In this document: positions 1 to 64,000 of the stretch, piece by piece
Numbering within the stretch: the first letter of the stretch is position 1
How the letters are laid out: every line of letters begins with the position of its first letter
Assembly: GCF_034387475.1 (NCBI RefSeq)
Contig: NZ_JAXCIL010000001.1
Coordinates: 1,488,001-1,552,000, forward strand
Length of the DNA stretch: 64,000 bases
From: Pseudomonas sp. Teo4
GTDB taxonomy: Bacteria > Pseudomonadota > Gammaproteobacteria > Pseudomonadales > Pseudomonadaceae
Reading direction: 5' to 3'
The notes under the pieces: generated by a model
Told to the model about the DNA's origin: nothing
Seen by the model: only the letters and a program-made list of their open reading frames with translations
The model's database searches: none
Made by a program: the position numbers and the translations under genes

Positions 1-1037
1 GCTTCGAACAGGGTGTTGATGACCTGCTGGATCGACACTTTGACGAACGGCGAGGTGTCGTAGGGGATGTCGTACTTGACCCCTTCGGGGAAGTAGCGCG
101 ACAGCTCGTGCATTTTCGCCCGCACCAGGTCGGCGGTTTCCATGGCGTTTGCACCGGGGGCCAGCTGCACGCTGAAGGCCGTGGCCGGCTTGCCATTGAG
201 TCGGGTGCCGTATTGGTATTCCTGGGCGCCGATTTCTACCCGGGCAACGTCGCCGATGGTCACGGTGGAGCCGTCGGCATTGGCGCGCAGCACGATGGCT
301 GCGAACTCCTCGGGGGTGCTCAATTGCCCCTTGACCACCACGTTGGCGGTGATTTCCTGGGTGCCACGGGCGGGCAGGTCGCCGATGCTGCCGGGGGCGA
401 CCTGGGCGTTCTGCGCGGCGATGGCGTCGGCGACGTCGTTGGGCGTGAGGTTGAAGCCGATCAGCCGGGCCGGGTCGATCCAGATGCGCATGGCCCGTTC
501 AGAACCATACAGCTGCGCTTTACCGACACCTTTGAGGCGACGGATTTCGTTCATCACGTTGCGCGCCAGAATGTCGGACAGCGCCGTCTCGTCGAGGCTG
601 CCGTCTTCGGAGGTGAGCGTGGCCAGCAGCAGGAAGCCGGTGGAAACCTTTTCCACTTGCAGGCCTTGCTGGGTAACGGGCCGGGGCAGGCGCGACTCGA
701 CCACCTTGAGGCGGTTCTGCACGTCGACCTGGGCCAGGTCCGGGTGGGTGCCCGGTTCGAAGGTGGCGGTGATCGTGGCGCTGCCCAGGCTGCTTTGCGA
801 CTCGAAGTACAGCAGGTTGTCGGCGCCGTTGAGCTCCTGCTCGATCAGGCTGACCACGCTCTCGTCCATGGTCGCCGCCGAGGCGCCTGGGTAGACGGCG
901 TAGATCTCGACCTGCGGCGGCGCCACGTTGGGGTACTGGGCCACCGGCAACTGTGGAATCGCCAGCGCCCCGGCCAGAAGGATGAACAGCGCGACCACCC
1001 AGGCGAAAATCGGGCGATCGATGAAAAATTGCGGCAT
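1..1037 (-). CDS. RND multidrug efflux pump, inner-membrane subunit (N-terminal part, cut by window edge)
   Basis: Proton-driven pump of a tripartite RND efflux system. Reading the minus strand from the ATG whose first base is 1037 gives the hallmark start of HAE1 pumps, MPQFFIDRPIFAWVVALF, then the first membrane helix and a periplasmic porter region with motifs such as VTYPGAS-like AVYPGAS and QQLNG-like EQELNG. About 345 of the expected 1,030-1,050 codons are inside the window. It starts 11 nt after the stop of the adaptor gene, so the two form an operon. The outer-membrane channel is not visible and may lie beyond the edge or be borrowed. The substrate cannot be read from the sequence; the family is certain, the exact orthologue is not. 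Confidence 0.93.
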   Translation of the reverse strand, partial: MPQFFIDRPIFAWVVALFILLAGALAIPQLPVAQYPNVAPPQVEIYAVYPGASAATMDESVVSLIEQELNGADNLLYFESQSSLGSATITATFEPGTHPDLAQVDVQNRLKVVESRLPRPVTQQGLQVEKVSTGFLLLATLTSEDGSLDETALSDILARNVMNEIRRLKGVGKAQLYGSERAMRIWIDPARLIGFNLTPNDVADAIAAQNAQVAPGSIGDLPARGTQEITANVVVKGQLSTPEEFAAIVLRANADGSTVTIGDVARVEIGAQEYQYGTRLNGKPATAFSVQLAPGANAMETADLVRAKMHELSRYFPEGVKYDIPYDTSPFVKVSIQQVINTLFE

Positions 1038-1048
1038 GGGTCAGGCCC

Positions 1049-2224
1049 TCACTGGCCGGTGTGTTGGGCGACGGGCTGGGCGCCCTGGGGCGCATCGACC
1101 TGAACCTGGTCGCCGGCCTTGACGTGTTGCAGGCCTTCGACCACCACGCGCTCGCCTGGGGCCAGGCCTTCGCTGACCACCCAGCGGTCGCCCTGGGCAT
1201 TGCCCAGCGTCACCTGCCGTTCGCTGACCTGGGACTGCTCATTGACCACCAGCACCTTCGGCACCCCGGCACTGTCGCGCATGATGGCGCGCTGCGGCAC
1301 ACTGATGCCCTTGGGTTGCAGCGCCTGCTCAAGGCGCACACGCACGTAACTGCCCGGCAGCAGGTCGAGGTCCGGGTTGGGGAATTCGCTGCGCAGGGTG
1401 ATCTGGTTGGTGCTCGGGTCGACGCTGATGTCGGAGAACAGCAACTTGCCCGGCAACGGGTAGGCGCTGCCGTCGTCCTGGATTAGCGTGGCACGGGCCT
1501 GACCATCGCCAGCCTGTTGCAGCTCGCCGGCACGCAAGGCGCGGCGCAGGGCGTTGAGCTCGCGGGTCGACTGGGTGACATCGGCATGGATCGGGTTCAA
1601 TTGCTGAATGGTCGCCAGCGGGGTGGTTTCATTCTGCCCGACCAGCGCGCCCTCGGTGACCAGGGCGCGGCCAATACGCCCGGAAATGGGCGCGGTAACC
1701 GTGGCGTAGCCCAGGTTCAGGCGTGCCCGCTCCAGGGCAGCCTTGGCTTCGGCGACCGCCGCGTCAGCCTGCAGGAAGGCGGCGCGGGCATTGTCGTACT
1801 CCTGACGGCTGACCGCCTTGTCGTCGACCAGCTCACGGTAGCGTTGCTCCTGCAGCCGGGCCTGGTACACCGTTGCCTCGGCCTTGGCCAGGGTGGCGCG
1901 GGCGCTGTCATGGTCGGCCTTGAAAGGGGCCGGGTCGATCAGGAACAGCACATCGCCTTGCTTGACGTCGCTGCCTTCGCGGTAAACCCGCTTGAGCACC
2001 ACGCCCGCCACCCGGGCGCGGACTTCGGCGGTGCGTGGGGCAAGCAAGCGACCGCTCAATTCGGTACTGATCGCCAACGGTTGCAGTTGCACGGTTTCTA
2101 CGCGCACCTGGGGCTTGGGCGATTGTTCGTCCTGCTCGGGGGTATTGTCGCAACCGGCCAGGGCCAGCGTAACCAGCGCCAGAAGCGCCAGTGGGCGCAG
2201 GCGCGAAGGGAAATAAATAGGCAT
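1049..2224 (-). CDS. RND efflux periplasmic adaptor (membrane fusion lipoprotein)
   Basis: Periplasmic adaptor (AcrA/MexA type) linking the RND pump to an outer-membrane channel. The 391-residue protein begins with a lipoprotein signal ending in the lipobox LALAGC (Cys about residue 25), then a biotinyl-lipoyl half motif (VRARVAGVVLKRVYREGSDVKQGD), an alpha-helical hairpin (about 90-160), the second lipoyl half (VTAPISGRIG) and a beta-barrel/MP domain. Length is normal for the family. It is the first gene of the leftward operon and divergent from a response regulator gene, which suggests, by position only, control by that two-component system. Confidence 0.93.
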   Translation of the reverse strand: MPIYFPSRLRPLALLALVTLALAGCDNTPEQDEQSPKPQVRVETVQLQPLAISTELSGRLLAPRTAEVRARVAGVVLKRVYREGSDVKQGDVLFLIDPAPFKADHDSARATLAKAEATVYQARLQEQRYRELVDDKAVSRQEYDNARAAFLQADAAVAEAKAALERARLNLGYATVTAPISGRIGRALVTEGALVGQNETTPLATIQQLNPIHADVTQSTRELNALRRALRAGELQQAGDGQARATLIQDDGSAYPLPGKLLFSDISVDPSTNQITLRSEFPNPDLDLLPGSYVRVRLEQALQPKGISVPQRAIMRDSAGVPKVLVVNEQSQVSERQVTLGNAQGDRWVVSEGLAPGERVVVEGLQHVKAGDQVQVDAPQGAQPVAQHTGQ

Positions 2225-2299
2225 ACGGATCTTCCGATGATGACCGTGCGTATCCTAAGGCAGCCGTGGGCAGGGTGCCTGTTAACAGCTGTAGGGCGT

Positions 2300-2319
2300 G
2301 TGTGAAAAAGTGTGAAGAA
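2300..2319. promoter_or_regulatory. Tandem 10-bp repeat, candidate OmpR-family operator in a divergent promoter
   Basis: Two head-to-tail 10-mers, GTGTGAAAAA and GTGTGAAGAA, occupy the 157-bp region between the divergent adaptor and response regulator genes. Direct repeats with a 10-bp period are the usual layout of OmpR/PhoB-family binding sites. Placement suggests the adjacent regulator binds here to control itself and/or the efflux operon. No binding data; inferred from pattern and place. Confidence 0.4.
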
Positions 2320-2381
2320 CGGCCCTTACTGTGCGTAGGATTCTATATCCTGCCTGTCTCTTCTTATGTATCAAATTACGT

Positions 2382-3083
2382 ATGCCAAACCTTCTTCTGG
2401 TCGAAGACGACAGCGCGTTGTCCGAGCTGATTGCCAGCTACCTGCAACGTAACGACTTCCATGTACAGGTGATTGCCCGTGGCGACCATGTGCTGGACGC
2501 GTTCCATCGGCAAAAGCCCGACCTGGTGATTCTCGACCTGATGCTGCCGGGCCTCGATGGCCTGCAGGTGTGCCGGTTGCTACGTCAGGAGTCGCAGAGC
2601 CTGCCGATTCTGATGCTCACTGCCCGTGACGACAGCCACGATCAGGTGCTGGGGCTGGAGATGGGCGCGGACGACTACGTCACCAAACCCTGCGAACCCC
2701 GGGTGTTGCTGGCCCGCGTACGCACCCTGTTGCGCCGCAGCAGCGTCAACGAACCGCGCCTGGACCACGACCTGATTCAGGTGGGCGGTTTGCGCATCGA
2801 CCTGGCCGAACGTGCGGTGACCTGGCGCGGCGAGGAAGTGGAGCTGTCCAGCGGCGAATACAACCTGCTGGTGGTGCTGGCGCGCAGTGCCGGCGAGGTG
2901 CTGAGCCGCGACCGTATTCTGCAGCAACTGCGCGGCATCGAGTTCAATGGCACCGACCGTTCGGTGGATGTGGCCATTTCCAAACTGCGCCGCAAGTTCG
3001 ATGACAATGCCGGCGAAGCGCGCAAGATCAAGACCGTGTGGGGCAAGGGCTACCTGTTCAGCCGTGTCGAGTGGGAGTGCTGA
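2382..3083 (+). CDS. OmpR-family two-component response regulator
   Basis: DNA-binding response regulator, 233 residues. The receiver domain starts at MPNLLLVEDD, with the acidic pair at residues 9-10, the phospho-acceptor Asp about residue 52 (VILDLMLPGLDG) and the Thr/Lys switch residues (MLTARD, TKPCEP). The C-terminal half is an OmpR winged helix (ELSSGEYNLL, RSVDVAISKLRRKF, VWGKGYLF). ATG 2382 is chosen because receiver domains begin a few residues before the LLLVEDD strand; an in-frame GTG at 2331 would add an unlikely 17 residues. There is no clear Shine-Dalgarno in front of 2382. The kinase gene follows after 6 nt. Overall similarity is to RstA-like regulators; target genes are not known. 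Confidence 0.93.
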   Translation: MPNLLLVEDDSALSELIASYLQRNDFHVQVIARGDHVLDAFHRQKPDLVILDLMLPGLDGLQVCRLLRQESQSLPILMLTARDDSHDQVLGLEMGADDYVTKPCEPRVLLARVRTLLRRSSVNEPRLDHDLIQVGGLRIDLAERAVTWRGEEVELSSGEYNLLVVLARSAGEVLSRDRILQQLRGIEFNGTDRSVDVAISKLRRKFDDNAGEARKIKTVWGKGYLFSRVEWEC

Positions 3084-3089
3084 GCGAAC

Positions 3090-4388
3090 ATGCTGAAGAT
3101 CCTGGTACGCCTGTATCTGGTGATTATCGTCGCCTATGCCGGTGCCTTGCTGCTGATTCCCGATGCCATCGTCGGTTTGTTCCAGGAACGCTTCATGGCC
3201 TACAACCTGGAGCAGGCCAAGGGCGTACAGACCCTTATCGTCCGCCAGTTCCAGCAGGCCCCGCGCGAGCGGTGGCATGCCGTGGAACAGGAACTCGCCG
3301 AGGTGTTCGCACCGTTGCAGGTCCAGTTGCTGCCCATGAAGCAGGCTGGCCTGAGCGTTGAAGAGCAAGCGCGATTGGAGCATGGGCAATATGCCGTGCG
3401 CATCGCCGACTGGGGTTACTACGAGACTGTGCTGGCACCGCTCGACGCTGAATGGCTGGTGCGTTTGCATTCACCGCCCGACCCGTTGGATATCAATGTG
3501 CTGTCCTGGGGTGTGACCGTGTTGATCGGCGCAGCGATGCTGGGTTGCCTGCTGCTGTGGGTGTGGCCGCACTGGCGTGACCTGGAGCGGCTCAAGGAAA
3601 CCGCGCGGCGCCTGGGCCAAGGGCAGATGGCCGAGCGTACGCACATCTCGCCACACTCCAACATCGGCGAGCTGGCCGGGGTGTTCGACACCATGGCCAG
3701 CGACCTGGAGCGGCATGTGAATCAGCAACGCGAGTTGCTCAACGCAGTGTCCCATGAGCTGCGCACCCCGTTGACCCGTCTGGATTTCGGTCTGGTGCTG
3801 TTGTTCGACGAAGTCCCCCCCGCCAGCCGCAAGCGTCTGCTGGAGCTGGTCGGCCATGTACGTGAGCTGGATGAACTGGTGCTGGAGCTTTTGTCCTACA
3901 GCCGCTTGTACAACGCCGACCAGGCGCGTGAGCGGGTTGAGGTGTCGTTGCTGGAGTTGGTCGACAGCGTGCTTGGCGGCTTTGCCGAAGAGCTCGATGG
4001 CCGCGGCATCCGGTGGGAAGTCAAAGCCGAGGGCGAGCTGCCGCGCTTTGTGCTCGACCCACGGCTGACCGCCCGAGCGGTGCAGAACCTGGTGCGCAAT
4101 GCCATGCGCTATTGCGACGAAAGCCTGTTGCTGAGGTTACGGCTGGAAGATGACGGCGCATGCCTGTTGACGGTAGAGGACGATGGCATCGGCATTCCCG
4201 TAGAGGAGCGTGAGCGGATTTTCCAGCCGTTTTACCGGCTGGACCGCAGCCGTGACCGCAGTACCGGCGGGTTCGGCTTGGGGTTGGCGATCAGCCGACG
4301 GGCCATCGAGGGGCAGGGTGGTACGTTGACTGTGGCCCAGTCGGCGTTGGGTGGGGCGCAGTTCAGGGTTCGGTTGCCGGCGGGGTGA
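3090..4388 (+). CDS. Sensor histidine kinase partner of the upstream regulator (RstB-like)
   Basis: Inner-membrane sensor kinase, 432 residues. Two membrane helices (about 5-28 and 138-158) bracket a periplasmic sensor of about 110 residues; a HAMP segment follows. The phospho-accepting H-box is LLNAVSHELRTPLTRL with His about 222, then N-box (NLVRNAMRY), G1 (VEDDGIGIP), F-box (FQPFYRLD) and G2 (GGFGLGLAISRR). All catalytic motifs are intact. Architecture resembles RstB. It is translated from the same mRNA as the regulator. The signal sensed is unknown; the divergent efflux operon hints at envelope stress or a toxic compound. Confidence 0.92.
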   Translation: MLKILVRLYLVIIVAYAGALLLIPDAIVGLFQERFMAYNLEQAKGVQTLIVRQFQQAPRERWHAVEQELAEVFAPLQVQLLPMKQAGLSVEEQARLEHGQYAVRIADWGYYETVLAPLDAEWLVRLHSPPDPLDINVLSWGVTVLIGAAMLGCLLLWVWPHWRDLERLKETARRLGQGQMAERTHISPHSNIGELAGVFDTMASDLERHVNQQRELLNAVSHELRTPLTRLDFGLVLLFDEVPPASRKRLLELVGHVRELDELVLELLSYSRLYNADQARERVEVSLLELVDSVLGGFAEELDGRGIRWEVKAEGELPRFVLDPRLTARAVQNLVRNAMRYCDESLLLRLRLEDDGACLLTVEDDGIGIPVEERERIFQPFYRLDRSRDRSTGGFGLGLAISRRAIEGQGGTLTVAQSALGGAQFRVRLPAG

Positions 4389-4449
4389 AGTTAAGGTTCT
4401 TCACGGAATCTTGCGCAGGGCCTGGCTTGAGTTTTGAGGTGGTGCGCAA

Positions 4450-4670
4450 ATCGAGCGCCGCCCGCGCGGCGCATCGCGAGCAAGGCTCGCTCCTACGTTT
4501 GTTTCGGGCCAGTCATGCCTGTGAGATTTGCGCGCGAACGCTCTGGTGCACGGCACTATATCGAGCCGTACAAACAAGGCGGTCGCGCGCGTCTGCCACA
4601 GGCGTTATTGGCCGTAAACAAACGTAGGAGCGAGCCTTGCTCGCGATGCGCCGCGCGGGCGGCGCTCGAT
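4450..4670. repeat. Long palindromic element, copy A (55-bp perfect inverted arms)
   Basis: A 221-bp element fills most of the 314-bp gap between the convergent kinase and diguanylate cyclase genes. Its arms, 4450-4504 and 4616-4670, are exact 55-bp inverted repeats containing a REP-like core (ATCGCGAGCAAGGCTCGCTCC). The 111-bp centre is not palindromic. A second copy lies at 15510-15731 with identical arms but its centre in the opposite orientation. Open frames inside are by-products of the palindrome. It may fold into a large hairpin at the ends of both flanking transcripts. Confidence 0.85.
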
Positions 4671-4702
4671 CTAATTATCGCTGCACCACTCGCGCCAAGC
4701 GC

Positions 4703-5794
4703 CTAGGCATCCTCCGCCATCCGACTCGTCCACGAAACAAACCGATCCTTGCCACTGTGCTTGGCCTCATACAGCGCCTGGTCGGCCTTGATCAGTGCCA
4801 TGGTCAACGTATCGCCATTGTTCACGTGGGCCAGGCCGATGCTGATAGTCACCGGGTGAGAGCCTGTGTCTTCGCGCACCCTGCGCACCAACGCCTCCAC
4901 CTGCTGTTCCGCCCCGTGCTGATCCAACCCTTCAAAGAAAATCGCAAACTCCTCGCCGCCCAATCGGGCGAACTCAAAGTTACCCATGGCTGCCTTGATA
5001 TGCAGTGCCACGCGTTTGAGCACTTCATCGCCAATGTCATGGCCAAAACGGTCATTGACCCGTTTGAAGTTGTCGATGTCGACCATGGCCAGATACTGCC
5101 CAGGGGTCGCCAGGTTAAGTTGCTGTTCAGCCCTGGCCATGAACGAGCGGCGATTGGGGATATCAGTCAGTGCATCGACATAGGCCTGGTCCAGCAGCAC
5201 CTTGGACAGGTAAAAGTTGTGCAACTTGGCCTCGCGTATCTGCAGGTAGCTGTAGATCACCAGGCCGCTGAGGAAAATGGCGTAGCTGATCAGCAGTGCG
5301 CCTTCCAGTTCCAGTGGCTCGATGCGCGTGTGGTAGAAGGGGTTGAGCATCAGCCAAGTGATCGCCATCGCGACGAAGAACGACCAGCGCCGCACCGGCA
5401 GAACCGAGACCGCGTAAAGGGCAGTGGATACACCCAGCACCAGCCACACCGGGCGCAGTTCGATGGGGATGCCCTCGATCACCAGGCGCAGGCCGAAGGT
5501 GATGACGCCAATGAAGAGCAGATTGAGCACATCGAAATGATGGCTGCGGCGGGTGAATCGCAGCACCATGGTCAGGGTGCAGAGCGCGGCGATGAACATG
5601 CCCGACAACCAGGTGAAGTTCTGGCCGCCAAGGAAGCTGACGATCAGGTCGAACACCAGCCAGATGGTGATGCTGGCGCAGAACACCAGCATGCAGAACG
5701 GGCGCATGGCTTCGAACTCATGCTGGCGAAATTCGGCGCGCAGGGCTGCGGGGGCGACTTGCTTGCGCACATGTTCTTCGATGGTTTTGAACAT
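4703..5794 (-). CDS. Membrane-bound diguanylate cyclase (GGDEF protein)
   Basis: Makes cyclic di-GMP from two GTP. The 363-residue protein has an N-terminal half with about six membrane helices (residues 30-185) and a C-terminal GGDEF domain. The domain shows DALTDIPNRRSF, the metal-binding VDIDNFKRVNDRFGHDIGD and an intact active-site signature GGEEF. The RxxD inhibitory site expected just before the signature is absent (sequence is GNFEFARL), so product inhibition by that route is unlikely. It lies immediately downstream of the nfr-like operon on the same strand, separated by a REP pair. Because NfrB-type synthases respond to c-di-GMP, this enzyme could be a local source of the signal; that link is inference. 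Confidence 0.9.
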   Translation of the reverse strand: MFKTIEEHVRKQVAPAALRAEFRQHEFEAMRPFCMLVFCASITIWLVFDLIVSFLGGQNFTWLSGMFIAALCTLTMVLRFTRRSHHFDVLNLLFIGVITFGLRLVIEGIPIELRPVWLVLGVSTALYAVSVLPVRRWSFFVAMAITWLMLNPFYHTRIEPLELEGALLISYAIFLSGLVIYSYLQIREAKLHNFYLSKVLLDQAYVDALTDIPNRRSFMARAEQQLNLATPGQYLAMVDIDNFKRVNDRFGHDIGDEVLKRVALHIKAAMGNFEFARLGGEEFAIFFEGLDQHGAEQQVEALVRRVREDTGSHPVTISIGLAHVNNGDTLTMALIKADQALYEAKHSGKDRFVSWTSRMAEDA

Positions 5795-5828
5795 GGAGTA
5801 TTCCTTTGAGGACTGCTGTTATCAGGCC

Positions 5829-5923
5829 CGGCCCTTTCGCGGGTAAACCCGCTCCCACAGGTACATCGCCGTTCCTAAGGCCAGCGATGTACCTGTGGGA
5901 GCGGGTTTACCCGCGAAGAGGCC
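5829..5923. repeat. Inverted pair of Pseudomonas REP elements (REPIN)
   Basis: Two facing REP sequences, left core TTCGCGGGTAAACCCGCTCC and its reverse complement on the right, continue into a matching GTACATCGC/GCGATGTAC stem and can form one long hairpin. They lie between the end of the nfr-like operon and the start of the diguanylate cyclase gene, both on the minus strand, where the hairpin may act as a terminator or mRNA stabiliser. Confidence 0.85.
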
Positions 5924-5935
5924 AGCTCTGACGAC

Positions 5936-6775
5936 TCAATGCTGCGGTAATACACCCTGTGCCCATGGCCGGTAGCGCAGCGCAAACACGGCCTCAGCGT
6001 GGCAGCCACCGGTAAGCCCAGGTTGTGCAGGCTCAGCCCGGAACGGCTGCCCCGGTGCGCTCACCTGGCGGAACGCTTCGCGCACGACGCCGACCCGGCA
6101 GGGCAGTGCCTGCTCATAACCCAGGCGTACCATCGGCGGTAGTCTTGCGGTCCCGGCACCGTCCTGCCACCACACAGTCAAGCCCAACCCGGCCAGTTGA
6201 TCCAGCCACGCCGCATTGACCCGCGGCGCCAGCTTGCCGGCGCTGAAGGCGCTGATATGCAGCGGCTTGTCGAGCTTGCGGTTGAACGCCTGCAACTGGC
6301 TGAACAATGCTTCGCGCCGTGCCCCATCACGGAAATGGTGGTCGTCCAGCTCCATGGGCAGGTACCAGCCCGCCACGGGTACGTCCCAGCCTTTGCGAAG
6401 GACGTTGTACTGGCTCAGCGAGCGCCCGAGCTGGGCCTTCCAGTAACTGCTCAAGCCTTCGCCATCGAGCTCGTCCAGGCGCTGGTAATAGGCGGGGTCC
6501 ATATAAAGGCCAAGCACCAGTTCCAGGCCCTGGGCGTGGGCTTCGCGCAGGCTGCCCGCCAACCAGCCTTGGGCGCCGCCGAAGTCGCTGGTGCCGTAGG
6601 CGCTCCACTGCACGATCAGCGTCCTGACGCCCTGGGCGACGGTGGCGCGCCACAGCTGCTGCCATTGGGCAGGGGTGACAGTGGCATCACGGTTCAGTGG
6701 CTGATAGAACAGACGCTGGTCGGCCGCGGCCGGCAGGCACAGGGCAAGCAGGCAGATTGCCAGGAATCTTCGCAT
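5936..6775 (-). CDS. DUF4434 TIM-barrel-like secreted protein of the nfr operon
   Basis: Probable periplasmic protein of 279 residues with a signal peptide (MRRFLAICLLALCLPAAADQ) followed by a fold with glycoside hydrolase-like features (VRTLIVQWSAYG, LELVLGLYMDP, VAGWYLPMELDDHHF). These match my picture of the DUF4434 family, found beside NfrAB as YbcH in E. coli. Its ATG (6775-6773) overlaps the nfrA stop in a TGA/ATG arrangement, so translation is coupled. Role in the family is not firmly established; processing or modification of the NfrB polysaccharide is the natural guess. Confidence 0.75.
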   Translation of the reverse strand: MRRFLAICLLALCLPAAADQRLFYQPLNRDATVTPAQWQQLWRATVAQGVRTLIVQWSAYGTSDFGGAQGWLAGSLREAHAQGLELVLGLYMDPAYYQRLDELDGEGLSSYWKAQLGRSLSQYNVLRKGWDVPVAGWYLPMELDDHHFRDGARREALFSQLQAFNRKLDKPLHISAFSAGKLAPRVNAAWLDQLAGLGLTVWWQDGAGTARLPPMVRLGYEQALPCRVGVVREAFRQVSAPGQPFRAEPAQPGLTGGCHAEAVFALRYRPWAQGVLPQH

Positions 6776-9700
6776 CAGAATGTCATCTCCGCGCCTAGCA
6801 GCACGCCGTTGGCGCGCTCGTACAGATTGCCGCCCAGCGACTGCTGGTACTCGGCGCGCACCTTCAACGTGCCGCGATAAGCGTTGTAGCGGTCGTCGTC
6901 GAACCACCACTGCCAACGCACACCCACCCCGGTGCGCAAGTCCTGACGCCAGTCGTTGCTGGGGTCCTGGCTGGAAAACTCAAGGAAGCCGTAGGGCATG
7001 ATCGTCTGCGGTGAGGTGCCGGGCAGTTTCCAGGCGTGGCCCTGTTGGTAGCGCGACAACCAGGCATGGTCGCCGGCACGGGTCCACCAGGCGGCGTCCA
7101 GGTACAGGAACCGCTCGTTCCAGTCATCCTCGTCCACCCGCCAGTCGTTGCGCCAATCGCCTTGGTCGAGGAACGATGCGGTGGCCCGCAGCAACAGGTC
7201 GTTGCTGGATTCGGCATGGCTGCGCAGGTCACCCCAGTTGCTGCCGACCTTGCTTGGGCTAAGCAGCTCGCCCAGGCGCAGGCCGCTGTAGTGGTCGTCG
7301 TCGATCTGGCGCTGGTGGTACAGCTCGGCGTACAGGTTGAGGTTGGCCTGGCCGAGTGGCTTGTAGCGCAGGCCGACGCCAGTGCCCATGCTTTGTGCGT
7401 ACTCGTTGCGGCTTTGCCCGCCAAACAGCACGCGGCCATACACCGACAAGGTGCTGCCGTTGCGGCTGGGCTCTTCACCCAGGGCGTGGTCCCACATGGC
7501 CAGTTGCACGTTCTGCGACTGGGCCTTGCGCGAGGTGCCACTGCGCACGCCGTTGTCCAGGAAGCGGTCGTTGGTCGAGGTGCCGGCAGGCGACCAGGTA
7601 CTGGCCAGGGTGATGGTGTCACGGCGTGACAGGGTTTCGTGGGCGCGGCGCTGGCGGTACATGCGCGCCTCCAGGCTGCCGTACTCGTCGTCGCCGTCGA
7701 CCAGGTTCTGCTCCACGTCGATGACCCGGCGCAGTTCGCGGCGGGCCGAGGCGCTGTCTTCCACTTCGTCATAGCGCAGCGCCAGGGTTTCGCCGAGGCG
7801 GTAGTCTTCGGGGAAGTCACCGGTGGCGCGTTCCAGGTAGGGAATCGACTGACGCCGCTGGGCCTTGTCGCTGGCGCTGGCCAGGCGCATGCCATAGTCA
7901 GCCCGGTAGCGAGGCTGGGCTGGGTCAAGGCGCACGGCCTCGGCCAGCCATGCGGTGCTTTGCGCAGTGTCACCGGCCAGCTGGGCGGTATTGGAGGCGG
8001 CGTAGTAGTGGTCGGCCCGTGGATTGCTGGCCAGCGCCTTGCGCTGAAACTCGAGGGCGGTTTGTAGGTCGCCCTGACGTTGAGCGATCGCAGCGCCCAA
8101 GGCCCAGTCATCGGCACTGGTGTGTGCAGCGGCGTCCCAATAGCCTCGGGCGGCCTGGGCATCACCGGCATTGAGTGCGCCTTGGGCAGCGGTGAGGCGG
8201 GCGTTGTCGGTCCAGGCGCTGTCGGGCAGGCTGCGCCAGATCGGCAGCGCGGTCTGGGAGTCGCCGGCGGCTTCCAGGGCATAGGCCAAGGGCAGGCGGC
8301 TGGCGTTGGGCTCCAGGCGCTCGGCGGCCTGGTAATAGACCACGGCTTCGCCCGGCTGGTCGGGCATCGCGCAGCGGCCCAGTGCACGATACTGCCCGGC
8401 TTCGCTCGGGTTGGCCGGGATAGCTTGGCGCACGGCATCACATTGGCCAGCCTCGGCCAAGCGGCCCAACAGCTGCGCGCGGGTGTTGCTGTCGACCCTG
8501 GGGATCAAGGCCAGCATGCGCCGGGTGTCCAGCGGGCTGTCGGTGCGGGCGTAGAGGTTGCCCAGGCGTTGCAGCAAGGCGGGTGTCAGGCGCCCTTGAC
8601 GGCGGTCGAATGCCTGCTCGATCAGCTGCCGTGCATGCGGGTCTTGCCCTTGCTGCATCAGCAGGTAGGTGGCTTGATCGAGGGCAACCAGATCGCCGCT
8701 CTGCTGGTAGCGCCGCTCCCATTCGCCAGCGGTGTGGGGCTGTGGGGGTTGAGACGGGTCGCCATACAGGCGTTGTTTGAGAATCGCATAGGCACGGGTG
8801 TCGGCACTGGGGGCGCAGTCCTTGAATTGTTCCCGGGCTACATCCGGGTCGTGGCGCGACAACCAGTCGACCGTATCCAGGCAGGGGCGTTGCAATTCGT
8901 TGCTCAGCCGCCGGACCAGCGCGGCATCGTTCCCCCCGCGAGCCAGTTCCCACAATTGCTGACGCTGTTCAGGTTGTTGCAGTTGTTCGGTGGGCAGCGT
9001 CTGCAGCCAGCGTTGGGCCTGTTCATTGTGGCCGACGGCAATGGCGCGGTTGGCCATGGCCAGGCGGGCCTGATTGGCGGCTTGTGGCGACGGGGCGCTA
9101 TTGAGCAACCGGGTCAGGCCCTTTTCATCAAGTTGCTGGACGTAGGCATTGGCCAATCGTTGCCAGTCCTTGGCGGGCAGTTTGCCTTGCTCGGCCAGTG
9201 GCTCAAGTTGCTCGATGGTTTCTTTCCAGTTGCGCAATTGCTCGGCGAAGTTGGCCCGCACCAGGCGCATGACTTGGCCATCGTCACGTGGGGGCAGTTG
9301 GTTCAGCCAATCCAGCGCCCTGGCCGCACCACCGAACTTGGCCAGGCTCAAGCTGTAGGCCTGCCACAAACGCACGCGTTGGTTGCCGTCAGTGGTGGCC
9401 AACCAACTTTCGACCTGGCTGGCCGATGGCGGGTCCTGCTCGATCCAGGTGAGGCGCAGTTGCAGCAGAGCATCGGCGTGTTCCGGGGTGTCACCCAGCG
9501 TTTCGGCCAGGGCTTCGGCTTCTTTGTAGCGGCGTTGATGGGCCAAGGCTTCGACCAGCAGGGCGCGGGCTTCATCGTTGTTGGGCACACGCTTGAGCAC
9601 ATGGCGGGTCAGGCGCTCGACTTCAGCCCAATTGTCCTTCTTCGCTTCACGGTAGCTGCGCTCCATGAACGGGTAGCTGGTAAAGCGCTGGAACTCGGTC

Positions 9701-9777
9701 ATGGGCGCGGCCAGGGCGGGCAGGGCGGTGGTGCACAGCAACAGGCTGGTGAAGGTGAGGGTAACGCGCGGCTTCAT
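6775..9777 (-). CDS. nfrA: NfrA-like outer-membrane polysaccharide export / phage N4 adsorption protein A
   Basis: Large (1,000-residue) exported protein. After a signal peptide (MKPRVTLTFTSLLLCTTALPALA) come about 700 residues of TPR-type helical repeats (for example RQLIEQAFDRRQGRLTPALL, QTALEFQRKALASNPRADHYYAAS) and a C-terminal part rich in alternating aromatic strands ending in Phe (LLGAEMTF), as expected for an outer-membrane barrel. This TPR-plus-barrel plan is that of NfrA, the E. coli phage N4 receptor and exporter of the NfrB glycan. The start overlaps the end of nfrB by 4 nt. Function by homology: export across the outer membrane. Confidence 0.85.
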   Translation of the reverse strand: MKPRVTLTFTSLLLCTTALPALAAPMTEFQRFTSYPFMERSYREAKKDNWAEVERLTRHVLKRVPNNDEARALLVEALAHQRRYKEAEALAETLGDTPEHADALLQLRLTWIEQDPPSASQVESWLATTDGNQRVRLWQAYSLSLAKFGGAARALDWLNQLPPRDDGQVMRLVRANFAEQLRNWKETIEQLEPLAEQGKLPAKDWQRLANAYVQQLDEKGLTRLLNSAPSPQAANQARLAMANRAIAVGHNEQAQRWLQTLPTEQLQQPEQRQQLWELARGGNDAALVRRLSNELQRPCLDTVDWLSRHDPDVAREQFKDCAPSADTRAYAILKQRLYGDPSQPPQPHTAGEWERRYQQSGDLVALDQATYLLMQQGQDPHARQLIEQAFDRRQGRLTPALLQRLGNLYARTDSPLDTRRMLALIPRVDSNTRAQLLGRLAEAGQCDAVRQAIPANPSEAGQYRALGRCAMPDQPGEAVVYYQAAERLEPNASRLPLAYALEAAGDSQTALPIWRSLPDSAWTDNARLTAAQGALNAGDAQAARGYWDAAAHTSADDWALGAAIAQRQGDLQTALEFQRKALASNPRADHYYAASNTAQLAGDTAQSTAWLAEAVRLDPAQPRYRADYGMRLASASDKAQRRQSIPYLERATGDFPEDYRLGETLALRYDEVEDSASARRELRRVIDVEQNLVDGDDEYGSLEARMYRQRRAHETLSRRDTITLASTWSPAGTSTNDRFLDNGVRSGTSRKAQSQNVQLAMWDHALGEEPSRNGSTLSVYGRVLFGGQSRNEYAQSMGTGVGLRYKPLGQANLNLYAELYHQRQIDDDHYSGLRLGELLSPSKVGSNWGDLRSHAESSNDLLLRATASFLDQGDWRNDWRVDEDDWNERFLYLDAAWWTRAGDHAWLSRYQQGHAWKLPGTSPQTIMPYGFLEFSSQDPSNDWRQDLRTGVGVRWQWWFDDDRYNAYRGTLKVRAEYQQSLGGNLYERANGVLLGAEMTF

Positions 9778-11948
9778 GCCACCTCCCGCGTCAGGTCGTA
9801 GGCGGCCTGCTGTTCGCTGGCCTGTTCGGCGAGGGCCTGCTGCAGCACCTCTTCAGTGATGATGCCGCGGGCGACCAAGTGCTCGCCGAGGCTTTGCAGT
9901 TCCGGGTCGAAGTCGATCAACGCCTGGTTGAACAGCGTCACCGGGACCATGCCGCGTACTTGCAGCAAGGTGCCCAGCATCACCTGGTGCTGGCTGACCC
10001 GCTCCAGCAGGTCGGCATCGTCCTGGTGGCGCTCCAGCACTTGCAGCATTTCGTGGGTCTGCGGCTTTTGCCAGGGGCTGGGGTAGTGGTAGTGCAGTCC
10101 GAGGGTGACCCGGCCTTGCGGAGCCAGGCGGCACTTCACCGGGCGCTTGAGCTGGCGACTGATGACGCCAAGCGAGACTTGGCTCACCGGGCTTTCGCTG
10201 GCCAGAACCAGCGTGTCGCCTTCCTCCGCCACCGGCAGCACACCATAGTGGGTAGCCAGCTTGCGCGGCAGCTTGGCGATCAGTTGTGAGTCGAGCTTGA
10301 ACGGGTTGAGCGGCGCCCAGGGCAGGTCCAGTTGCTCGGCCAGGGCCTCGACCAGTTGTTCGCTGTCGATCCAGCCGCGCAGCAGCAGTTCGCGGCCCAG
10401 ACGACGGCGCACCGGGCTGGTGATGGCCTGTTGCAGTTGTTCGTCGCTGATCAGCCCCTTGGCGACCAGGCGCTGGCCCAATGGGGTGCGTGCGGGCGAG
10501 GTCAGGGCCGGAAACTCATGGGTGGTCTTGTCCCAGGCGACCCGGCGCGAGTCACCCATCTCCATGACCTGGCGCAAGGCGCGCAGGTTGGCGAAGAAGT
10601 TGACGAAGTTGCTCCACATCATCCGTGGCGCTGACAGCAGCCCCTCACCGATGCCGTAGTAGCGGGTGACGAACCAGCCGCGTTGGAACAGGCGGTTGAG
10701 CAACATGAAACCGTTGAGCCAGAGCAGCGTCGACAGCAACCAGCTGTCACCGAGAATCGACATGAATCGCCAGGAGTCCGGGGCGATCACTGTCACCAGC
10801 CACATCGCCAGCAACACCAGGAACAGCAGGTTGACCAGGAAGCTGAGCAAATAGGCGAACAGCCCGCGGCGGTCGCGCCAGAGGAAGTAGTTGAGCGCGC
10901 CCGTGCGGCTCCAGCCCAGGTTGCTGGTGCCTTGGAACACGATGCCGACGATCCAGCGTGACTTCTGGCGAATGGCATGCTGCCAGTCGCGGGGGAAGTG
11001 CTCGCGCACGCAGATGACCTGGGAGAACTCGCGGCTCATGCCCAGGCGCCAGTCATGCTTCAGCGCAAGCGCCGGGTCGGTGATCGAGTAGCGGGCAAAG
11101 ATGCACTTCATGCCTTTTTGCTTCAGGCGAAAACCGATGTCGTAGTCTTCGGTAAGGCTTTGCACATCGAAGGCGATGCCGTCGCCGTCTTCAAGCAGGG
11201 CGCTGATGGCGCGGCGGCTGAAGCAGGTGCCGACCCCGGCACTGGGCACCTGGCCGGTCAGCGCCTCGCGTACGATCACGTCCTTGCCATGGTTTTCGGC
11301 GAACTCGTCCACGTAGTGCCCGGCGGTAAAGCCCTTCCATTCCGGCGCGTAGGGGTACACCGGGATCTGGATCATGTCCTTGTTCGGCAGCAGGTAGTTG
11401 AACAGGCGCAGTTCCATGGGCGAGATCACGTCTTCGGCGTCATGCAGGATGAAACCGGCGAACTCGATGCGGGCGTCGTCCTGAAAACGCAGGATGGCGT
11501 CGATGATGTTGTTCAGGCAGTCGGCCTTGCTGGTGGGACCAGGGCGCGCGCAAACCACCTTGTGCACATTGGGGTAGTGCAGGCACACGGCATCGACATC
11601 GGCTTGGGTCTGCGGGTCGTTGGGGTAGGTGCCGACGAAGATCTGGTAGTTTTCGTAGTCGATGGTCGAAGCGGCCAGGCGGGCCATTTCCCCCACCACA
11701 CCCACTTCGTTCCAGGCCGGGACCATGATCGCCAGGGGTTTTTCCGGCACTTCGTACAGGCGTTTTTCGTCGGCCCTTTCGTACTTGTCGTAGATCCGGA
11801 AGCGACGGATCAGCTTGCGGCTCCAGTAACAAATGTCGATGAACAAATCGTCCAGGCCCAGCAGGAACATCAGCGTCGCCAGGATGATGGCGAGAATTTT
11901 CAGGCCGAACAGCACATAAGTAAGGAAGTCGATGAAAGCCAGGCTCAT
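9774..11948 (-). CDS. nfrB: NfrB-like glycosyltransferase with c-di-GMP-binding MshEN repeats
   Basis: Inner-membrane processive GT2 of 724 residues. An N-terminal helix precedes the GT2 domain with AIMVPAWNE, ILHDAEDV, TED (QSLTEDYDIG) and the processive QxxRW-type motif QKSRW; three or four helices follow at about 355-450. The C-terminus (from about 487) holds MshEN-type c-di-GMP motifs: LGQRLVAKGLISDEQLQQAI, RLGRELLLRGWIDSEQLVEA, a weaker third (MLGTLLQVRGMV) and SLGEHLVARGIITEEVLQQA. E. coli NfrB makes a ManNAc-containing exopolysaccharide under c-di-GMP control. The gene sits between wecB and nfrA with 4-nt overlaps on both sides, so the set is translationally coupled. Confidence 0.88.
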   Translation of the reverse strand: MSLAFIDFLTYVLFGLKILAIILATLMFLLGLDDLFIDICYWSRKLIRRFRIYDKYERADEKRLYEVPEKPLAIMVPAWNEVGVVGEMARLAASTIDYENYQIFVGTYPNDPQTQADVDAVCLHYPNVHKVVCARPGPTSKADCLNNIIDAILRFQDDARIEFAGFILHDAEDVISPMELRLFNYLLPNKDMIQIPVYPYAPEWKGFTAGHYVDEFAENHGKDVIVREALTGQVPSAGVGTCFSRRAISALLEDGDGIAFDVQSLTEDYDIGFRLKQKGMKCIFARYSITDPALALKHDWRLGMSREFSQVICVREHFPRDWQHAIRQKSRWIVGIVFQGTSNLGWSRTGALNYFLWRDRRGLFAYLLSFLVNLLFLVLLAMWLVTVIAPDSWRFMSILGDSWLLSTLLWLNGFMLLNRLFQRGWFVTRYYGIGEGLLSAPRMMWSNFVNFFANLRALRQVMEMGDSRRVAWDKTTHEFPALTSPARTPLGQRLVAKGLISDEQLQQAITSPVRRRLGRELLLRGWIDSEQLVEALAEQLDLPWAPLNPFKLDSQLIAKLPRKLATHYGVLPVAEEGDTLVLASESPVSQVSLGVISRQLKRPVKCRLAPQGRVTLGLHYHYPSPWQKPQTHEMLQVLERHQDDADLLERVSQHQVMLGTLLQVRGMVPVTLFNQALIDFDPELQSLGEHLVARGIITEEVLQQALAEQASEQQAAYDLTREVA

Positions 11949-13099
11949 GCGTCATCTCGTTTTGCTGCGGTGGTGGCCAGCCAGTCGCTCAGGCGGTCGG
12001 CGATCTTTTCGCTGGCATGGCCGTCGCCGAAGGGGGTGAAGACCCTGGCCATCTTCTTGTAAGCCTCGGGGTCGTCGAGCAGTTGGCTGGTTTCTTTGAC
12101 GATGCGTTCGGTCAGGGTGCCGACCAGCTTGACCGTGCCGCCTTCGAGCACCGAGGGGCGCTCGGTGACCTTGCGCAGTACCAGTACCGGTTTGCCCAGG
12201 GCAGGGGCTTCTTCCTGCACGCCGCCGGAGTCGGTGAGGATCACGTAGGCGCGGTTCATCAGCCAGACGAAGTGCTGGTAGTCCTGAGGGGCGACCAGGT
12301 GAATGTTGTCACGGCCCGAGAGCACGCCATAGACGGCTTTCTGCACCTGTGGGTTGAGGTGCACCGGGTAGACGAACTGCACGTCCGGGTAGCGCAGTGC
12401 CAGTTCGGCAAGGGCCAGGCAGATGCGCTCGAAGCCTGCGCCGAAATTCTCGCGGCGGTGGCCGGTAACCAGGATCATGCGCTGGTCATCGCGCAGTTTG
12501 CCCAGGGGTGAGTCGGCGGCGGGGTGCCAGTGGGTCTGCTCAAGGTGTTCGCGCATCCACAGCAGCGCGTCGATGACCGTGTTGCCGGTGACTTCTATAT
12601 GCTCAAGCGGCACGCCTTCGCGTAGCAGGTTGTCGCGGGACTTGGTGGTGGGTGCGAAATGCAGGTCGGCGATCACCCCGGTCAGGCGCCGGTTGGCTTC
12701 CTCGGGCCAGGGTTGCTGCAGGTTGCCGGTGCGCAGCCCGGCCTCGACATGGCCGATGGGAATGTGCCGGTGGAACGCCGCCAGGGCGGCGATGAAGCTG
12801 GTGGTGGTGTCGCCGTGGACCAGCACGATATCGGGTTTGACCTGCTCGTAGGCCTTGTCGATCTTGTCCAGCAGGTCGCGAGCCAGGCCGTTGAGGGTCT
12901 GGTTCTGGGTCATGACCTTGAGGTCCTGATCGACGGTCAGGCCGAAGGCGGTCAGTACCTGTTCGAGCATTTCCCGGTGCTGGCCGGTGGAGCAGATGTG
13001 CAGGTCGAGCTCTGGGCACTCGCGCAGTTCGCGGGCCAGTGGCGCCATCTTGATCGCTTCAGGGCGGGTACCGAATACCATCATGACGGTTTTGGGCAT
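11945..13099 (-). CDS. wecB: UDP-N-acetylglucosamine 2-epimerase (non-hydrolysing)
   Basis: Interconverts UDP-GlcNAc and UDP-ManNAc in the cytoplasm. The 384-residue protein begins MPKTVMMVFGTRPEAIKM, with LVHGDTTTSF, GHVEAGLRTGN, VTGHRRENFG and LTDSGGVQEEAPALGKPVLV, all classic for WecB. Start 13099 is backed by the upstream GAGGAG; a longer in-frame extension lacks family similarity. It is the first gene of the leftward operon, overlapping nfrB by 4 nt, and is the obvious supplier of the donor sugar for NfrB. The same product could also feed the WecG/TagA-type enzyme encoded at 43.7 kb. Confidence 0.95.
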   Translation of the reverse strand: MPKTVMMVFGTRPEAIKMAPLARELRECPELDLHICSTGQHREMLEQVLTAFGLTVDQDLKVMTQNQTLNGLARDLLDKIDKAYEQVKPDIVLVHGDTTTSFIAALAAFHRHIPIGHVEAGLRTGNLQQPWPEEANRRLTGVIADLHFAPTTKSRDNLLREGVPLEHIEVTGNTVIDALLWMREHLEQTHWHPAADSPLGKLRDDQRMILVTGHRRENFGAGFERICLALAELALRYPDVQFVYPVHLNPQVQKAVYGVLSGRDNIHLVAPQDYQHFVWLMNRAYVILTDSGGVQEEAPALGKPVLVLRKVTERPSVLEGGTVKLVGTLTERIVKETSQLLDDPEAYKKMARVFTPFGDGHASEKIADRLSDWLATTAAKRDDA

Positions 13100-13278
13100 C
13101 GTCGCGCTCCTCGTCCGATTCCGTGTCCGAAGTTGTACGATTGCGTCTCGCTTGTAGGAGTTAGATACAAGCAGGGGAACCAGAGGTTGTCCAATTCGGC
13201 CCATGGCGTGACTGTGCACGTTGAACATGCCCGCCAACCGGCGTACCGTTCGCTTTCGCTTTACTCAGGAGCCCCCCC

Positions 13279-13710
13279 ATGCAAGGCAAGGCCCGCAAGG
13301 TCGTCCAGGCCATCCTTTACGAAATCATCGCTGTGGCCTGCGTGGCACCAGCGTTGTCGCTGATGTTCGATGCGGGCATGGCCCATTCCACGGTGCTGTC
13401 GGTGCTGATGTCGGGCATTGCCATGAGCTGGAACATGGGCTTCAACTGGGCCTTCGAGCGCTGGGAGTCGCGTCAGCACCAACGCACTCGCACCTTGTGG
13501 CGACGCTTTCTGCACGCGCTGGGCTTCGAGGGTGGGCTGGTGTTGATCTTGCTGCCGCTGGTGGCGTACTGGATGGATGTCAGCCTGTGGGCGGCGTTGC
13601 TCACCAACCTGGCGTTGTTCGTGTTCTTCTTCGTGTACGCGTTCGTGTTCCAGTGGGGGTTCGACAAGGCGTTCGATGTACCGATCTCGGCACAGCAAGC
13701 AAAGTGTTGA
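13279..13710 (+). CDS. PACE-family efflux transporter
   Basis: Inner-membrane transporter of 143 residues with four membrane helices arranged as two tandem bacterial transmembrane pair (BTP) domains. Helix 1 carries the conserved Glu in LYEIIAVACVAP, and the NWAFERWE signature after helix 2 is typical of the proteobacterial antimicrobial compound efflux family (chlorhexidine exporter AceI). The RBS CTCAGGAG precedes ATG 13279. It is divergent from wecB and lies 34 nt before the ilvA leader peptide, so read-through into the attenuator is possible. Substrates could be biguanides or short-chain diamines, as in the family. Confidence 0.85.
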   Translation: MQGKARKVVQAILYEIIAVACVAPALSLMFDAGMAHSTVLSVLMSGIAMSWNMGFNWAFERWESRQHQRTRTLWRRFLHALGFEGGLVLILLPLVAYWMDVSLWAALLTNLALFVFFFVYAFVFQWGFDKAFDVPISAQQAKC

Positions 13711-13744
13711 CTTCCTGCATGGCGGCGGGATAAGTTCGCTGCCT

Positions 13745-13807
13745 ATGAACACATTCCTGCACGCCGACGCCATTATTATTACCGCCATTATCAGCTTGGC
13801 GGGCTAA
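13745..13807 (+). CDS. Isoleucine-rich leader peptide of ilvA
   Basis: A 20-codon reading frame, MNTFLHADAIIITAIISLAG, with five Ile among residues 10-16 (ATT ATT ATT ACC GCC ATT ATC). It is followed by an attenuator hairpin with a T-run and then the gene for threonine dehydratase, the first enzyme committed to isoleucine. Such a peptide serves as the ribosome sensor of charged Ile-tRNA. No strong Shine-Dalgarno is seen; a candidate promoter (TTGACT at 13707, GATAAG at 13729) would put the 5' end only a few bases upstream, so leaderless initiation is possible. Confidence 0.8.
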   Translation: MNTFLHADAIIITAIISLAG

Positions 13808-13848
13808 CGCGTACGTGCACCTAACCCGCCCTGGAGGCGGGTTTTTTC
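13782..13848 (+). terminator. Transcription attenuator in front of ilvA
   Basis: Four short complementary segments follow the classical attenuation scheme: segment 1 CCGCC (13782-13786, within the Ile codons), segment 2 GGCGGG (13798-13803), segment 3 CCCGCC (13825-13830), segment 4 GGCGGG (13836-13841) then TTTTTT. Pairing 3:4 is an intrinsic terminator (ACCCGCC/GGCGGGT, loop CTGGA). Ribosome stalling on the Ile codons would mask segment 1, let 2 pair with 3 and prevent termination. Confidence 0.8.
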
Positions 13849-13890
13849 TCTCTGACTCCTGGGCAACGTGAAAACAACCAGGAGTCATCG

Positions 13891-15453
13891 ATGACCAACC
13901 TCAGCGTCAGCCCCCGTACCGCCGTCACCCCCCAGCAACTGCTGTCGGAACAAGTTCGGCGCATTCTCGCCGCCCCGGTGTACGACCTGGCCATCGAGAC
14001 GCCCCTGCAACCAGCCCCGGCACTGTCCGCGAGCCTGGGCAACCAGGTGTTGCTCAAGCGCGAAGACCTGCAACCGACGTTCTCGTTCAAGATCCGTGGC
14101 GCCTACACCCGGCTGTCACGTCTGACCACTGCCCAGCGCGAGCGTGGGGTGATCACCGCTTCGGCCGGCAACCATGCCCAGGGCGTGGCCTTGGCTGCGT
14201 CGCACCTTGGGATGAAGGCGACCATCGTCATGCCGACCACCACGCCGTCGCTGAAGGTCGAGGGCGTGCGTTCGCGGGGCGGCCACGTGGTGCTGCACGG
14301 TGAGAGCTTCCCCCATGCCCTGGCCCATGCCTTGAAACTGGCGGACGATGAGGGCGCGACCTTCGTGCCGCCGTTCGACGACCCGGATGTGATCGCAGGC
14401 CAAGGCACCGTCGCGATGGAAATCCTGCGTCAGCACCCGGGGGCGCTGCACGCCATCTTCGTGCCGGTTGGCGGTGGTGGCCTGGTGGCGGGTATCGCCG
14501 CCTATGTGAAGTACCTGCGCCCTGAGGTCAAGGTGATCGGCGTCGAGCCTGAGGACTCCAACTGCCTGCAGGCCGCCATGGCAGCCGGTGAGCGCGTGAT
14601 CCTGCCTCAGGTCGGCACCTTTGCCGATGGTGTTGCGGTGGCGCAGATCGGTGCCCATTGCTTCGAGCTGTGCCGGCACTTCGTCGATGAAGTGGTCACT
14701 GTCAGCAGCGACGAACTGTGCGCGGCAATCAAGGACATCTACGACGACACCCGCTCGATCACCGAGCCTTCCGGTGCCTTGGCGGTGGCGGGCATCAAGA
14801 AATACGTGGCGCGTGAAGGCGTGCAGGGCCAGGCTTTGGTTGCGATCGACTCGGGCGCCAACGTCAACTTCGACCGCCTGCGCCATGTCGCCGAACGCGC
14901 TGAGCTGGGCGAGCAGCGCGAAGCGATCATCGCCGTGACCATCCCCGAGCAGCCGGGCAGCTTCCGCGCGTTCTGCCAGGCGCTGGGCAAGCGCCAGATC
15001 ACCGAATTCAACTACCGCTACTACCCGGGTAAGGAAGCGCGCCTGTTCGTCGGCGTACAGACGCACCCGCTGCACGACCCACGTGAGCAACTGTTGAGCA
15101 ATTTGCGTGAACAGGGCTACAACGTGCTCGACCTGACCGATAACGAGCTGGCCAAGTTGCACGTTCGCCACACCGTCGGCGGGCATGCCGCGCCGGGTGC
15201 CAACGAGCGGGTGCTGCGCTTCGAATTCCCTGAAAGGCCGGGGGCGCTGTTGGGCTTCCTGGAGCGACTGGGCAAGCGCTGGAACATCAGCCTGTTCCAT
15301 TACCGCAACCATGGTGCGGCCGAGGCCCGGGTGTTCGCTGCGCTGGAAGTGCCGGACGATGAGCTGGCGAGCTTGCCGCAGGCGCTGGAGGAGATGGGGT
15401 ATCGGTATTGGGATGAGACTGATAACCCGGCTTATCGGTTGTTTCTCGGGTGA
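13891..15453 (+). CDS. ilvA: Biosynthetic threonine dehydratase (threonine ammonia-lyase)
   Basis: PLP enzyme that turns L-threonine into 2-oxobutanoate and ammonia, the first step of isoleucine synthesis. The 520-residue protein has the catalytic domain with the PLP lysine in FSFKIRGAY (about Lys67), SAGNHAQGVA and the glycine loop VPVGGGGLVAG, then two C-terminal ACT-like regulatory domains (EQPGSFRAFC and ERPGALLGFL) that bind Ile/Val in the family. The long two-ACT form separates it from short catabolic enzymes. ATG 13891 has RBS AGGAG. Control by the Ile-codon attenuator upstream, plus allosteric inhibition, is expected. Confidence 0.95.
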   Translation: MTNLSVSPRTAVTPQQLLSEQVRRILAAPVYDLAIETPLQPAPALSASLGNQVLLKREDLQPTFSFKIRGAYTRLSRLTTAQRERGVITASAGNHAQGVALAASHLGMKATIVMPTTTPSLKVEGVRSRGGHVVLHGESFPHALAHALKLADDEGATFVPPFDDPDVIAGQGTVAMEILRQHPGALHAIFVPVGGGGLVAGIAAYVKYLRPEVKVIGVEPEDSNCLQAAMAAGERVILPQVGTFADGVAVAQIGAHCFELCRHFVDEVVTVSSDELCAAIKDIYDDTRSITEPSGALAVAGIKKYVAREGVQGQALVAIDSGANVNFDRLRHVAERAELGEQREAIIAVTIPEQPGSFRAFCQALGKRQITEFNYRYYPGKEARLFVGVQTHPLHDPREQLLSNLREQGYNVLDLTDNELAKLHVRHTVGGHAAPGANERVLRFEFPERPGALLGFLERLGKRWNISLFHYRNHGAAEARVFAALEVPDDELASLPQALEEMGYRYWDETDNPAYRLFLG

Positions 15454-15509
15454 TTCAGGGCATGTAGGGGCAGCGAAGTGCCTGCCTGGTGTTAAGAGGT
15501 GATGCGTAT

Positions 15510-15731
15510 ATCGAGCGCCGCCCGCGCGGCGCATCGCGAGCAAGGCTCGCTCCTACGTTTGTTTACGGCCAATAACGCCTGTGACAGGCGCGCGCGGCCG
15601 CCTTGTTTGCACGGCTCGATATCGCGTCGTGCGCCAAAGCGTTCGCGCGCAAATCTCACAGGAAAAAACTGGCCCGAAACAAACGTAGGAGCGAGCCTTG
15701 CTCGCGATGCGCCGCGCGGGCGGCGCTCGAT
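15510..15731. repeat. Long palindromic element, copy B (55-bp perfect inverted arms)
   Basis: Second copy (222 bp) of the element at 4450-4670, in the gap between convergent ilvA and the gene ending at 15785. Arms 15510-15564 and 15677-15731 are perfect inverted repeats and identical to those of copy A, while the ~112-bp centre is inverted relative to copy A and differs from it at about 12 positions by eye. Frames inside are not genes. Confidence 0.85.
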
Positions 15732-15784
15732 CTCACGGGCGCAGCACCTCTCCCGCCAAGCATCCAGCACCCCCAAAAAGGACT

Positions 15785-16960
15785 TTAACGCTCCCGCATG
15801 AAAAACCCCGCCACATACTTGCGGAAGGTCTCCAGGCTCTTGAAGTCGGCATAGCGCTTGAAATGCTCGGTCTCAGGTTCCGGCCCCAGCGGCTGCTCCA
15901 GCAGCGACACCGACAACACCCGATCCTGGTCAGAAGTGAGCACCAACTCATCCATCACCTGGCCACCAATCACCGGCCGGCGCATCTGTACCTTCACGCC
16001 CTTGCTCGCCATCCAGTCGATCAGCGACACCAGCGCCTTGAGTGGCTCGCGTTCTTCGTCGCGATACACCGGGAACATATGGGCCCGTGACAGCACCGGC
16101 ACACTCGCCACGTGAATCAATTCATAAAAATGGCTGCCGGCCGTGGTCGGCGAATAGAGCGCCAATGCCAGCAGTGGCCCGCTGGTGCGGCTGCCGCCCC
16201 AATACAAATGGTGACCCTGGAAATCAAAGCCATCCTCGCTGCGGTTGTTGAACAGCTTGCGGCCCTTGATCTGGTCGACACAGTCCAGCATCAGGCCATG
16301 GCGACGGTGGTTGCCGAACACCGAGGCTTCGCGCAGCCGGGCCTTGAGCATCATCATGTGCTTCATGTCCAGGCGGGTTTCCAAGTAGTTGCTGGCCGGA
16401 ACCCGCTCCAGCAACGGATAGCGGCTGGCAACGCCGCGCAGTTCGGCGAACTGGCCGGTGAGGTCTTTCTTCAGGTGCGTGGCATACAGATTGAGGCCGC
16501 TGGTCTCTATCCAGGTCAGCAAAAGTGACAGCAAGCGCTGTTGCTCGCGTCGCTCGTTCGCCTCACTGGTTTCGCCGGCCTTGCGGTAGTCGCCGATCAG
16601 GCGCAGCGGTGTATCCGGTGCAAGCCAGGCTGCCGGTGGGCTAGGGGCCTGGTCTTGCGCGGCGTCTTCGCGTTCGTCCTTGGTGAACGGGCAACCTGCT
16701 GCGTGCTCTGCGGTGCCGGGGTTGTTCTTCAGAAACAGCGTGCCGGTGTTGCCGTTGAGGGTGACGTTGAGTACCGGCAAGGCATCCTTGCGACAGTCGC
16801 AGGCCAGCCACTGGTTGGCACTGCGCACTTTCATCAGAAACTGATTGGCCTGCAGCAGGCGGGGGCCGGCGAGGGTGCCGGTGGCGAAGCCGACCAGCAA
16901 TTCCTCTTCGGCGGGCGTAAGGCTGCGCACCTGCGCGGCGGACTTGTCGATGATTCGCAT
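15785..16960 (-). CDS. Hypothetical protein with N-terminal Cys/His motif
   Basis: A 391-residue protein I do not recognise. The chosen start, MRIIDKSAAQVRSL at 16960, avoids a 9-residue low-quality extension. Residues 50-90 contain a C-x-C pair (ACDCRKDALPVLNV) and later HAAGCPF, a spacing that could hold a metal ion and loosely recalls DUF1173-type N-termini; a mixed helical domain follows with no membrane segment or signal peptide. The later part has ELIHVASVPVLSR and KGVKVQMRRPVIGG. It is a lone leftward gene between copy B of the palindrome and a VOC gene. Length and steady coding character support a real gene; no function is proposed. Confidence 0.7.
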   Translation of the reverse strand: MRIIDKSAAQVRSLTPAEEELLVGFATGTLAGPRLLQANQFLMKVRSANQWLACDCRKDALPVLNVTLNGNTGTLFLKNNPGTAEHAAGCPFTKDEREDAAQDQAPSPPAAWLAPDTPLRLIGDYRKAGETSEANERREQQRLLSLLLTWIETSGLNLYATHLKKDLTGQFAELRGVASRYPLLERVPASNYLETRLDMKHMMMLKARLREASVFGNHRRHGLMLDCVDQIKGRKLFNNRSEDGFDFQGHHLYWGGSRTSGPLLALALYSPTTAGSHFYELIHVASVPVLSRAHMFPVYRDEEREPLKALVSLIDWMASKGVKVQMRRPVIGGQVMDELVLTSDQDRVLSVSLLEQPLGPEPETEHFKRYADFKSLETFRKYVAGFFMRER

Positions 16961-17036
16961 TGAGCAGCTCCAAGCTACGAGCCTCAAGCTTCAAGCAAAG
17001 GCGCCTGGCTTTCAACCTCAAGCTCGGAGCGACGAC

Positions 17037-17504
17037 TCAATTACCGCCAAACATTTTTGCGGCGCGGGCGCGGATTTCTTCGACGCTGAGGTCTTCCTTG
17101 TGGGTGGACACGAACCACATGTTGCCGAACGGGTCTTTCAGCGTGCCGCTACGGTCGCCGTAGAACTGGTCTTGCACCGCGTGCAGTTGAGTGGCGCCGG
17201 CGGCAATGGCCTGGGCATAGACTTTGTCGCAGTCCTCGACATACAGGTGCAGGCCGACGGCGGGTGCGCTGATGGTCTGGCTGGCCTTGAGGCTGCCTTC
17301 CATGTCGCAGGGGTCGGCGAGCATCAGTGAAGAGTCGCCGATCTTCAGTTCGGCATGGCCGACACGACCGTCCGGGCCTTCGAGGCGAAACATCTCGATG
17401 GCACCGAAAGCCTTCTTGTAGAACTCGATGGCCTTGGCGGCATCCTTGATACCCAGGTAGGGAGTGATGCTGTGCTGGCCTTCGGGGATGGGTTTGACTG
17501 TCAT
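17037..17504 (-). CDS. VOC-family (glyoxalase/PhnB-like) protein
   Basis: Small cytoplasmic protein of 155 residues with the paired beta-alpha-beta-beta-beta VOC fold: SITPYLGIKDAAKAIEFYKKAF at the start, GHAELKIGDSSLMLADP in the middle and LYVEDCDKVYAQAIAAGA, DRSGTLKDPFGNMWFVSTH towards the end. This pattern is that of PhnB-like / YdaG-type proteins, often annotated as glyoxalase-like; the substrate is unknown. ATG 17504 is fixed by the RBS AAGGAGCG; the open frame extends upstream without support. Flanked by a REP pair on the 5' side. Confidence 0.85.
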   Translation of the reverse strand: MTVKPIPEGQHSITPYLGIKDAAKAIEFYKKAFGAIEMFRLEGPDGRVGHAELKIGDSSLMLADPCDMEGSLKASQTISAPAVGLHLYVEDCDKVYAQAIAAGATQLHAVQDQFYGDRSGTLKDPFGNMWFVSTHKEDLSVEEIRARAAKMFGGN

Positions 17505-17552
17505 TTTTCTACGCTCCTTCGACGTGGATGCAAGGGGGCTGCTTGTCAACCC

Positions 17553-17635
17553 AATCGCCGGCAAGCCGGCTCCCACAGGTAGTACCGTGATCCATGTGGG
17601 AGCCGGCTTGCCGGCGATGGGCCGCAGCGCGGCCC
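17553..17635. repeat. Inverted REP pair with extra GC hairpin
   Basis: ATCGCCGGCAAGCCGGCTCC at 17553 faces its near-perfect reverse complement ending at 17619, followed by a small GGGCCGC/GCGGCCC hairpin (17619-17635). It lies between the dehydrogenase gene's 3' end and the VOC gene's 5' end, both leftward. Confidence 0.8.
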
Positions 17636-17748
17636 GCCCAACGTTACCTCTTGCATAGAGTCGTTTTCACGGTCGAAAAATCGACAGCGCAACTAGAACA
17701 AATCCCTATAACCGTTATGCCGCCCGCATGTGCCGGCGGCTTTCGGCA

Positions 17749-19368
17749 TTAGAAGATGTAGTCAGTGGTCAGGAAGCTCGACTGCCGGTTGCGAATGATC
17801 TCGCTGATCAATTCTTTATTGGCTTCCTGGAATCTGGTCGCCACCAAGGTGCGAATCGAGAACACCCGCAACGCATCGTGCACCGACAAAGTCCCCTCGG
17901 CGCTGTTCTTGCGACCATTGAACGGATAAGTGTCCGGCCCGCGCTGGCACTGGGCGTTGATGTTGATACGCCCCACCTGGTTGGCGAAGGTGTCTACCAG
18001 GCTGCCAATGGTTGCCGGGTCGTTGCCGAACAGGCTCAGCTGCTGGCCGTAGTCGGAGTCGAGCACATAGTCGATCACGGTCTGCAGGTCGCGATAAGGC
18101 ACCACCGGCACCAGCGGGCCAAACTGCTCCTCGTGGTAGACGCGCATGCTCGGCGCTACCGGATACAGCAGGGCAGGGTAGAAGAACGAACCGCGGCTGT
18201 GCCCGCCACCTTCGTTGACAACCCGTGCGCCCTTGGCAGTGGCGTCGGCCACCAAACCATCGAGATAGTCGACTTTGCCAGGCTCAGGCAGCGGCGTCAG
18301 CGCCACGCCCGGCTCCCAGGGCATGCCGGGTTTGAGGGCAGCAAGCTTGCGCTGGAACTTGTCCAGGAAAGCGTCGACCACCTCTTCGTGCACGAACAGG
18401 ATCTTCAAGGCTGTGCAGCGTTGGCCGTTGAACGACAGGGCGCCGGTGATGGCTTCTTCCACTGCGTTGTCCAGGTCCACCTGGGGCAGCACGATACCGG
18501 GGTTCTTGGCGTCCAGCCCCAATGCGGCACGCAGGCGGTAAGGGCGGGGGTGGAGTTTCTTCAGGTCGCTGGCGGCCTTGTGGGTGCCGATGAAGGCGAA
18601 GACATCGACATTGCCGCTGGCCATCAAGGCACTGACGGTCTCCCGGCCACGGCCATAGATGACGTTGATGACGCCCGCCGGGAAACTGTCACGGAAGGCT
18701 TCGAGCAGCGGGCGAATCAGCAGCACGCCGAACTTGGCCGGCTTGAACACCACCGTGTTGCCCATGATCAGTGCCGGAATCAGCGTGGTGAAGGTTTCGT
18801 TGAGCGGGTAGTTGTAAGGGCCCATGCACAGCGCTACACCCAGCGGCGCCCGGCGGATCTGGCCAAGGGTGCCCTGTTCCAGTTCGAAACGGCTGGAGCG
18901 GCGGTCGAGGTCCTTGAGGGCGTTGATGGTGTCGACGATGTAGTCGCAGGTGCGGTCGAATTCCTTTTCCGAGTCCTTGAGGTTCTTGCCGATTTCCCAC
19001 ATCAGCAGTTTGACCACCGCCTGACGTTGCTCGCGCATGCGCGCCAGGAAGGTTTCGACGTGCTGGATACGCTCGGCCACGCGCATGGTTGGCCAGGCAC
19101 CTCGGCCTTTGTCGTAGGCCTGCACCGCGGCATCGAGGGCGGTGAGGGCGGTATCGGCATCCAGCAGCGGGGCACTGCCGAGGATGACCTGGCGTTCGCC
19201 GTCGGCCTCTTTGAGCCAGACCGGGCTGCGCACGGTGGCCAGCGGGCCGTCCCAGCGCCTGAGTTCACCATTGACGAGGTAGTCGCGCTGTTCCAGCGGT
19301 GCGCCCAGGCGCCATGTTTCAGGGATGTCTTCGGCGGTAGGAAACAGCGATTCGAGCAGACGGTCCAT
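17749..19368 (-). CDS. Aldehyde dehydrogenase, NADP-dependent non-phosphorylating GAPDH-like (GAPN)
   Basis: NAD(P)-dependent aldehyde dehydrogenase of 539 residues, of the subgroup usually annotated as NADP-dependent glyceraldehyde-3-phosphate dehydrogenase, which would oxidise GAP straight to 3-phosphoglycerate. Visible features: GPYNYPLNETF (179-193), cofactor-site VVFKPAKFG (207-214), nucleophile Cys about 318 in FNGQRCTALKI, and a C-terminal FSIRTLVATRFQEANKE. The usual ELGGKNP segment is LGLDAKNP (283-290), so the general-base Glu is Gly at that column. An N-terminal extension of some 30 residues precedes the fold. ATG 19368 has GAGGTG upstream. Single gene, divergent from the c-di-GMP protein. 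Confidence 0.78.
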   Translation of the reverse strand: MDRLLESLFPTAEDIPETWRLGAPLEQRDYLVNGELRRWDGPLATVRSPVWLKEADGERQVILGSAPLLDADTALTALDAAVQAYDKGRGAWPTMRVAERIQHVETFLARMREQRQAVVKLLMWEIGKNLKDSEKEFDRTCDYIVDTINALKDLDRRSSRFELEQGTLGQIRRAPLGVALCMGPYNYPLNETFTTLIPALIMGNTVVFKPAKFGVLLIRPLLEAFRDSFPAGVINVIYGRGRETVSALMASGNVDVFAFIGTHKAASDLKKLHPRPYRLRAALGLDAKNPGIVLPQVDLDNAVEEAITGALSFNGQRCTALKILFVHEEVVDAFLDKFQRKLAALKPGMPWEPGVALTPLPEPGKVDYLDGLVADATAKGARVVNEGGGHSRGSFFYPALLYPVAPSMRVYHEEQFGPLVPVVPYRDLQTVIDYVLDSDYGQQLSLFGNDPATIGSLVDTFANQVGRININAQCQRGPDTYPFNGRKNSAEGTLSVHDALRVFSIRTLVATRFQEANKELISEIIRNRQSSFLTTDYIF

Positions 19369-19508
19369 GGGTACTGCACCTCACGTATTTGGCAGGGTGA
19401 AACGCTTCAGCAACTGAGCATGCACCCACCAGAAGAAAAACACCAGTCTGGCTCAACATTGCCGGGTTTGCGCCGATATAGGGTCAATCGACTTCCATCA
19501 GCGGGCCC

Positions 19509-21752
19509 ATGAGCATTTTCTACCCTTCTTCAGACGAACAGGCCCCAACGTCGCCGGCCACTCGCCGTCATGCGGGCCGTTTATTGCCCATCGGTTTCGC
19601 TCTGGTCGGAATCGGCTTGTCCGTACTGCTTGGCCGGATGGATGTACAGCGCGAACACAGCGACCAGATCAGCACCATGACTGCGCAGCTTTCGGGTGTG
19701 CGCACAGCGCTGGAGGCGCAACTGCGAGCGGCGTTCGGCGAGACCGAGGGTATTGCGCAGTTGATTGCCGCCGATGGCGATATCAGCCCTGAGCACTTTC
19801 GGGGCATGGCCCGTGAAGCCTTGGCGTCGGTGCCTTACATGCGCCATGTGGCGCTGGCCCCAGGCGATGTGATCAGGGACGTCTATCCGCGCAAGGGTAA
19901 TCAGATGGTATTGGGCCTGGATTTGCGCAGTCTGACTGACCAATACCCGGTGGTGCAGGCGGCCAGGGAGCGGCAACAGCCCGTCCTGGCTGGCCCGTTG
20001 CAACTGCGCCAAGGCGGGAGCGCCTTGATCTACCGGCGGCCGGTGTTCGTGGGTGACCACGAAGGCGGCAAACGGTATTGGGGCAACGTGTCGGTGGTGG
20101 CCGATGTGGAGCGGCTGCTGGTCTCCGCCGGCTTGCGGCCGGACCTGGACATCGCCATCGCCTTGCGTGGTGTGGATGGCAAAGGCGGTGAAGGGGCGTT
20201 GATCTGGGGCGACGCCGGGCTGTTCGAGCGGCCGCTGCTCAGCCTGCCGGTGGAAGTGCCGGGCGGGCACTGGCAACTGGTGGCCGCGCCACTTCAGGGC
20301 TGGCCGCTGTTCCCGGGGATACTCGCATCCCCCTTGTTCCTGTTCGCGCTGGGTTGCACCGGGCTGTTCACGCTGTGCATCTCGCAGCTGAGCCGCAAGC
20401 AACGGTTGTTGCAGCAGCGCAACTGGGAGCTTCATCAATCCCAGGCCAAGCTGGAGCGCTCAGCCCACTACGACACCATCACCGGGCTGCCCAATCGTGT
20501 GCTGTTTCAGCAGCAGTTGACCCATGCCATCGCCCAGGGCAGCGGTCTGGCAGTACTGATGCTCGACATCGACGGTTTCAAGCAGGTCAACGACAGCCTC
20601 GGCCACCCCATGGGCGATCTGCTGCTACAGCAGGCCACCGCGCGCTTTCTGCAGGAACTCGACAGTGCCGACCGGGTCTGCCGCCTGGGCGGCGATGAAT
20701 TCGTGTTCATGCTTCAAGGCAGCCAGGGGCAGGTCAATCAGCAAGTACGTGCGCTGTTGCGTTGCTTGCAGCGGCCTTTCGACCTCAATGGCAATGCCGG
20801 CCTGGTGACTGGCAGTATTGGTTTGGCCTGGTGCCCCCAACATGGCGCAGACGCGGACAGCCTGCTGCGTCATGCCGACACCGCCATGTATGCGGCCAAG
20901 GAGGGCGGGCGCAATGCCTGGCAGCCTTACCTGCCGGAAATGACCGAGCGCCTGCAACAGCGTCTGGAACTTGAACGCAACCTGCGCCGGGCGTTGCAGA
21001 ACAATGAGTTCGAGCTTTGGTACCAGCCCAAGCTCGACCTGTTCAGTGGTCGGCTGGAAGGCGTGGAGGCACTGCTGCGTTGGCGCGATCCGGAACACGG
21101 CCTGGTCTCGCCTGGAGAGTTCATTCCCCTGGCTGAGCGTACGGGGTTGATCATTCCTTTGGGTGAGCGGGTGTTGGAGCTGGCGTGCGCCCAGTTGGCG
21201 GCGTGGCGAGCCAGTGACTGCTTGCCTGGGCCGCTGGCGATCAACGTGGCGGCGCTGCAGATCGAGCGCAGCGACTATGTTTCCACGCTCGCTCTGGCCC
21301 TCGAGCGGCATGCACTGCCGCCGAGCCTGCTGGAAGTGGAGATCACCGAAAGCCTGCTGATGGAGAGCCAGCAGCAAGCCTGCGCGGTGCTGGCCCAGTT
21401 GCAGGCGATGGGGGTTGCGACGGCGGTGGACGACTTTGGCACCGGCTACTCATCGTTGGCCTATTTACGTGCCTTGCCCATCGACCACCTGAAGATCGAC
21501 CGTGCGTTCATCAAGGACTTGCCCGAGGACGATGATGCCGTTGCAGTGGCCCGAGCCATCGTCGACCTGGGCCATGCCTTGGGTTATCGCATCACGGCCG
21601 AGGGAATCGAAACCCAGGCGCAATACGACTTCCTGCGCAACACCGGTTGTGATCAGGGGCAGGGGTATCTGCTGGGGCGGCCGATGCCGGCTGCCGAACT
21701 GCAGCGCTGGTTGCTCCAGCATCCGCAACGCCAGCACTTGTCGGGGGCATGA
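19509..21752 (+). CDS. CHASE-GGDEF-EAL bifunctional c-di-GMP protein
   Basis: Inner-membrane signalling protein of 747 residues. A first helix (about 23-40), an extracytoplasmic CHASE-type sensor (about 45-270; PYMRHVALAPGDVIRDVYP, GGSALIYRRPVF) and a second helix (about 280-300) precede GGDEF and EAL domains. GGDEF is intact (RLGGDEFVF) but lacks an RxxD inhibitory site. EAL motifs are also intact: EALLRW, EITESLL, DDFGTGYSSL, LKIDRAF, AEGIET and QGYLLGRPM. It may synthesise or degrade c-di-GMP; which dominates cannot be told. It sits between carbohydrate genes and a large exopolysaccharide cluster, a typical place for such control. Confidence 0.92.
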   Translation: MSIFYPSSDEQAPTSPATRRHAGRLLPIGFALVGIGLSVLLGRMDVQREHSDQISTMTAQLSGVRTALEAQLRAAFGETEGIAQLIAADGDISPEHFRGMAREALASVPYMRHVALAPGDVIRDVYPRKGNQMVLGLDLRSLTDQYPVVQAARERQQPVLAGPLQLRQGGSALIYRRPVFVGDHEGGKRYWGNVSVVADVERLLVSAGLRPDLDIAIALRGVDGKGGEGALIWGDAGLFERPLLSLPVEVPGGHWQLVAAPLQGWPLFPGILASPLFLFALGCTGLFTLCISQLSRKQRLLQQRNWELHQSQAKLERSAHYDTITGLPNRVLFQQQLTHAIAQGSGLAVLMLDIDGFKQVNDSLGHPMGDLLLQQATARFLQELDSADRVCRLGGDEFVFMLQGSQGQVNQQVRALLRCLQRPFDLNGNAGLVTGSIGLAWCPQHGADADSLLRHADTAMYAAKEGGRNAWQPYLPEMTERLQQRLELERNLRRALQNNEFELWYQPKLDLFSGRLEGVEALLRWRDPEHGLVSPGEFIPLAERTGLIIPLGERVLELACAQLAAWRASDCLPGPLAINVAALQIERSDYVSTLALALERHALPPSLLEVEITESLLMESQQQACAVLAQLQAMGVATAVDDFGTGYSSLAYLRALPIDHLKIDRAFIKDLPEDDDAVAVARAIVDLGHALGYRITAEGIETQAQYDFLRNTGCDQGQGYLLGRPMPAAELQRWLLQHPQRQHLSGA

Positions 21753-21801
21753 CAGGCGCTGGCCGCAGGCGAAACGATTGCTCTGATGCAGGGCTTGGCG
21801 A

Positions 21802-21999
21802 TTACAGGCTGGCCAGGCAGGGCTGGTCGGCGTAGCGTTCCTGGGCCTCGACGTTGCAGTGGTGCTGCGTAAGGTCGAGGGTGCTGATATCGAAGCCTCC
21901 CACAACCAATGGCTGCCGCACCGGCGGCTCTACTGCTTGCTCTGCCAACCCTTTGACCATTTTGGCGTGGTTCATAGCAATTTCACTAAGCGTTGACAC
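21802..21999 (-). CDS. Small hypothetical protein (65 aa)
   Basis: A 65-residue reading frame starting at GTG (MSTLSEIAMNHAKMVKGL) with a well placed GGAG seven bases upstream. Middle part PLVVGGFDISTLDLTQHHCN; one Cys mid-chain and one near the end, no signal peptide or membrane helix. Convergent with the CHASE-GGDEF-EAL gene, 49 bp away. Not recognised. The good RBS and protein-like composition argue for a real gene, but size makes this uncertain. Confidence 0.5.
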   Translation of the reverse strand: MSTLSEIAMNHAKMVKGLAEQAVEPPVRQPLVVGGFDISTLDLTQHHCNVEAQERYADQPCLASL

Positions 22000-22421
22000 G
22001 TTACATCTCCGGTGACGCCCTTCAGGCGTCGGTGAGCATTAAGGTTGGCCATTGCTGCGTCAGAATGTCGTCTTTCTGGGCGGCGAAAACCGCCTGTGCA
22101 AACGACAAGCCAAGCCATTAGGCAAAAGAATAGCAGGGGTGTTGAAGCGACGAGCGGTTTAACGTCAGAGCAACAGGCAATAAGCCGAGGTATTCAAGGA
22201 AAGCCCCAATGAAAGAAAATTTGACGCCATAAAATAGAACTCCGTGGTGTCAAAGTGCCGCTTGCAAAGGGGTGGCCTTGCATCTTTAATTATTTCTGAA
22301 TGTGAGCGCATTATTTTCTAATTAAGTGATGCGTATCAAGCGCTTGAGTGTAAGTTTTGCGGTTTACCTGGATCTTTTTCTGACCTGCCCACAGACAACA
22401 TCACAGGACGTCGAAGAAGCA
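22000..22421. other. Gene-free AT-richer stretch upstream of the exopolysaccharide cluster
   Basis: About 420 bp with distinctly lower GC than the neighbours, especially 22200-22330. It contains a small GGCGG/CCGCC hairpin near 22080 and several TTGAC-like and AT-rich hexamers but no promoter I can fix. It must hold the 5' regulatory region of the FemAB/GNAT-like gene and probably of the small leftward gene. Confidence 0.5.
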
Positions 22422-23570
22422 ATGAAAGAGACCTTGGCAGCGGTGGCTCGCAAACTCATCTCTCCTTCCCTGCGTTTCGAGATCAGAACCGCTTCACACA
22501 AGTTACGTGAGCTGTTGGGGCGGGCATGTTTCTGGCGCTGGGAGGTCACCCGGTTCCGACTGGGGCAGGACAGCCCCTATGAGGTGTTGTACATCGGCAG
22601 GAAACACCAGCGCGAGCTGGCCCAGGTACTGATCTCCGGCAAGGAGCAGCAGGAGGCGGACGGCGGCCAGGTGGCACCTGTTGCCTCCGGGCATGTGGTC
22701 GTGGTGAGCGAAATGCCCACCTCGGGGGCATTGTCGGTGCCTCATTACCTCAGTGCCGTGGTGCCTCTGGGGCGGTCGCTGGAAGACATTACCGCACGCT
22801 ACGACAGCGAGTTGAGGCGTAGCATTCGCAAGAACCGGCCGCTGTACGGCATGCGTCAGGCCGTTTCCGACGAAGACATCGCCATGGCTGACGCACAGTT
22901 GCTTCGTCCTTATGCCACCGCCCGGCAAGGTAGCAGGGCCGTGCAGATTCCCACCGAGGAGGTGTTCCGCCTGGCCAGGGGCTTCGGCCGGCTCGACTTG
23001 ATCACCCTGGGGGATGAGGTCGTGGCTTGCCACCTGGGCTGTGAAGTCATTCGCGGTGGCAAGCGGTACTGGAGCACGGTGCGCTTCGGTTATTGCGAAG
23101 CGGTGTTCGCGGATGCGAAGAAACTGCGGGAAGTGAATTCGATCACCACATTCATGGCGCTTGAATGGGCGCTGGGCAATGGCTTCGACTATTACGACAT
23201 CGGCATGTGCCTGGCACGGCCCGATGACGGGCTGCTGAAATGGAAGCGGCGACGAGGCGGGGATGTCGACCCCTTCGGCAACCATGCATACCTGTTCGTA
23301 CGTTTACCTAAAACCGGCATTGCCCGGTTTTTGTGGGATACCCCTCTGTTCGCGGTCGAGGGCAACAAGTTGACACTTCACCTGGGCCTGCCAGACGGGC
23401 CGAGCGATGAAGAGTTCGCCAGCCGCTACCGGGAAATGGTGTTTGGCGGCTTGCACAAGATCTACCTCTACGGCGCCAAGACTGCGGCGGAACAGTTTGT
23501 TGAACAGCTGCGCAGTCGTTATGCCGACGTTCAGTCCCCGCCCAAGATGGAAAGGGTGTTGTCCAACTGA
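22422..23570 (+). CDS. FemAB/GNAT-like acyltransferase of the exopolysaccharide cluster
   Basis: Cytoplasmic protein of 382 residues with an acetyltransferase-type fold of the FemAB/GNAT (CelD-like) class: an N-terminal half with LSAVVPLGRSLEDITARYDSEL and RSIRKN, the substrate segment RLDLITLGDEVVACHLG, and TTFMALEWALGNGFDYYDIG before GLLKWKRRRGG, the last two typical of proteins annotated as GNAT or FemAB in polysaccharide loci. ATG 22422 (MKETLAAVARKL) is preferred; a frame from GTG/ATG 22326/22329 adds 32 residues with little RBS support. The next gene follows after 71 bp. Probable role: modification of the exopolysaccharide or a lipid-linked precursor. Confidence 0.65.
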   Translation: MKETLAAVARKLISPSLRFEIRTASHKLRELLGRACFWRWEVTRFRLGQDSPYEVLYIGRKHQRELAQVLISGKEQQEADGGQVAPVASGHVVVVSEMPTSGALSVPHYLSAVVPLGRSLEDITARYDSELRRSIRKNRPLYGMRQAVSDEDIAMADAQLLRPYATARQGSRAVQIPTEEVFRLARGFGRLDLITLGDEVVACHLGCEVIRGGKRYWSTVRFGYCEAVFADAKKLREVNSITTFMALEWALGNGFDYYDIGMCLARPDDGLLKWKRRRGGDVDPFGNHAYLFVRLPKTGIARFLWDTPLFAVEGNKLTLHLGLPDGPSDEEFASRYREMVFGGLHKIYLYGAKTAAEQFVEQLRSRYADVQSPPKMERVLSN

Positions 23571-23641
23571 TTAGCGTTAGACAAAGGCATTGATCAACGA
23601 ATTCTTTGGCTATTAGCCCCGGTACCTTGGGAGCAACCACT

Positions 23642-24751
23642 ATGGGAAGCGATGTATCGCAATTCAGCGCCGCGCCTGCTATCGGTCGAAAAAGATGGAC
23701 GCTCGCGGCCTACAAGTACATCGCCAGAAAAAGGCTCGCCCGACAGGCAGAAATCGATCTTAAAAGTATTGCCGAGAAAAGTTGGGAGATTGCGCCAAGT
23801 GAAACCACTGTGTCGCCGCGCGCATTCTTCCTGCCCAACCAGCTGGAGCGTGTAACCGGTTGGGAGTTCCACCCCTTTGAGCACCCAGCCAGAACGATGG
23901 AAGGCGGGTTGACCGTTGAGCAGGGCGCCACCCGAGGCTACCTGATCAAGGATGTATGGTTGATCGACGGCGCTTTGTACAAGGGCAACGCCTGCCACTG
24001 GCTGTCCTTGCGGCCTACACATTTTCCGGGGGTGGTCATAGAACATGAGATCGAGCGCGCGGCGGCCTACTGCACGCTGCACGGCAACTCGTGGTTTGGC
24101 ACCTGGTTGATGGAAGATTGCGTCACCTACCCATTGGCCTGTAACGAGGGGGTGCCGATTACCACGGCGCCGTCTGCCAAATTTCCGTTGTTTACCCAGG
24201 CGCCGGCTTACGAAGATTGGCTGGGGATGAAGCCGCTGCGCCTGCGCAACGCGTTCATCCGCGAACTGGTGTTGTTCGACGACCAGAGCAACAACCGCAA
24301 CAGGCACCAGCGTTATCGCGGCATGGGGGAGAAGTTGCTATCCCATGTGCCGCACGAGCCTCATCCTGGTGTTTTCCTGTTGCGTGGGGGTGACGGTGAA
24401 TTGCGGCTACTGCGTAACGAACTCGCGGTTGCCGAGCACCTGCACAAGCACCGTGGCTTTCGCATCATCAACCCTTTGAAGACCGATGTGCCGACCATCG
24501 TGGCGGCCTGCGCCGGCGCGAAGACGGTGATGGGGGTCGAAGGCAGCCAGTTGGTGCATGGCCTCAATGTGCTGCAGGGTGGGGGCTCGGTGGTGGCGCT
24601 ACAGCCGCCTAATCGCTTCGTCAGCTACTACAAGTTCATGACCGATCGTGATCACCAGCATTTTGGCTTTGTGGTTGGGACGCCAGAGGGTGATGGGTTC
24701 AAGATCGACATCGACGAGGTTGAACGTACGCTGGATTTGCTGCCGTCATAG
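23642..24751 (+). CDS. Glycosyltransferase family 61 (DUF563) protein
   Basis: Predicted glycosyltransferase of 369 residues. The C-terminal half shows the GT61/DUF563 signature: RLRNAFIRELVLFDDQ, FLLRGGDGELRLLRNE, GFRIINPLKTDVPTIVAA and AKTVMGVEGSQLVHGLNVL. The N-terminus has no signal peptide. ATG 23642 is chosen over an upstream frame start (23606) because GGGAGC lies at the right distance. It follows the FemAB/GNAT-like gene and precedes a REP pair and the core export operon, so it probably adds a sugar to the cluster's polymer. Donor and acceptor unknown. Confidence 0.75.
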   Translation: MGSDVSQFSAAPAIGRKRWTLAAYKYIARKRLARQAEIDLKSIAEKSWEIAPSETTVSPRAFFLPNQLERVTGWEFHPFEHPARTMEGGLTVEQGATRGYLIKDVWLIDGALYKGNACHWLSLRPTHFPGVVIEHEIERAAAYCTLHGNSWFGTWLMEDCVTYPLACNEGVPITTAPSAKFPLFTQAPAYEDWLGMKPLRLRNAFIRELVLFDDQSNNRNRHQRYRGMGEKLLSHVPHEPHPGVFLLRGGDGELRLLRNELAVAEHLHKHRGFRIINPLKTDVPTIVAACAGAKTVMGVEGSQLVHGLNVLQGGGSVVALQPPNRFVSYYKFMTDRDHQHFGFVVGTPEGDGFKIDIDEVERTLDLLPS

Positions 24752-24800
24752 CACAACGGGTAGTGCAGCAGGTGGCAGCGGTCAGTCTTGTGCTGCCTGT

Positions 24801-24925
24801 ACCGGCCTTATCGCCGCGGTTCGTCGCCACGACAAGCCGGCTCCTACAGGTACTGCAATGATCTTGAGAACGTCGCGGACCATGTGGGAGTCGGCTTGCC
24901 GGCGATCACCGGCGAAGCCGGTGCC
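24801..24925. repeat. REP pair with an internal 16-bp insert
   Basis: Left REP (24801-24850) reads TATCGCC, then an extra CGCGGTTCGTCGCCACGA-type segment, then CAAGCCGGCTCCTACAGG; the right REP (24891-24925) is GTGGGAGTCGGCTTGCCGGC followed by an ACCGGC/GCCGGT hairpin. The 32-bp left core recurs exactly at 62730-62761. Confidence 0.7.
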
Positions 24926-25306
24926 ATGCACCCCATGCCGGCGATAGGAACAGCGTCAAATGTTGGTTGGACGTACAACGATTAGCATTTGGGTTATCGC
25001 TGATGAAACACATTGGCCCCTGCAAAAGCCCACCTCACCGAGCCTTTATTCGAGGCATTGAGCCGTGATCATGCGCGCATTCATTGGCAAGTTTCACAAT
25101 GAAATCAACACTTTCAGCAATGTGGGTATAGCGCGTAAAACCCTGCAGAATTGTGCTGGCAAGTTTTTGACGATGTCGAGGTTGGTCCATTGAATTTTAT
25201 TATGGTGTCGGATCATTGACGTAATATCATTGTGCCCATAAGCTCCAATCACCAGCTAAGAAAACTTCTTCCTTCCCGTGTTTATCCTCTTTGTCAGGAG
25301 GGGATC
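24926..25306 (+). promoter_or_regulatory. AT-rich promoter region of the polysaccharide export operon
   Basis: A 380-bp gene-free, AT-rich stretch. Best sigma70-like match is TTGACG (25167-25172), 17 bp, TTGAAT (25190-25195); a second is TTGACG (25216-25221), 17 bp, TAAGCT (25239-25244). Either would start transcription 60-110 bp before the small PEP-CTERM-like gene. No regulator site is recognised. Confidence 0.4.
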
Positions 25307-25483
25307 ATGCGCTCGACACTGTTCATTAAGTCTATATTTTTATTGGTACTTTTGAGTGGCGCAGCACGCGCTGCCGACTCTTACATCAGCCAGGCGAACG
25401 TAATTCCGCTGGCGACGGCAGGTTGGCTTTTTGCGGTTGCGGTCATCGGCTTCGTCGCGGTCGCCAATAGAAGAAAAGTTTGA
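25307..25483 (+). CDS. 58-residue secreted protein with PEP-CTERM-like sorting tail
   Basis: Tiny protein with a strong RBS (CAGGAGGGG, then ATG 25307). Residues 1-22 are a signal peptide (MRSTLFIKSIFLLVLLSGAARA), and after only about nine residues the C-terminus reads VIPLATAGWLFAVAVIGFVA then VANRRKV: a Pro motif, a hydrophobic span with W-L-F and a basic end. That is the tripartite plan of PEP-CTERM exosortase substrates (VPLPAAxWLFxSxLLGL...RR). It lies 285 bp upstream of the Wza-like gene at the head of the export operon. No exosortase is present in the window. It could instead be a simple membrane-anchored peptide; the homology call is by motif only. Confidence 0.65.
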   Translation: MRSTLFIKSIFLLVLLSGAARAADSYISQANVIPLATAGWLFAVAVIGFVAVANRRKV

Positions 25484-25768
25484 TTTTTTTATAGGGGAGT
25501 CAACGGCTTGGGGTGCCTGTCGGGCATTTGACGCAAGGCCGTTGGCGAAAAGACTCACAGCTTGTCAATTCTCCAGCCATTGCTATATTCCAGTAGCCAG
25601 CAACCTGAAGGTTGCCCGGCAGCAGTAAGTGGTTTGTGTCGCAGTCAAAGGCCTTCAGGATGGTCGAGGTCATCGCAGTGGGTGGTTTGACTGCGGCGTG
25701 GAGCGAGAAGTTGTCCGTTGTTCTCACACAGTGCTCTTTACATGGCTACTTGCCTGGAGGGATCCCCC

Positions 25769-26326
25769 ATGGTGCGTTCGATGTGTTCTGTGCTCTGCGT
25801 GCTGCTGGCAGGGGTCGGTGCCAGCCATGCCGAAGATCGTAACTCCGCTTACCTGTTAAGCCCTGGCGACAAGTTGATGATTTCTGTCTGGCAGGAAGAT
25901 ACCCTGCGCCAGGAAACCACCGTGCTGCCCGATGGCAGTATCACCTTCCCGCTGGCCGGGCGCGTCGATGTCGCAGGCCTCGATGCCACTGCCGTCGCGC
26001 AAAAGGTCAAGGTCAAACTCGAACCCTTTCTCGCCGAACCGAATGTCAGCGTCGTGATCACCAGCACTGCTGGCAATCTTGTCTACGTGCAAGGTAAAGT
26101 GATCAAGCCTGGCCCGGTTCAAATGGAGGGGCCCACGGCAGTGTTGCAGGCGCTGAGCATGTCAGGCGGCCTGGACAAATTTGCGGACGAAGGTGATATA
26201 AAAGTAATTCGCCGCAATGGCGATTCACAAAAAGTACTGCCAGTGCGCTACAAGGATTTGGTGTCTGGGCGCGACATGTCCACCAATTTCCAACTGCAAG
26301 CTGGTGACACATTGATCGTTCCTTGA
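25769..26326 (+). CDS. Polysaccharide export protein (Wza/EpsE-like, short form)
   Basis: Periplasmic/outer-membrane export protein of 185 residues. A signal peptide (MVRSMCSVLCVLLAGVGASHA) without lipobox Cys is followed by the Poly_export domain (YLLSPGDKLMISVWQE, VLPDGSITFPLAGRVDVAG, VSVVITS) and one SLBB domain (VYVQGKVIKPGPVQMEG, LQALSMSGGL). It is about half the size of E. coli Wza and matches the short form seen in exosortase-associated clusters. ATG 25769 has GGAGG eight bases upstream; a frame from 25718 is unsupported. The barrel gene starts 26 bp later, so they are likely co-transcribed. Confidence 0.88.
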   Translation: MVRSMCSVLCVLLAGVGASHAEDRNSAYLLSPGDKLMISVWQEDTLRQETTVLPDGSITFPLAGRVDVAGLDATAVAQKVKVKLEPFLAEPNVSVVITSTAGNLVYVQGKVIKPGPVQMEGPTAVLQALSMSGGLDKFADEGDIKVIRRNGDSQKVLPVRYKDLVSGRDMSTNFQLQAGDTLIVP

Positions 26327-26352
26327 TCTTGCCATGTGCAGTAAGGCCCATA

Positions 26353-27468
26353 ATGCCGCTTCTTAGAAACACGGGTGTTGCGACAGCACTCTTGATTTTG
26401 CCGTACTCCGGAATGGTTCATGCCGCTATCTGGCACTCTTCGGTCGCCGTGCCGACTACGGTCGAGCACGACAGCAACCCCTTGCTGTTGACGTCTGACG
26501 AGAAGGCAGTCACGCGCACGATCATTGCGCCTGACTTTGGGTTGGTTGGCACGTTTGGCCGTGACGAGTTCAGTTTTGGCTTGGGCATGCAGGTGCTGCG
26601 CTCATCGGACACGGCCATCATCAAGGACCGTGAAGACCCCAACATCAGCCTGGGCTGGCAGCGCGAGACGGAAGGGGGCCGCTTTGGCCTGAAGGCGAAC
26701 TACAACGAGAGTTCGACGCTGTCTGCCCTGGTACAGGATACCGGCGTGGTGACCACCGATGGCACGCAGAAGCTGTCGACGGTGTCGGCGAACTGGAGTG
26801 ACACGATCACCGAACGCAATACGTTGTCCAACGAAACCTCTTACTCCCATGCCCGTTACGACCTCGCGACACTGACCGGTTATGACGAGCTGGCGAACGT
26901 GCTGACCTGGACCTACAACTGGAGTGAACGTACCGACCTCTACACCAGCTTCATCGCGAGACGCTATGAGCCGCAGGACGACACGACGTCGTCTGCCATC
27001 AACAGCTATACACCGAGGGTGGGCGTGAAGTACCAGCTCTCCGAGCGGTTCACCAGTGATGTGCATGTGGGTGTGAACGAGGTGTCCGGCGATAACGGCG
27101 GCCGACGTGGGGAAGGGGGCGTTTCGTTGCGCTACACAGGTGTGCGTACCGACGCGATTTTCAGTGCCGAGCGAAGCACCATGGCCAGTGCATCCGGAGG
27201 CTTTACCGAGGTGGACGCACTGCGGGGAACCTTGAGTTATGCCGTCAGCGAACTCACCCGGGTGGGCCTGGACGCCTCCTGGCAAGACGCCAAGGGCAGC
27301 ACGCCGAACACCTTGCAAGGCTACAGCGCATGGGCAAGCCACGAGCTTTCGCCTTTTTGGGATCTGCGCCTATCGTTGATGTACAAGGAACGTCAGCAAG
27401 ACAACGTGCCGGATGCAACTGGCACCATCATTGGAATGACCTTGACGTATAGATTACCCGACCTCTGA
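26353..27468 (+). CDS. Outer-membrane beta-barrel protein of the exopolysaccharide cluster
   Basis: 371-residue exported protein: signal peptide (MPLLRNTGVATALLILPYSGMVHA) then repeated amphipathic strands with alternating aromatic and polar residues (LGWQRETEGGRFGLKANYNE, TWTYNWSERTDLYTSFIARR, LRLSLMYKERQ) and an end MTLTYRLPDL. The early VEHDSNPLLL motif (D-S-N-P) is seen in the TIGR03016/EpsL-type outer-membrane proteins that accompany PEP-CTERM/XrtA polysaccharide loci. Probably forms part of the outer-membrane secretion path together with the small Wza-like protein. ATG 26353 has TAAGG upstream. Confidence 0.75.
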   Translation: MPLLRNTGVATALLILPYSGMVHAAIWHSSVAVPTTVEHDSNPLLLTSDEKAVTRTIIAPDFGLVGTFGRDEFSFGLGMQVLRSSDTAIIKDREDPNISLGWQRETEGGRFGLKANYNESSTLSALVQDTGVVTTDGTQKLSTVSANWSDTITERNTLSNETSYSHARYDLATLTGYDELANVLTWTYNWSERTDLYTSFIARRYEPQDDTTSSAINSYTPRVGVKYQLSERFTSDVHVGVNEVSGDNGGRRGEGGVSLRYTGVRTDAIFSAERSTMASASGGFTEVDALRGTLSYAVSELTRVGLDASWQDAKGSTPNTLQGYSAWASHELSPFWDLRLSLMYKERQQDNVPDATGTIIGMTLTYRLPDL

Positions 27469-27488
27469 ATTTCAGCGCGGTGGCCTCT

Positions 27489-29051
27489 ATGAAGTCTGAA
27501 TACGAGCTGTCCCTCAAAGATTACATTTCAATCATCAAGGATCGAGCCCTGCTGTTGGGGGTCAGTATCGTCGTCATTCTTGCGGTAACCGTGGCAGTCG
27601 CTGTCACGGTCCCGCCCATCTATCAGTCGACCGGCACCATTCTGGTGGAGTCGCAGCAGATTTCGCCCGACCTGGTGTCGGCGAACAACAACAGCTTCGC
27701 CGATGAGCGCATCGAGGTGATTCGCCAGCGGGTGATGACCCGCGAGAACCTGCTGCGGATCATCAACAAGTACAACCTGTTTGCCGACAAGGGCAAGCGC
27801 TACACCGAGTCGGACAAAATCGAGCACATGCGCACCGCGATCGTGGTGGCCACGCTCAGCACCTTCGTCAAGGGGCGCGGCGAGGCGACGGTCGCGTTCA
27901 ATGTGTCCTATGAAGACAAGCGCCCGGATGTGGCCAAGGAAGTGGCCAACGAACTGGTCACGCTGTTTCTCAATGAAAACCTCAAGCAGCGTACCGAGCG
28001 GGCCAGCGAGACCACTGAGTTCCTGACCCAGGAAGCGAACAAGCTGGGTTCGGAGCTGGCAAGCCTGGAGAACCAGCTGGCCGACTTCAAGCAGGCCCAT
28101 TCCAATGCCTTGCCAGAGCATCAAGAGCTGCGCATGAGCATGCTGTCGCGGGCTGAACTCGAATTCAGGGAGGTCGACCGTGACTACAAGGCTGCTCAGG
28201 AAGAGCTGCGCTACCTGGAGTTGGAACTGTCCGCGGCGAATGCCGGCCTGACCACCAGGATGGAAACCGGCAGGCCCGCGGCGGAGCAGCCGCAGGACCT
28301 GGCCAGCCTCAAGGCGGAGTACGCCAGGCTGCTGGGCAAGTACAAGGACGCCCACCCCGATGTGCAGGCGGTCAAACGCAAGATTCAAGCGCTTGAGTCG
28401 ACCGGAGGCAACGGCGTTGCGGTGGCGGAATCCAACCTGGATGCCGCCCGCGTACGCACGCGCATCGAGGCGGCCAAGTCGCGCATTGCCTCGTTGGCCG
28501 AACAAAAGCGTCAGCTGTCGCAGAAGATGGAAGGTTACGAGAAGGAAATCATTGAAGCGCCTCAAGTCGAGCGCGGCCTGGTGACCTTGATGCGTGACCA
28601 CGAGAACGCGCGCAAGAAGTATGAAGAGATTCGCGCCAAGGAAATGGGCGCGAAAATTACCGAAAGCCTGGAACAGGAAAACAAGGCGGAGCGTTTCGTA
28701 CTGCTGGAACCGCCGCTGATGCCAGAGAAACCGGTCAAACCCAACCGCAAGAAAATCGTCGCCCTGGGCGTGGTGTTGGCGCCGGCCGGTGGCGGTGCAT
28801 TGATCATGTTGCTGGAAATGCTCAATCAGCGTGTACGCGGTGTCGGCGCCCTTGAGAACGTAGTGGGCAAGCGTGTGCTGGTTGCGGTGCCGTTTATCTC
28901 CACCCAGGCCGAGCTGGCCCAACGCAGGCGATGGCGAACCCTGGTGATAGTCGCCGGTTTGCTGTTGGTTGCTATCATGTTAGCGATGGTCCATTTGTTC
29001 TACATGCCGTTGGACCTACTGCTTTTCAAAGCTATGGCTCGGTTTGAATAG
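27489..29051 (+). CDS. Polysaccharide chain-length determinant (Wzz/GNVR family)
   Basis: Inner-membrane polysaccharide co-polymerase of 520 residues. An N-terminal Wzz domain starts YELSLKDYISIIKDRALLLG with the first helix (about 18-42) and VTVPPIYQSTGTILVES; a long coiled coil (about 165-380) follows; then the GNVR segment (APQVERGLVTLMRDHENARKKY), LLEPPLMPEKPVKPNRK and a membrane helix near 415-435, with a further helix close to the C-terminus. It lacks a fused kinase domain; the separate ATPase gene follows after 12 bp. Controls polymer length together with that partner. ATG 27489 is preferred over GTG 27480. Confidence 0.88.
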   Translation: MKSEYELSLKDYISIIKDRALLLGVSIVVILAVTVAVAVTVPPIYQSTGTILVESQQISPDLVSANNNSFADERIEVIRQRVMTRENLLRIINKYNLFADKGKRYTESDKIEHMRTAIVVATLSTFVKGRGEATVAFNVSYEDKRPDVAKEVANELVTLFLNENLKQRTERASETTEFLTQEANKLGSELASLENQLADFKQAHSNALPEHQELRMSMLSRAELEFREVDRDYKAAQEELRYLELELSAANAGLTTRMETGRPAAEQPQDLASLKAEYARLLGKYKDAHPDVQAVKRKIQALESTGGNGVAVAESNLDAARVRTRIEAAKSRIASLAEQKRQLSQKMEGYEKEIIEAPQVERGLVTLMRDHENARKKYEEIRAKEMGAKITESLEQENKAERFVLLEPPLMPEKPVKPNRKKIVALGVVLAPAGGGALIMLLEMLNQRVRGVGALENVVGKRVLVAVPFISTQAELAQRRRWRTLVIVAGLLLVAIMLAMVHLFYMPLDLLLFKAMARFE

Positions 29052-29063
29052 GGAACAGCAGCG

Positions 29064-29870
29064 ATGGACAGAATTACGCCGGCTATTGGAAAAAACCTGC
29101 ATCAGGTATCGCCCAGCACCTCGGAGACGTCGCAACCTGCGCCAACGACCGACCCTTCTGGAGCGCTCGTACCTTTCGACTACATACAAACTACTGTGGT
29201 GCCATTGCGGCCAGAGCACCTGGAGCGCCATCGTATCGTGGCGTACAACAAGAACTCGAACATGAGCTGGGCGTTCGACCTGTTGCGCACCCAGGTGCTG
29301 CAGGCCATGGAAGAAAACGGTTGGCGCACGCTGGCCATCACCTCGCCGACGCCAGAGGCGGGCAAGACGGTACTGGCGATCAACCTGGCCATGAGTATTG
29401 CCCACCACACCACCAAGACGGCACTGCTGGTGGACTTCGACCTGCGTCGCCCCAGGGTCGGCGCCAGCCTGGGGTTGCCGATGGGCAAGGCCATGAACGA
29501 GTTGCTGGCCGGCAAGGCCGAACTGGGAGAGGTCCTGGTCAACCCGACGCTTCCACGTTTCGTGGTATTGCCGACCCGTGAGCCCGTTCCGCTGTCGACC
29601 GAGGTGCTGTCTTCGCCCAAGGTGACCGGGCTGATCGGCGACCTGCGCGACCGTTACGACTCACGTATCTGCATCTTCGACCTGCCACCGTTGTTGAGCT
29701 CGGACGACGCCATCACCTTGATGCCCAAGTTCGATTGCGTGCTGTTGGTGGTAGCCAACGGTCAGAACAGCAAGAAAGAGATCGAGGACTGCCTGTACCA
29801 CCTGGGCAACGCCAACCTGATCGGGGCAGTGTTGAACAAGGCTGAACCGCAGAAGCACTCCTACTATTGA
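29064..29870 (+). CDS. CpsD/CapB-type BY-kinase-like ATPase
   Basis: Cytoplasmic P-loop ATPase of 268 residues, partner of the chain-length protein. Walker A is SPTPEAGKTVLAINLA (Gly in the usual SPGEGKT is Ala here), Walker A' LLVDFDLRRPRVG and Walker B CIFDLPPLL. The first 60 residues are Ser/Thr/Pro rich. The C-terminus ends KHSYY, so there are only two tail tyrosines in place of the longer Tyr cluster of classical BY-kinases. This matches the tyrosine autokinases of XrtA-type polysaccharide operons. A strong hairpin directly after the stop ends the rightward transcript. Confidence 0.82.
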   Translation: MDRITPAIGKNLHQVSPSTSETSQPAPTTDPSGALVPFDYIQTTVVPLRPEHLERHRIVAYNKNSNMSWAFDLLRTQVLQAMEENGWRTLAITSPTPEAGKTVLAINLAMSIAHHTTKTALLVDFDLRRPRVGASLGLPMGKAMNELLAGKAELGEVLVNPTLPRFVVLPTREPVPLSTEVLSSPKVTGLIGDLRDRYDSRICIFDLPPLLSSDDAITLMPKFDCVLLVVANGQNSKKEIEDCLYHLGNANLIGAVLNKAEPQKHSYY

Positions 29871-29878
29871 AGGCTGCG

Positions 29879-29914
29879 CAATACCCCTGGCACTCCTCAG
29901 TGCCAGGGGTATTG
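29879..29914. terminator. Bidirectional terminator hairpin overlapping the galE 3' end
   Basis: CAATACCCCTGGCAC (29879-29893) pairs perfectly with GTGCCAGGGGTATTG (29900-29914), a 15-bp stem with a 6-base loop, between the convergent kinase and galE genes. The right arm encodes the last codons of galE (QQYPWH). Confidence 0.75.
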
Positions 29915-30859
29915 CTGTTCCCAATTCCAGGCGTGGGACACGATTTGCTCGAGCGCGGTGAATTGCGGTTTCCAACCCAGGATAGATTCTGCCTTGCCAG
30001 CGTCGGCGACCAGGGTCGGTGGGTCACCGGCTCGACGAGGTGCGTGATTGACGTTGATTTCACGGCCGGTTACCGCGCGGACGGTGTCGATCACCTGCTG
30101 GACCGAAAACCCCTGGCCGTTCCCCAGATTGAACACCGTGCTGGTGCCACCTTTGAGCAGGTAATCCACGGCCAGCGCGTGCGCCGAGGCCAGGTCGTTG
30201 ACGTGGATGTAATCGCGGATGCACGTGCCATCGGGGGTGTCATAGTCTTGACCGAACACGGTAATGGCATCGCGTCGCCCTGAAGCGGCCTGCAGAATCA
30301 GTGGAATCAGGTGGGTTTCCGGTTCATGGCATTCGCCCAATTGCCCGCCGGGGTCTGCGCCGGCTGCGTTGAAGTAACGCAGGCATACCGACTTCAATCC
30401 ATAGGCCCGGTCGAAGTCTTCGAGAATCTGTTCCACCATCCATTTGCTGCGCCCGTAAGGGTTGATCGGCGCCTTGGGGTGCTTCTCGTCGATGGGCGTG
30501 TATTGTGGGTCGCCATAGACAGCGGCGGTGGAAGAGAAGATCAGGTGCTTGATGTTGGCCCCTACCATCGCGTGCAGCAGCGTCAGAGTCGCCGCCACGT
30601 TGTTCTGGTAGTACTTGGCCGGGTCAGTGACGGACTCGCCCACCTGGATGTGGGAGGCGAAGTGGAAAACGGCATCGAAGTGGTATTCGCAGAACAGGGC
30701 CTCGAGGGCGTGCTTGTCCGCAACGTCCAGCCCCGCCCATTTGATATCGGGGCGGGTTTTCACGATATCCGCCACCACCACTTCATGACCTGCGTCCGCC
30801 AAGTGCTTGACCATGTGCGAACCGATGTAGCCTGCGCCTCCGACAACCAAGTACTTCAT
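29897..30859 (-). CDS. galE: UDP-glucose 4-epimerase
   Basis: Cytoplasmic short-chain dehydrogenase/reductase of 320 residues that interconverts UDP-glucose and UDP-galactose. Shows the NAD-binding GGAGYIGSH, the SSTAAVYG segment with catalytic Ser/Thr, YGRSKWMVE (Tyr-x3-Lys), LRYFNAAGADPGG and DGTCIRDYIHVNDLA. Length is slightly short of E. coli GalE (338) but typical for the group. ATG 30859 has AGGAGG upstream. It is last in the leftward block polymerase-hydrolase-galE and would supply UDP-Gal for the polymer. Confidence 0.93.
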   Translation of the reverse strand: MKYLVVGGAGYIGSHMVKHLADAGHEVVVADIVKTRPDIKWAGLDVADKHALEALFCEYHFDAVFHFASHIQVGESVTDPAKYYQNNVAATLTLLHAMVGANIKHLIFSSTAAVYGDPQYTPIDEKHPKAPINPYGRSKWMVEQILEDFDRAYGLKSVCLRYFNAAGADPGGQLGECHEPETHLIPLILQAASGRRDAITVFGQDYDTPDGTCIRDYIHVNDLASAHALAVDYLLKGGTSTVFNLGNGQGFSVQQVIDTVRAVTGREINVNHAPRRAGDPPTLVADAGKAESILGWKPQFTALEQIVSHAWNWEQQYPWH

Positions 30860-30935
30860 CCAATCCTCCTGGAACAGATTCAGTGTTGAGTGCCTGCCAA
30901 TACAGGTCTTATCAGAGCGTAGAAGGCCAAATGGG

Positions 30936-33533
30936 CTATTTCAAGAACAGCCAGTTGGTCATGTTGCGGCCATCGAAGGTGAGGGTGTAGCGGCCGTTTT
31001 CGTAGGTGGCCGGGAGCGATTTTTCATCCCCGGTAGCGCTGCGGCCGAAGGCCTTCAGGCCTTTCGGCGCCTTGATTCGCAGTGTGCCTTCGAGGGGTTC
31101 GACATAGAACGGCGTCTTGTCTTCATCCTTGGGAACGGCCCTTGAACCCAATGAAACCAGAAGGCTGCGCGACTTATCGAGCGGTTGCCCGTCCAGGCTT
31201 TGCACGACCACACTGGCATAAGGGGTTTTCAGCTGCAGCTGGATATTCGCCAGGCTGATCGAGCGCTCCCCAAGCCAGCCACTTGCGGCCTGGGTCATGG
31301 GCGTGTCGATGGTATAGACGCCTTGCTGCCAGTTACGGCGGATTTCGCCGGTGTCCGTCGTGGCCTCGGTGGCATTGACGTCGAGCAGCGACTGGTCAGG
31401 GTCGCGCAGCACCTGGGCATCGGGTGGTATGACGCTGGGTTTGAGCCATGGCAACTGCGGCGTCTGCGGCATGGCGATCTGCAGCATGCCTTTTTCCATG
31501 GCGGTACGCAGCAGCACGGAACTGCTGGGTGTGATCGAGCGGTTGAACAAGGTGTCGGTTGAAGGGGCGAAGACGTAACGTGTCTGCGCCGGGCGGACAT
31601 CGCCGCGCCGATAGAGCAAGGCCGCCGCGGGGAGGGTGGCGATCAAGCCGGGGTCGGTGTAGGCATGCCAGTTTCCAGCCGATTGCCTGCGGTCTGAGAA
31701 CCCTTCCTGGCTGTAGGCGTATTGCATCAGTGCATCCCAGCCCTGATGGCTGGCAGTGCCTGCGACATACAAGGGCAGCGAGTGCCGATCGGGCAGCGGG
31801 AAGGGTTCGTTGTTCCACTCGGTGACCGTCAGTGGCATGCCCACCACCTGGCCTGCTGCGAGCCAGTTCACCAGCCCGTCGCTGATCAGCGGGTTTTTCT
31901 CCAGTTGCCCGAGGCCACCGTAGCCGTGGACGTCTATCACATCGCCTGTGGTCAGTGCCGGCAGCGAGCTCAAACCATTGCCGCCCCAAGTGCTGGTGGT
32001 GGCGATGGGCACCTTCACGCCAATCTTGCGCAAGTGCTCGATCATGTCGGCGTCGAAGCGCTGTTCCAGGTCGTTGAGAAACAGTTTGGCAGGCCCATGC
32101 TCCCAGGAGCGCCAGGTGGCGTTCTCAGGCAAATCGTGGCGACGGGCGAAAGCCTTGGCCTCGTCCATGTAGAGTTTGCTGTGTTTGGGTACATCTTTGT
32201 CTGGCAACAGCGCGTTGCCGTAGTGGTGGGTGATGTCATTCTCGTTGGTGATCAGCACCGCAGCGATGGCGGGGTCGTCCTTGTAGGCCAGTTGGGTGTA
32301 GCGATTGACATGGGTAAGGTACTGTTCGGCGAACTGCTTCATCCGCTGCTGGATGGTCACGTTGACATAGGCGTAGCCTTTGATCTCCGCTCGCCCGTAT
32401 TGCTTGGGCAACTCGTCGAAGCCGTAGATGCCGTCGCTGGACATGAACGAGCGCTGCACATGCAGGTCGAGCCAGACGTAGATGCCTTCGTCCTTCAGGC
32501 TTTTGATCCACAGGTCAATCTTTCTCAGTGACTCGGCATTGAGCTGTTGGGTGTCCTTGATCTCCCTGCCATCGCCGAAGATGTTGGGGAGCACCCAGAG
32601 CGAGTCGTGGTGGTGCAGGCGCACGAGGTTGAAGCCCAGTGCCGAGAGGCGCTTGGCCTGCAGCTTGATGTCCTGGTCCGATGTGTCGAACAGGGCGGAG
32701 GCCGAGAGGTTGGTGCCCCAGAAGCGCACGGGCGTTTTGTCGGCAAACATCAGGCGCTCGCCGTCGGCCTTGACGAAGCCGCGTTTGCCTGCGGGTTTTT
32801 CTGGCGCATTGAGAAATGACAGGTCGACTGGCGATGTTTTCCAGTCCAGCTGGTCTTGCGGCCAGCGTTTGGGGTCGACCAGGCCAAAGCGTTCGGATTG
32901 CGTCTGACCGATCTCGACATCGCCTGTGACGCTGAGTGTCGCCTTGATCTGTTGGCGGCCTGGGGTGATCTGGTCGTCATAGAAGAAAGCGCGCACTTCG
33001 TCGGCGTTGCCTCGCTCCAAGTACACCTTGGCCAGTGGCGGCTCGAAGCGCATCTCGACCCGGCGCGTACCTTCTTTGCCCCAGGCCCAGCCACGATTGC
33101 CGGCAAGCAGTTGCGGTGCGCCCATTTCACCGGTGAACAGCGATGAGTCGAAATTGAACACCATGCCGCCACCCATGACATTGTTCTGCTTGCTCAGGGT
33201 CTGCAGGTCGAACGTCCAGGTCAGAGATTGCGTGGTGTCCTTGCGAATGTCGGCGCTCAGCTTGAAGTTCAGGTCCTGGTTTTCGCCCGCGAGGGTGTAC
33301 TGCTGAGGGGCATTGATTTTGAAGGTCGGGTAATAGCCCGTCCAGGCCCACTTCTGGGCGAAGAAACTGAACTTGGCGATCATCGCCGGGCTGCCGCCAC
33401 GGATGATGGTGGGCAGGCCATTGCGCTCTTCGATACTGACCACCCAATCCGATGCCCAGGATGCCGCCGGCAGCAGCACCAAGCCAATGAGTGCCGTCGC
33501 CCGTATGAAGGGCTGCAATACGCGTTGTGTCAT
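30936..33533 (-). CDS. Secreted clan GH-A glycoside hydrolase (GH5-like) of the cluster
   Basis: Exported 865-residue protein: signal peptide (first 27 residues, ending PAASWAS), an N-terminal beta-sandwich region, and a TIM barrel around residues 260-640 with PVRFWGTNLSASALFD, GFNLVRLHHHDSLW, the acid/base ITNEND and the nucleophile TVTEWNNEP, the Asn-Glu and Glu pair of clan GH-A enzymes. A C-terminal beta-rich domain follows. It starts 5 nt after the polymerase stop. Likely trims or releases the cluster's polymer in the periplasm or outside, like hydrolases in other exopolysaccharide loci. Exact GH family and substrate cannot be fixed by eye. Confidence 0.8.
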   Translation of the reverse strand: MTQRVLQPFIRATALIGLVLLPAASWASDWVVSIEERNGLPTIIRGGSPAMIAKFSFFAQKWAWTGYYPTFKINAPQQYTLAGENQDLNFKLSADIRKDTTQSLTWTFDLQTLSKQNNVMGGGMVFNFDSSLFTGEMGAPQLLAGNRGWAWGKEGTRRVEMRFEPPLAKVYLERGNADEVRAFFYDDQITPGRQQIKATLSVTGDVEIGQTQSERFGLVDPKRWPQDQLDWKTSPVDLSFLNAPEKPAGKRGFVKADGERLMFADKTPVRFWGTNLSASALFDTSDQDIKLQAKRLSALGFNLVRLHHHDSLWVLPNIFGDGREIKDTQQLNAESLRKIDLWIKSLKDEGIYVWLDLHVQRSFMSSDGIYGFDELPKQYGRAEIKGYAYVNVTIQQRMKQFAEQYLTHVNRYTQLAYKDDPAIAAVLITNENDITHHYGNALLPDKDVPKHSKLYMDEAKAFARRHDLPENATWRSWEHGPAKLFLNDLEQRFDADMIEHLRKIGVKVPIATTSTWGGNGLSSLPALTTGDVIDVHGYGGLGQLEKNPLISDGLVNWLAAGQVVGMPLTVTEWNNEPFPLPDRHSLPLYVAGTASHQGWDALMQYAYSQEGFSDRRQSAGNWHAYTDPGLIATLPAAALLYRRGDVRPAQTRYVFAPSTDTLFNRSITPSSSVLLRTAMEKGMLQIAMPQTPQLPWLKPSVIPPDAQVLRDPDQSLLDVNATEATTDTGEIRRNWQQGVYTIDTPMTQAASGWLGERSISLANIQLQLKTPYASVVVQSLDGQPLDKSRSLLVSLGSRAVPKDEDKTPFYVEPLEGTLRIKAPKGLKAFGRSATGDEKSLPATYENGRYTLTFDGRNMTNWLFLK

Positions 33534-33538
33534 GGACC

Positions 33539-35065
33539 TTACCTGGGTTGGAGGCGGGTATTCGCCAATTCGGTGGCCTGCTCTCGGCGAAGCCTGCGTA
33601 CCATCTGGATATAGGCCACACCCAGCCCGCCCACGGACCAGTACACCACCGGAATCACCGTGATGCTGCTGACGGTGAAGATGATCACCAGGATCCCCAC
33701 CAACGTGGCCAGCAGCGATCGCCCGAGCAAGCGTTGTTCATCGTCCTTGTCGGGGAACGCGCGCAAAGACTTGCGGATACCCACCAGGATGACCGCGAAG
33801 AACGCGACGAACAGTGAAAGCCCGACCAGGCCCAGGCGCAGCGCCAGGCTGAGGTAGGTGTTCACGATGTCGATGATGCCTTGGCCCTGGATCATCGACT
33901 GCATCTCGGGGGTGCTGCGAAAATCGAACGAGCCAAACCAGGGGTTGCGTTGAATGACGATCAACGAGTTGTCGATCAGTCGCTGGCGGTAGGTGATGTT
34001 CTCGGTTTCGATGTTGCCGATGAATGGCAGCAGATTGAGCACCTTTTCCCCGCCCGGTACCACGCTGAGCAGTGGCACGCACAGCACGCCGGCAAGGCCG
34101 AGCAGGATGAAGCGCCGGACCGCGCCCCTGCCGGTGGCGATGAAGGCTGCGATGATCACCCCGGCACCGATCCAGGGCCCGCGCGACAGGGGGGCAAACA
34201 GGCCCGCGGCCAGGAGCAGGGCGCCCAGGTAGCGGTGGATGGGTTTGCGTACATAGGCTTGCACGAACAAGAACAAGCCGATCGCCACGCTGATCACGTA
34301 GCCCAGTGCGATGGCCTGCCCGGTGGTGGCGCTGGCACGTAGCGAGCCGCCGCGGCTCAGGTAGTTGCCCGAACTCCACGGTACGCCCATGGCGCCGGAC
34401 AGTGCGTTGTACAGCAACCAATGCCGCGCGTACTCGGCCACGCCGATGATCGCCAACAGGAACGAGGCCAGTACGAAGGCCAGCAGCGCATCCTTGAAGT
34501 CCTCAAGGTCCCTCAACGTGCGGCTGGCGACGTAGTAGGGCAGGAACATGTCCACGTACAAATTGAATGTCTGGCGCAACGTGTCGGTCACGGTAGTCTC
34601 GCGCAGCGTCAGCGCGCACATCAGCACCATGCTGGCGGCCAGCAGCTTGTCGGGCCAATTGCGGCCGAAAGCCTGGGTATCGCTTTGCTTGCTCAGTGCC
34701 CATGCCGCTGGCAGCAGTACGCAGAGGGTGAGTAGGCGCACGTGGGAGAGGTCAACCAGGAAATTGACCACGCCAAACCCAGGAACGGGCACCTCAACCG
34801 GCGGAATCAGAAACAGCAGCATGAAGAACAATGCCATCGGGTTGCGTTCGCGCCGCTGGGCAATACTCAGAATCACCGCGCCCGCCAGGAGGTATAGCCA
34901 GAAATTATGGGAGAAAAACGCCAGCAACGTCAGGCCGAACCACAAGTTACGGCGGCGTTTGAAGTCCCGGTCGGGGATAAGGTCTGTCGCAGGCCGGCGC
35001 GCAAGCGTGAAAACCACGCACGCCAGAAACAGAATGACGATCAAGGCACGGAGATGTTCAGGCAT
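33539..35065 (-). CDS. O-antigen ligase/polymerase-like membrane protein (Wzy/WaaL family)
   Basis: Integral membrane protein of 508 residues with about 11-13 hydrophobic segments and a large loop near residues 340-405, the plan of the Wzy_C superfamily (polymerases and ligases). Examples of segments: LWFGLTLLAFFSHNFWLYLL, ALLAFVLASFLLAIIGVAEY, and the loop stretch ITYRQRLIDNSLIVIQRNPW. In this cluster it is the only candidate polymerase, joining lipid-linked repeat units in the periplasm. First gene of the leftward block; divergent from the Tat miniprotein/GMC genes across a 237-bp gap. Confidence 0.82.
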   Translation of the reverse strand: MPEHLRALIVILFLACVVFTLARRPATDLIPDRDFKRRRNLWFGLTLLAFFSHNFWLYLLAGAVILSIAQRRERNPMALFFMLLFLIPPVEVPVPGFGVVNFLVDLSHVRLLTLCVLLPAAWALSKQSDTQAFGRNWPDKLLAASMVLMCALTLRETTVTDTLRQTFNLYVDMFLPYYVASRTLRDLEDFKDALLAFVLASFLLAIIGVAEYARHWLLYNALSGAMGVPWSSGNYLSRGGSLRASATTGQAIALGYVISVAIGLFLFVQAYVRKPIHRYLGALLLAAGLFAPLSRGPWIGAGVIIAAFIATGRGAVRRFILLGLAGVLCVPLLSVVPGGEKVLNLLPFIGNIETENITYRQRLIDNSLIVIQRNPWFGSFDFRSTPEMQSMIQGQGIIDIVNTYLSLALRLGLVGLSLFVAFFAVILVGIRKSLRAFPDKDDEQRLLGRSLLATLVGILVIIFTVSSITVIPVVYWSVGGLGVAYIQMVRRLRREQATELANTRLQPR

Positions 35066-35302
35066 TGGCTATGGGCACCTATCCCTTGGTGGAGGTCGGC
35101 TAGCATCATGGCTGATTGAAACTATAGTGAACTGTAGCGCTATCGGTTGGAGATTTGAGCCATGCTGGTGATTGTTCCGCTGGCATTGGCGAACCTGCGG
35201 TAAACCGGTCAGGGCCCGGCATAGAAACGGGCACCGAGGCAGGATTCGCGCATTCAACGGCTGGGATGCCTTCGATAACACTTGGCATAAGGTCCGGGGA
35301 TC

Positions 35303-35503
35303 ATGGGCAAGCTTACGTTTTGTGGGCCACTGTGGGGCCGCAGGGGATTTTTGCGTGGTTGCGTCCTGTTGGGTGTTGGGGGCGCACTGTTCGGCGTTTC
35401 GTCGCGGGTTGCGCACAAGCCCGTGGTCAAGCCTGAAACTGAATTTGTCGTTATCAATGGATGGGTGTTGCCATCTCAGTACTTTCGGGACGGGCAAGCA
35501 TGA
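35303..35503 (+). CDS. Tat-signal miniprotein, putative small subunit of a GMC dehydrogenase
   Basis: A 66-residue protein with a twin-arginine signal: WGRRGFLRGCVLLGVGGALF (RRxFL core, hydrophobic span to about 35), then only some 25 further residues with the motif EFVVINGWVLPSQYF. GGGGA-like RBS precedes ATG 35303. Its TGA (35501-35503) overlaps the ATG of the flavoprotein gene (35500), so translation is coupled. In membrane-bound GMC dehydrogenases (gluconate, sorbitol, fructose) a small Tat-bearing subunit carries the signal-less flavoprotein across the membrane. The same role is proposed here; this version is unusually short. Confidence 0.72.
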   Translation: MGKLTFCGPLWGRRGFLRGCVLLGVGGALFGVSSRVAHKPVVKPETEFVVINGWVLPSQYFRDGQA

Positions 35504-36966
35504 TCAAGGACTATCAGACGCAAAAAGAACTGCGTAAAGCCTATGATTTCTGCATTGTCGGCGCAGGCCCGGCCGGCATCACCCTGGGCTTGCGTCTGGC
35601 GAAAGCCGGCTGGCATGTGGCGCTGATCGAGGGCGGTGGGCGGGAACACTCGGAGCGCTCGCACTCGCTCTACACCTGTACATCCACGGGCCTTGAGTTG
35701 TACCCGGCGGAAACGCGCTTGCGCTTTCTGGGCGGCACTTCCAATCACTGGGCGGGCCGTTGCCGACCGTTTACCCCCTCCGACTTCGCTGTAGCACCAC
35801 CTGGTGACCTGCCTGGATGGCCCATTCCCTATGCGGAGGTGGAGCGCTATCTGCCCGCAGCCATGGACATCGTCGACCTGCCTAAAGGCGAAGATTTTCA
35901 CCCGCTGAATGCGAGCCTGGGGGGTGGGGATTTCGATGCGGATGCATTTTTGCTCAGCCCGCCGACTCGTTTTGCCCAGAAGTATGCAACGGAGCTGGAA
36001 GAGACCGACGGTCTGGACGTGTTCATCAATTGCAACTGTGTCGATCTGGAGTTCGACAGTGCGTCGGGCAGTGTGACGGCAGCAGTGGTGTCCGACTACG
36101 ATCTTCACCGCGAGCGGCTGGTGGCTAAAAATTACGTGTTGGCCACGGGTGCTATCGAAAACGCCAGGCAATTGCTTAACAGCAAGTCGCTGCAGGAGGC
36201 GGGTATCGCCAACAAGGAAGGCTTGGTCGGGCGTTGCTTCATGGAACACCTGAATGTCGACCTCGGCACCTTCATATTGAAGAGTGGGCTCAACACCAAA
36301 GGTCGTCAGTATTACACCACCGACGCCTTTGTCGCGGAGTATCGCGCCGGTAAAGGCAACGTTTCAGCCACGGTGGTCGATGAGGTGCAGGCTTATGGCC
36401 GCACCGCCGAAGTGAAGAGTTTTCTTGAAACCCTCACGTGCGATTGGGGGATCGCCGACAAGGTCCAGTGGATCTCAAAGTTCAGTTGCCCAGGTGACGG
36501 CGTCATCGGGACGATGATCGAGCAATTCCCCAATGTTCAGAGCCGTATTTCGCTATTGGATGAAAAGGACGCGCTGGGTGTTGCCAAGGTCAATGTCAAT
36601 TGGGTGGTGAGCCCTGAAGACCGGCACACCATCAAGTGCATCGGTAGCGAGTTGGCCAAGCAGTTCGCCGAAGCGCAACTGGGCTTTATCAAACTCAACG
36701 AATACGTCTATGACACCTCCGTGCCCCTGAAAATGGGGCCACACGCCCATCACATGGGCACTACACGCATGGCTGCATCGGCGCAGTTCGGTGTCGTGGA
36801 TAGCGACTGCAAGGTGTTCGACACCGAAAACCTGTATATGGCGGGAAGCAGTATCTTCGCCACCGGCGGCGCTTCGAACCCGACCATGCCTCTGTTGCAG
36901 TTCGCCCTGAGGCTGGTGGACCACCTCAATGACAAGATGCGTACGGCGGGCCGTACGCTGGTTTGA
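35500..36966 (+). CDS. GMC-family FAD-dependent oxidoreductase
   Basis: Flavoprotein dehydrogenase of 488 residues. FAD-binding DFCIVGAGPAGITLGLRLA and LIEGGG, GGTSNHWAGRCRPF, and the C-terminal GMC domain with HHMGTTRMA (catalytic His region), FDTENLYMAGSSIFATGGAS and NPTMPLLQFALRL. It has no signal of its own; the overlapping upstream gene encodes one. Position at the start of the rightward glycan-assembly operon suggests it oxidises a sugar alcohol group of the polymer or precursor, or an alcohol/sugar in the periplasm; no substrate can be named. A frame beginning 39 nt earlier overlaps the Tat gene and is not used. Confidence 0.85.
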   Translation: MIKDYQTQKELRKAYDFCIVGAGPAGITLGLRLAKAGWHVALIEGGGREHSERSHSLYTCTSTGLELYPAETRLRFLGGTSNHWAGRCRPFTPSDFAVAPPGDLPGWPIPYAEVERYLPAAMDIVDLPKGEDFHPLNASLGGGDFDADAFLLSPPTRFAQKYATELEETDGLDVFINCNCVDLEFDSASGSVTAAVVSDYDLHRERLVAKNYVLATGAIENARQLLNSKSLQEAGIANKEGLVGRCFMEHLNVDLGTFILKSGLNTKGRQYYTTDAFVAEYRAGKGNVSATVVDEVQAYGRTAEVKSFLETLTCDWGIADKVQWISKFSCPGDGVIGTMIEQFPNVQSRISLLDEKDALGVAKVNVNWVVSPEDRHTIKCIGSELAKQFAEAQLGFIKLNEYVYDTSVPLKMGPHAHHMGTTRMAASAQFGVVDSDCKVFDTENLYMAGSSIFATGGASNPTMPLLQFALRLVDHLNDKMRTAGRTLV

Positions 36967-37109
36967 AGAAAGGAGTGAGCGGCAGGTTTGACACGGCAAC
37001 TACAGCGCGGTTGATAACGGGTTGAGTGCGAGGCGGTCAGTACCAACAACAACGAGACCGAAGTCGCCTCAGGGACAGTCCATGATCGCATTACGTGCGA
37101 GGCCAGCAA

Positions 37110-37727
37110 ATGATCGGATGGATACGCAGCGCTTTGAAGCATTACGCACTTTCAACAGGACGTGGCGGCAAACTCTACAAGAAGCTTTGCCACCCCACTG
37201 CGAAGGATTGGGGGGAATACCTGACGCGTTGGGGCAACTTCCACTCGGTGGGGGGTAATCTGCATGTGAACGTCGGTTGCAATGTGACCGACCCGGTGCT
37301 TGTGCGATTGGGTACCAACGTGGGGTTGTCGGACTGTACGCTGCTTGGGCATGACGGTGTCGCGGTCCTTATCAATGTCTGCTATGGCAAACAGCTGGAC
37401 TCGGTGGGCTTCATCGATATTCGCGACAACTGTTTCATAGGCCATGGTGTGATCGTGATGCCACGGGTCACCATCGGGCCCGATTCGATTGTCGCAGCGG
37501 GTGCCGTGGTCACCAAGGACGTGCCGCCGGGTACGGTGGTGGGGGGGAACCCGGCGAAAGTCCTGTGCACGACCGAAGAGCTGATTCAGCGGGTCGAGGC
37601 GCGTTGTGCGACCTACCCTTGGGCTGACCTGATCAAACAACGTAGCAGTGGTTACGATCCGGTCATGGAGCCCAAGCTGGCCGCCATGCGGCGTGAGTAT
37701 TTCTTCGGAGACGGCAGCAATGGATAG
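37110..37727 (+). CDS. Hexapeptide-repeat acyltransferase (LbH family), first copy
   Basis: 205-residue acyltransferase with left-handed beta-helix repeats: GGNLHVNVGCNVTDPVLVRLG, FIDIRDNCFIGHGVIVMPRV, TIGPDSIVAAGAVVTKDVPPGT and GNPAKVL, the usual end of maltose/galactoside O-acetyltransferase-like enzymes. ATG 37110 has GAGG at the right distance. Its end overlaps the next glycosyltransferase start by 8 nt. Expected to place an acetyl (or other acyl) group on a sugar of the repeat unit, using acyl-CoA. Confidence 0.85.
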   Translation: MIGWIRSALKHYALSTGRGGKLYKKLCHPTAKDWGEYLTRWGNFHSVGGNLHVNVGCNVTDPVLVRLGTNVGLSDCTLLGHDGVAVLINVCYGKQLDSVGFIDIRDNCFIGHGVIVMPRVTIGPDSIVAAGAVVTKDVPPGTVVGGNPAKVLCTTEELIQRVEARCATYPWADLIKQRSSGYDPVMEPKLAAMRREYFFGDGSNG

Positions 37728-38676
37728 CAAGCCCGTCGATGTGATGGTGGTGAACTTCAATACGGCATCGTTGCTGCAACCGATGTTCGATGCCTTGCGC
37801 AAGGCCAGGGGCGAGCAGCTGGCAAGTTACCTGGTGGTGGACAACGCCTCGGTCGACAATTCGGTGGAGCGCATGGCTCAGGTGTGCCCGGAGGCGTTGC
37901 TGCTGAGCAACACAAAGAACGTTGGCTTCGGGCGCGCCAACAATCAGTTGCTCGAACACTTGCAGGGCAAGTACGCGTTACTGCTCAACACCGACGCGTT
38001 CGTGGCCAGCGATACCCTGGACAAGACCCTCGAGTACATGGAAACCCACCCCGAGTGCGGTGTGCTAGGCGTGCGCCTGGTGGGGCGTGACGGCGACCTG
38101 CAGCCTTGCTGCCGTTATTTCCCGACCCCATTGAACATCTTTGTGTCCCGCACTGGGTTGGACCGGTTTTTCCCGGGCCTGAAGATGGTCGACGAAATGA
38201 GCTGGGACCATGGCACGGTGCGCGAGTGCGACTGGTTGCCAGGTTGCTTCTACCTGGTGCGACGTGAGGTGCTCGACCAGGTCGGGTTGTTCGACCCGCG
38301 CTACTTCCTTTATTACGAAGAGGTGGACCACTGCAAGCGGGTCAAGGAGGCAGGCTGGAAAGTGGTTTACTACCCGCACACCACCGTCGTGCACATCGGT
38401 GGTGAAAGCTCAAAGTCGGTTGCCGAACTGGAGGCGGCCAGCCGGCAGATCTCAACCTACCAGATCGAAAGCGAACTCTTGTACTTTCGTAAGCACCACG
38501 GCGTCACGGGGTTGATCCTGCACATGCTGCTGGTAAGCCTGGGCGATGCTGTGCTGGCACTGAAGGCGTTGTTGAAGGGGCGTGGCTGGGCAGCCATCAA
38601 GGCGTGCTGGCTGCATACCCGAGCCACCTGGTCGCTGTTGTTCGCAACCCGGTTCGCAAGCCAACCCACACGGTAG
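37720..38676 (+). CDS. GT2 glycosyltransferase, rhamnosyltransferase-like
   Basis: Cytoplasmic glycosyltransferase of 318 residues, WbbL/RfbF-like. GT2 motifs: VDVMVVNFNTASLL, YLVVDNASVDNS, NVGFGRANNQ, LLNTDAFVAS (NTD in place of DXD) and FDPRYFLYYEEVDHCKRVKEAGW, followed by VVHIGGES. These are typical of rhamnosyl/dTDP-sugar transferases. ATG 37720 overlaps the previous stop, so translation is coupled; the longer upstream frame is spurious. The next gene follows after 8 bp. Confidence 0.87.
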   Translation: MDSKPVDVMVVNFNTASLLQPMFDALRKARGEQLASYLVVDNASVDNSVERMAQVCPEALLLSNTKNVGFGRANNQLLEHLQGKYALLLNTDAFVASDTLDKTLEYMETHPECGVLGVRLVGRDGDLQPCCRYFPTPLNIFVSRTGLDRFFPGLKMVDEMSWDHGTVRECDWLPGCFYLVRREVLDQVGLFDPRYFLYYEEVDHCKRVKEAGWKVVYYPHTTVVHIGGESSKSVAELEAASRQISTYQIESELLYFRKHHGVTGLILHMLLVSLGDAVLALKALLKGRGWAAIKACWLHTRATWSLLFATRFASQPTR

Positions 38677-38684
38677 GTGAAGCC

Positions 38685-39209
38685 ATGTTCGAGAACATTC
38701 GCGCCGACCTGCGGGCGCACGGAGGGGACTGGGGCGCCCAGGGTTTCTGGGCTTTGCTGGTCTATCGATTTGGCCGTTGGCGCTACGGAGTGCGCCCGGC
38801 CATTCTGCGTAAGCTCTGCTCGATCGTGTACAAGGTGCTGTTCAAACTGGTGCAGATCCTCACTGGTATCGAACTGCCCTGCGAAGTGGTGATCGGCCGT
38901 AACTTCGTCATCGATCATTTTGGCGGCATCGTCATCAGCGGCTACGCCCGCTTCGGTGATGACTGCCGGATCCGCAACGGGGTAGTGGTGGGCTTGAAAA
39001 ATGTCGAAGAACCCATTGCCCCAGTGTTCGGCAACAACGTCGATATCGGCACCGGAGCCAAGGTGCTGGGCAATATCCGCATCGGTAACAACGTGCTCAT
39101 CGGCGCCAATGCCGTGGTGCTGACCGACGTGCCGGACAACTGTTCGGCCGTGGGCGTACCGGCGACCATCAAGGCGAGAAAGCCCGTCGAAGCCAAAGCG
39201 TGTTCCTGA
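38685..39209 (+). CDS. Serine acetyltransferase-like hexapeptide acyltransferase, second copy
   Basis: 174-residue enzyme of the CysE/WcaB-like branch of hexapeptide acyltransferases: FENIRADLRAHGGDWGAQGF with LVYRFGRWRYG at the start, then LbH repeats EVVIGRNFVIDHFGGIVISG, FGNNVDIGTGAKVLGNIRIG, NNVLIGANAVVLTDVPDNC and GVPATIKAR. CysE itself is longer; in polysaccharide loci this short form acetylates a glycan. ATG 38685 with GGTAGGTG upstream. It differs clearly from the acyltransferase 1.5 kb upstream, so two acyl marks are likely. Confidence 0.85.
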   Translation: MFENIRADLRAHGGDWGAQGFWALLVYRFGRWRYGVRPAILRKLCSIVYKVLFKLVQILTGIELPCEVVIGRNFVIDHFGGIVISGYARFGDDCRIRNGVVVGLKNVEEPIAPVFGNNVDIGTGAKVLGNIRIGNNVLIGANAVVLTDVPDNCSAVGVPATIKARKPVEAKACS

Positions 39210-39260
39210 GGTAGCCGAGAGGCCCGCGAGTGCAGGGCGTGTTCCGTTCAAGGCAGATGA

Positions 39261-40247
39261 GTGAGGCCCAGGGTGACAGGCATCGGAGTCGTGGTAATCG
39301 GTCGTAACGAAGGGCTGCGCCTGGAGCGCTGCCTGGCCTCCGTGGTCGGCCGCGCGGACAAGGTGGTGTATGTCGACTCGGGATCCACCGACGGTTCCGT
39401 GCAGCGTGCCTTGGCCCATGGCGTCGAGGTGGTAGAGCTGGACATGACCATCCCGTTCACTGCGGCGCGTGCGCGCAACGAGGGTTTTGCCCGTCTGCAC
39501 GGGGTGTTGCCAGCGCTGCGTTTCGTGCAGTTCGTGGACGGCGATTGTGAAGTGGTCGCCGGCTGGCTCGAGCAGGCCCAGGCGTTTCTACAGACGCACC
39601 CGGAAGTGGCGGTGGTGTGTGGCCGGCGCCGCGAGCGTTACCCGCGGCATTCGATCTACAACCTGTTGTGCGACCTGGAATGGGACACGCCCGTTGGGGA
39701 AACCAAGGCCTGCGGCGGTGACGCGCTGATACGCGCCGAAGCGTTCCTGGCGGTGTCCGGGTTCCTGGCCGACCTGATCGCCGGAGAAGAGCCTGAGATG
39801 TGCGTGCGTTTGCGTGCGGGCGGCTGGAAGGTCTGGCGACTTGACGCTGAAATGACCCTGCACGACGCCGCCATGACCCGCTTCAGCCAATGGTGGCGGC
39901 GCAGCATGCGGGCGGGCTATGCCTTTGCGCAGGGGGCGTACCTGCACGGTGAAACGCCCGAGCGGCATTGGCGACAGGAGTCGCGGCGGGCCTGGTTCTG
40001 GGGGTTGGGACTGCCGCTGACTTGCGTGCTTGCCAGCCTGTTGCTGGGTAGCGTCGGGCTGTTGCCACTGTTGATCTACCCACTGCAGACATTGCGCCTG
40101 GCACGCCGTGGTGGCCGGTCGCGACGTGAGAACTGGCTGCAGGCGGTGTTTCTTGTGCTTGGAAAGTTTCCGGAGATGGTGGGGCAGGCGAAGTTTCTAT
40201 TGAACAGGTTCGGCGCCGGCAAGGCGGCGTTGATCGAGTACAAGTGA
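39261..40247 (+). CDS. GT2 glycosyltransferase with C-terminal membrane helices
   Basis: 328-residue glycosyltransferase: GIGVVVIGRNEGLRLERCL, VVYVDSGSTDGS, QFVDGDCEVVAGW (DGD metal site) and GGDALIRAEAFLAVSG, then two hydrophobic helices near 255-285. The start is uncertain: GTG 39261 (AAGG upstream) or GTG 39273 would each give a complete domain. Ends 7 nt before the VirK/YbjX-like gene. Donor sugar not deducible. Confidence 0.83.
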   Translation: MRPRVTGIGVVVIGRNEGLRLERCLASVVGRADKVVYVDSGSTDGSVQRALAHGVEVVELDMTIPFTAARARNEGFARLHGVLPALRFVQFVDGDCEVVAGWLEQAQAFLQTHPEVAVVCGRRRERYPRHSIYNLLCDLEWDTPVGETKACGGDALIRAEAFLAVSGFLADLIAGEEPEMCVRLRAGGWKVWRLDAEMTLHDAAMTRFSQWWRRSMRAGYAFAQGAYLHGETPERHWRQESRRAWFWGLGLPLTCVLASLLLGSVGLLPLLIYPLQTLRLARRGGRSRRENWLQAVFLVLGKFPEMVGQAKFLLNRFGAGKAALIEYK

Positions 40248-40254
40248 GAAACCC

Positions 40255-41259
40255 ATGACATATCAGTCGATAGTGAAAAGCGTGCTCACACTGCAGCCCG
40301 GTTACTCGCTACGGGCACTGAACAACAAACTCAAGCTGGGGGTTCTGATCGTCAAGCAGAGGGCAGACCTCAAAGCCTTCATGGCGCGCATGTCCGCTGC
40401 ACTAGGGCCCAAGGGCTTCAAGGCGCTGGGTTTTGACAGTATCGGCGTGGTGCAGTGGCCCTACATCAGCAAGACCTGGGAAGCGCCGCAGCGACTGGAT
40501 GCGGTGGCGTCTCACTATGAAGTGGTCGCTGACCGATTCCCACGCCTGTTGCTGCTCGGGCGTGAAGAGCATCAGGTGCTGTGCGACCTGTCGGGTTACT
40601 CCAGCCAGTGCACGCTGGTGCTGGATCGGCCGATCTGGTTCAGGCGCGAAGGGGAACTGGTGCTCAATCTGTTTCAGGGTGACCTGCGCGTGGCATCGCT
40701 GGCGTTCAGCCTGGGCGGCACCGAGGATGAAACCTTTGTATTGATCGGCGCCGTACAGGGGATTCACAAAGGCATCGACAGCGAACGGTCGTTGAGCATC
40801 TACAGGGACCTGACCAAGGATTTCGAAGGACTACGCCCGCGAAGCTTTCTGATCGAAATCATCAAGTGCCTGGCCAGGACCATCGGTGCCGCCCGCATCT
40901 ACGCGGTTGGTGACCAGTACCGGCACCATCGCCATCGCTATTTCGGTGCCGAGAAGGCCGATGACCTGGCAGCCAACTACGACACCATCTGGCTGGAGAA
41001 CGGCGCATCACCTTCGGAACGCCAGGACTTCTTCAGCCTTCCCCTGGAAGCAGCAAGACGCTCGGCAGACGACATCGCCCCGAAAAAACGGGCGATGTAC
41101 CGCAGGCGCCACGCCATGCTGGACGACGTGTTCGCCCACATCGAAGGCATGTTCCCCGCTCACCCAACACCTGGACCAAAACCAAAACAACAGGGACAGG
41201 AAACGCTGCACAACTTGACGACATCGGGGGACAGGCCAGTGGCCAACAGTCTGGATTGA
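40255..41259 (+). CDS. VirK/YbjX family (DUF535) protein
   Basis: 334-residue cytoplasmic protein. Family marks of DUF535: RLDAVASHYEVV, EGELVLNLFQGDLRVASLAF, LIGAVQGIHKG, DLTKDFEGLRPRSFLIEI, RIYAVGDQYRHHRHRYFG, YDTIWLENG and KKRAMYRRRHAMLDDVF. VirK (Shigella/Salmonella) and YbjX are linked to outer-membrane properties and resistance to cationic peptides, but no biochemical role is settled. The last 45 residues are Pro/Gln-rich and probably disordered. Finding it between glycosyltransferase genes, 7 nt after one, suggests a role in making or modifying the exopolysaccharide. Confidence 0.85.
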   Translation: MTYQSIVKSVLTLQPGYSLRALNNKLKLGVLIVKQRADLKAFMARMSAALGPKGFKALGFDSIGVVQWPYISKTWEAPQRLDAVASHYEVVADRFPRLLLLGREEHQVLCDLSGYSSQCTLVLDRPIWFRREGELVLNLFQGDLRVASLAFSLGGTEDETFVLIGAVQGIHKGIDSERSLSIYRDLTKDFEGLRPRSFLIEIIKCLARTIGAARIYAVGDQYRHHRHRYFGAEKADDLAANYDTIWLENGASPSERQDFFSLPLEAARRSADDIAPKKRAMYRRRHAMLDDVFAHIEGMFPAHPTPGPKPKQQGQETLHNLTTSGDRPVANSLD

Positions 41260-41320
41260 AAGGGCTGGAGCGACTGAGCAAGCCTGGTCATTCATCACGC
41301 GGGTATCGATTTGGGTTCCT

Positions 41321-42523
41321 ATGCGCATTGCTTATTTCATCAATCAGTATCCGAAAGTCAGCCACAGTTTCATTCGACGGGAAATCCTGGCTCTGGAGCG
41401 CCAGGGCATGGAGATTCAACGCATCGCTCTACGGGGGTGGGACGCGGAGCTTCAGGATGCCGAGGACCTGTCAGAGCGCGACAAGACCCTGTATGTGCTC
41501 AAGGACGGTCTCAAGGGCTTGCTCGCGCCGATGTTGCAGGTGCTGCGTGCCCAACCCCGGCGTTTCATGTCGGCCCTGGGGCTGGCGCTACGTCATGGGC
41601 GACGTGCAGACCGGCCCTGGCCGTACCATTTGGTCTACCTGGCCGAGGCCTGCCGCGTGGTGCAGTGGCTGCAAGCGTTTGGCGCCGAGCACGTGCACGC
41701 GCACTTCGGCACCAACTCCACCGAGGTAGTGATGCTGGCCAACGCCCTGGGTGGGCCGGCCTACAGCTTTACCGTGCACGGGCCGGAAGAGTTCGACAAA
41801 CCGCAGTTTCTGCATGTGGGTGAAAAGGTCCGCCGTGCCGCGTTTGTCGCGGCGGTGAGTTCCTATGGCCGCAGCCAGCTGTATCGCTGGGTGGCGCATG
41901 AGCACTGGGCGAAGGTGAAAGTGGTGCATTGCGGCCTGGAGCGTTCGTTCCACGAGGTGGCGACGGTCAGTGCGCCTTCAGTGCCACGGCTGGTATGTGT
42001 CGGGCGCCTGTGTGAACAAAAGGGGCAACTGCTGTTGTTGGAGGCGGCAAGGCTACTGGCGGAGCGCTCGGTACCCTTTGAGGTGGTGTTGGCCGGTGAT
42101 GGTGAAATGCGCCCGCAAATCGAAGCCTTCATTGCCCGCCATGGATTGCAGGGGCAGGTGCGTATCACCGGCTGGATCAGCAGTGCGCAGGTACGTGAAG
42201 AAATCCTTGCTGCTCGTGCGTTGGTATTGCCCAGTTTCGCCGAGGGGTTGCCGGTGGTGATCATGGAGGCAATGGCGTTGCGCAGACCGGTATTGACCAC
42301 CTATGTGGCGGGCATCCCCGAGTTGGTCCGCCAGGGTGAGAATGGCTGGTTGTTCCCGGCAGGCGCCGTGGACGAATTGGCGGCCGCCATGGCCGATTGC
42401 CTGGCGCAACCTGCCGAAGTGATGCAGCGTATGGGTGAAGCAGCGTATGACCGAGTGTTACAGCGCCATGATATCGACACCGAGGCGGCCAAGCTGGCGC
42501 GTTACTTCAGGGCCTGCGCATGA
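41321..42523 (+). CDS. GT4 glycosyltransferase (WcaL-like)
   Basis: 400-residue GT-B fold glycosyltransferase, similar to colanic acid WcaL/AmsK proteins. N-terminal MRIAYFINQYPKVSHSFIRR and HVHAHFGTNSTEVVMLA; C-terminal donor site VCVGRLCEQKGQLLLLEAA, GDGEMRPQIEAFI and PSFAEGLPVVIMEAMALRRP, which holds the E-x7-E motif. Ends with a 4-nt ATGA overlap into the next glycosyltransferase. A weak RBS precedes ATG 41321. Confidence 0.88.
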   Translation: MRIAYFINQYPKVSHSFIRREILALERQGMEIQRIALRGWDAELQDAEDLSERDKTLYVLKDGLKGLLAPMLQVLRAQPRRFMSALGLALRHGRRADRPWPYHLVYLAEACRVVQWLQAFGAEHVHAHFGTNSTEVVMLANALGGPAYSFTVHGPEEFDKPQFLHVGEKVRRAAFVAAVSSYGRSQLYRWVAHEHWAKVKVVHCGLERSFHEVATVSAPSVPRLVCVGRLCEQKGQLLLLEAARLLAERSVPFEVVLAGDGEMRPQIEAFIARHGLQGQVRITGWISSAQVREEILAARALVLPSFAEGLPVVIMEAMALRRPVLTTYVAGIPELVRQGENGWLFPAGAVDELAAAMADCLAQPAEVMQRMGEAAYDRVLQRHDIDTEAAKLARYFRACA

Positions 42524-43707
42524 GTACCTTGCTGGCATGGTTGTTGGGCGCGATTGCACTGCTGCTGATGCTGCCGGTGGTGGTGCTGTTTGCACAGGTG
42601 CTGTCGGCTTGCTTGCCAGCGTGTGCGTTGCCCCGGTCTTGCGGAGCGCGCCCGCGCGTGGCGGTGCTGGTGCCGGCACACAACGAATCGCCGGTGATCC
42701 GCGCTACGCTGGCCAGCATTCGCCCGCAATTGCTTGAGGGCGATCGGCTGCTGGTAGTGGCGGACAACTGCACCGATGATACGGCGGCCCTGGCGCGTTC
42801 CGCTGGCGCGGAGGTGGTCGAGCGCCAACATGGGCAGTTGCGCGGCAAAGGGTATGCGTTGGACTTTGGCGTGCGCCATCTGCAGGGCGATGCACCGCAG
42901 GTGCTGATCATCATCGACGCTGATTGCCAGGTGGCCGAGGGTGCCATCGACCGCCTGGCTGGAAGCTGCGCTACGCTCGGTCGTCCGGTGCAGGCGCTTT
43001 ACCTGATGCGTGCGCCGGCGGGGGCGGGGTTGAAGGTGCAGGTCGCTGAATTTGCCTGGCGGGTGAAGAACCTGGTGCGTCCTCGGGGCTGGACCCGACT
43101 GGGGCTGCCTTGCCAGCTCATGGGGGCCGGAATGGCGCTACCCTGGCATGATCTGTCCCTGGTCGACCTCGCCAACGGGCACCTGGTCGAAGACTTGAAG
43201 CTGGGGCTGGATTTCTGCCAGCGGGGCAAACCGCCTGTATTCTGTGCCGATGCGTTGGTCACCAGCGTGTTTCCGAGCAGTCAGGAAGGCTTGAGTACCC
43301 AGCGAACCCGTTGGGAGCACGGACATCTGGGGGTATTACTGGCGGACGCCCCCAAGCGGGTGGCGGCTGCGTTCAGGCAACGCAACGGTGCGCTACTGGC
43401 CATGGCCCTGGACTTGATGGTCCCGCCGCTAGCCTTGTTGACGCTTGTCTGGGCTGCGTTGTTCGTCGTCTCCTGGCTGGCCGGTCTGCTGTCAGGTATC
43501 TGGGGGCCGGCGGTGATCGCCAGCGTCGCGATGGTACTGCTGGTGGTGGCGGTGTTGCTCGCCTGGTGGCGTTTTTCGCGGGAACTGATCTCGTTCTCCG
43601 TGCTGCTTTACGCGCCATTCTATGCAGCCAGAAAGATCCCGTTGTACCTGGGGTTTCTGATCAAGCGCCAGGTCGACTGGGTGCGCTCGAAGAGGGATGA
43701 CAGCTGA
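42520..43707 (+). CDS. Membrane GT2 glycosyltransferase (QxxRW type)
   Basis: 395-residue integral membrane enzyme: an N-terminal helix (3-30), then VAVLVPAHNESPVI, LLVVADNCTDDTA, IIIDADCQV, QLMGAGMALP, the acid EDLKLGLD and QRTRWEHG, and three C-terminal helices. The D, DXD, ED and QxxRW set is that of processive, cellulose synthase-like transferases, although single-addition relatives exist in Wzy clusters. Coupled by overlap to the genes on both sides (ATGA upstream, TGATG downstream). Confidence 0.87.
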   Translation: MSTLLAWLLGAIALLLMLPVVVLFAQVLSACLPACALPRSCGARPRVAVLVPAHNESPVIRATLASIRPQLLEGDRLLVVADNCTDDTAALARSAGAEVVERQHGQLRGKGYALDFGVRHLQGDAPQVLIIIDADCQVAEGAIDRLAGSCATLGRPVQALYLMRAPAGAGLKVQVAEFAWRVKNLVRPRGWTRLGLPCQLMGAGMALPWHDLSLVDLANGHLVEDLKLGLDFCQRGKPPVFCADALVTSVFPSSQEGLSTQRTRWEHGHLGVLLADAPKRVAAAFRQRNGALLAMALDLMVPPLALLTLVWAALFVVSWLAGLLSGIWGPAVIASVAMVLLVVAVLLAWWRFSRELISFSVLLYAPFYAARKIPLYLGFLIKRQVDWVRSKRDDS

Positions 43708-44447
43708 TGGGCAAGCAGACCTGGCAACAGCGCTGGAGCACCATTTTGGGGAAGCTTCGGGTAGTTCGCGATCCGGCCGACGAACAACAGGTACTGGCAG
43801 CGCTGGTGGTGCCTCAGGCCCCCACCGTACTGGGCTTCGTCAACGCACATGCGATGAATCTGGTCGTGGGTAACGCGCAGTACTGCGCTGCGTTGTCGGG
43901 GGCGGACGTGCTGTTGCGTGACGGCGCGGGCATGTCGATTCTCTACCGCCAGTTGGGTCTGGACCCAGGCCTGAACATGAACGGTACCGACTTCATCCCC
44001 AAATTGCTGCAGGCGTTCAAGGGAAGGCGTGTAGCGTTCTGGGGTACCGAGGAACCCTTCCTGGGCCAGGCAGTGACACATTGTACGGCGGTGTACGGTG
44101 TTGAGCCTGTTTCGGTTCACCACGGTTTTGCCGACGTCGACACTTACCTTGCGCTAGCGCGCGAACTGAGCCCGGAGCTGATCGTATTGGGCATGGGCAT
44201 GCCCAAGCAGGAGGCGCTTGCCGCACGCCTGGCCGATGGCGCAGCGCCTTGTCTGATCGTGTGCGGCGGGGCCATCCTGGACTTTCTGGGTGGCAAGGTC
44301 ACACGGGCACCGCGGTGGGTACGCCGCCTGGGCGGCGAATGGGCGTTTCGCTTGCTCAGGGAACCCAAGCGTCTGTTCGTCCGCTACGTGCTGGGCAACC
44401 CAATGTTTTTGCTGCGCACCTTGTTGCTCACCCGGCGGGGCGTGTGA
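43707..44447 (+). CDS. WecG/TagA/CpsF-family glycosyltransferase
   Basis: GT26 enzyme of 246 residues that transfers a (N-acetyl)mannosamine-type sugar to a lipid-linked acceptor in the family. Signatures: VLGFVNAHAMNLVVGN, LLRDGAGMSILYRQLG, MNGTDFIPKLLQAF, AFWGTEEP, LIVLGMGMPKQE, VCGGAILDFLGGKVTRAPRW and GGEWAFRLLREPKRLFVRY. All conserved blocks are intact. The UDP-ManNAc made by WecB at 12-13 kb is a possible donor precursor. A 202-bp gap separates it from the initiating transferase. Confidence 0.92.
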   Translation: MGKQTWQQRWSTILGKLRVVRDPADEQQVLAALVVPQAPTVLGFVNAHAMNLVVGNAQYCAALSGADVLLRDGAGMSILYRQLGLDPGLNMNGTDFIPKLLQAFKGRRVAFWGTEEPFLGQAVTHCTAVYGVEPVSVHHGFADVDTYLALARELSPELIVLGMGMPKQEALAARLADGAAPCLIVCGGAILDFLGGKVTRAPRWVRRLGGEWAFRLLREPKRLFVRYVLGNPMFLLRTLLLTRRGV

Positions 44448-44649
44448 ACCCGACAAAAGCGAGGGCAGGGGGGCAATGCGAGCACGCAGGTGGCACTGCG
44501 CTGCTACAGTTGAATGAAACCGCCTCGTTGGCGGGCGTGCGGTGGGGGCTTTCATTGGGCGTTGGGCTTTCGGGTACTGAAAGCGGCTGTTGCGCACATT
44601 GAAATTGATGGAAAGACGTTTGCTACGCTCACATAGATGAGGTCGGAGA

Positions 44650-46068
44650 ATGGTTTTCGAACCCAGAAGCAGTCGTTCCTTACTCCAGCGCAGAAGCAGC
44701 GTCAGCAACGCCATTCAGGCTGGCCTCGACGGGATAGCCGTGACCGGTATCGCCTGGTACCTGATCTACATCCAGTTCGGCTTCATCACGTCCGACTACG
44801 TCATCATGTTGCTCCTGCTGATCGGTGCATTGGCCGTGGTCTACGACCACTACGCCATCTACCGCAGCAATGCCAAGCTCACCATCAAGGCCTTCAGGCT
44901 GTTCAAAGCCTGGTCGGTCACGTTCTGCTTCCTCGTGGTCATGGCGTTCCTGACCAAGCAGAGCGAAACCTACTCGCGCTTGCTGGTGGGCAAGCTGTTC
45001 ATCATTGGTTACTTCGCCCAGTTGTTCCTGCACATTGCCGTGTGCGAAGTGCAGAAGCGCTTCATGACTCATGGGCTGGACAATGCCCTGATCATCGGCA
45101 CAGGGGAGCTGGCCAACTTCCTCCATCAGAAGATCAGCAACAACCCCTGGCTTGGCGAACGAGTGGTGGGCTGTGTGCTGATGGAAACGGAGCAGGACAA
45201 CGGCAAGGACGGCGTCGACAGCAAACAGCGCTTACCGGTGCTCGGGCATATTAGCCAGTTGGATGAAATCGTGACGCGTCATGGTGTGCGTACGGTTTAC
45301 CTGGTCACGTCGCTGGGCGGGTCGGAAGTCATCAGCGAGGTGTATCTGAAATTGCTCGACAAGTGCATCGCCGTCAACTGGGTGCCGGATATCTTCTCGC
45401 TGCGCCTGATCAACCACAGTGTGCGTGAAATTGCCGGAATTCCGGTTTTGACGTTGTCTGAAACACCGTTGACGGGGATGAGCCTGTTCTTGAAGAACCT
45501 CGAGGACAGGGTTCTGGCAGCATTGATCCTGCTGTGCGCATCCCCGGTATTGCTGGCGGTTGCCGCAGCCATCAAGCTCGACAGCCCTGGGCCTGTATTC
45601 TTCCGCCAGGAGCGCACGGGCTGGACCGGCGAGTCGTTCCGCATCTGGAAGTTCAGGAGCATGCATGTCCACCAGCCGGAAAGTGGCGTGGTCAAGCAGG
45701 CGCAGAAGAACGACCCGCGCCTGACCCGAGTGGGGGCGTTCATTCGCCGCACGAGCCTCGATGAATTGCCCCAACTGTTCAATGTGCTGACGGGCGAGAT
45801 GTCATTGGTAGGGCCGCGTCCGCATGCCCTGCAACACGATTCGCTGTATTCCCAGGACATCGTCGATTACTTCGCGCGCCACAACATCAAGCCGGGCATG
45901 ACCGGTTTGGCGCAGGTGCGTGGGTTCCGGGGGGAAACCAAAGACATCGAGCAGATGATCCAGCGTGTGGACTCTGACATCGAGTACATCAACAACTGGT
46001 CGTTGTGGCTGGACTTCGTGATTCTGGTGCGAACGCTGAATGCCTTTACAGGGAAGCATGCCTACTGA
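44650..46068 (+). CDS. Undecaprenyl-phosphate glucose phosphotransferase (WcaJ-like)
   Basis: Initiating enzyme of the repeat unit, 472 residues: moves glucose-1-P (in the family) from UDP-glucose to undecaprenyl phosphate. Four to five N-terminal helices (about 30-140), a CoA-binding-like domain with ALIIGTGELANFLHQKI, one helix near 295, and the C-terminal sugar-transferase domain FFRQERTGWTGESFRIWKFR, RVGAFIRRTSLDELPQL, GEMSLVGPRPHA and KPGMTGLAQVRG. Full family length. Last gene of the cluster; the preceding 200 bp may contain its own promoter. Confidence 0.92.
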   Translation: MVFEPRSSRSLLQRRSSVSNAIQAGLDGIAVTGIAWYLIYIQFGFITSDYVIMLLLLIGALAVVYDHYAIYRSNAKLTIKAFRLFKAWSVTFCFLVVMAFLTKQSETYSRLLVGKLFIIGYFAQLFLHIAVCEVQKRFMTHGLDNALIIGTGELANFLHQKISNNPWLGERVVGCVLMETEQDNGKDGVDSKQRLPVLGHISQLDEIVTRHGVRTVYLVTSLGGSEVISEVYLKLLDKCIAVNWVPDIFSLRLINHSVREIAGIPVLTLSETPLTGMSLFLKNLEDRVLAALILLCASPVLLAVAAAIKLDSPGPVFFRQERTGWTGESFRIWKFRSMHVHQPESGVVKQAQKNDPRLTRVGAFIRRTSLDELPQLFNVLTGEMSLVGPRPHALQHDSLYSQDIVDYFARHNIKPGMTGLAQVRGFRGETKDIEQMIQRVDSDIEYINNWSLWLDFVILVRTLNAFTGKHAY

Positions 46069-46494
46069 AGAGTTGGCCGGGCACGAGGGTGCCACGGTTG
46101 CTGGCAAGGCAGTTGTTGCGGATTGTCACGGGCCAGAACCAGGGGCGGCCCGCTGGCTTGCCGTGACCTGCCTGAGAGCCGGCAGCGGAACGATGCGGGG
46201 CGCATTCTGCGTAACGCAAGAAGTGGTCGGGAAAAGGCTCTCGGAGTTGATACGCTAAATCAATTGTGGCACTGGTGATCGGTGGCGACTGAAACGCCGC
46301 CTGCTCGCCATCGTTGTCGCTTGCAAGCGGCCCCCCGCTCGCCGACAAGTAAACAACTAGCGCGAGAGCGAAGGGGCCCAAGGTTTTGCGTTTGCCCATC
46401 AGATTGGCCTTTGGTCAGGTAACCTGAGGTATTGGATCTGAAGCCCAGAAAGCTGACTACTGGCATATTTACCAGGTATAGCGAAGAAAATTCC
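46069..46494. other. Gene-free stretch at the end of the exopolysaccharide cluster
   Basis: No convincing gene, repeat or terminator. A leftward frame (46046-46399) begins with a signal-peptide-like MGKRKTLGPFALALVVYLSA but runs into low-quality sequence and overlaps the wcaJ-like 3' end; I treat it as doubtful. The part 46400-46494 is AT-richer. Confidence 0.4.
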
Positions 46495-47439
46495 TCAATC
46501 CTGTACATGCAGAGGGTGGAGCGTACGGAACCCTTGGGCTTCCTCCACAAGCCAGTCATGCACCGCCCGTGCCCCAGGCTGGCTGAGACCTCCCGGTGGG
46601 TAATGCAGCACATAGCGCTTGTGGTTGGCGATCGGCACACCGAACGGCACGATCAGCGCACCGCGTTCCAGTTCATCGTTGAGCAGGGTTCGCCTCGCGA
46701 TGGCCACCCCAATGCCAGCAATTGCCGCTTCGATGGTCAGGTGGTTGCGGTTGAATGTATGGCCGCGGCGCACATCCAGTCCGCCAGCACCGATGCCGTC
46801 CAGATAGAACTCCCACTCGGCATATTCCGAACTGCCGCGCCAGGCGGTGATGTCGTGCAGCAGCGGGTAGTGCACCAGGTCCGCCGGCCCGTGCAGCGGT
46901 GGGCGCCCTCGCAGCAGCGCGGGTGAGCAGACCGGGAATATCTGCTCGTCCAGCAAGGGCGTCGACAGCATGCCAGGGTAGCTGCCGTCGTTCAGGTCGA
47001 TGGCCAGGTCGAAGTCGTCCGGATTCAAGGCCTGGGCGCTGTCCTCGGCCACCAGGCGCAGTTCGATATCCGGGTAGCGCTGCTGGAAGCGCGGCAGGCG
47101 AGGGGTCAGCCACTTGGCCAGGAACGAAGGAATCGAGCGCACGCGCAAGGTGCCACGAATCTCCCCTGCGTCCAGGCGCAGCAACTCGGCCTCGATGCTG
47201 CCATAAGCTTCGGCCACGGTCTGGGCCAGACGCTGCCCCTCGGCGCTCAGTTCCACCCCCCGTGCTCGGCGCAGGAACAACTGGTAGCCGAGGCGCTCTT
47301 CAAGCTGGCGCATCTGCTGGCTGACGGCACCAGGGGTGATATGCAGCTCCTGGGCGCAGCGGGTGAATGACAGGTGTCGGGCTGCACAGGAAAATACGTG
47401 CAGCCAGACAAACATCTGGCCATTGAGTTGTCGTCGCAT
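46495..47439 (-). CDS. LysR-family regulator (GcvA-like), divergent from L-serine dehydratase
   Basis: 314-residue transcription regulator: N-terminal winged helix-turn-helix ([36 protein letters not shown]) and a periplasmic-binding-protein-like effector domain ([51 protein letters not shown]). The layout and SIPSFLAKW segment are GcvA-like. Divergent from the serine dehydratase gene across 146 bp with a dyad operator near its own start, so it probably controls both. Effector could be serine or glycine; unproven. Confidence 0.88.
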
Positions 47440-47441
47440 CG

Positions 47442-47456
47442 TTTAGTTTCGCTAAA
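47442..47456. promoter_or_regulatory. Candidate LysR operator TTTAG-N5-CTAAA
   Basis: A perfect interrupted dyad, TTTAG TTTCG CTAAA, two bases upstream of the LysR start codon in the divergent region. Its inner part is T-N11-A with dyad symmetry, the general LysR-type box. A related GCTTAG lies 12 bp to the right. Confidence 0.5.
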
Positions 47457-47585
47457 GCCTTGCTTAGAAAGTTTCGTTGGTCATCCGAAGGTATGCGCGG
47501 CAGTATCGCGCAACATCGTATCAACGTTCAATTTTTCCGGAGGTCCGTGCATCGGCGCGTCAAGCCGGCACGGTCAGGCATTAGC

Positions 47586-48962
47586 ATGGCTATCAGTGTT
47601 TTCGACCTATTCAAAATCGGCATCGGCCCGTCCAGCTCCCACACCGTAGGCCCGATGCGGGCGGCGGCAACCTTTGCCCAGGCCCTGCGTGAGCAAGGCC
47701 TGCTGACGCAGGTTCGAAGGGTGGAAGTGCGCCTTTACGGTTCGCTGTCGGCTACGGGCGTGGGCCATGCCACCGACCGTGCGTGCCTGCTTGGCCTGAT
47801 GGGCCAATGGCCGGACCGTATCGACCCGGCTACGATCGAGCCGCGTATCGGGCAGTTGATGCAGGAGCAATGCCTGATGCTCGATGGCAGCTACCCGCTG
47901 GTGTTCCAATACACTCGCGACATGCTGTTGCTGGACGAGAGTCTGCCCTATCACCCCAATGCCATGACCCTGGAAGCGCAGGGTGAACAAGGTCTGTTGT
48001 TCAGTCAGACCTACTATTCGATTGGCGGCGGCTTCATCGTTGAACAGGGCGAGATCGATGCACCGCAAGACAGCGCCGATGGCGTGACCTTGCCCTACGA
48101 GTTCTCCAGTGCCGAACAGCTGCTGGCCTTGTGCAAGGCCCATGGCCTGAGTGTCAGCCAGTTGATGATGGCCAACGAGCGCGCCTGGCGTTCCGAGGAG
48201 GACGTGCGCCAGGGCCTGTTGGGTATCTGGTCGGCCATGCGTGAGTGTGTCGACAACGGCCTGCGCAATGAAGGGATCCTGCCCGGTGGGTTGAAAGTGA
48301 AGCGCCGCGCCGCACGCCTGCACCGCAGTTTGCAGGAGCTGGGCAAGCCCAACGTCATTGGCTCGACCTTGAGTGCCATGGAGTGGGTGAACCTGTTTGC
48401 CCTGGCGGTAAACGAAGAGAATGCCGCGGGCGGGCGCATGGTCACCGCACCCACCAACGGTGCGGCGGGGATCATCCCAGCAGTGCTGCACTACTACATG
48501 AAGTTCAACGCCGAAGCCTGCGACGATGACGTAGTGGCGTTTCTGCTGGCTGCAGCCGCAGTTGGCATCCTGTGCAAGAAGAACGCGTCGATCTCGGGGG
48601 CCGAGGTTGGCTGTCAGGGGGAGGTGGGCTCGGCGTGCTCGATGGCTGCTGCCGGCCTTGCCGAGGTGCTTGGCGCCACACCGCCGCAGCTGGAGAACGC
48701 TGCCGAGATTGCCCTGGAGCACAATCTGGGTCTGACCTGCGACCCAGTCGGCGGATTGGTCCAGGTGCCTTGCATCGAGCGCAACGCGATTGCTGCCGTC
48801 AAGGCGATCAATGCCGTGCAGATGGCTCTGCGTGGCGATGGCGAGCACTTCATCTCGCTCGACCGGGTGATCCGCACCATGCGTGACACCGGCGCCGACA
48901 TGCATGCCAACTACAAGGAAACTTCGCGCGGTGGCTTGGCGGTCGCGTTCGTCGAGTGTTGA
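47586..48962 (+). CDS. sdaA: L-serine dehydratase (L-serine ammonia-lyase, iron-sulfur type)
   Basis: Converts L-serine to pyruvate and ammonia with a [4Fe-4S] cluster. 458 residues, the single-chain (alpha+beta) form: beta-domain start [20 protein letters not shown] and [20 protein letters not shown]; alpha-domain [59 protein letters not shown] and [19 protein letters not shown], with cluster Cys in the CQGE, CDP and PCIERN segments. ATG 47586 gives family length; a longer frame is not supported. Probably controlled by the divergent LysR protein. Orthologue naming (sdaA versus sdaB) is arbitrary here. Confidence 0.93.
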
Positions 48963-48964
48963 GA

Positions 48965-49000
48965 GGTTTTCGCCGGCAGGCTGTGCTACCGGCGAAAACC
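48965..49000. terminator. Bidirectional terminator between sdaA and DUF1842 genes
   Basis: GGTTTTCGCCGG (48965-48976) pairs with CCGGCGAAAACC (48989-49000), 12 bp with a 12-base loop, with T/A runs within the stem on either side. It sits in the short gap between two convergent genes. Confidence 0.65.
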
Positions 49001-49006
49001 ATCAGG

Positions 49007-49462
49007 CTACAGGCCTTGCAGCAAGTTGATCGCGTTCCTCAGGCGCTGCGCCGGCTGCTGCTGTTCCTGGTGGGTGACATCCGGTGCCTTGCGCACCCGC
49101 CCGTGCTGATCGACCCAATGGCCATTGCTGAAGTAGCGGTAGCTGGCCGTGCCGTTGTTCCATTGGGCATCGACCAGCCCATGTAGATGGAACGTCTGCG
49201 CGATCTGACTGAGCGGGCCGCTGGGGCTGCCATCAAGGCTGAGGACGATCGACGGCGCGCCGGCCGGGGTGAACTGGAGCTCGCTGTAGTCACCCCAGAC
49301 GTGGGCATTGAACACCTGTACCGGGTAGGTGGCCTGCGATGCCTGAGCCCTGCCGCTGACTTTCTTGGTCACGGTATTGACCAGCAGGTCGAGGGTCAGG
49401 GTTGGTGCCCCGAGCAAACCGTTGCTGACATTCAGGCGGGTATGGAACAGTCCGATTGCCAT
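49007..49462 (-). CDS. DUF1842-type protein, downstream copy
   Basis: 151-residue protein related to its upstream neighbour: MAIGLFHTRLNVSNGLLGAP, TLTLDLLVNTVTKKVSGRAQ, HVWGDYSELQF, and SYRYFSNGHWVD. The pattern (short family strands with V-x-G-x-A and W-G-x-Y) fits DUF1842, a small Pseudomonas/Burkholderia family of unknown role. No signal peptide. ATG 49462 with AAGGAGACG upstream; a longer frame from 49693 overlaps the other gene in another phase and is spurious. Likely co-transcribed with the gene starting at 50075. Confidence 0.7.
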   Translation of the reverse strand: MAIGLFHTRLNVSNGLLGAPTLTLDLLVNTVTKKVSGRAQASQATYPVQVFNAHVWGDYSELQFTPAGAPSIVLSLDGSPSGPLSQIAQTFHLHGLVDAQWNNGTASYRYFSNGHWVDQHGRVRKAPDVTHQEQQQPAQRLRNAINLLQGL

Positions 49463-49481
49463 GGTGCGTCTCCTTGTCTGC

Positions 49482-50075
49482 TCAGGCTTTCTTGGCGGCC
49501 TTGGCGGCCGGGGTCTTGGTCGATGCGATGGCCTGGTCGAGGGCCTTGCCCACGGCACTGCCGGCCAGTTGCTTGAGCTGTCCACCGTCGCCGTTGGCGA
49601 TGACCGCCTCCAGCGTCGCCTTGTGCAGCTCGGTTTGCAGGTCGACATTGGCCAGTTGCTGGATGCGCTGGGCCTCCAGCACCACCGGCACATTGTCCAC
49701 GCTCACCCAGCGTTGCCCATTGAAGTATTCGAAGTCAGCCACGCCGCGTTGCCAGTTTTCTTCGAGCAGCGCCCTGAGCTTGAATTGCACCGGTGAGTTG
49801 GCATGCGGCCCACCCTGGTTACCCTGGACGGTGAGCAGGATCTTGCCTTCGCTCGGTGGCTGCACCGTCAGGTAGCTGTAGCTGCCCCACACCTCCTCAT
49901 GCACATCCAGCGGTGGGTTGGTGGTTTGCGAGATCTGCGCCGTGCCATTCACGGTGCGGTCAGGGGTGTAGACCAGCAGGTCCAGTTGCAGGCGCGGTGC
50001 GCCGGGTGCGTTGTTACCGATTTGGTAGGACACCGGGAACAGCCCTACCGAGGGTGCGAGCAGTGCTTCAGACAT
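49482..50075 (-). CDS. DUF1842-type protein, upstream copy
   Basis: 197-residue relative of the next gene: VGLFPVSYQIGNNAPGAPRL, LDLLVYTPDRTVNGTAQISQ, EVWGSYSYLTVQ, DFEYFNGQRWVS. It has an extra 50-residue helical tail ending in a Lys/Ala-rich stretch (TKTPAAKAAKKA) absent from the partner. The pair looks like a tandem duplication with divergence; spacing is 19 bp. Function unknown; cytoplasmic or non-classically secreted, as no signal peptide is present. Confidence 0.7.
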   Translation of the reverse strand: MSEALLAPSVGLFPVSYQIGNNAPGAPRLQLDLLVYTPDRTVNGTAQISQTTNPPLDVHEEVWGSYSYLTVQPPSEGKILLTVQGNQGGPHANSPVQFKLRALLEENWQRGVADFEYFNGQRWVSVDNVPVVLEAQRIQQLANVDLQTELHKATLEAVIANGDGGQLKQLAGSAVGKALDQAIASTKTPAAKAAKKA

Positions 50076-50470
50076 GATTGCCTCCGTTGCATTCGATGAA
50101 TGAGATACCGATACACGGCTGCACGGCGGGCGGGCGTAGAAAGGCGGGAAGAAGAGGGAATCGGGCGAGGGAATATGTGCCCGGAGCGAGCGGCTGTTGT
50201 CAGCCTGCTTGTGCAGCCATCCCTGGTCTGCTGTGCCGCCTGCCTGGCAGCCCGCTTGAGTAAAGCAGGACGGCCGGGCAGAGATGGCCTTTTTGCATGA
50301 TCTCCGACGAGTGGTGGATGAGCCTGGCCAAGGGACACACCTCTGGTTGGCCAGTGGTCTCGTGTTGCGGCGCTGAACTTTCCTACAATGCCTCAGGAGT
50401 GCGCCGACTACCCATACCTGGTCAGTATTGGAAAACTATGCCCGTGACGGATATGGTTTGGAGACCATTC
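50076..50470. other. Intergenic stretch before the toxin-antitoxin pair
   Basis: About 395 bp without a credible gene. A weak GGCC...GGCC hairpin followed by TTTTT lies near 50271-50294, and a good -10-like TACAAT is at 50384-50389, without a clear -35 box; it could serve the toxin-antitoxin operon. Confidence 0.4.
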
Positions 50471-50866
50471 ATGGAAGTTCTAAAGCGCAAGGAATTCGCG
50501 CGTTGGCAAGTGACGCACAAGTTGACTGACAGCATGTTGTGCCAAGCGGTGGACGAGATGCGCAAGGGCTTGGTGGATGCCAGCCTGGGTGGTGAGCTGT
50601 ACAAGAAGCGTGTCGCCGGGTGTGGCGTTGGCAAGCGGGGTGGTTATCGAACTTTGCTCTCGGTTCGTGTTGGCAGTCGGTACGTGTTTCTGCATGGGTT
50701 CGCCAAAAGCGACAAGGCCAACATTACGGCGGAAGAACAAAAGGCGCTGCAGTTCGCGGGCAAGGTGTTTCTCAAGCTGTGTCCCGTGTCACTTAGACGA
50801 GCATTGCGAGCGGGTGTGTTGATGGAGGTCTGCTGTGAGCAGCAAAATTGTAGAATCGTTGCGTGA
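50471..50866 (+). CDS. RelE/HigB-type toxin (PF06296-like)
   Basis: 131-residue putative mRNA interferase of a type II toxin-antitoxin pair. Pattern EVLKRKEFARWQVTHKLTD, LCQAVDEMRKGLVDASLGG, KKRVAGCGVGKRGGYRTLLS and FLHGFAKSDKANIT is that of the RelE-like family in which toxin precedes the antitoxin. Start 50471 has GGAG eight bases upstream; ATGs at 50438 and 50453 are alternatives. The 3' end overlaps the antitoxin gene by 32 nt. The C-terminal ten residues (CCEQQNCRIVA) lie in the overlap. Confidence 0.82.
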   Translation: MEVLKRKEFARWQVTHKLTDSMLCQAVDEMRKGLVDASLGGELYKKRVAGCGVGKRGGYRTLLSVRVGSRYVFLHGFAKSDKANITAEEQKALQFAGKVFLKLCPVSLRRALRAGVLMEVCCEQQNCRIVA

Positions 50867-51140
50867 GGACCTGGCAGCTCTTCACGATGCAGGGGCCGTG
50901 AGCAAGGTTACGCTCCGGGATTTTGAAATGCTTTGCCCAGCGCCGGTGAGGAACTTCAGTGCGCTGGATATACGCCGTTTGAGAGAGGCCCTGAACTTCA
51001 GCCAGTCAGTGTTCGCCCTGCACCTGCATACAAGTGCATCGACCGTGCGCAAATGGGAGCAAGGTGAGACGCGACCGGCAGGGCCGGCTTTGAAGTTACT
51101 GAACGTCATCGCAGTCAAAGGGTTGCAAGCTATTCTTTAG
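50835..51140 (+). CDS. XRE-family antitoxin (HigA/NadS-like)
   Basis: 101-residue DNA-binding antitoxin. Helix-turn-helix at about 52-88: LREALNFSQSVFALHLHTSA, TVRKWEQGETRPAGPALKLL, the usual end of HigA/NadS-type proteins. GTG 50835 has GGAGG six bases upstream, within the toxin gene. It should neutralise the toxin and repress the operon. The following 130 bp are AT-rich and gene-free. Confidence 0.85.
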   Translation: MSSKIVESLREDLAALHDAGAVSKVTLRDFEMLCPAPVRNFSALDIRRLREALNFSQSVFALHLHTSASTVRKWEQGETRPAGPALKLLNVIAVKGLQAIL

Positions 51141-51273
51141 ATACTTGATGTTGTTTCGAGGTTTTCTTGAAAATATCTTATAAATCAATGTTTTGATGAT
51201 TGTTCATGATGTTGTTTATAGATTTTGGCCCGTCGCAACAACGGCGTATCACGACGGGCACCGTACCCCTCGG

Positions 51274-52569
51274 CTAACCCAAAGCCTCTCGCAACCTGTA
51301 CCACAACATCCCCAGCGCCAGCAGTGGCGAACGCAGCGCCTTGCCGCCTGGGAAGGTGAGGTGTGGCACCGCGCTGAACACATCCAGGCCCTGGCTATGG
51401 CCAACCGCGATGCCTTCGGCCAGCAACTTCGCTGTCCAGTGGGTCACGTTCAGCCCGTGCCCAGAATAGCCTTGGGCGTAGAACACGTTGGGGTGCTGGC
51501 TCAGCCGCCCCACCTGGGGGAAACGGTTGGCGGTGATGCCGATCATGCCGCCCCACTGGTAGTCGATGCGCACATCCGCCAGTTGCGGGAATACCTTGAG
51601 CACCTTCGGTCGCATGTAGGCGCTGATGTCCTTGGGGTCGCGCCCGGAGTAGTGGCAGGCTCCGCCGAACAGCAGGCGGCGGTCGGCGGTGAGGCGGTAG
51701 TAGTCCAGGCCGACTTTCTGGTCGCACAGCGCCATGTTCTGCGGGATCAGCTGGCTGGCGACGGCTTCCGGTAACGGTTCAGTCGCCACCACATAGCTGC
51801 CGGCCGGTAGTACCTTGCCGCTCAGGCGCGGTTCCAGTTCATCGAGGTGGGCATTGCAGCCAAGCACCAGGCTGTGTGCCCGGACCTTGCCGCGGGCAGT
51901 GTGCAGGGTCACGGTAGGGCCATGCTCGATGCGCAGCACCGGGCTTTGCTCGAAGATGCGCACGCCCAGGCCATGGGCCACACGTGCCTCGCCCTGGACC
52001 AGATCGAGTGGGTGCAGGTGGCCTGAGCCCATGTCGACCAGGCCGCCGGCATACTGATCGCTGGCGACGATCTCGCGAATTCGCTCGGGCCCGACCAGGC
52101 GGGTTTCATGGCGATAGCCGAGGGCGGCGAGGTCTTCTTGTTCCTCCTTGAAGGCAGCGAACTGCGCGGGGGTATTGGCCAGTTCGCAGAAGCCCCAGCG
52201 CAGGTCACAGGCAATGGCGTATTGCTCGATGCGGCGAGCCACCAAAGCCACCGACTCGATGCCTGCCTGCTGCAGGTAACGCACGCCGTCCTGGCCGACG
52301 TAGCGGGCAAAGCCGCTGACGTCATGGCCAATGCCACGGATCAGTTGGCCGCCGTTACGCCCGCTGGCGCCCCAGCCAATCCGGCGGCCCTCCAGCAGCA
52401 CCACCGAGAGTCCGCGCTCTGCCAGTTCCAGCGCGGTGTTGACCCCGGTCAGGCCGCCGCCGACCACGCACACGTCGGCGCTGAGTTCGCCGTCGAGGCT
52501 TGGGTAGTGCGTGGCGTCGCGCGCCGTGGCGGCGTAGTACGACGCGGTATGTTGGGTATCGAAAGGCAT
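51274..52569 (-). CDS. FAD-dependent oxidoreductase, gamma-glutamylputrescine oxidase-like (PuuB/OrdL)
   Basis: DAO-family flavoenzyme of 431 residues: ADVCVVGGGLTGVNTALELA, VVLLEGRRIGWGASGRNGGQ (FAD site), LLFGGACHYSGRDP and GYSGHGLNVTHWTAKLLAEG. Closest by pattern to PuuB/OrdL enzymes that oxidise gamma-glutamylputrescine to gamma-glutamyl-aminobutyraldehyde. Its neighbours, a polyamine-binding protein and a PuuA-like ligase, support this role. It starts 14 bp after the binding protein stop and ends the leftward operon. Confidence 0.85.
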   Translation of the reverse strand: MPFDTQHTASYYAATARDATHYPSLDGELSADVCVVGGGLTGVNTALELAERGLSVVLLEGRRIGWGASGRNGGQLIRGIGHDVSGFARYVGQDGVRYLQQAGIESVALVARRIEQYAIACDLRWGFCELANTPAQFAAFKEEQEDLAALGYRHETRLVGPERIREIVASDQYAGGLVDMGSGHLHPLDLVQGEARVAHGLGVRIFEQSPVLRIEHGPTVTLHTARGKVRAHSLVLGCNAHLDELEPRLSGKVLPAGSYVVATEPLPEAVASQLIPQNMALCDQKVGLDYYRLTADRRLLFGGACHYSGRDPKDISAYMRPKVLKVFPQLADVRIDYQWGGMIGITANRFPQVGRLSQHPNVFYAQGYSGHGLNVTHWTAKLLAEGIAVGHSQGLDVFSAVPHLTFPGGKALRSPLLALGMLWYRLREALG

Positions 52570-52583
52570 GGCGCGTTCTCGGC

Positions 52584-55096
<2,513 letters not shown>

Positions 55097-55256
55097 ACAG
55101 ACCTCTTGATTGGGTTTTTGTGGCGCGGTGGGGGCCGGTGGCTTCCCAGGTGACGCGCTGAGGGCTATCTTGGCCGCAGCGCCGAGTGGCGATCTATCCA
55201 CTTTATCCACTTTCTTTGTCAGCAAAATGCACCAAAAGAGTGCAAAAGGACAGCGT

Positions 55257-56168
55257 GTGACAACGCCCAATGCCTTGCAGGTCCAGGCCTTCAACACCAG
55301 CGACGTAACCGAGCAGGTCCGCGCCACCCCTGGGTGGCAGCAGCAGTATCGGCAAATGTCGCCGGGGCACTTCAGCGGCCAGTTGCGCTGCCTTGGACTC
55401 GATGGCGTGGAGGTCTACGAAGAACGCCTGAATACCCGCGTCGAGCAGTTCTTCACGGCGCCGAGCGGATCGTTGGCGTTTTGCTTCGACCGTAGCGAAA
55501 ACAGCCTCTACCTGCTCAACGAGCAAAGCCGCAACATCTGGATCACGCCGGAGAACTACCAGGAAGTGGCGGTGGTGTTCGACCAGCGCTTTCTCTCGAA
55601 TCACGACCTGGACCCGAAGCGCCTGGAAGGGCTATTCATGGTGCCGCTGGGCAGCGGCCAGAATGCGCTGTTCGGCAGCTGGCTGAGCGCCACCCTTACG
55701 CGCCTGAGTCAGGCCGACTGCCCATTGGAGGGGCAGGCGCTGGCCGAGCAACTGCTGGAAGACTGCCTGTTCATCCTCGACAATGCCTGCCAGCGTTTGC
55801 AAGGCGGAGCCCTGGGGCGGCGCGGCGAGGAGCGGGCGATCATGCAACGCGTCAGTCAATGGGCGGCGGACTGCCCGGAGGAAACCCTGAACCTGATGCA
55901 ACTGGCCGCAGTGGCGGGTGTGTCGCTGCGTCAGTTGCAGCAGGCGTTCAAGGCCTTCACTGGCATGGCGCCTGCGCAGTGGCTGCGCTTGCGCCGGCTC
56001 AATGGTGCACGGCGTGACTTGTTGCGTGGGGGTGAGGTGACGGTCGCCGAGGTTGCCATGCGCTGGTCGTTCTGGCACCTGGGGCGGTTTTCCGAGAGTT
56101 ACCGTCAGTTGTTTCGCGAGTTGCCCAGCGAGACCTTGAGGCGCGTCAAGCCTATTCGCGGGTGCTGA
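55257..56168 (+). CDS. AraC-family regulator divergent from the polyamine operon
   Basis: 303-residue regulator with a C-terminal double helix-turn-helix: LNLMQLAAVAGVSLRQLQQA, FKAFTGMAPAQWLRLRRLNG, VTVAEVAMRWSFWHLGRFSE and SYRQLFRELPSETLRR. The N-terminal 190 residues form an EutR/ligand-type domain (LEGLFMVPLGSGQ). GTG 55257 (VTTPNALQVQAF) has AAAGGA at good distance and is preferred over ATG 55227. Sits 160 bp from the puuA-like gene, so it is the probable regulator of that operon. Confidence 0.87.
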   Translation: MTTPNALQVQAFNTSDVTEQVRATPGWQQQYRQMSPGHFSGQLRCLGLDGVEVYEERLNTRVEQFFTAPSGSLAFCFDRSENSLYLLNEQSRNIWITPENYQEVAVVFDQRFLSNHDLDPKRLEGLFMVPLGSGQNALFGSWLSATLTRLSQADCPLEGQALAEQLLEDCLFILDNACQRLQGGALGRRGEERAIMQRVSQWAADCPEETLNLMQLAAVAGVSLRQLQQAFKAFTGMAPAQWLRLRRLNGARRDLLRGGEVTVAEVAMRWSFWHLGRFSESYRQLFRELPSETLRRVKPIRGC

Positions 56169-56236
56169 CCTAACGCAACCCAGCATTCCTGCAGGAAAGT
56201 TGTTATCGTGCCCGGCAGTTTCCACCCGAGGTCCCG

Positions 56237-58150
56237 ATGTTCTACCTGCCTTTGCCAAGCGACCAGGCCGACCGCCTCGCCAGCGCGCCCACCGCCACCG
56301 ACTTCTTCCCGACCGCCAGCATGCTGGAGGCTGCCGCGGTGCTGTTCGTGCAGAACCTGCCGCGACAGCCGTCCATGCCATCGGTCGAGGCCCAGGAGCG
56401 TCGTTTTGCCGAGATGGTGCGCATTGCCAATCAAGTAGAGGCAGCCGCGCCCGGGCAGTTCCAGGCGCAGGTGGGGCAACGTTTCGATCGTGAGGCGTTC
56501 GCCATGGGCCTGGGGATGCTGGGCGAAAATGGCATTGGCCTGTTATCCGCCGAGGTCGAGTATCAGGCGGAAGAACTGTTGGATGCCGAGGGGCAGTGGA
56601 GCTTCCAGTTCGCTGATACCTATCGCCAGCGCGCCACCCCGTTGCACCCAGTGTACCTGCCGTCCCTGGCCAGCGACCTGTTGCTCAGCGACCAGCAGAA
56701 CCGCCTGCTGCGCGAGTTTCTGTCGGGCGTCGACGAGTCGGTGGCAGTGCAGGGCTTCGCAGGCACTGGCAAGACCTTTCTGATTCACCAGTTCGCCCGT
56801 CTGCTGGACCCTTCGCGCACCTTGCTGCTGGCGCTGACCGAAGGGCAACTCAGGGCGCTGCAGGCCAGGGTCAAGGATGCCCAGGCCTATACCGCAATGA
56901 CGTTTGGCCAGCTCGCCGACGACATTCTCAACCGCGACCTGACCAGCAATGGCTGGCGCTTGCGTGACCCGTACCGCACCAAACTGTCCTGGCGCCCGCA
57001 GGAGGCGCAAGTGGTGAAATGGTTGGGCATTCCGGACATCGGCCCGCTGGCGGCGCGCGATGTGGTGGCACTGTGCGTCAAGGCCGTGCGTACCTTCTGC
57101 CGCACAGGTGACGACCAGCTGCAACTGCACCATCTGCCCTGGGCCGGCCCCGGCATTACGCCGCTGGACCAGGAGGTGCTGCTGGAAAAAGCGCGCCTGT
57201 ACTGGCAGGAACTGATTCGCCCTTCGGCCCGCGAGATCCAGTTGCCGGTGCGCGATTACCACCGGGTCAAGCTGTTGTCGCTGACAGACGACGTGATCGA
57301 CGCCCGCTATACCCATGTCATCGTCGATGAGGCCCATGAACTGTCGGCCCCCATGCTGGCCGTGCTCGACCGCAGTCCGCAGTCGGTCATCGCCCTGGGT
57401 GACGAGTTGCAGAACCTCAATGGCTTGAGCCCCCACCATGGCGGCTTCATTCGCCAGCGCTACATCGACCACTCGCTTCGCGCCGGGCCTGCGATGGATG
57501 CGGTGCTCAATCCGCTGATCCAGGCGCACCCGGCGGCGATCCAGGCGGCATTCAGTGGCAGTGCCGAGCATTACACGCGAGTCAGCTTCTTCGACGCCGT
57601 GACGGTACCCGAGCAGCCGACCGCCTTGATCGTCGAAGACGAGTGGGGGCTGTTCGGTTGGTTCCAGCGCCTGACCCACCAGGGGGTACCCTTCATACTG
57701 CTGCATAGCGCACGCAAGGACTTCGAGTTGTTCGTCGAGGACTGCATCGAGCTATACCGCTATGGCACCCGGCCCCGTCACCCGATGCTGTTCCGCTATG
57801 CCAGCTGGCAGGCGCTGGAGCAGGACAAAGGCGATGACAAGGCGTTCGTCGCGGTGGCCAACATGTTGCGCAAGGGCTACACCCCTGAGCATTTCGCCAA
57901 GGCCAAGAGCCGTTACCGCTGGGACAAGGCGCCGAAGCTGTTCCTCGGAAGGGTGCGGGATGTAAAGAACATGGAGTTCGCCAGGGTGATGGTGTCGCCA
58001 GAGTTGATGGTGGCACCGGTGGCGGGGGGAGGGCGCAATGAGCGGGCGCGGCTGTTGGCGGGGTTGTATACCGCGTGTTCGCGGGCGCGGCATGAGTTGA
58101 TCGTGCCGGGGGGGATGCTGGAGTGGGTCAAGGACCAGACGCGGGGTTGA
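56237..58150 (+). CDS. Superfamily 1 DNA/RNA helicase-like protein
   Basis: 637-residue ATPase: Walker A VQGFAGTGKTFLIHQF (about 170-185), Walker B HVIVDEAHELSAPM, motif III LGDELQNLNG and a motif VI-like LYTACSRARHELIVPGG, the UvrD/Rep-like layout. The first 150 residues, FYLPLPSDQADRLASAPTAT, are not a known domain to me. No nuclease domain or partner gene is seen. ATG 56237 has GAGG upstream. It lies 68 bp after the AraC gene; a REP pair follows the stop. Role in DNA or RNA metabolism cannot be stated. Confidence 0.8.
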   Translation: MFYLPLPSDQADRLASAPTATDFFPTASMLEAAAVLFVQNLPRQPSMPSVEAQERRFAEMVRIANQVEAAAPGQFQAQVGQRFDREAFAMGLGMLGENGIGLLSAEVEYQAEELLDAEGQWSFQFADTYRQRATPLHPVYLPSLASDLLLSDQQNRLLREFLSGVDESVAVQGFAGTGKTFLIHQFARLLDPSRTLLLALTEGQLRALQARVKDAQAYTAMTFGQLADDILNRDLTSNGWRLRDPYRTKLSWRPQEAQVVKWLGIPDIGPLAARDVVALCVKAVRTFCRTGDDQLQLHHLPWAGPGITPLDQEVLLEKARLYWQELIRPSAREIQLPVRDYHRVKLLSLTDDVIDARYTHVIVDEAHELSAPMLAVLDRSPQSVIALGDELQNLNGLSPHHGGFIRQRYIDHSLRAGPAMDAVLNPLIQAHPAAIQAAFSGSAEHYTRVSFFDAVTVPEQPTALIVEDEWGLFGWFQRLTHQGVPFILLHSARKDFELFVEDCIELYRYGTRPRHPMLFRYASWQALEQDKGDDKAFVAVANMLRKGYTPEHFAKAKSRYRWDKAPKLFLGRVRDVKNMEFARVMVSPELMVAPVAGGGRNERARLLAGLYTACSRARHELIVPGGMLEWVKDQTRG

Positions 58151-58157
58151 GGTGAAT

Positions 58158-58278
58158 GGGGCTGCTTTGCAGCCCATCGCGGGCTTCGCCAGCTCCCACG
58201 GATAGCCGCAAGTTTTCAATTCCTGGTGCTAGCTTCGTGGGAGCTGGCGTAGCCCGCGATGGGCCGCAAAGCGGCCCC
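58158..58278. repeat. Inverted REP pair between convergent genes
   Basis: Left: GGGGCTGCTTTGCAGCCC hairpin plus CATCGCGGGCTTCGCCAGCTCC; right (58236-58278): the near reverse complement ending GGGCCGCAAAGCGGCCCC. They fill the gap between the helicase-like and SSADH genes and can act as a two-way terminator. Confidence 0.8.
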
Positions 58279-58288
58279 ACTTGGTTGA

Positions 58289-59674
58289 TCAGTTACGATC
58301 CAGCCAAACGGTCTGTGCGTTGGTGAACTCACGCACACCAAAGTGCGACAGCTCACGCCCGAAACCGCTCTTCTTCACGCCGCCGAACGCCACACGGGGG
58401 TCGGATGCGCAGTAGCCGTTGATGAACACGCCACCGGTGTCCAGCGCCGCAGTCATGCGCTCGGCCAAAGCGTAATCGGCGGTGTAGATGGTCGACGCCA
58501 GGCCGAACTCGCTGTCGTTGGCCAGTTCCACTGCGTGGTCCGCATCGCGGGCGGTGATGATCGCCGCCACCGGGCCGAACAACTCTTGCTTGAACGCGGT
58601 CATGTCAGGGGTGACGTTGGCGAACACAGTCGGTTCGAAGAAGTTGCCCACACCTTCGACCTTGTTGCCACCCAGCAGCAGGGTCGCACCTTCGGCGAGG
58701 GTCGCCTGGACTTGGCCATCCAACTCGTCACGCAGGTCATAACGGGCCATCGGGCCGATGTAGGTGTCGTCCTCCAGCGGGTTGCCGACTTTCAGCTGGC
58801 GCGTGGCCTCGACGAACTTGCGGGTGAATTCCTCGGCGATGCCCTGCTCGACGATCAGGCGCTTGGCCGCGGCGCAAACCTGGCCAGTGTTCTGATAACG
58901 GCCAATCACGGCGGCTTTGACCGCAGCATCCAGATCGGCGTCGGCCAGCACGATGAACGGGTCGGAGCCGCCCAGTTCAAGCACGCACTTCTTCAGCGCG
59001 GCGCCGGCTTGTGCGCCGATGGCCATGCCGGCACGCACGCTGCCAGTGAGGGTGACGGCGGCGATGCGCGGGTCGTTGATGGCACGGGTGACGCCGTCTG
59101 GCGTGACGTTCAGCACCTCGAACACGCCCTCAGGCAGCCCCGCATCCTTGAACAGCTCTGCCAGCAGGTAGGCGCTGCCCATCACGTTCGGCGCGTGCTT
59201 GAGCACATAGGTGTTGCCGGCCAGCAAGGCAGGAACCGCGCCGCGCAGCACTTGCCAGATCGGGAAGTTCCACGGCATCACGGCGAGGATCGGGCCGAGC
59301 GGGCGGTATTCGATACGCGCTTTCTCAACTTGGGTCGGCTCTGGCGCCAGCATGGCCGGGCCGTGTTCGGCGTACCACTGGCACAGGCCGACGCACTTGC
59401 TCACTTCACCACGGGCCTGGGCGATTGGCTTGCCGATTTCGCGGCTGATCATCTGGGCGAAAGCTTCGCCCTTGGCTTGCAGCGTGTTGGCCAGGGCGAG
59501 CAGATACTCGCTGCGCTGACCCAGCGACACCTGGCGCCATTGGGTGTAACCCACCTTGGCACGTTGCAGCGCCGCTTCCAGTGCGGCGTCGGTATCGAAG
59601 GGGTAATGGCCGATCTGCTCGCCGCTGAAGGGGTCGACGGAGATGGCGTGGGTCAGGCTGCTGATCTGGCTCAT
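58289..59674 (-). CDS. Succinate-semialdehyde dehydrogenase (Sad/YneI-like)
   Basis: Aldehyde dehydrogenase of 461 residues, the length of E. coli Sad (YneI). Visible: AVMPWNFPIWQVLRGAVPAL, NTYVLKHAPNVMGSA, LTGSVRAGMAIGAQAG, ELGGSDPFIVLADADL with intact general base Glu, the nucleophile in NTGQVCAAAKRLIVEQG, and FINGYCASDPRVAFGGVKKS. Would oxidise succinate semialdehyde, the end of putrescine/GABA breakdown, in line with the polyamine genes nearby. ATG 59674 is used; a frame running to 60436 crosses the divergent LysR gene and is false. Confidence 0.88.
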   Translation of the reverse strand: MSQISSLTHAISVDPFSGEQIGHYPFDTDAALEAALQRAKVGYTQWRQVSLGQRSEYLLALANTLQAKGEAFAQMISREIGKPIAQARGEVSKCVGLCQWYAEHGPAMLAPEPTQVEKARIEYRPLGPILAVMPWNFPIWQVLRGAVPALLAGNTYVLKHAPNVMGSAYLLAELFKDAGLPEGVFEVLNVTPDGVTRAINDPRIAAVTLTGSVRAGMAIGAQAGAALKKCVLELGGSDPFIVLADADLDAAVKAAVIGRYQNTGQVCAAAKRLIVEQGIAEEFTRKFVEATRQLKVGNPLEDDTYIGPMARYDLRDELDGQVQATLAEGATLLLGGNKVEGVGNFFEPTVFANVTPDMTAFKQELFGPVAAIITARDADHAVELANDSEFGLASTIYTADYALAERMTAALDTGGVFINGYCASDPRVAFGGVKKSGFGRELSHFGVREFTNAQTVWLDRN

Positions 59675-59773
59675 GGATGTACGCTCGTTGTTGTTTATCA
59701 GTGACCTCAGACTAGTGGTGTATGCCGTTAATGAAAACTGAATAATAATGAGCGAAACATTCACGTTTGGAGA

Positions 59774-60646
59774 ATGACTGTGGACCTGGTGCAACTGGAG
59801 ATCTTCAAGGCCGTGGCTGAACAGGGCAGCATCAGCGCCGCCGCCCAGCACATTCACCGTGTGCCGTCGAACCTGACCACCCGCATCAAGCAGCTGGAAG
59901 AAGACCTGGGGGTCGAGCTGTTCATCCGCGAGAAGAGCCGCTTGCGCCTGTCCCCGGCGGGCTGGAACTTCCTCGAATACACCCGGCGCATTCTCGACCT
60001 GGTGCACGAGGCGCGGCTTACCGTGGCCGGGGAAGACCCGCAGGGCACCTTCGCCCTGGGTTCGCTGGAAAGCACGGCGGCGGTGCGCATTCCGGCGCTG
60101 CTGGCGGCCTACAACCAGCGCTACCCCAAGGTCGACCTGGACCTTTCCACCGGCCCCTCCGGGACCATGTTGGAGGGTGTGTTGTCTGGACGCCTGGTGG
60201 CGGCGTTCGTCGACGGCCCGGTGCTGCACCCGACCCTGGAGGGCATGCCAGTGTTCGAGGAGGAGATGGTGATCATTTCGCCGCTCAATCACACCCCGGT
60301 GACCCGCGCACAGGATGTCAACGGCGCGAGCATCTATGCCTTTCGCGCCAACTGCTCGTATCGCCACCACTTCGAGAACTGGTTTGTCCAGGACCAGGCG
60401 GTGCCGGGCAAGATCCATGAGATGGAGTCGTACCACGGCATGCTGGCGTGCGTGAGTGCGGGCGCAGGCCTGGCCATGCTGCCACGCAGCATGCTCGAGA
60501 ACATGCCAGGTTGCAGCACCGTCAACGCCTGGCCGATGTCGGAAGATTTCCGCTACCTCAAGACCTGGCTGGTGTGGCGCCGGGGGACGGTATCGCGCAG
60601 CCTGAGCATGTTCGTGAAGTTGCTCGAAGAGCGCCGCACCGGCTGA
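59774..60646 (+). CDS. LysR-family regulator divergent from SSADH
   Basis: 290-residue regulator: [40 protein letters not shown] (helix-turn-helix) and an effector domain with [39 protein letters not shown] and [12 protein letters not shown]. Either ATG 59774 or GTG 59780, which has the better GGAG spacing, may be the start. It sits 99 bp from the SSADH start and is likely its regulator. Confidence 0.88.
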
Positions 60647-60723
60647 CCATGCATCAGCGCGAACCCAGGCGTGGCCAGGGCGTCAGATAATAGGTAAGCC
60701 ATTCCCACGTGGAGGGTAGAACC

Positions 60724-61167
60724 ATGCGCAATCATCACTATGCCCTGGGTGCGGTGCTGCTGGTCACGCTCGCATTGCCGTGGACGCTGGCGGCAGCCGC
60801 CGACCTGAACGCGCCCATCGACATGCAGGCGGTACAACTGCAGCCCCAGGAGCAAAACGGCATCCGCTACCTGCAAGGCGGTATCGGCCAGGATGAAGCC
60901 AACGCCTTGCGCAAGACGCAAGGCTATGACTTGCACGTCACCCTGTCCACCGGCCCGGAAGGCAAGTTCCAGACTGGCGCGGCGGTGGATATCCAGAGTG
61001 CGCAAGGTCAACCCGTGCTGTCCTTGCATGACGTTGGCCCGTTGCTGTTCGTGCAGCTACCGCCAGGCCATTACAAAGTCATCGGCAATGCCGAGGGTCA
61101 GACGTTACAGCAACAAGTGGTTGTGGACGGCAAGGCGCCAGCGAGGGTCGACCTGAACTGGCGTTGA
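60724..61167 (+). CDS. Small periplasmic carboxypeptidase regulatory-like domain protein
   Basis: 147-residue exported protein. Signal peptide (MRNHHYALGAVLLVTLALPW, cleaved near TLAAAA) and a beta-sandwich region: LQGGIGQDEANALRKTQGYD, LHVTLSTGPEGKFQTGAAVD, LFVQLPPGHYKVIGNAEGQ, typical of carboxypeptidase-regulatory-like/transthyretin-type folds in Pseudomonas hypothetical proteins. GGAGGG upstream of ATG 60724. Function unknown. A strong hairpin follows the stop. Confidence 0.8.
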   Translation: MRNHHYALGAVLLVTLALPWTLAAAADLNAPIDMQAVQLQPQEQNGIRYLQGGIGQDEANALRKTQGYDLHVTLSTGPEGKFQTGAAVDIQSAQGQPVLSLHDVGPLLFVQLPPGHYKVIGNAEGQTLQQQVVVDGKAPARVDLNWR

Positions 61168-61179
61168 ATCGTTAACGCC

Positions 61180-61209
61180 ACCGCTGGAGTACAGATGTAC
61201 TCCAGTGGT
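61180..61209. promoter_or_regulatory. 13-bp stem hairpin between two rightward genes
   Basis: ACCGCTGGAGTAC (61180-61192), loop AGAT, GTACTCCAGTGGT (61197-61209); one G-T pair. No T-run follows, and it lies just before the Shine-Dalgarno (AGGAG) of the PhyH gene, so it may be an operator, a translational control hairpin or an RNA processing site. Confidence 0.55.
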
Positions 61210-61225
61210 ACAGGAGCGTATCGCC

Positions 61226-61972
61226 ATGAACCTGGAGAGTCAGCTTCAGTTGCTTGACGAGCGGGGCTACGTGCTGATCCCCGGTGTGCTCGAACCCCTG
61301 CGCATCGCCTTGTTGCGCTGCGCGATCGACGACCTGCAGCCCACTCATTGGGATTACCAGGGGCTGCTGGAACACTACAAATGCGTCTTCAATCGCAACC
61401 CGTTGTGGTTGCCGTTTCTGGATCTACCGCCCCTTATCGCTTTGGCCGAAGCAGCGCTCGGAGCGGATTGCCACGTCATCGGCCAGACAGCCTGGCGCAG
61501 CCACCCAGGTTACCAAGGCATGGCGCTGCACCTGGACCACCTGCCGATGGAACTGCCGGCGTGGCTGCGCGAGCGCGGCGATTTCACGCAACCGATGCAG
61601 ATTCTCACAGCGCAGCTGTACCTCAGCGATGTCGACCATACCCTGGGGCCGACCTGGGTGGTGCCGGGCAGTCACCGCGCAGGCCGCAGGCCACTGGAGG
61701 GGGAAAGCCAGTGGCAGGGGCGGGAGGCCCAACCGGTGTTGTGCAAGGCCGGCGATGCGCTGGTGTTGCGTAGCGACGTGTGGCACAGCGGCGGCGCTAA
61801 CTGCAGTGTTGCGCGCGAGCGCGACATGCTGCAGGTGCATTACGGCCGACGCATGGTGGCGCAGAAGTTTTCGCCCTACCTGGTCTGGCGTTTCAACCCT
61901 GAGGTTCTGGATGAGGCCACGCCCAGGCAGCGGCGTTTGCTGGGTGAGCATGAGGAGGCCGAGTACGACTGA
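61226..61972 (+). CDS. Phytanoyl-CoA dioxygenase (PhyH)-family protein
   Basis: Fe(II)/2-oxoglutarate oxygenase-like protein of 248 residues. N-terminal LQLLDERGYVLIPGVLEPLR is typical of PhyH; metal ligands are probably His and Asp of ALHLDHLP and the distal His of RSDVWHSGGANCS, with QLYLSDVDHTLGPTWVVPGS between. The small-molecule substrate is unknown; relatives hydroxylate amino acids or other metabolites. ATG 61226 has CAGGAG upstream. The ORF end is followed by a 200-bp leader of pagL. Confidence 0.82.
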   Translation: MNLESQLQLLDERGYVLIPGVLEPLRIALLRCAIDDLQPTHWDYQGLLEHYKCVFNRNPLWLPFLDLPPLIALAEAALGADCHVIGQTAWRSHPGYQGMALHLDHLPMELPAWLRERGDFTQPMQILTAQLYLSDVDHTLGPTWVVPGSHRAGRRPLEGESQWQGREAQPVLCKAGDALVLRSDVWHSGGANCSVARERDMLQVHYGRRMVAQKFSPYLVWRFNPEVLDEATPRQRRLLGEHEEAEYD

Positions 61973-62055
61973 GTCGTGGCTATTCGCCAATAGTGGCAAA
62001 TCTCTTTCAACTTTTTGATTAACTGGACAATAATCAGAAAAGTATTACCTCGTGT

Positions 62056-62142
62056 GACCGGTTGGATGCACCGGTCGCCGCCATAAGTGAGGGGCTAGAG
62101 CCCCCGTGTGTCTAGCAGGCCGACGCCTTGAAAGCGGCCTGC
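62056..62142 (+). promoter_or_regulatory. Three tandem hairpins in the leader of pagL
   Basis: Hairpin 1 GACCGG/CCGGTC (62056-62076), hairpin 2 GGGGC/GCCCC (62091-62104), hairpin 3 GCAGGCCG/CGGCCTGC (62115-62142) occupy the region before the pagL RBS (AGGAGAAG, 62157). No riboswitch class is recognised and none has a T-run. Could be post-transcriptional control or just stability elements. Confidence 0.45.
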
Positions 62143-62170
62143 CCGTGTTGACCATCAGGAGAAGTCATTG

Positions 62171-62692
62171 ATGAAAACCCGTCTCGCCGCTTCGCTGGCG
62201 GCTGCCGTGCTGGCTTTTGCAGGGGCCAACCTGGCTCAGGCCGCACAGGTGTCCGGCGCCGTTGGGGCTACTGGCCAAGGCGACATGACCTACCGTATCG
62301 GCATGTCGTTCGACTGGGACAAGAAGTGGCTGGAAAGCAGCACCGGCTACCTGACCGGTTACTGGGATGCGGCCTACACCTATTGGGAAGGCGGTGAGGC
62401 CAGTGGTGCCCACTCGCTATCGTTCAGCCCGGTGTTCACCTACGAATTCAGCGGCTTCACCTACACCCCTTACATCGAGGCTGGTATTGGCCTGGCGGCG
62501 TTTTCCAAGACCGATGTGGGCGATCAGCGCATGGGGTCGGCAGTCAACTTCGAGGACCGCATTGGTTTTGGCCTGAAGCTGCCGGGTGAGCAGAAAGTCG
62601 GCATCCGAGCCATGCATTACTCCAATGCCGGCATCAAGCAGCCGAACGACGGGATCGAGTCGTACTCGCTGTTCTACAGCAAGGGCTTCTGA
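62171..62692 (+). CDS. pagL: Lipid A 3-O-deacylase PagL
   Basis: Outer-membrane enzyme of 173 residues that removes the 3-O acyl chain of lipid A. Signal peptide (residues 1 to about 23, MKTRLAASLAAAVLAFAGAN) and an eight-strand barrel ending in Phe. Catalytic triad residues seen in MHYSNAGIKQPNDGIES: His149, Ser151, Glu163, the same precursor positions as P. aeruginosa PagL to my memory. ATG 62171, with AGGAG upstream. A TTG three bases earlier is not needed. Expression may be controlled through the hairpin-rich leader. Confidence 0.92.
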   Translation: MKTRLAASLAAAVLAFAGANLAQAAQVSGAVGATGQGDMTYRIGMSFDWDKKWLESSTGYLTGYWDAAYTYWEGGEASGAHSLSFSPVFTYEFSGFTYTPYIEAGIGLAAFSKTDVGDQRMGSAVNFEDRIGFGLKLPGEQKVGIRAMHYSNAGIKQPNDGIESYSLFYSKGF

Positions 62693-62720
62693 TCTTTCTT
62701 GCCCTCCCTTGTGTTGTTTG

Positions 62721-62775
62721 ATCGGGCCCTATCGCCGCGGTTCGTCGCCACGACAAGCCGGCGATGAGGCCCGAT
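62721..62775. terminator. Long hairpin between convergent pagL and TonB receptor genes
   Basis: ATCGGGCCCTATCGCCG at the left (62721) pairs with CGGCGATGAGGCCCGAT ending at 62775, with one or two mismatches. Lies between convergent genes and so may end both transcripts. The loop side holds the 32-bp REP-like core also present at 24809-24840. Confidence 0.6.
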
Positions 62776-62789
62776 CAGACGACAACGCC

Positions 62790-64000
62790 TCAGAACGTAT
62801 ACGAAACCCCAGCCTGCACCGTGCGCGGTGCGCCTGGGTAGACGTAGGTGTTGAATGCGCCTTCGTCATAGCCTTTGTTGAAGACGTTCTTCAGGTCCAG
62901 GTTCAAGCGCACGTGCTCATTGACCTGATAGAAGCTGAGCAGGTCGACCACGGTGTATTGCTCCATGGTGTAGGTCGTCGCGGCAGTCTGGCCTTGGCGG
63001 TCATCCACGTACTTCACACCGACGCCTAGCCCCAGCCCTTTGGCCAGTCCGTCCTGGAACTCATAGGTATTGAGCAGGCTGAAGCTGTTGCGCGGGATGT
63101 TCGCAAGCCGCGTGCCGGTCGGCAGGCTGGTGTCCTTGGTCACCTCGGCGTCCACATAGGCATAACCGCCAATCACCCGCCACTCAGGGGTGATGTTGCC
63201 AGCGATGTTGATGTCCAGGCCACGGCTGCGGACTTCGCCTGCGGCGATCTTGTAGGTGCCGGTCGGGTCGTTGGGGTCGTTGGCCAGCACGTTTTCCTTG
63301 ACGATGTGGTAGATCGCCGCGTCGATGCTCAGCTGCCGGTCCAGCGCTTCCCACTTCACACCCAACTCGTATGACTTGCCTTTCTCGGGGTCGAAGCCAC
63401 GGCCAGTACCACCTGCTGGGGCGCCGCTGTTGGGTTTGAACGAGCGTGCGGTGTTGGCATACACCGCGACGGTATCGGTCAGGTCATACAGCAGGCCGAA
63501 ACGCGGGGTTACGCCGTTCTCGCCTTTGTTGAAGTCACCCGCGCTGTTGAGCTTGTTCACGTAGTCGTGTTCGAAGCGCTCGAAGCGCACGCCAGCGAGG
63601 GCTTTCAGGCGCTCGGTCAGGGCCACCTGGTCCTGGACGAAGAATGCCCAGGTCTTGAGGTTTTCCTTGTCGTGGGTGGTGGTGCGGGTCAGGGCAGGGC
63701 GCGCCTGGTCGTAAACCGGGTCGAACAGGTCGATCGGATAGGCACCGGCGCCTGCGGCCGAGCGCTGGATGATCGAGTTGTAGTCGTAATCCTCGTACTC
63801 GATCCCGGTCAGCAGGGTGTGGCTGAAACCTGCGGTATCGAAGTGCCCGGTGAGGTTGAGCTGGTAGTCGCGGTCGCGCCATTCCAGCTTGCGGTAGTTG
63901 AAGTTGCGTCCCAGGGTGCGGCCGTCTGCCTGCAAACCGTTGGCTTCGATGGCGTTGCCCTTGAGCGAGCCGTCCAGCCACTGCATGCCGCCGCCGAGGG
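62790..64000 (-). CDS. TonB-dependent siderophore receptor (C-terminal part, cut by window edge)
   Basis: About 403 codons of an outer-membrane receptor; the 5' part (signal, TonB box, plug) lies beyond 64000. Barrel strands visible: YQLNLTGHFDTAGFSHTLLT, KTWAFFVQDQVALTERLKAL, AGVRFERFEHDYVNKLNSAG, SYELGVKWEALDRQLSIDAA, LDLKNVFNKGYDEGAFNTYV and the end QAGVSYTF, the TonB-box-receptor signature. YVNTARSF-like AVYANTARSFKPNSG is typical of siderophore receptors (FhuE/FpvA group). Ligand cannot be given. Confidence 0.9.
   Translation of the reverse strand, partial: LGGGMQWLDGSLKGNAIEANGLQADGRTLGRNFNYRKLEWRDRDYQLNLTGHFDTAGFSHTLLTGIEYEDYDYNSIIQRSAAGAGAYPIDLFDPVYDQARPALTRTTTHDKENLKTWAFFVQDQVALTERLKALAGVRFERFEHDYVNKLNSAGDFNKGENGVTPRFGLLYDLTDTVAVYANTARSFKPNSGAPAGGTGRGFDPEKGKSYELGVKWEALDRQLSIDAAIYHIVKENVLANDPNDPTGTYKIAAGEVRSRGLDINIAGNITPEWRVIGGYAYVDAEVTKDTSLPTGTRLANIPRNSFSLLNTYEFQDGLAKGLGLGVGVKYVDDRQGQTAATTYTMEQYTVVDLLSFYQVNEHVRLNLDLKNVFNKGYDEGAFNTYVYPGAPRTVQAGVSYTF

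Follow-up and report, generated by a model that had tools for sequence, protein, structure and literature searches.

EppA, a 58-residue protein before wza in a Pseudomonas exopolysaccharide export operon, probably descends from an exosortase substrate and was stripped of its cargo domain once XrtD was lost

Exosortase substrates are usually seen as cargo plus a disposable tail. Two described systems lie close to the locus analyzed here, namely the VPLPA-CTERM proteins with their exosortase XrtD (TIGR03370, TIGR04152) and the XrtA/PEP-CTERM loci, which, as far as the available text of their description goes, contain the same kinds of export genes, although EppA does not belong to the XrtA branch (PMC1569441). 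The locus lies in a 64,000-nucleotide stretch of Pseudomonas sp. Teo4 DNA, referred to as the window, where a frame had been predicted to encode an orphan PEP-CTERM-like protein at the head of an XrtA-type export operon. Its product is a conserved member of the curated, uncharacterised family NF046088 (EppA), of which the 58-residue protein is a full-length member (positions 1-58 of 58); the family is thus already named, and what is new is the origin of EppA. In the open-licence PMC literature, neither an origin of EppA from XrtD substrates, nor the fragments of exosortase genes, nor anything on exosortase loss together with PEP-CTERM proteins and polysaccharide export was found. Among the matches listed, none was about the EppA protein by title or start of abstract, and no paper on Pseudomonas exosortases or PEP-CTERM proteins was on EppA by title; papers on exosortase pseudogenes included none on Pseudomonas by title, the full name of the EppA family was absent, and the mention of VPLPA-CTERM was unrelated. 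In the context of archaeal type IV pili, the symbol EppA presumably denotes a prepilin peptidase. It was found 12 times in the available part of a review on these pili (PMC4371748).

The eppA frame runs on the + strand from the ATG at 25307 to the TGA at 25481-25483, and its features are as follows.

25296-25303, + strand: Shine-Dalgarno sequence AGGAGGGG, read from the sequence
25307-25483, + strand: eppA, EPS-associated small membrane protein (NF046088, 126.7 bits, cut-off 90)
25307-25372, + strand: predicted signal peptide, residues 1-22, with A-x-A site (A20 and A22 in 43/43 EppA)
25406-25480, + strand: presumed former sorting tail, residues 34-58, with P34, W40, G48-F49 and A53-N54-R55 from the alignment

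EppA thus consists of a signal-peptide-like start with A20-x-A22, eleven residues (23-33), P34 followed by W40-L-F, a hydrophobic stretch and an ANRRKV end. Its AlphaFold2 model has helices at residues 2-27 and 35-53 (mean pLDDT 73). EppA is the sole NF046088 match in the source genome, and a protein search gave 64 relatives, the named ones all from Pseudomonas except one Pantoea and a compost metagenome. As regards the general sorting-tail models, hmmscan gave no match of EppA to PF07589 (PEP-CTERM) at E<=1, and PF07589 had 0 matches in the source genome, the control genomes being equally silent; TIGR03370 (VPLPA-CTERM; cut-off 25.35 bits) had 0 matches in the source genome at E<=0.01.

Downstream of eppA, profile matches confirmed the predicted export neighbours, a short Wza, a barrel, a GNVR/Wzz protein and a BY-kinase.

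25769-26326, + strand: Wza-like OPX with Poly_export and SLBB, no further Pfam domain found (start ATG picked by eye)
26323-27468, + strand: outer-membrane beta-barrel partner, EpsL-like (TIGR03016, weak, 26.1 bits, cut-off 90.85)
27480-29051, + strand: GNVR/Wzz chain-length protein (TIGR03007, 253.6 bits, cut-off 278.85; PF02706, 29.1 bits)
29064-29870, + strand: BY-kinase (TIGR03018, 142 bits, cut-off 230.65)
35461-46068, + strand: oxidoreductase and sugar-transferase block in pea order PP_3133-3142, against the accessible part of the table in PMC4287175
44650-46068, + strand: wcaJ, last gene of the pea-like block

The four genes after eppA match models of the XrtA set, all below cut-off. 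The gap between eppA and wza is 285 nt in the window; a search of it gave a single promoter-like site, at 25562-25589, and nothing resembling a terminator. Two frames after the BY-kinase (29867-30283 and 30311-30889) are without an NCBIfam (E<=1) or Pfam family, and counterparts of both follow the kinase in most related loci at 30-60% identity. A CHASE-GGDEF-EAL protein is encoded upstream of the operon at 19509-21752, and one also lies upstream of EppA in five related loci. In one related locus (L086:3638-4442) the BY-kinase match is in two overlapping pieces, perhaps by a frameshift. For the sugar-transferase block, DUF535 was taken by us to be the VirK domain of PP_3138.

We then searched 398 Pseudomonas genomes with the EppA model. 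The tail was found in 66 of them, in 43 as the 58-residue form over the cut-off and in 23 as the end of a longer secreted protein, the latter matching below the cut-off (E 2.8e-13 to 2.2e-5) from position 17-29 to 58 of the model. The window's GNVR protein matched in 65 of the 398 genomes at E<=1e-80 (weakest 7.5e-143), and the two lists of genomes are the same except for G621, whose contig ends inside wza. Tail and operon therefore never separate in the 398-genome sample, and the predicted tie to the export operon holds in 65/65 genomes with its GNVR gene. Less than 1500 nt downstream of the tail gene, and on its strand, wza follows in 43/43 EppA loci (gap about 204-367 nt) and in 21/23 long loci; in L057 and L067, whose clusters are rearranged, the long gene is found close to the GT61 gene, and wza is elsewhere on the same contig. 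In the wider order, weak EppA-model tails occurred in 12 other genomes, 11 of them with an exosortase; we read the 12 plus-strand matches of 21 (the nine on the minus strand being left out), and each ends like a PEP-CTERM protein. The pea genes are reported in the P. putida group and less so in the P. jessenii and P. mandelii subgroups, according to the accessible part of PMC7716237, a distribution that seems to fit that of EppA.

Over residues 18-58, EppA can be aligned at 56% identity to the 41 C-terminal residues of a 218-residue protein linked to XrtD in G621. After its signal peptide EppA reads ADSYISQ...IPLATAGWLF, and the full-length forms end SDSYVNQ...VPLPAAAWLF. The DSY-x-(N/S)-Q linker and the A-N-R-R-K end are common to EppA and the long proteins. 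Measured against the VPLPA-CTERM architecture, signal and tail are present in EppA and the cargo domain is absent. The 23 long forms are of 114-218 residues with cargos of 52-156 residues, the cargo length being the total minus 26 (signal) and minus 36 (linker and tail); one such C-terminus is AVPLSAAAWLFSSALFGFIVVANRRKI. A cargo domain is common to the 218-residue form of G621 and the 205-residue form of L058, and most shorter forms keep its landmarks. A protein search with the 218-residue form gave 70 relatives of 151-282 residues, mostly metagenomic; Foldseek with its model (mean pLDDT 64.8) gave no match at E<=0.001. Among sorting-tail models, the EppA relatives in G621 and P. fluvialis score best against VPLPA-CTERM: in eight chosen genomes TIGR03370 gave 28.8 bits for P. 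fluvialis, 27.8 for G621, 24.1 for G586, 19.8 for G610 and nothing for the four others, which include the source genome, and in a whole-protein scan 24.0 for G621 and 24.6 for P. fluvialis, just under 25.35. The predicted relation to exosortase substrates is supported. The nearest curated sorting family is VPLPA-CTERM/XrtD rather than XrtA/PEP-CTERM as first proposed, and XrtA/PEP-CTERM membership was dropped because the exosortase paired with EppA relatives is XrtD.

That no exosortase accompanies eppA held for the whole source genome (96.2% complete), where neither PF09721 nor TIGR04178 found one and the controls matched. The term orphan fits the genome, but in place and sequence the gene corresponds to a full-length substrate. 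Among the 66 tail-bearing genomes, PF09721 is present in G621 alone. Over the 398 genomes it occurs in nine, the eight without an EppA tail scoring 86-97 bits as against 231-235 (G402, G442, G533, G550, G563, G697, G712 and G758; L093-L100). G621, a 77%-complete MAG, has an XrtD of 556.7 bits (cut-off 400) on a contig with the order XrtD, PrsT, ATPase, WcaJ, the 218-residue protein, a second protein whose sorting tail is weak, and Wza; 4,995 nt separate the xrtD start from wcaJ (L091:11494 to 16489). This genome also has a second exosortase, XrtB, with EpsI and EpsD. A contig scan, which supplied the outgroups, kept 79 loci of 180 confirmed matches. It was queried with the long family, which put exosortase-bearing loci with the 58-residue form out of its reach, and the pattern used, P[LV]PAAAWLF, required an intact motif. 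Of its 11 named Pseudomonas loci, P. fluvialis S00202, an isolate, has an exosortase (XrtD, 559.6 bits, then PrsT and ATPase) and 10 are without; the XrtD contig carries a 224-residue form, then a second protein and the operon. An exosortase is also present in L106, L114 and L116 from other lineages, and G621 and P. fluvialis are the only two exosortase-bearing loci of Pseudomonas type that were found. In both of these loci the second protein, of about 190 residues, is encoded after the full-length protein and before wza (L091:18863-19432, whose product has a weak VPLPA tail, and L102:10714-11286), where the window has just its 285-nt gap.

Remnants of the missing genes were detected in exosortase-free loci. 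Pieces of XrtD (21-49 residues, 37-76% identity), starting 140-804 nt before wcaJ, are present in P. fluorescens HK44 (L103), P. brassicacearum 48H11 (L104), P. fluorescens FW300-N2E3 (L105), P. fluorescens PS691 (L109), Pseudomonas sp. H3(2019) (L115) and L067, and pieces of PrsT in the first five and weakly in L057 (E 0.001). In total, seven exosortase-free loci keep xrtD and/or prsT remnants in the order and on the strand seen in G621, and reversed queries gave 0 matches at these loci. The other five named exosortase-free loci had no such pieces at E<=1e-5, and neither had the window and 34 other tail stretches at E<=0.01, apart from the intact genes of G621; most of these stretches end before wcaJ. 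Since xrtD remnants were found in long-form loci only and none in the window, exosortase loss in the EppA branch may have been separate from that in the long-form branch.

The direction of change was inferred from trees. A quick-method tree of GNVR protein and BY-kinase, rooted on L106, itself a long branch, comprised 45 rows: 14 EppA (that of the window and 13 from the 42 remaining loci, 29 with too short stretches being left out), 27 long (including three identical pairs) and 4 exosortase-bearing. SH-aLRT supports were 99 for the exosortase-free clade, 100 for the 58-residue clade and 80 for the long clade, and a Wza tree with G621 added gave the same clades at 88, 80 and 88. Five of the seven remnant loci, whose stretches are without wza or GNVR, could be placed only in a WcaJ tree of 12 rows, in which the eight exosortase-free rows fall on one side with support 99. 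The 58-residue form thus most likely arose on one branch, and rooting on exosortase-bearing outgroups points to loss as the direction. The long clade is the sister of the 58-residue clade and not its ancestor, and no stepwise series is seen inside the EppA clade.

Selection on tail and cargo was evaluated by Nei-Gojobori counts, in which saturated pairs were dropped (594 of 903 EppA pairs used) and dS is near saturation across EppA. For EppA, median dN/dS was 0.08 overall, 0.15 for residues 23-33 and 0.08 for the tail; pooled pN/pS with saturated pairs kept was 0.18, 0.24 and 0.17, respectively, and the less saturated T3 subgroup (17 sequences, pS 0.48) also gave a dN/dS of 0.08. All 43 frames are without stops and 17 positions are invariant. 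Together with the NF046088 match over cut-off and the occurrence in 43/398 genomes, this purifying selection establishes the frame as genuine, as had been supposed. For the long forms in four close groups (6, 5, 2 and 2 loci), cargo median dN/dS was 0.42, 0.41, 0.49 and 0.24, the last from the close pair L072/L073 and counting against a loose cargo, and that of the 26-residue tail was 0.08, 0.00, 0.00 and 0.00. Over all 22 exosortase-free long loci the medians were 0.52 for cargo and 0.08 for tail, and pooled pN/pS was 0.68 and 0.16. The signal peptide of the long forms is under loose constraint (dN/dS 0.38-0.78), and the ten-residue linker is variable (0.12-0.90). Selection on the tail is thus strong, and the cargo is either under loose constraint or missing. 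The exosortase-bearing pair G621/P. fluvialis retains 57% cargo identity at 66% Wza identity, compared with a mean of 39% at 70% for 78 pairs from 13 of the 22 exosortase-free long loci; with one pair against many, this is only suggestive.

Within the tail, not all parts are kept alike. The P-x5-W core, on whose conservation the original prediction depended, persists among orthologues (P34 in 41/43, W40 in 43/43), and the first proline is also present in 18/22 exosortase-free long forms. The VPLP motif has lost its second proline in 43/43 EppA, and the hydrophobic stretch and A-N-R are kept. The P-x-P pair occurs in 0/43 EppA and 5/22 exosortase-free long forms; it is present in 5/5 exosortase-bearing proteins, a biased count as four came from the scan demanding P-x-P, and, free of this bias, in 12/12 of the wider-order tails found with the EppA model, which are other proteins from seven genomes, six with exosortase. 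Judging from these alignments, the part that a sortase reads is decaying, and the part that would anchor the peptide in the membrane is retained.

These results are best explained if EppA is a VPLPA-CTERM substrate whose cargo was lost after loss of XrtD and whose tail became a permanent single-pass part of the exporter, a reading that we hold to be probable. The resemblance to PEP-CTERM proteins is most likely true ancestry, nearest to the XrtD/VPLPA branch, because EppA has both its tail and its position before wza in common with longer secreted proteins, because XrtD shares a contig with the full-length protein, and because the exosortase-free loci form one clade and seven exosortase-free genomes keep broken xrtD and/or prsT; that EppA itself does not match the VPLPA-CTERM model counts against it. 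According to this scheme, the lineage would have lost XrtD and then the protein its cargo domain, by a single deletion that removed the entire cargo on the branch leading to the 58-residue form. After cutting by signal peptidase I, a 36-residue N-out/C-in membrane peptide would remain, with about ten residues outside, one helix and RRKV inside. Such a state would be passing in an ordinary VPLPA-CTERM protein, before the exosortase cuts, and final in EppA, which is now probably a single-pass part of the exporter in the inner membrane. There it may work beside the Wzz-like protein, the kinase or Wza, our first guess for the partner being the Wzz-like protein or the BY-kinase at the inner membrane, and it may serve as the scaffold or export cofactor first proposed. 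We lean slightly towards the broader view that a sorting signal turned into a protein by itself: with the exosortase lost and the cargo deleted, the leftover tail would have been taken up as a membrane subunit dedicated to EPS export, and two sister Pseudomonas lineages would show two results of one loss, the first with a decaying cargo and the second without any.

Other explanations account for parts of the data. The original prediction had allowed for an unknown protease, and EppA might still be processed if such an enzyme cut the tail as an exosortase would, which could explain why P34 is kept in 41/43 EppA along with the hydrophobic stretch and the basic end. We consider this very improbable: PF09721 is missing from 65/66 tail-bearing genomes and TIGR04178 was not found in the source genome, no cargo is left to release, no other NF046088 match exists in that genome besides EppA, and the loss of the second proline in 43/43 speaks, as motif decay, against an unknown sortase, on which ground this processing was dropped. 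The reverse history, in which the 58-residue form is old and an inserted cargo domain gave rise to the long proteins, would suit the sister relationship of the two clades and an outgroup scan that favoured long forms. It is improbable to a like degree, since the exosortase-bearing G621, P. fluvialis and L106, read whole or nearly so, have the long form with cargos that mutually align, the cargo of L058, which is exosortase-free, can be aligned to those of G621 and P. fluvialis, and an exosortase accompanies the 58-residue form in 0/43.

Only 41 residues align with the 218-residue relative and single hydrophobic helices resemble each other, so an ordinary small membrane protein might have come to look like a sorting tail by convergence. 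This appears very improbable and was dropped, because EppA and the long proteins share the gene place before wza, the DSY-x-(N/S)-Q linker and the A-N-R-R-K end, and because within the genus the tail model matches only genomes with the operon, plus G621, where the contig end cuts it. The loosely constrained cargo and differing lengths of the long relatives might also suggest that EppA is a functionless relic not yet erased. Its dN/dS of about 0.08 and pooled pN/pS of 0.18, the 43 open frames with their 17 invariant positions and the inseparability of operon and tail in 398 genomes make this the most improbable of the alternatives. The preferred reading, descent from a VPLPA-CTERM substrate with retention of the tail, suggests that the tail does a job of its own for polysaccharide export, as it perhaps did in the ancestor too, the tail being the part that selection keeps after sortase and cargo are gone.

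As to regulation, the following site lies 100 nt before the eppA start.

25207-25220, + strand: FleQ-box-like GTCGGATCATTGAC, 9/13 consensus positions

The consensus was taken from the accessible parts of PMC6120874 and PMC8125075; in the former, the P. aeruginosa FleQ consensus is called unreliable and that of KT2440 too stringent. A GTC-N8-GAC site with at least 9/13 consensus positions was found in 42/66 upstream regions (33/43 EppA, 9/23 long), against 152/6600 base-shuffled control regions; the other 14 long loci had no scored FleQ box. In vivo, FleQ binds upstream of PP_3126, a polysaccharide biosynthesis/export protein, as stated in the available text of PMC6120874. The box upstream of eppA is a candidate site and a lead only. 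Because of it, its counterparts and the binding at PP_3126, eppA is perhaps expressed along with the exporter genes under the control of FleQ and c-di-GMP.

At 58 residues, and in laboratory P. putida, EppA offers a small testable system for asking why polysaccharide clusters contain exosortase genes. For annotation it carries a warning, as at least one Pseudomonas protein, P0121 of Pseudomonas sp. 14P_8.1_Bac3 (L108), is named VPLPA-CTERM sorting domain-containing by NCBI and comes from a PF09721-free genome. Compared with known systems, the window's Wza resembles the Class 3 OPX proteins in having Poly_export and SLBB only and in being followed by a barrel, and the word exosortase has 0 occurrences in the available text on that class (PMC9603273). 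The product order of PP_3133-3142 matches 35461-46068, a likeness to the pea cluster in gene order, as far as the accessible part of PMC4287175 extends; the cluster as named starts at PP_3132. From the VPLPA-CTERM/XrtD systems EppA differs in that no exosortase was found with it and that it is without cargo, second proline and TIGR03370 match, yet it is like them in its signal peptide, its C-terminal tail and its place near wza, with counterpart loci in G621 and P. fluvialis.
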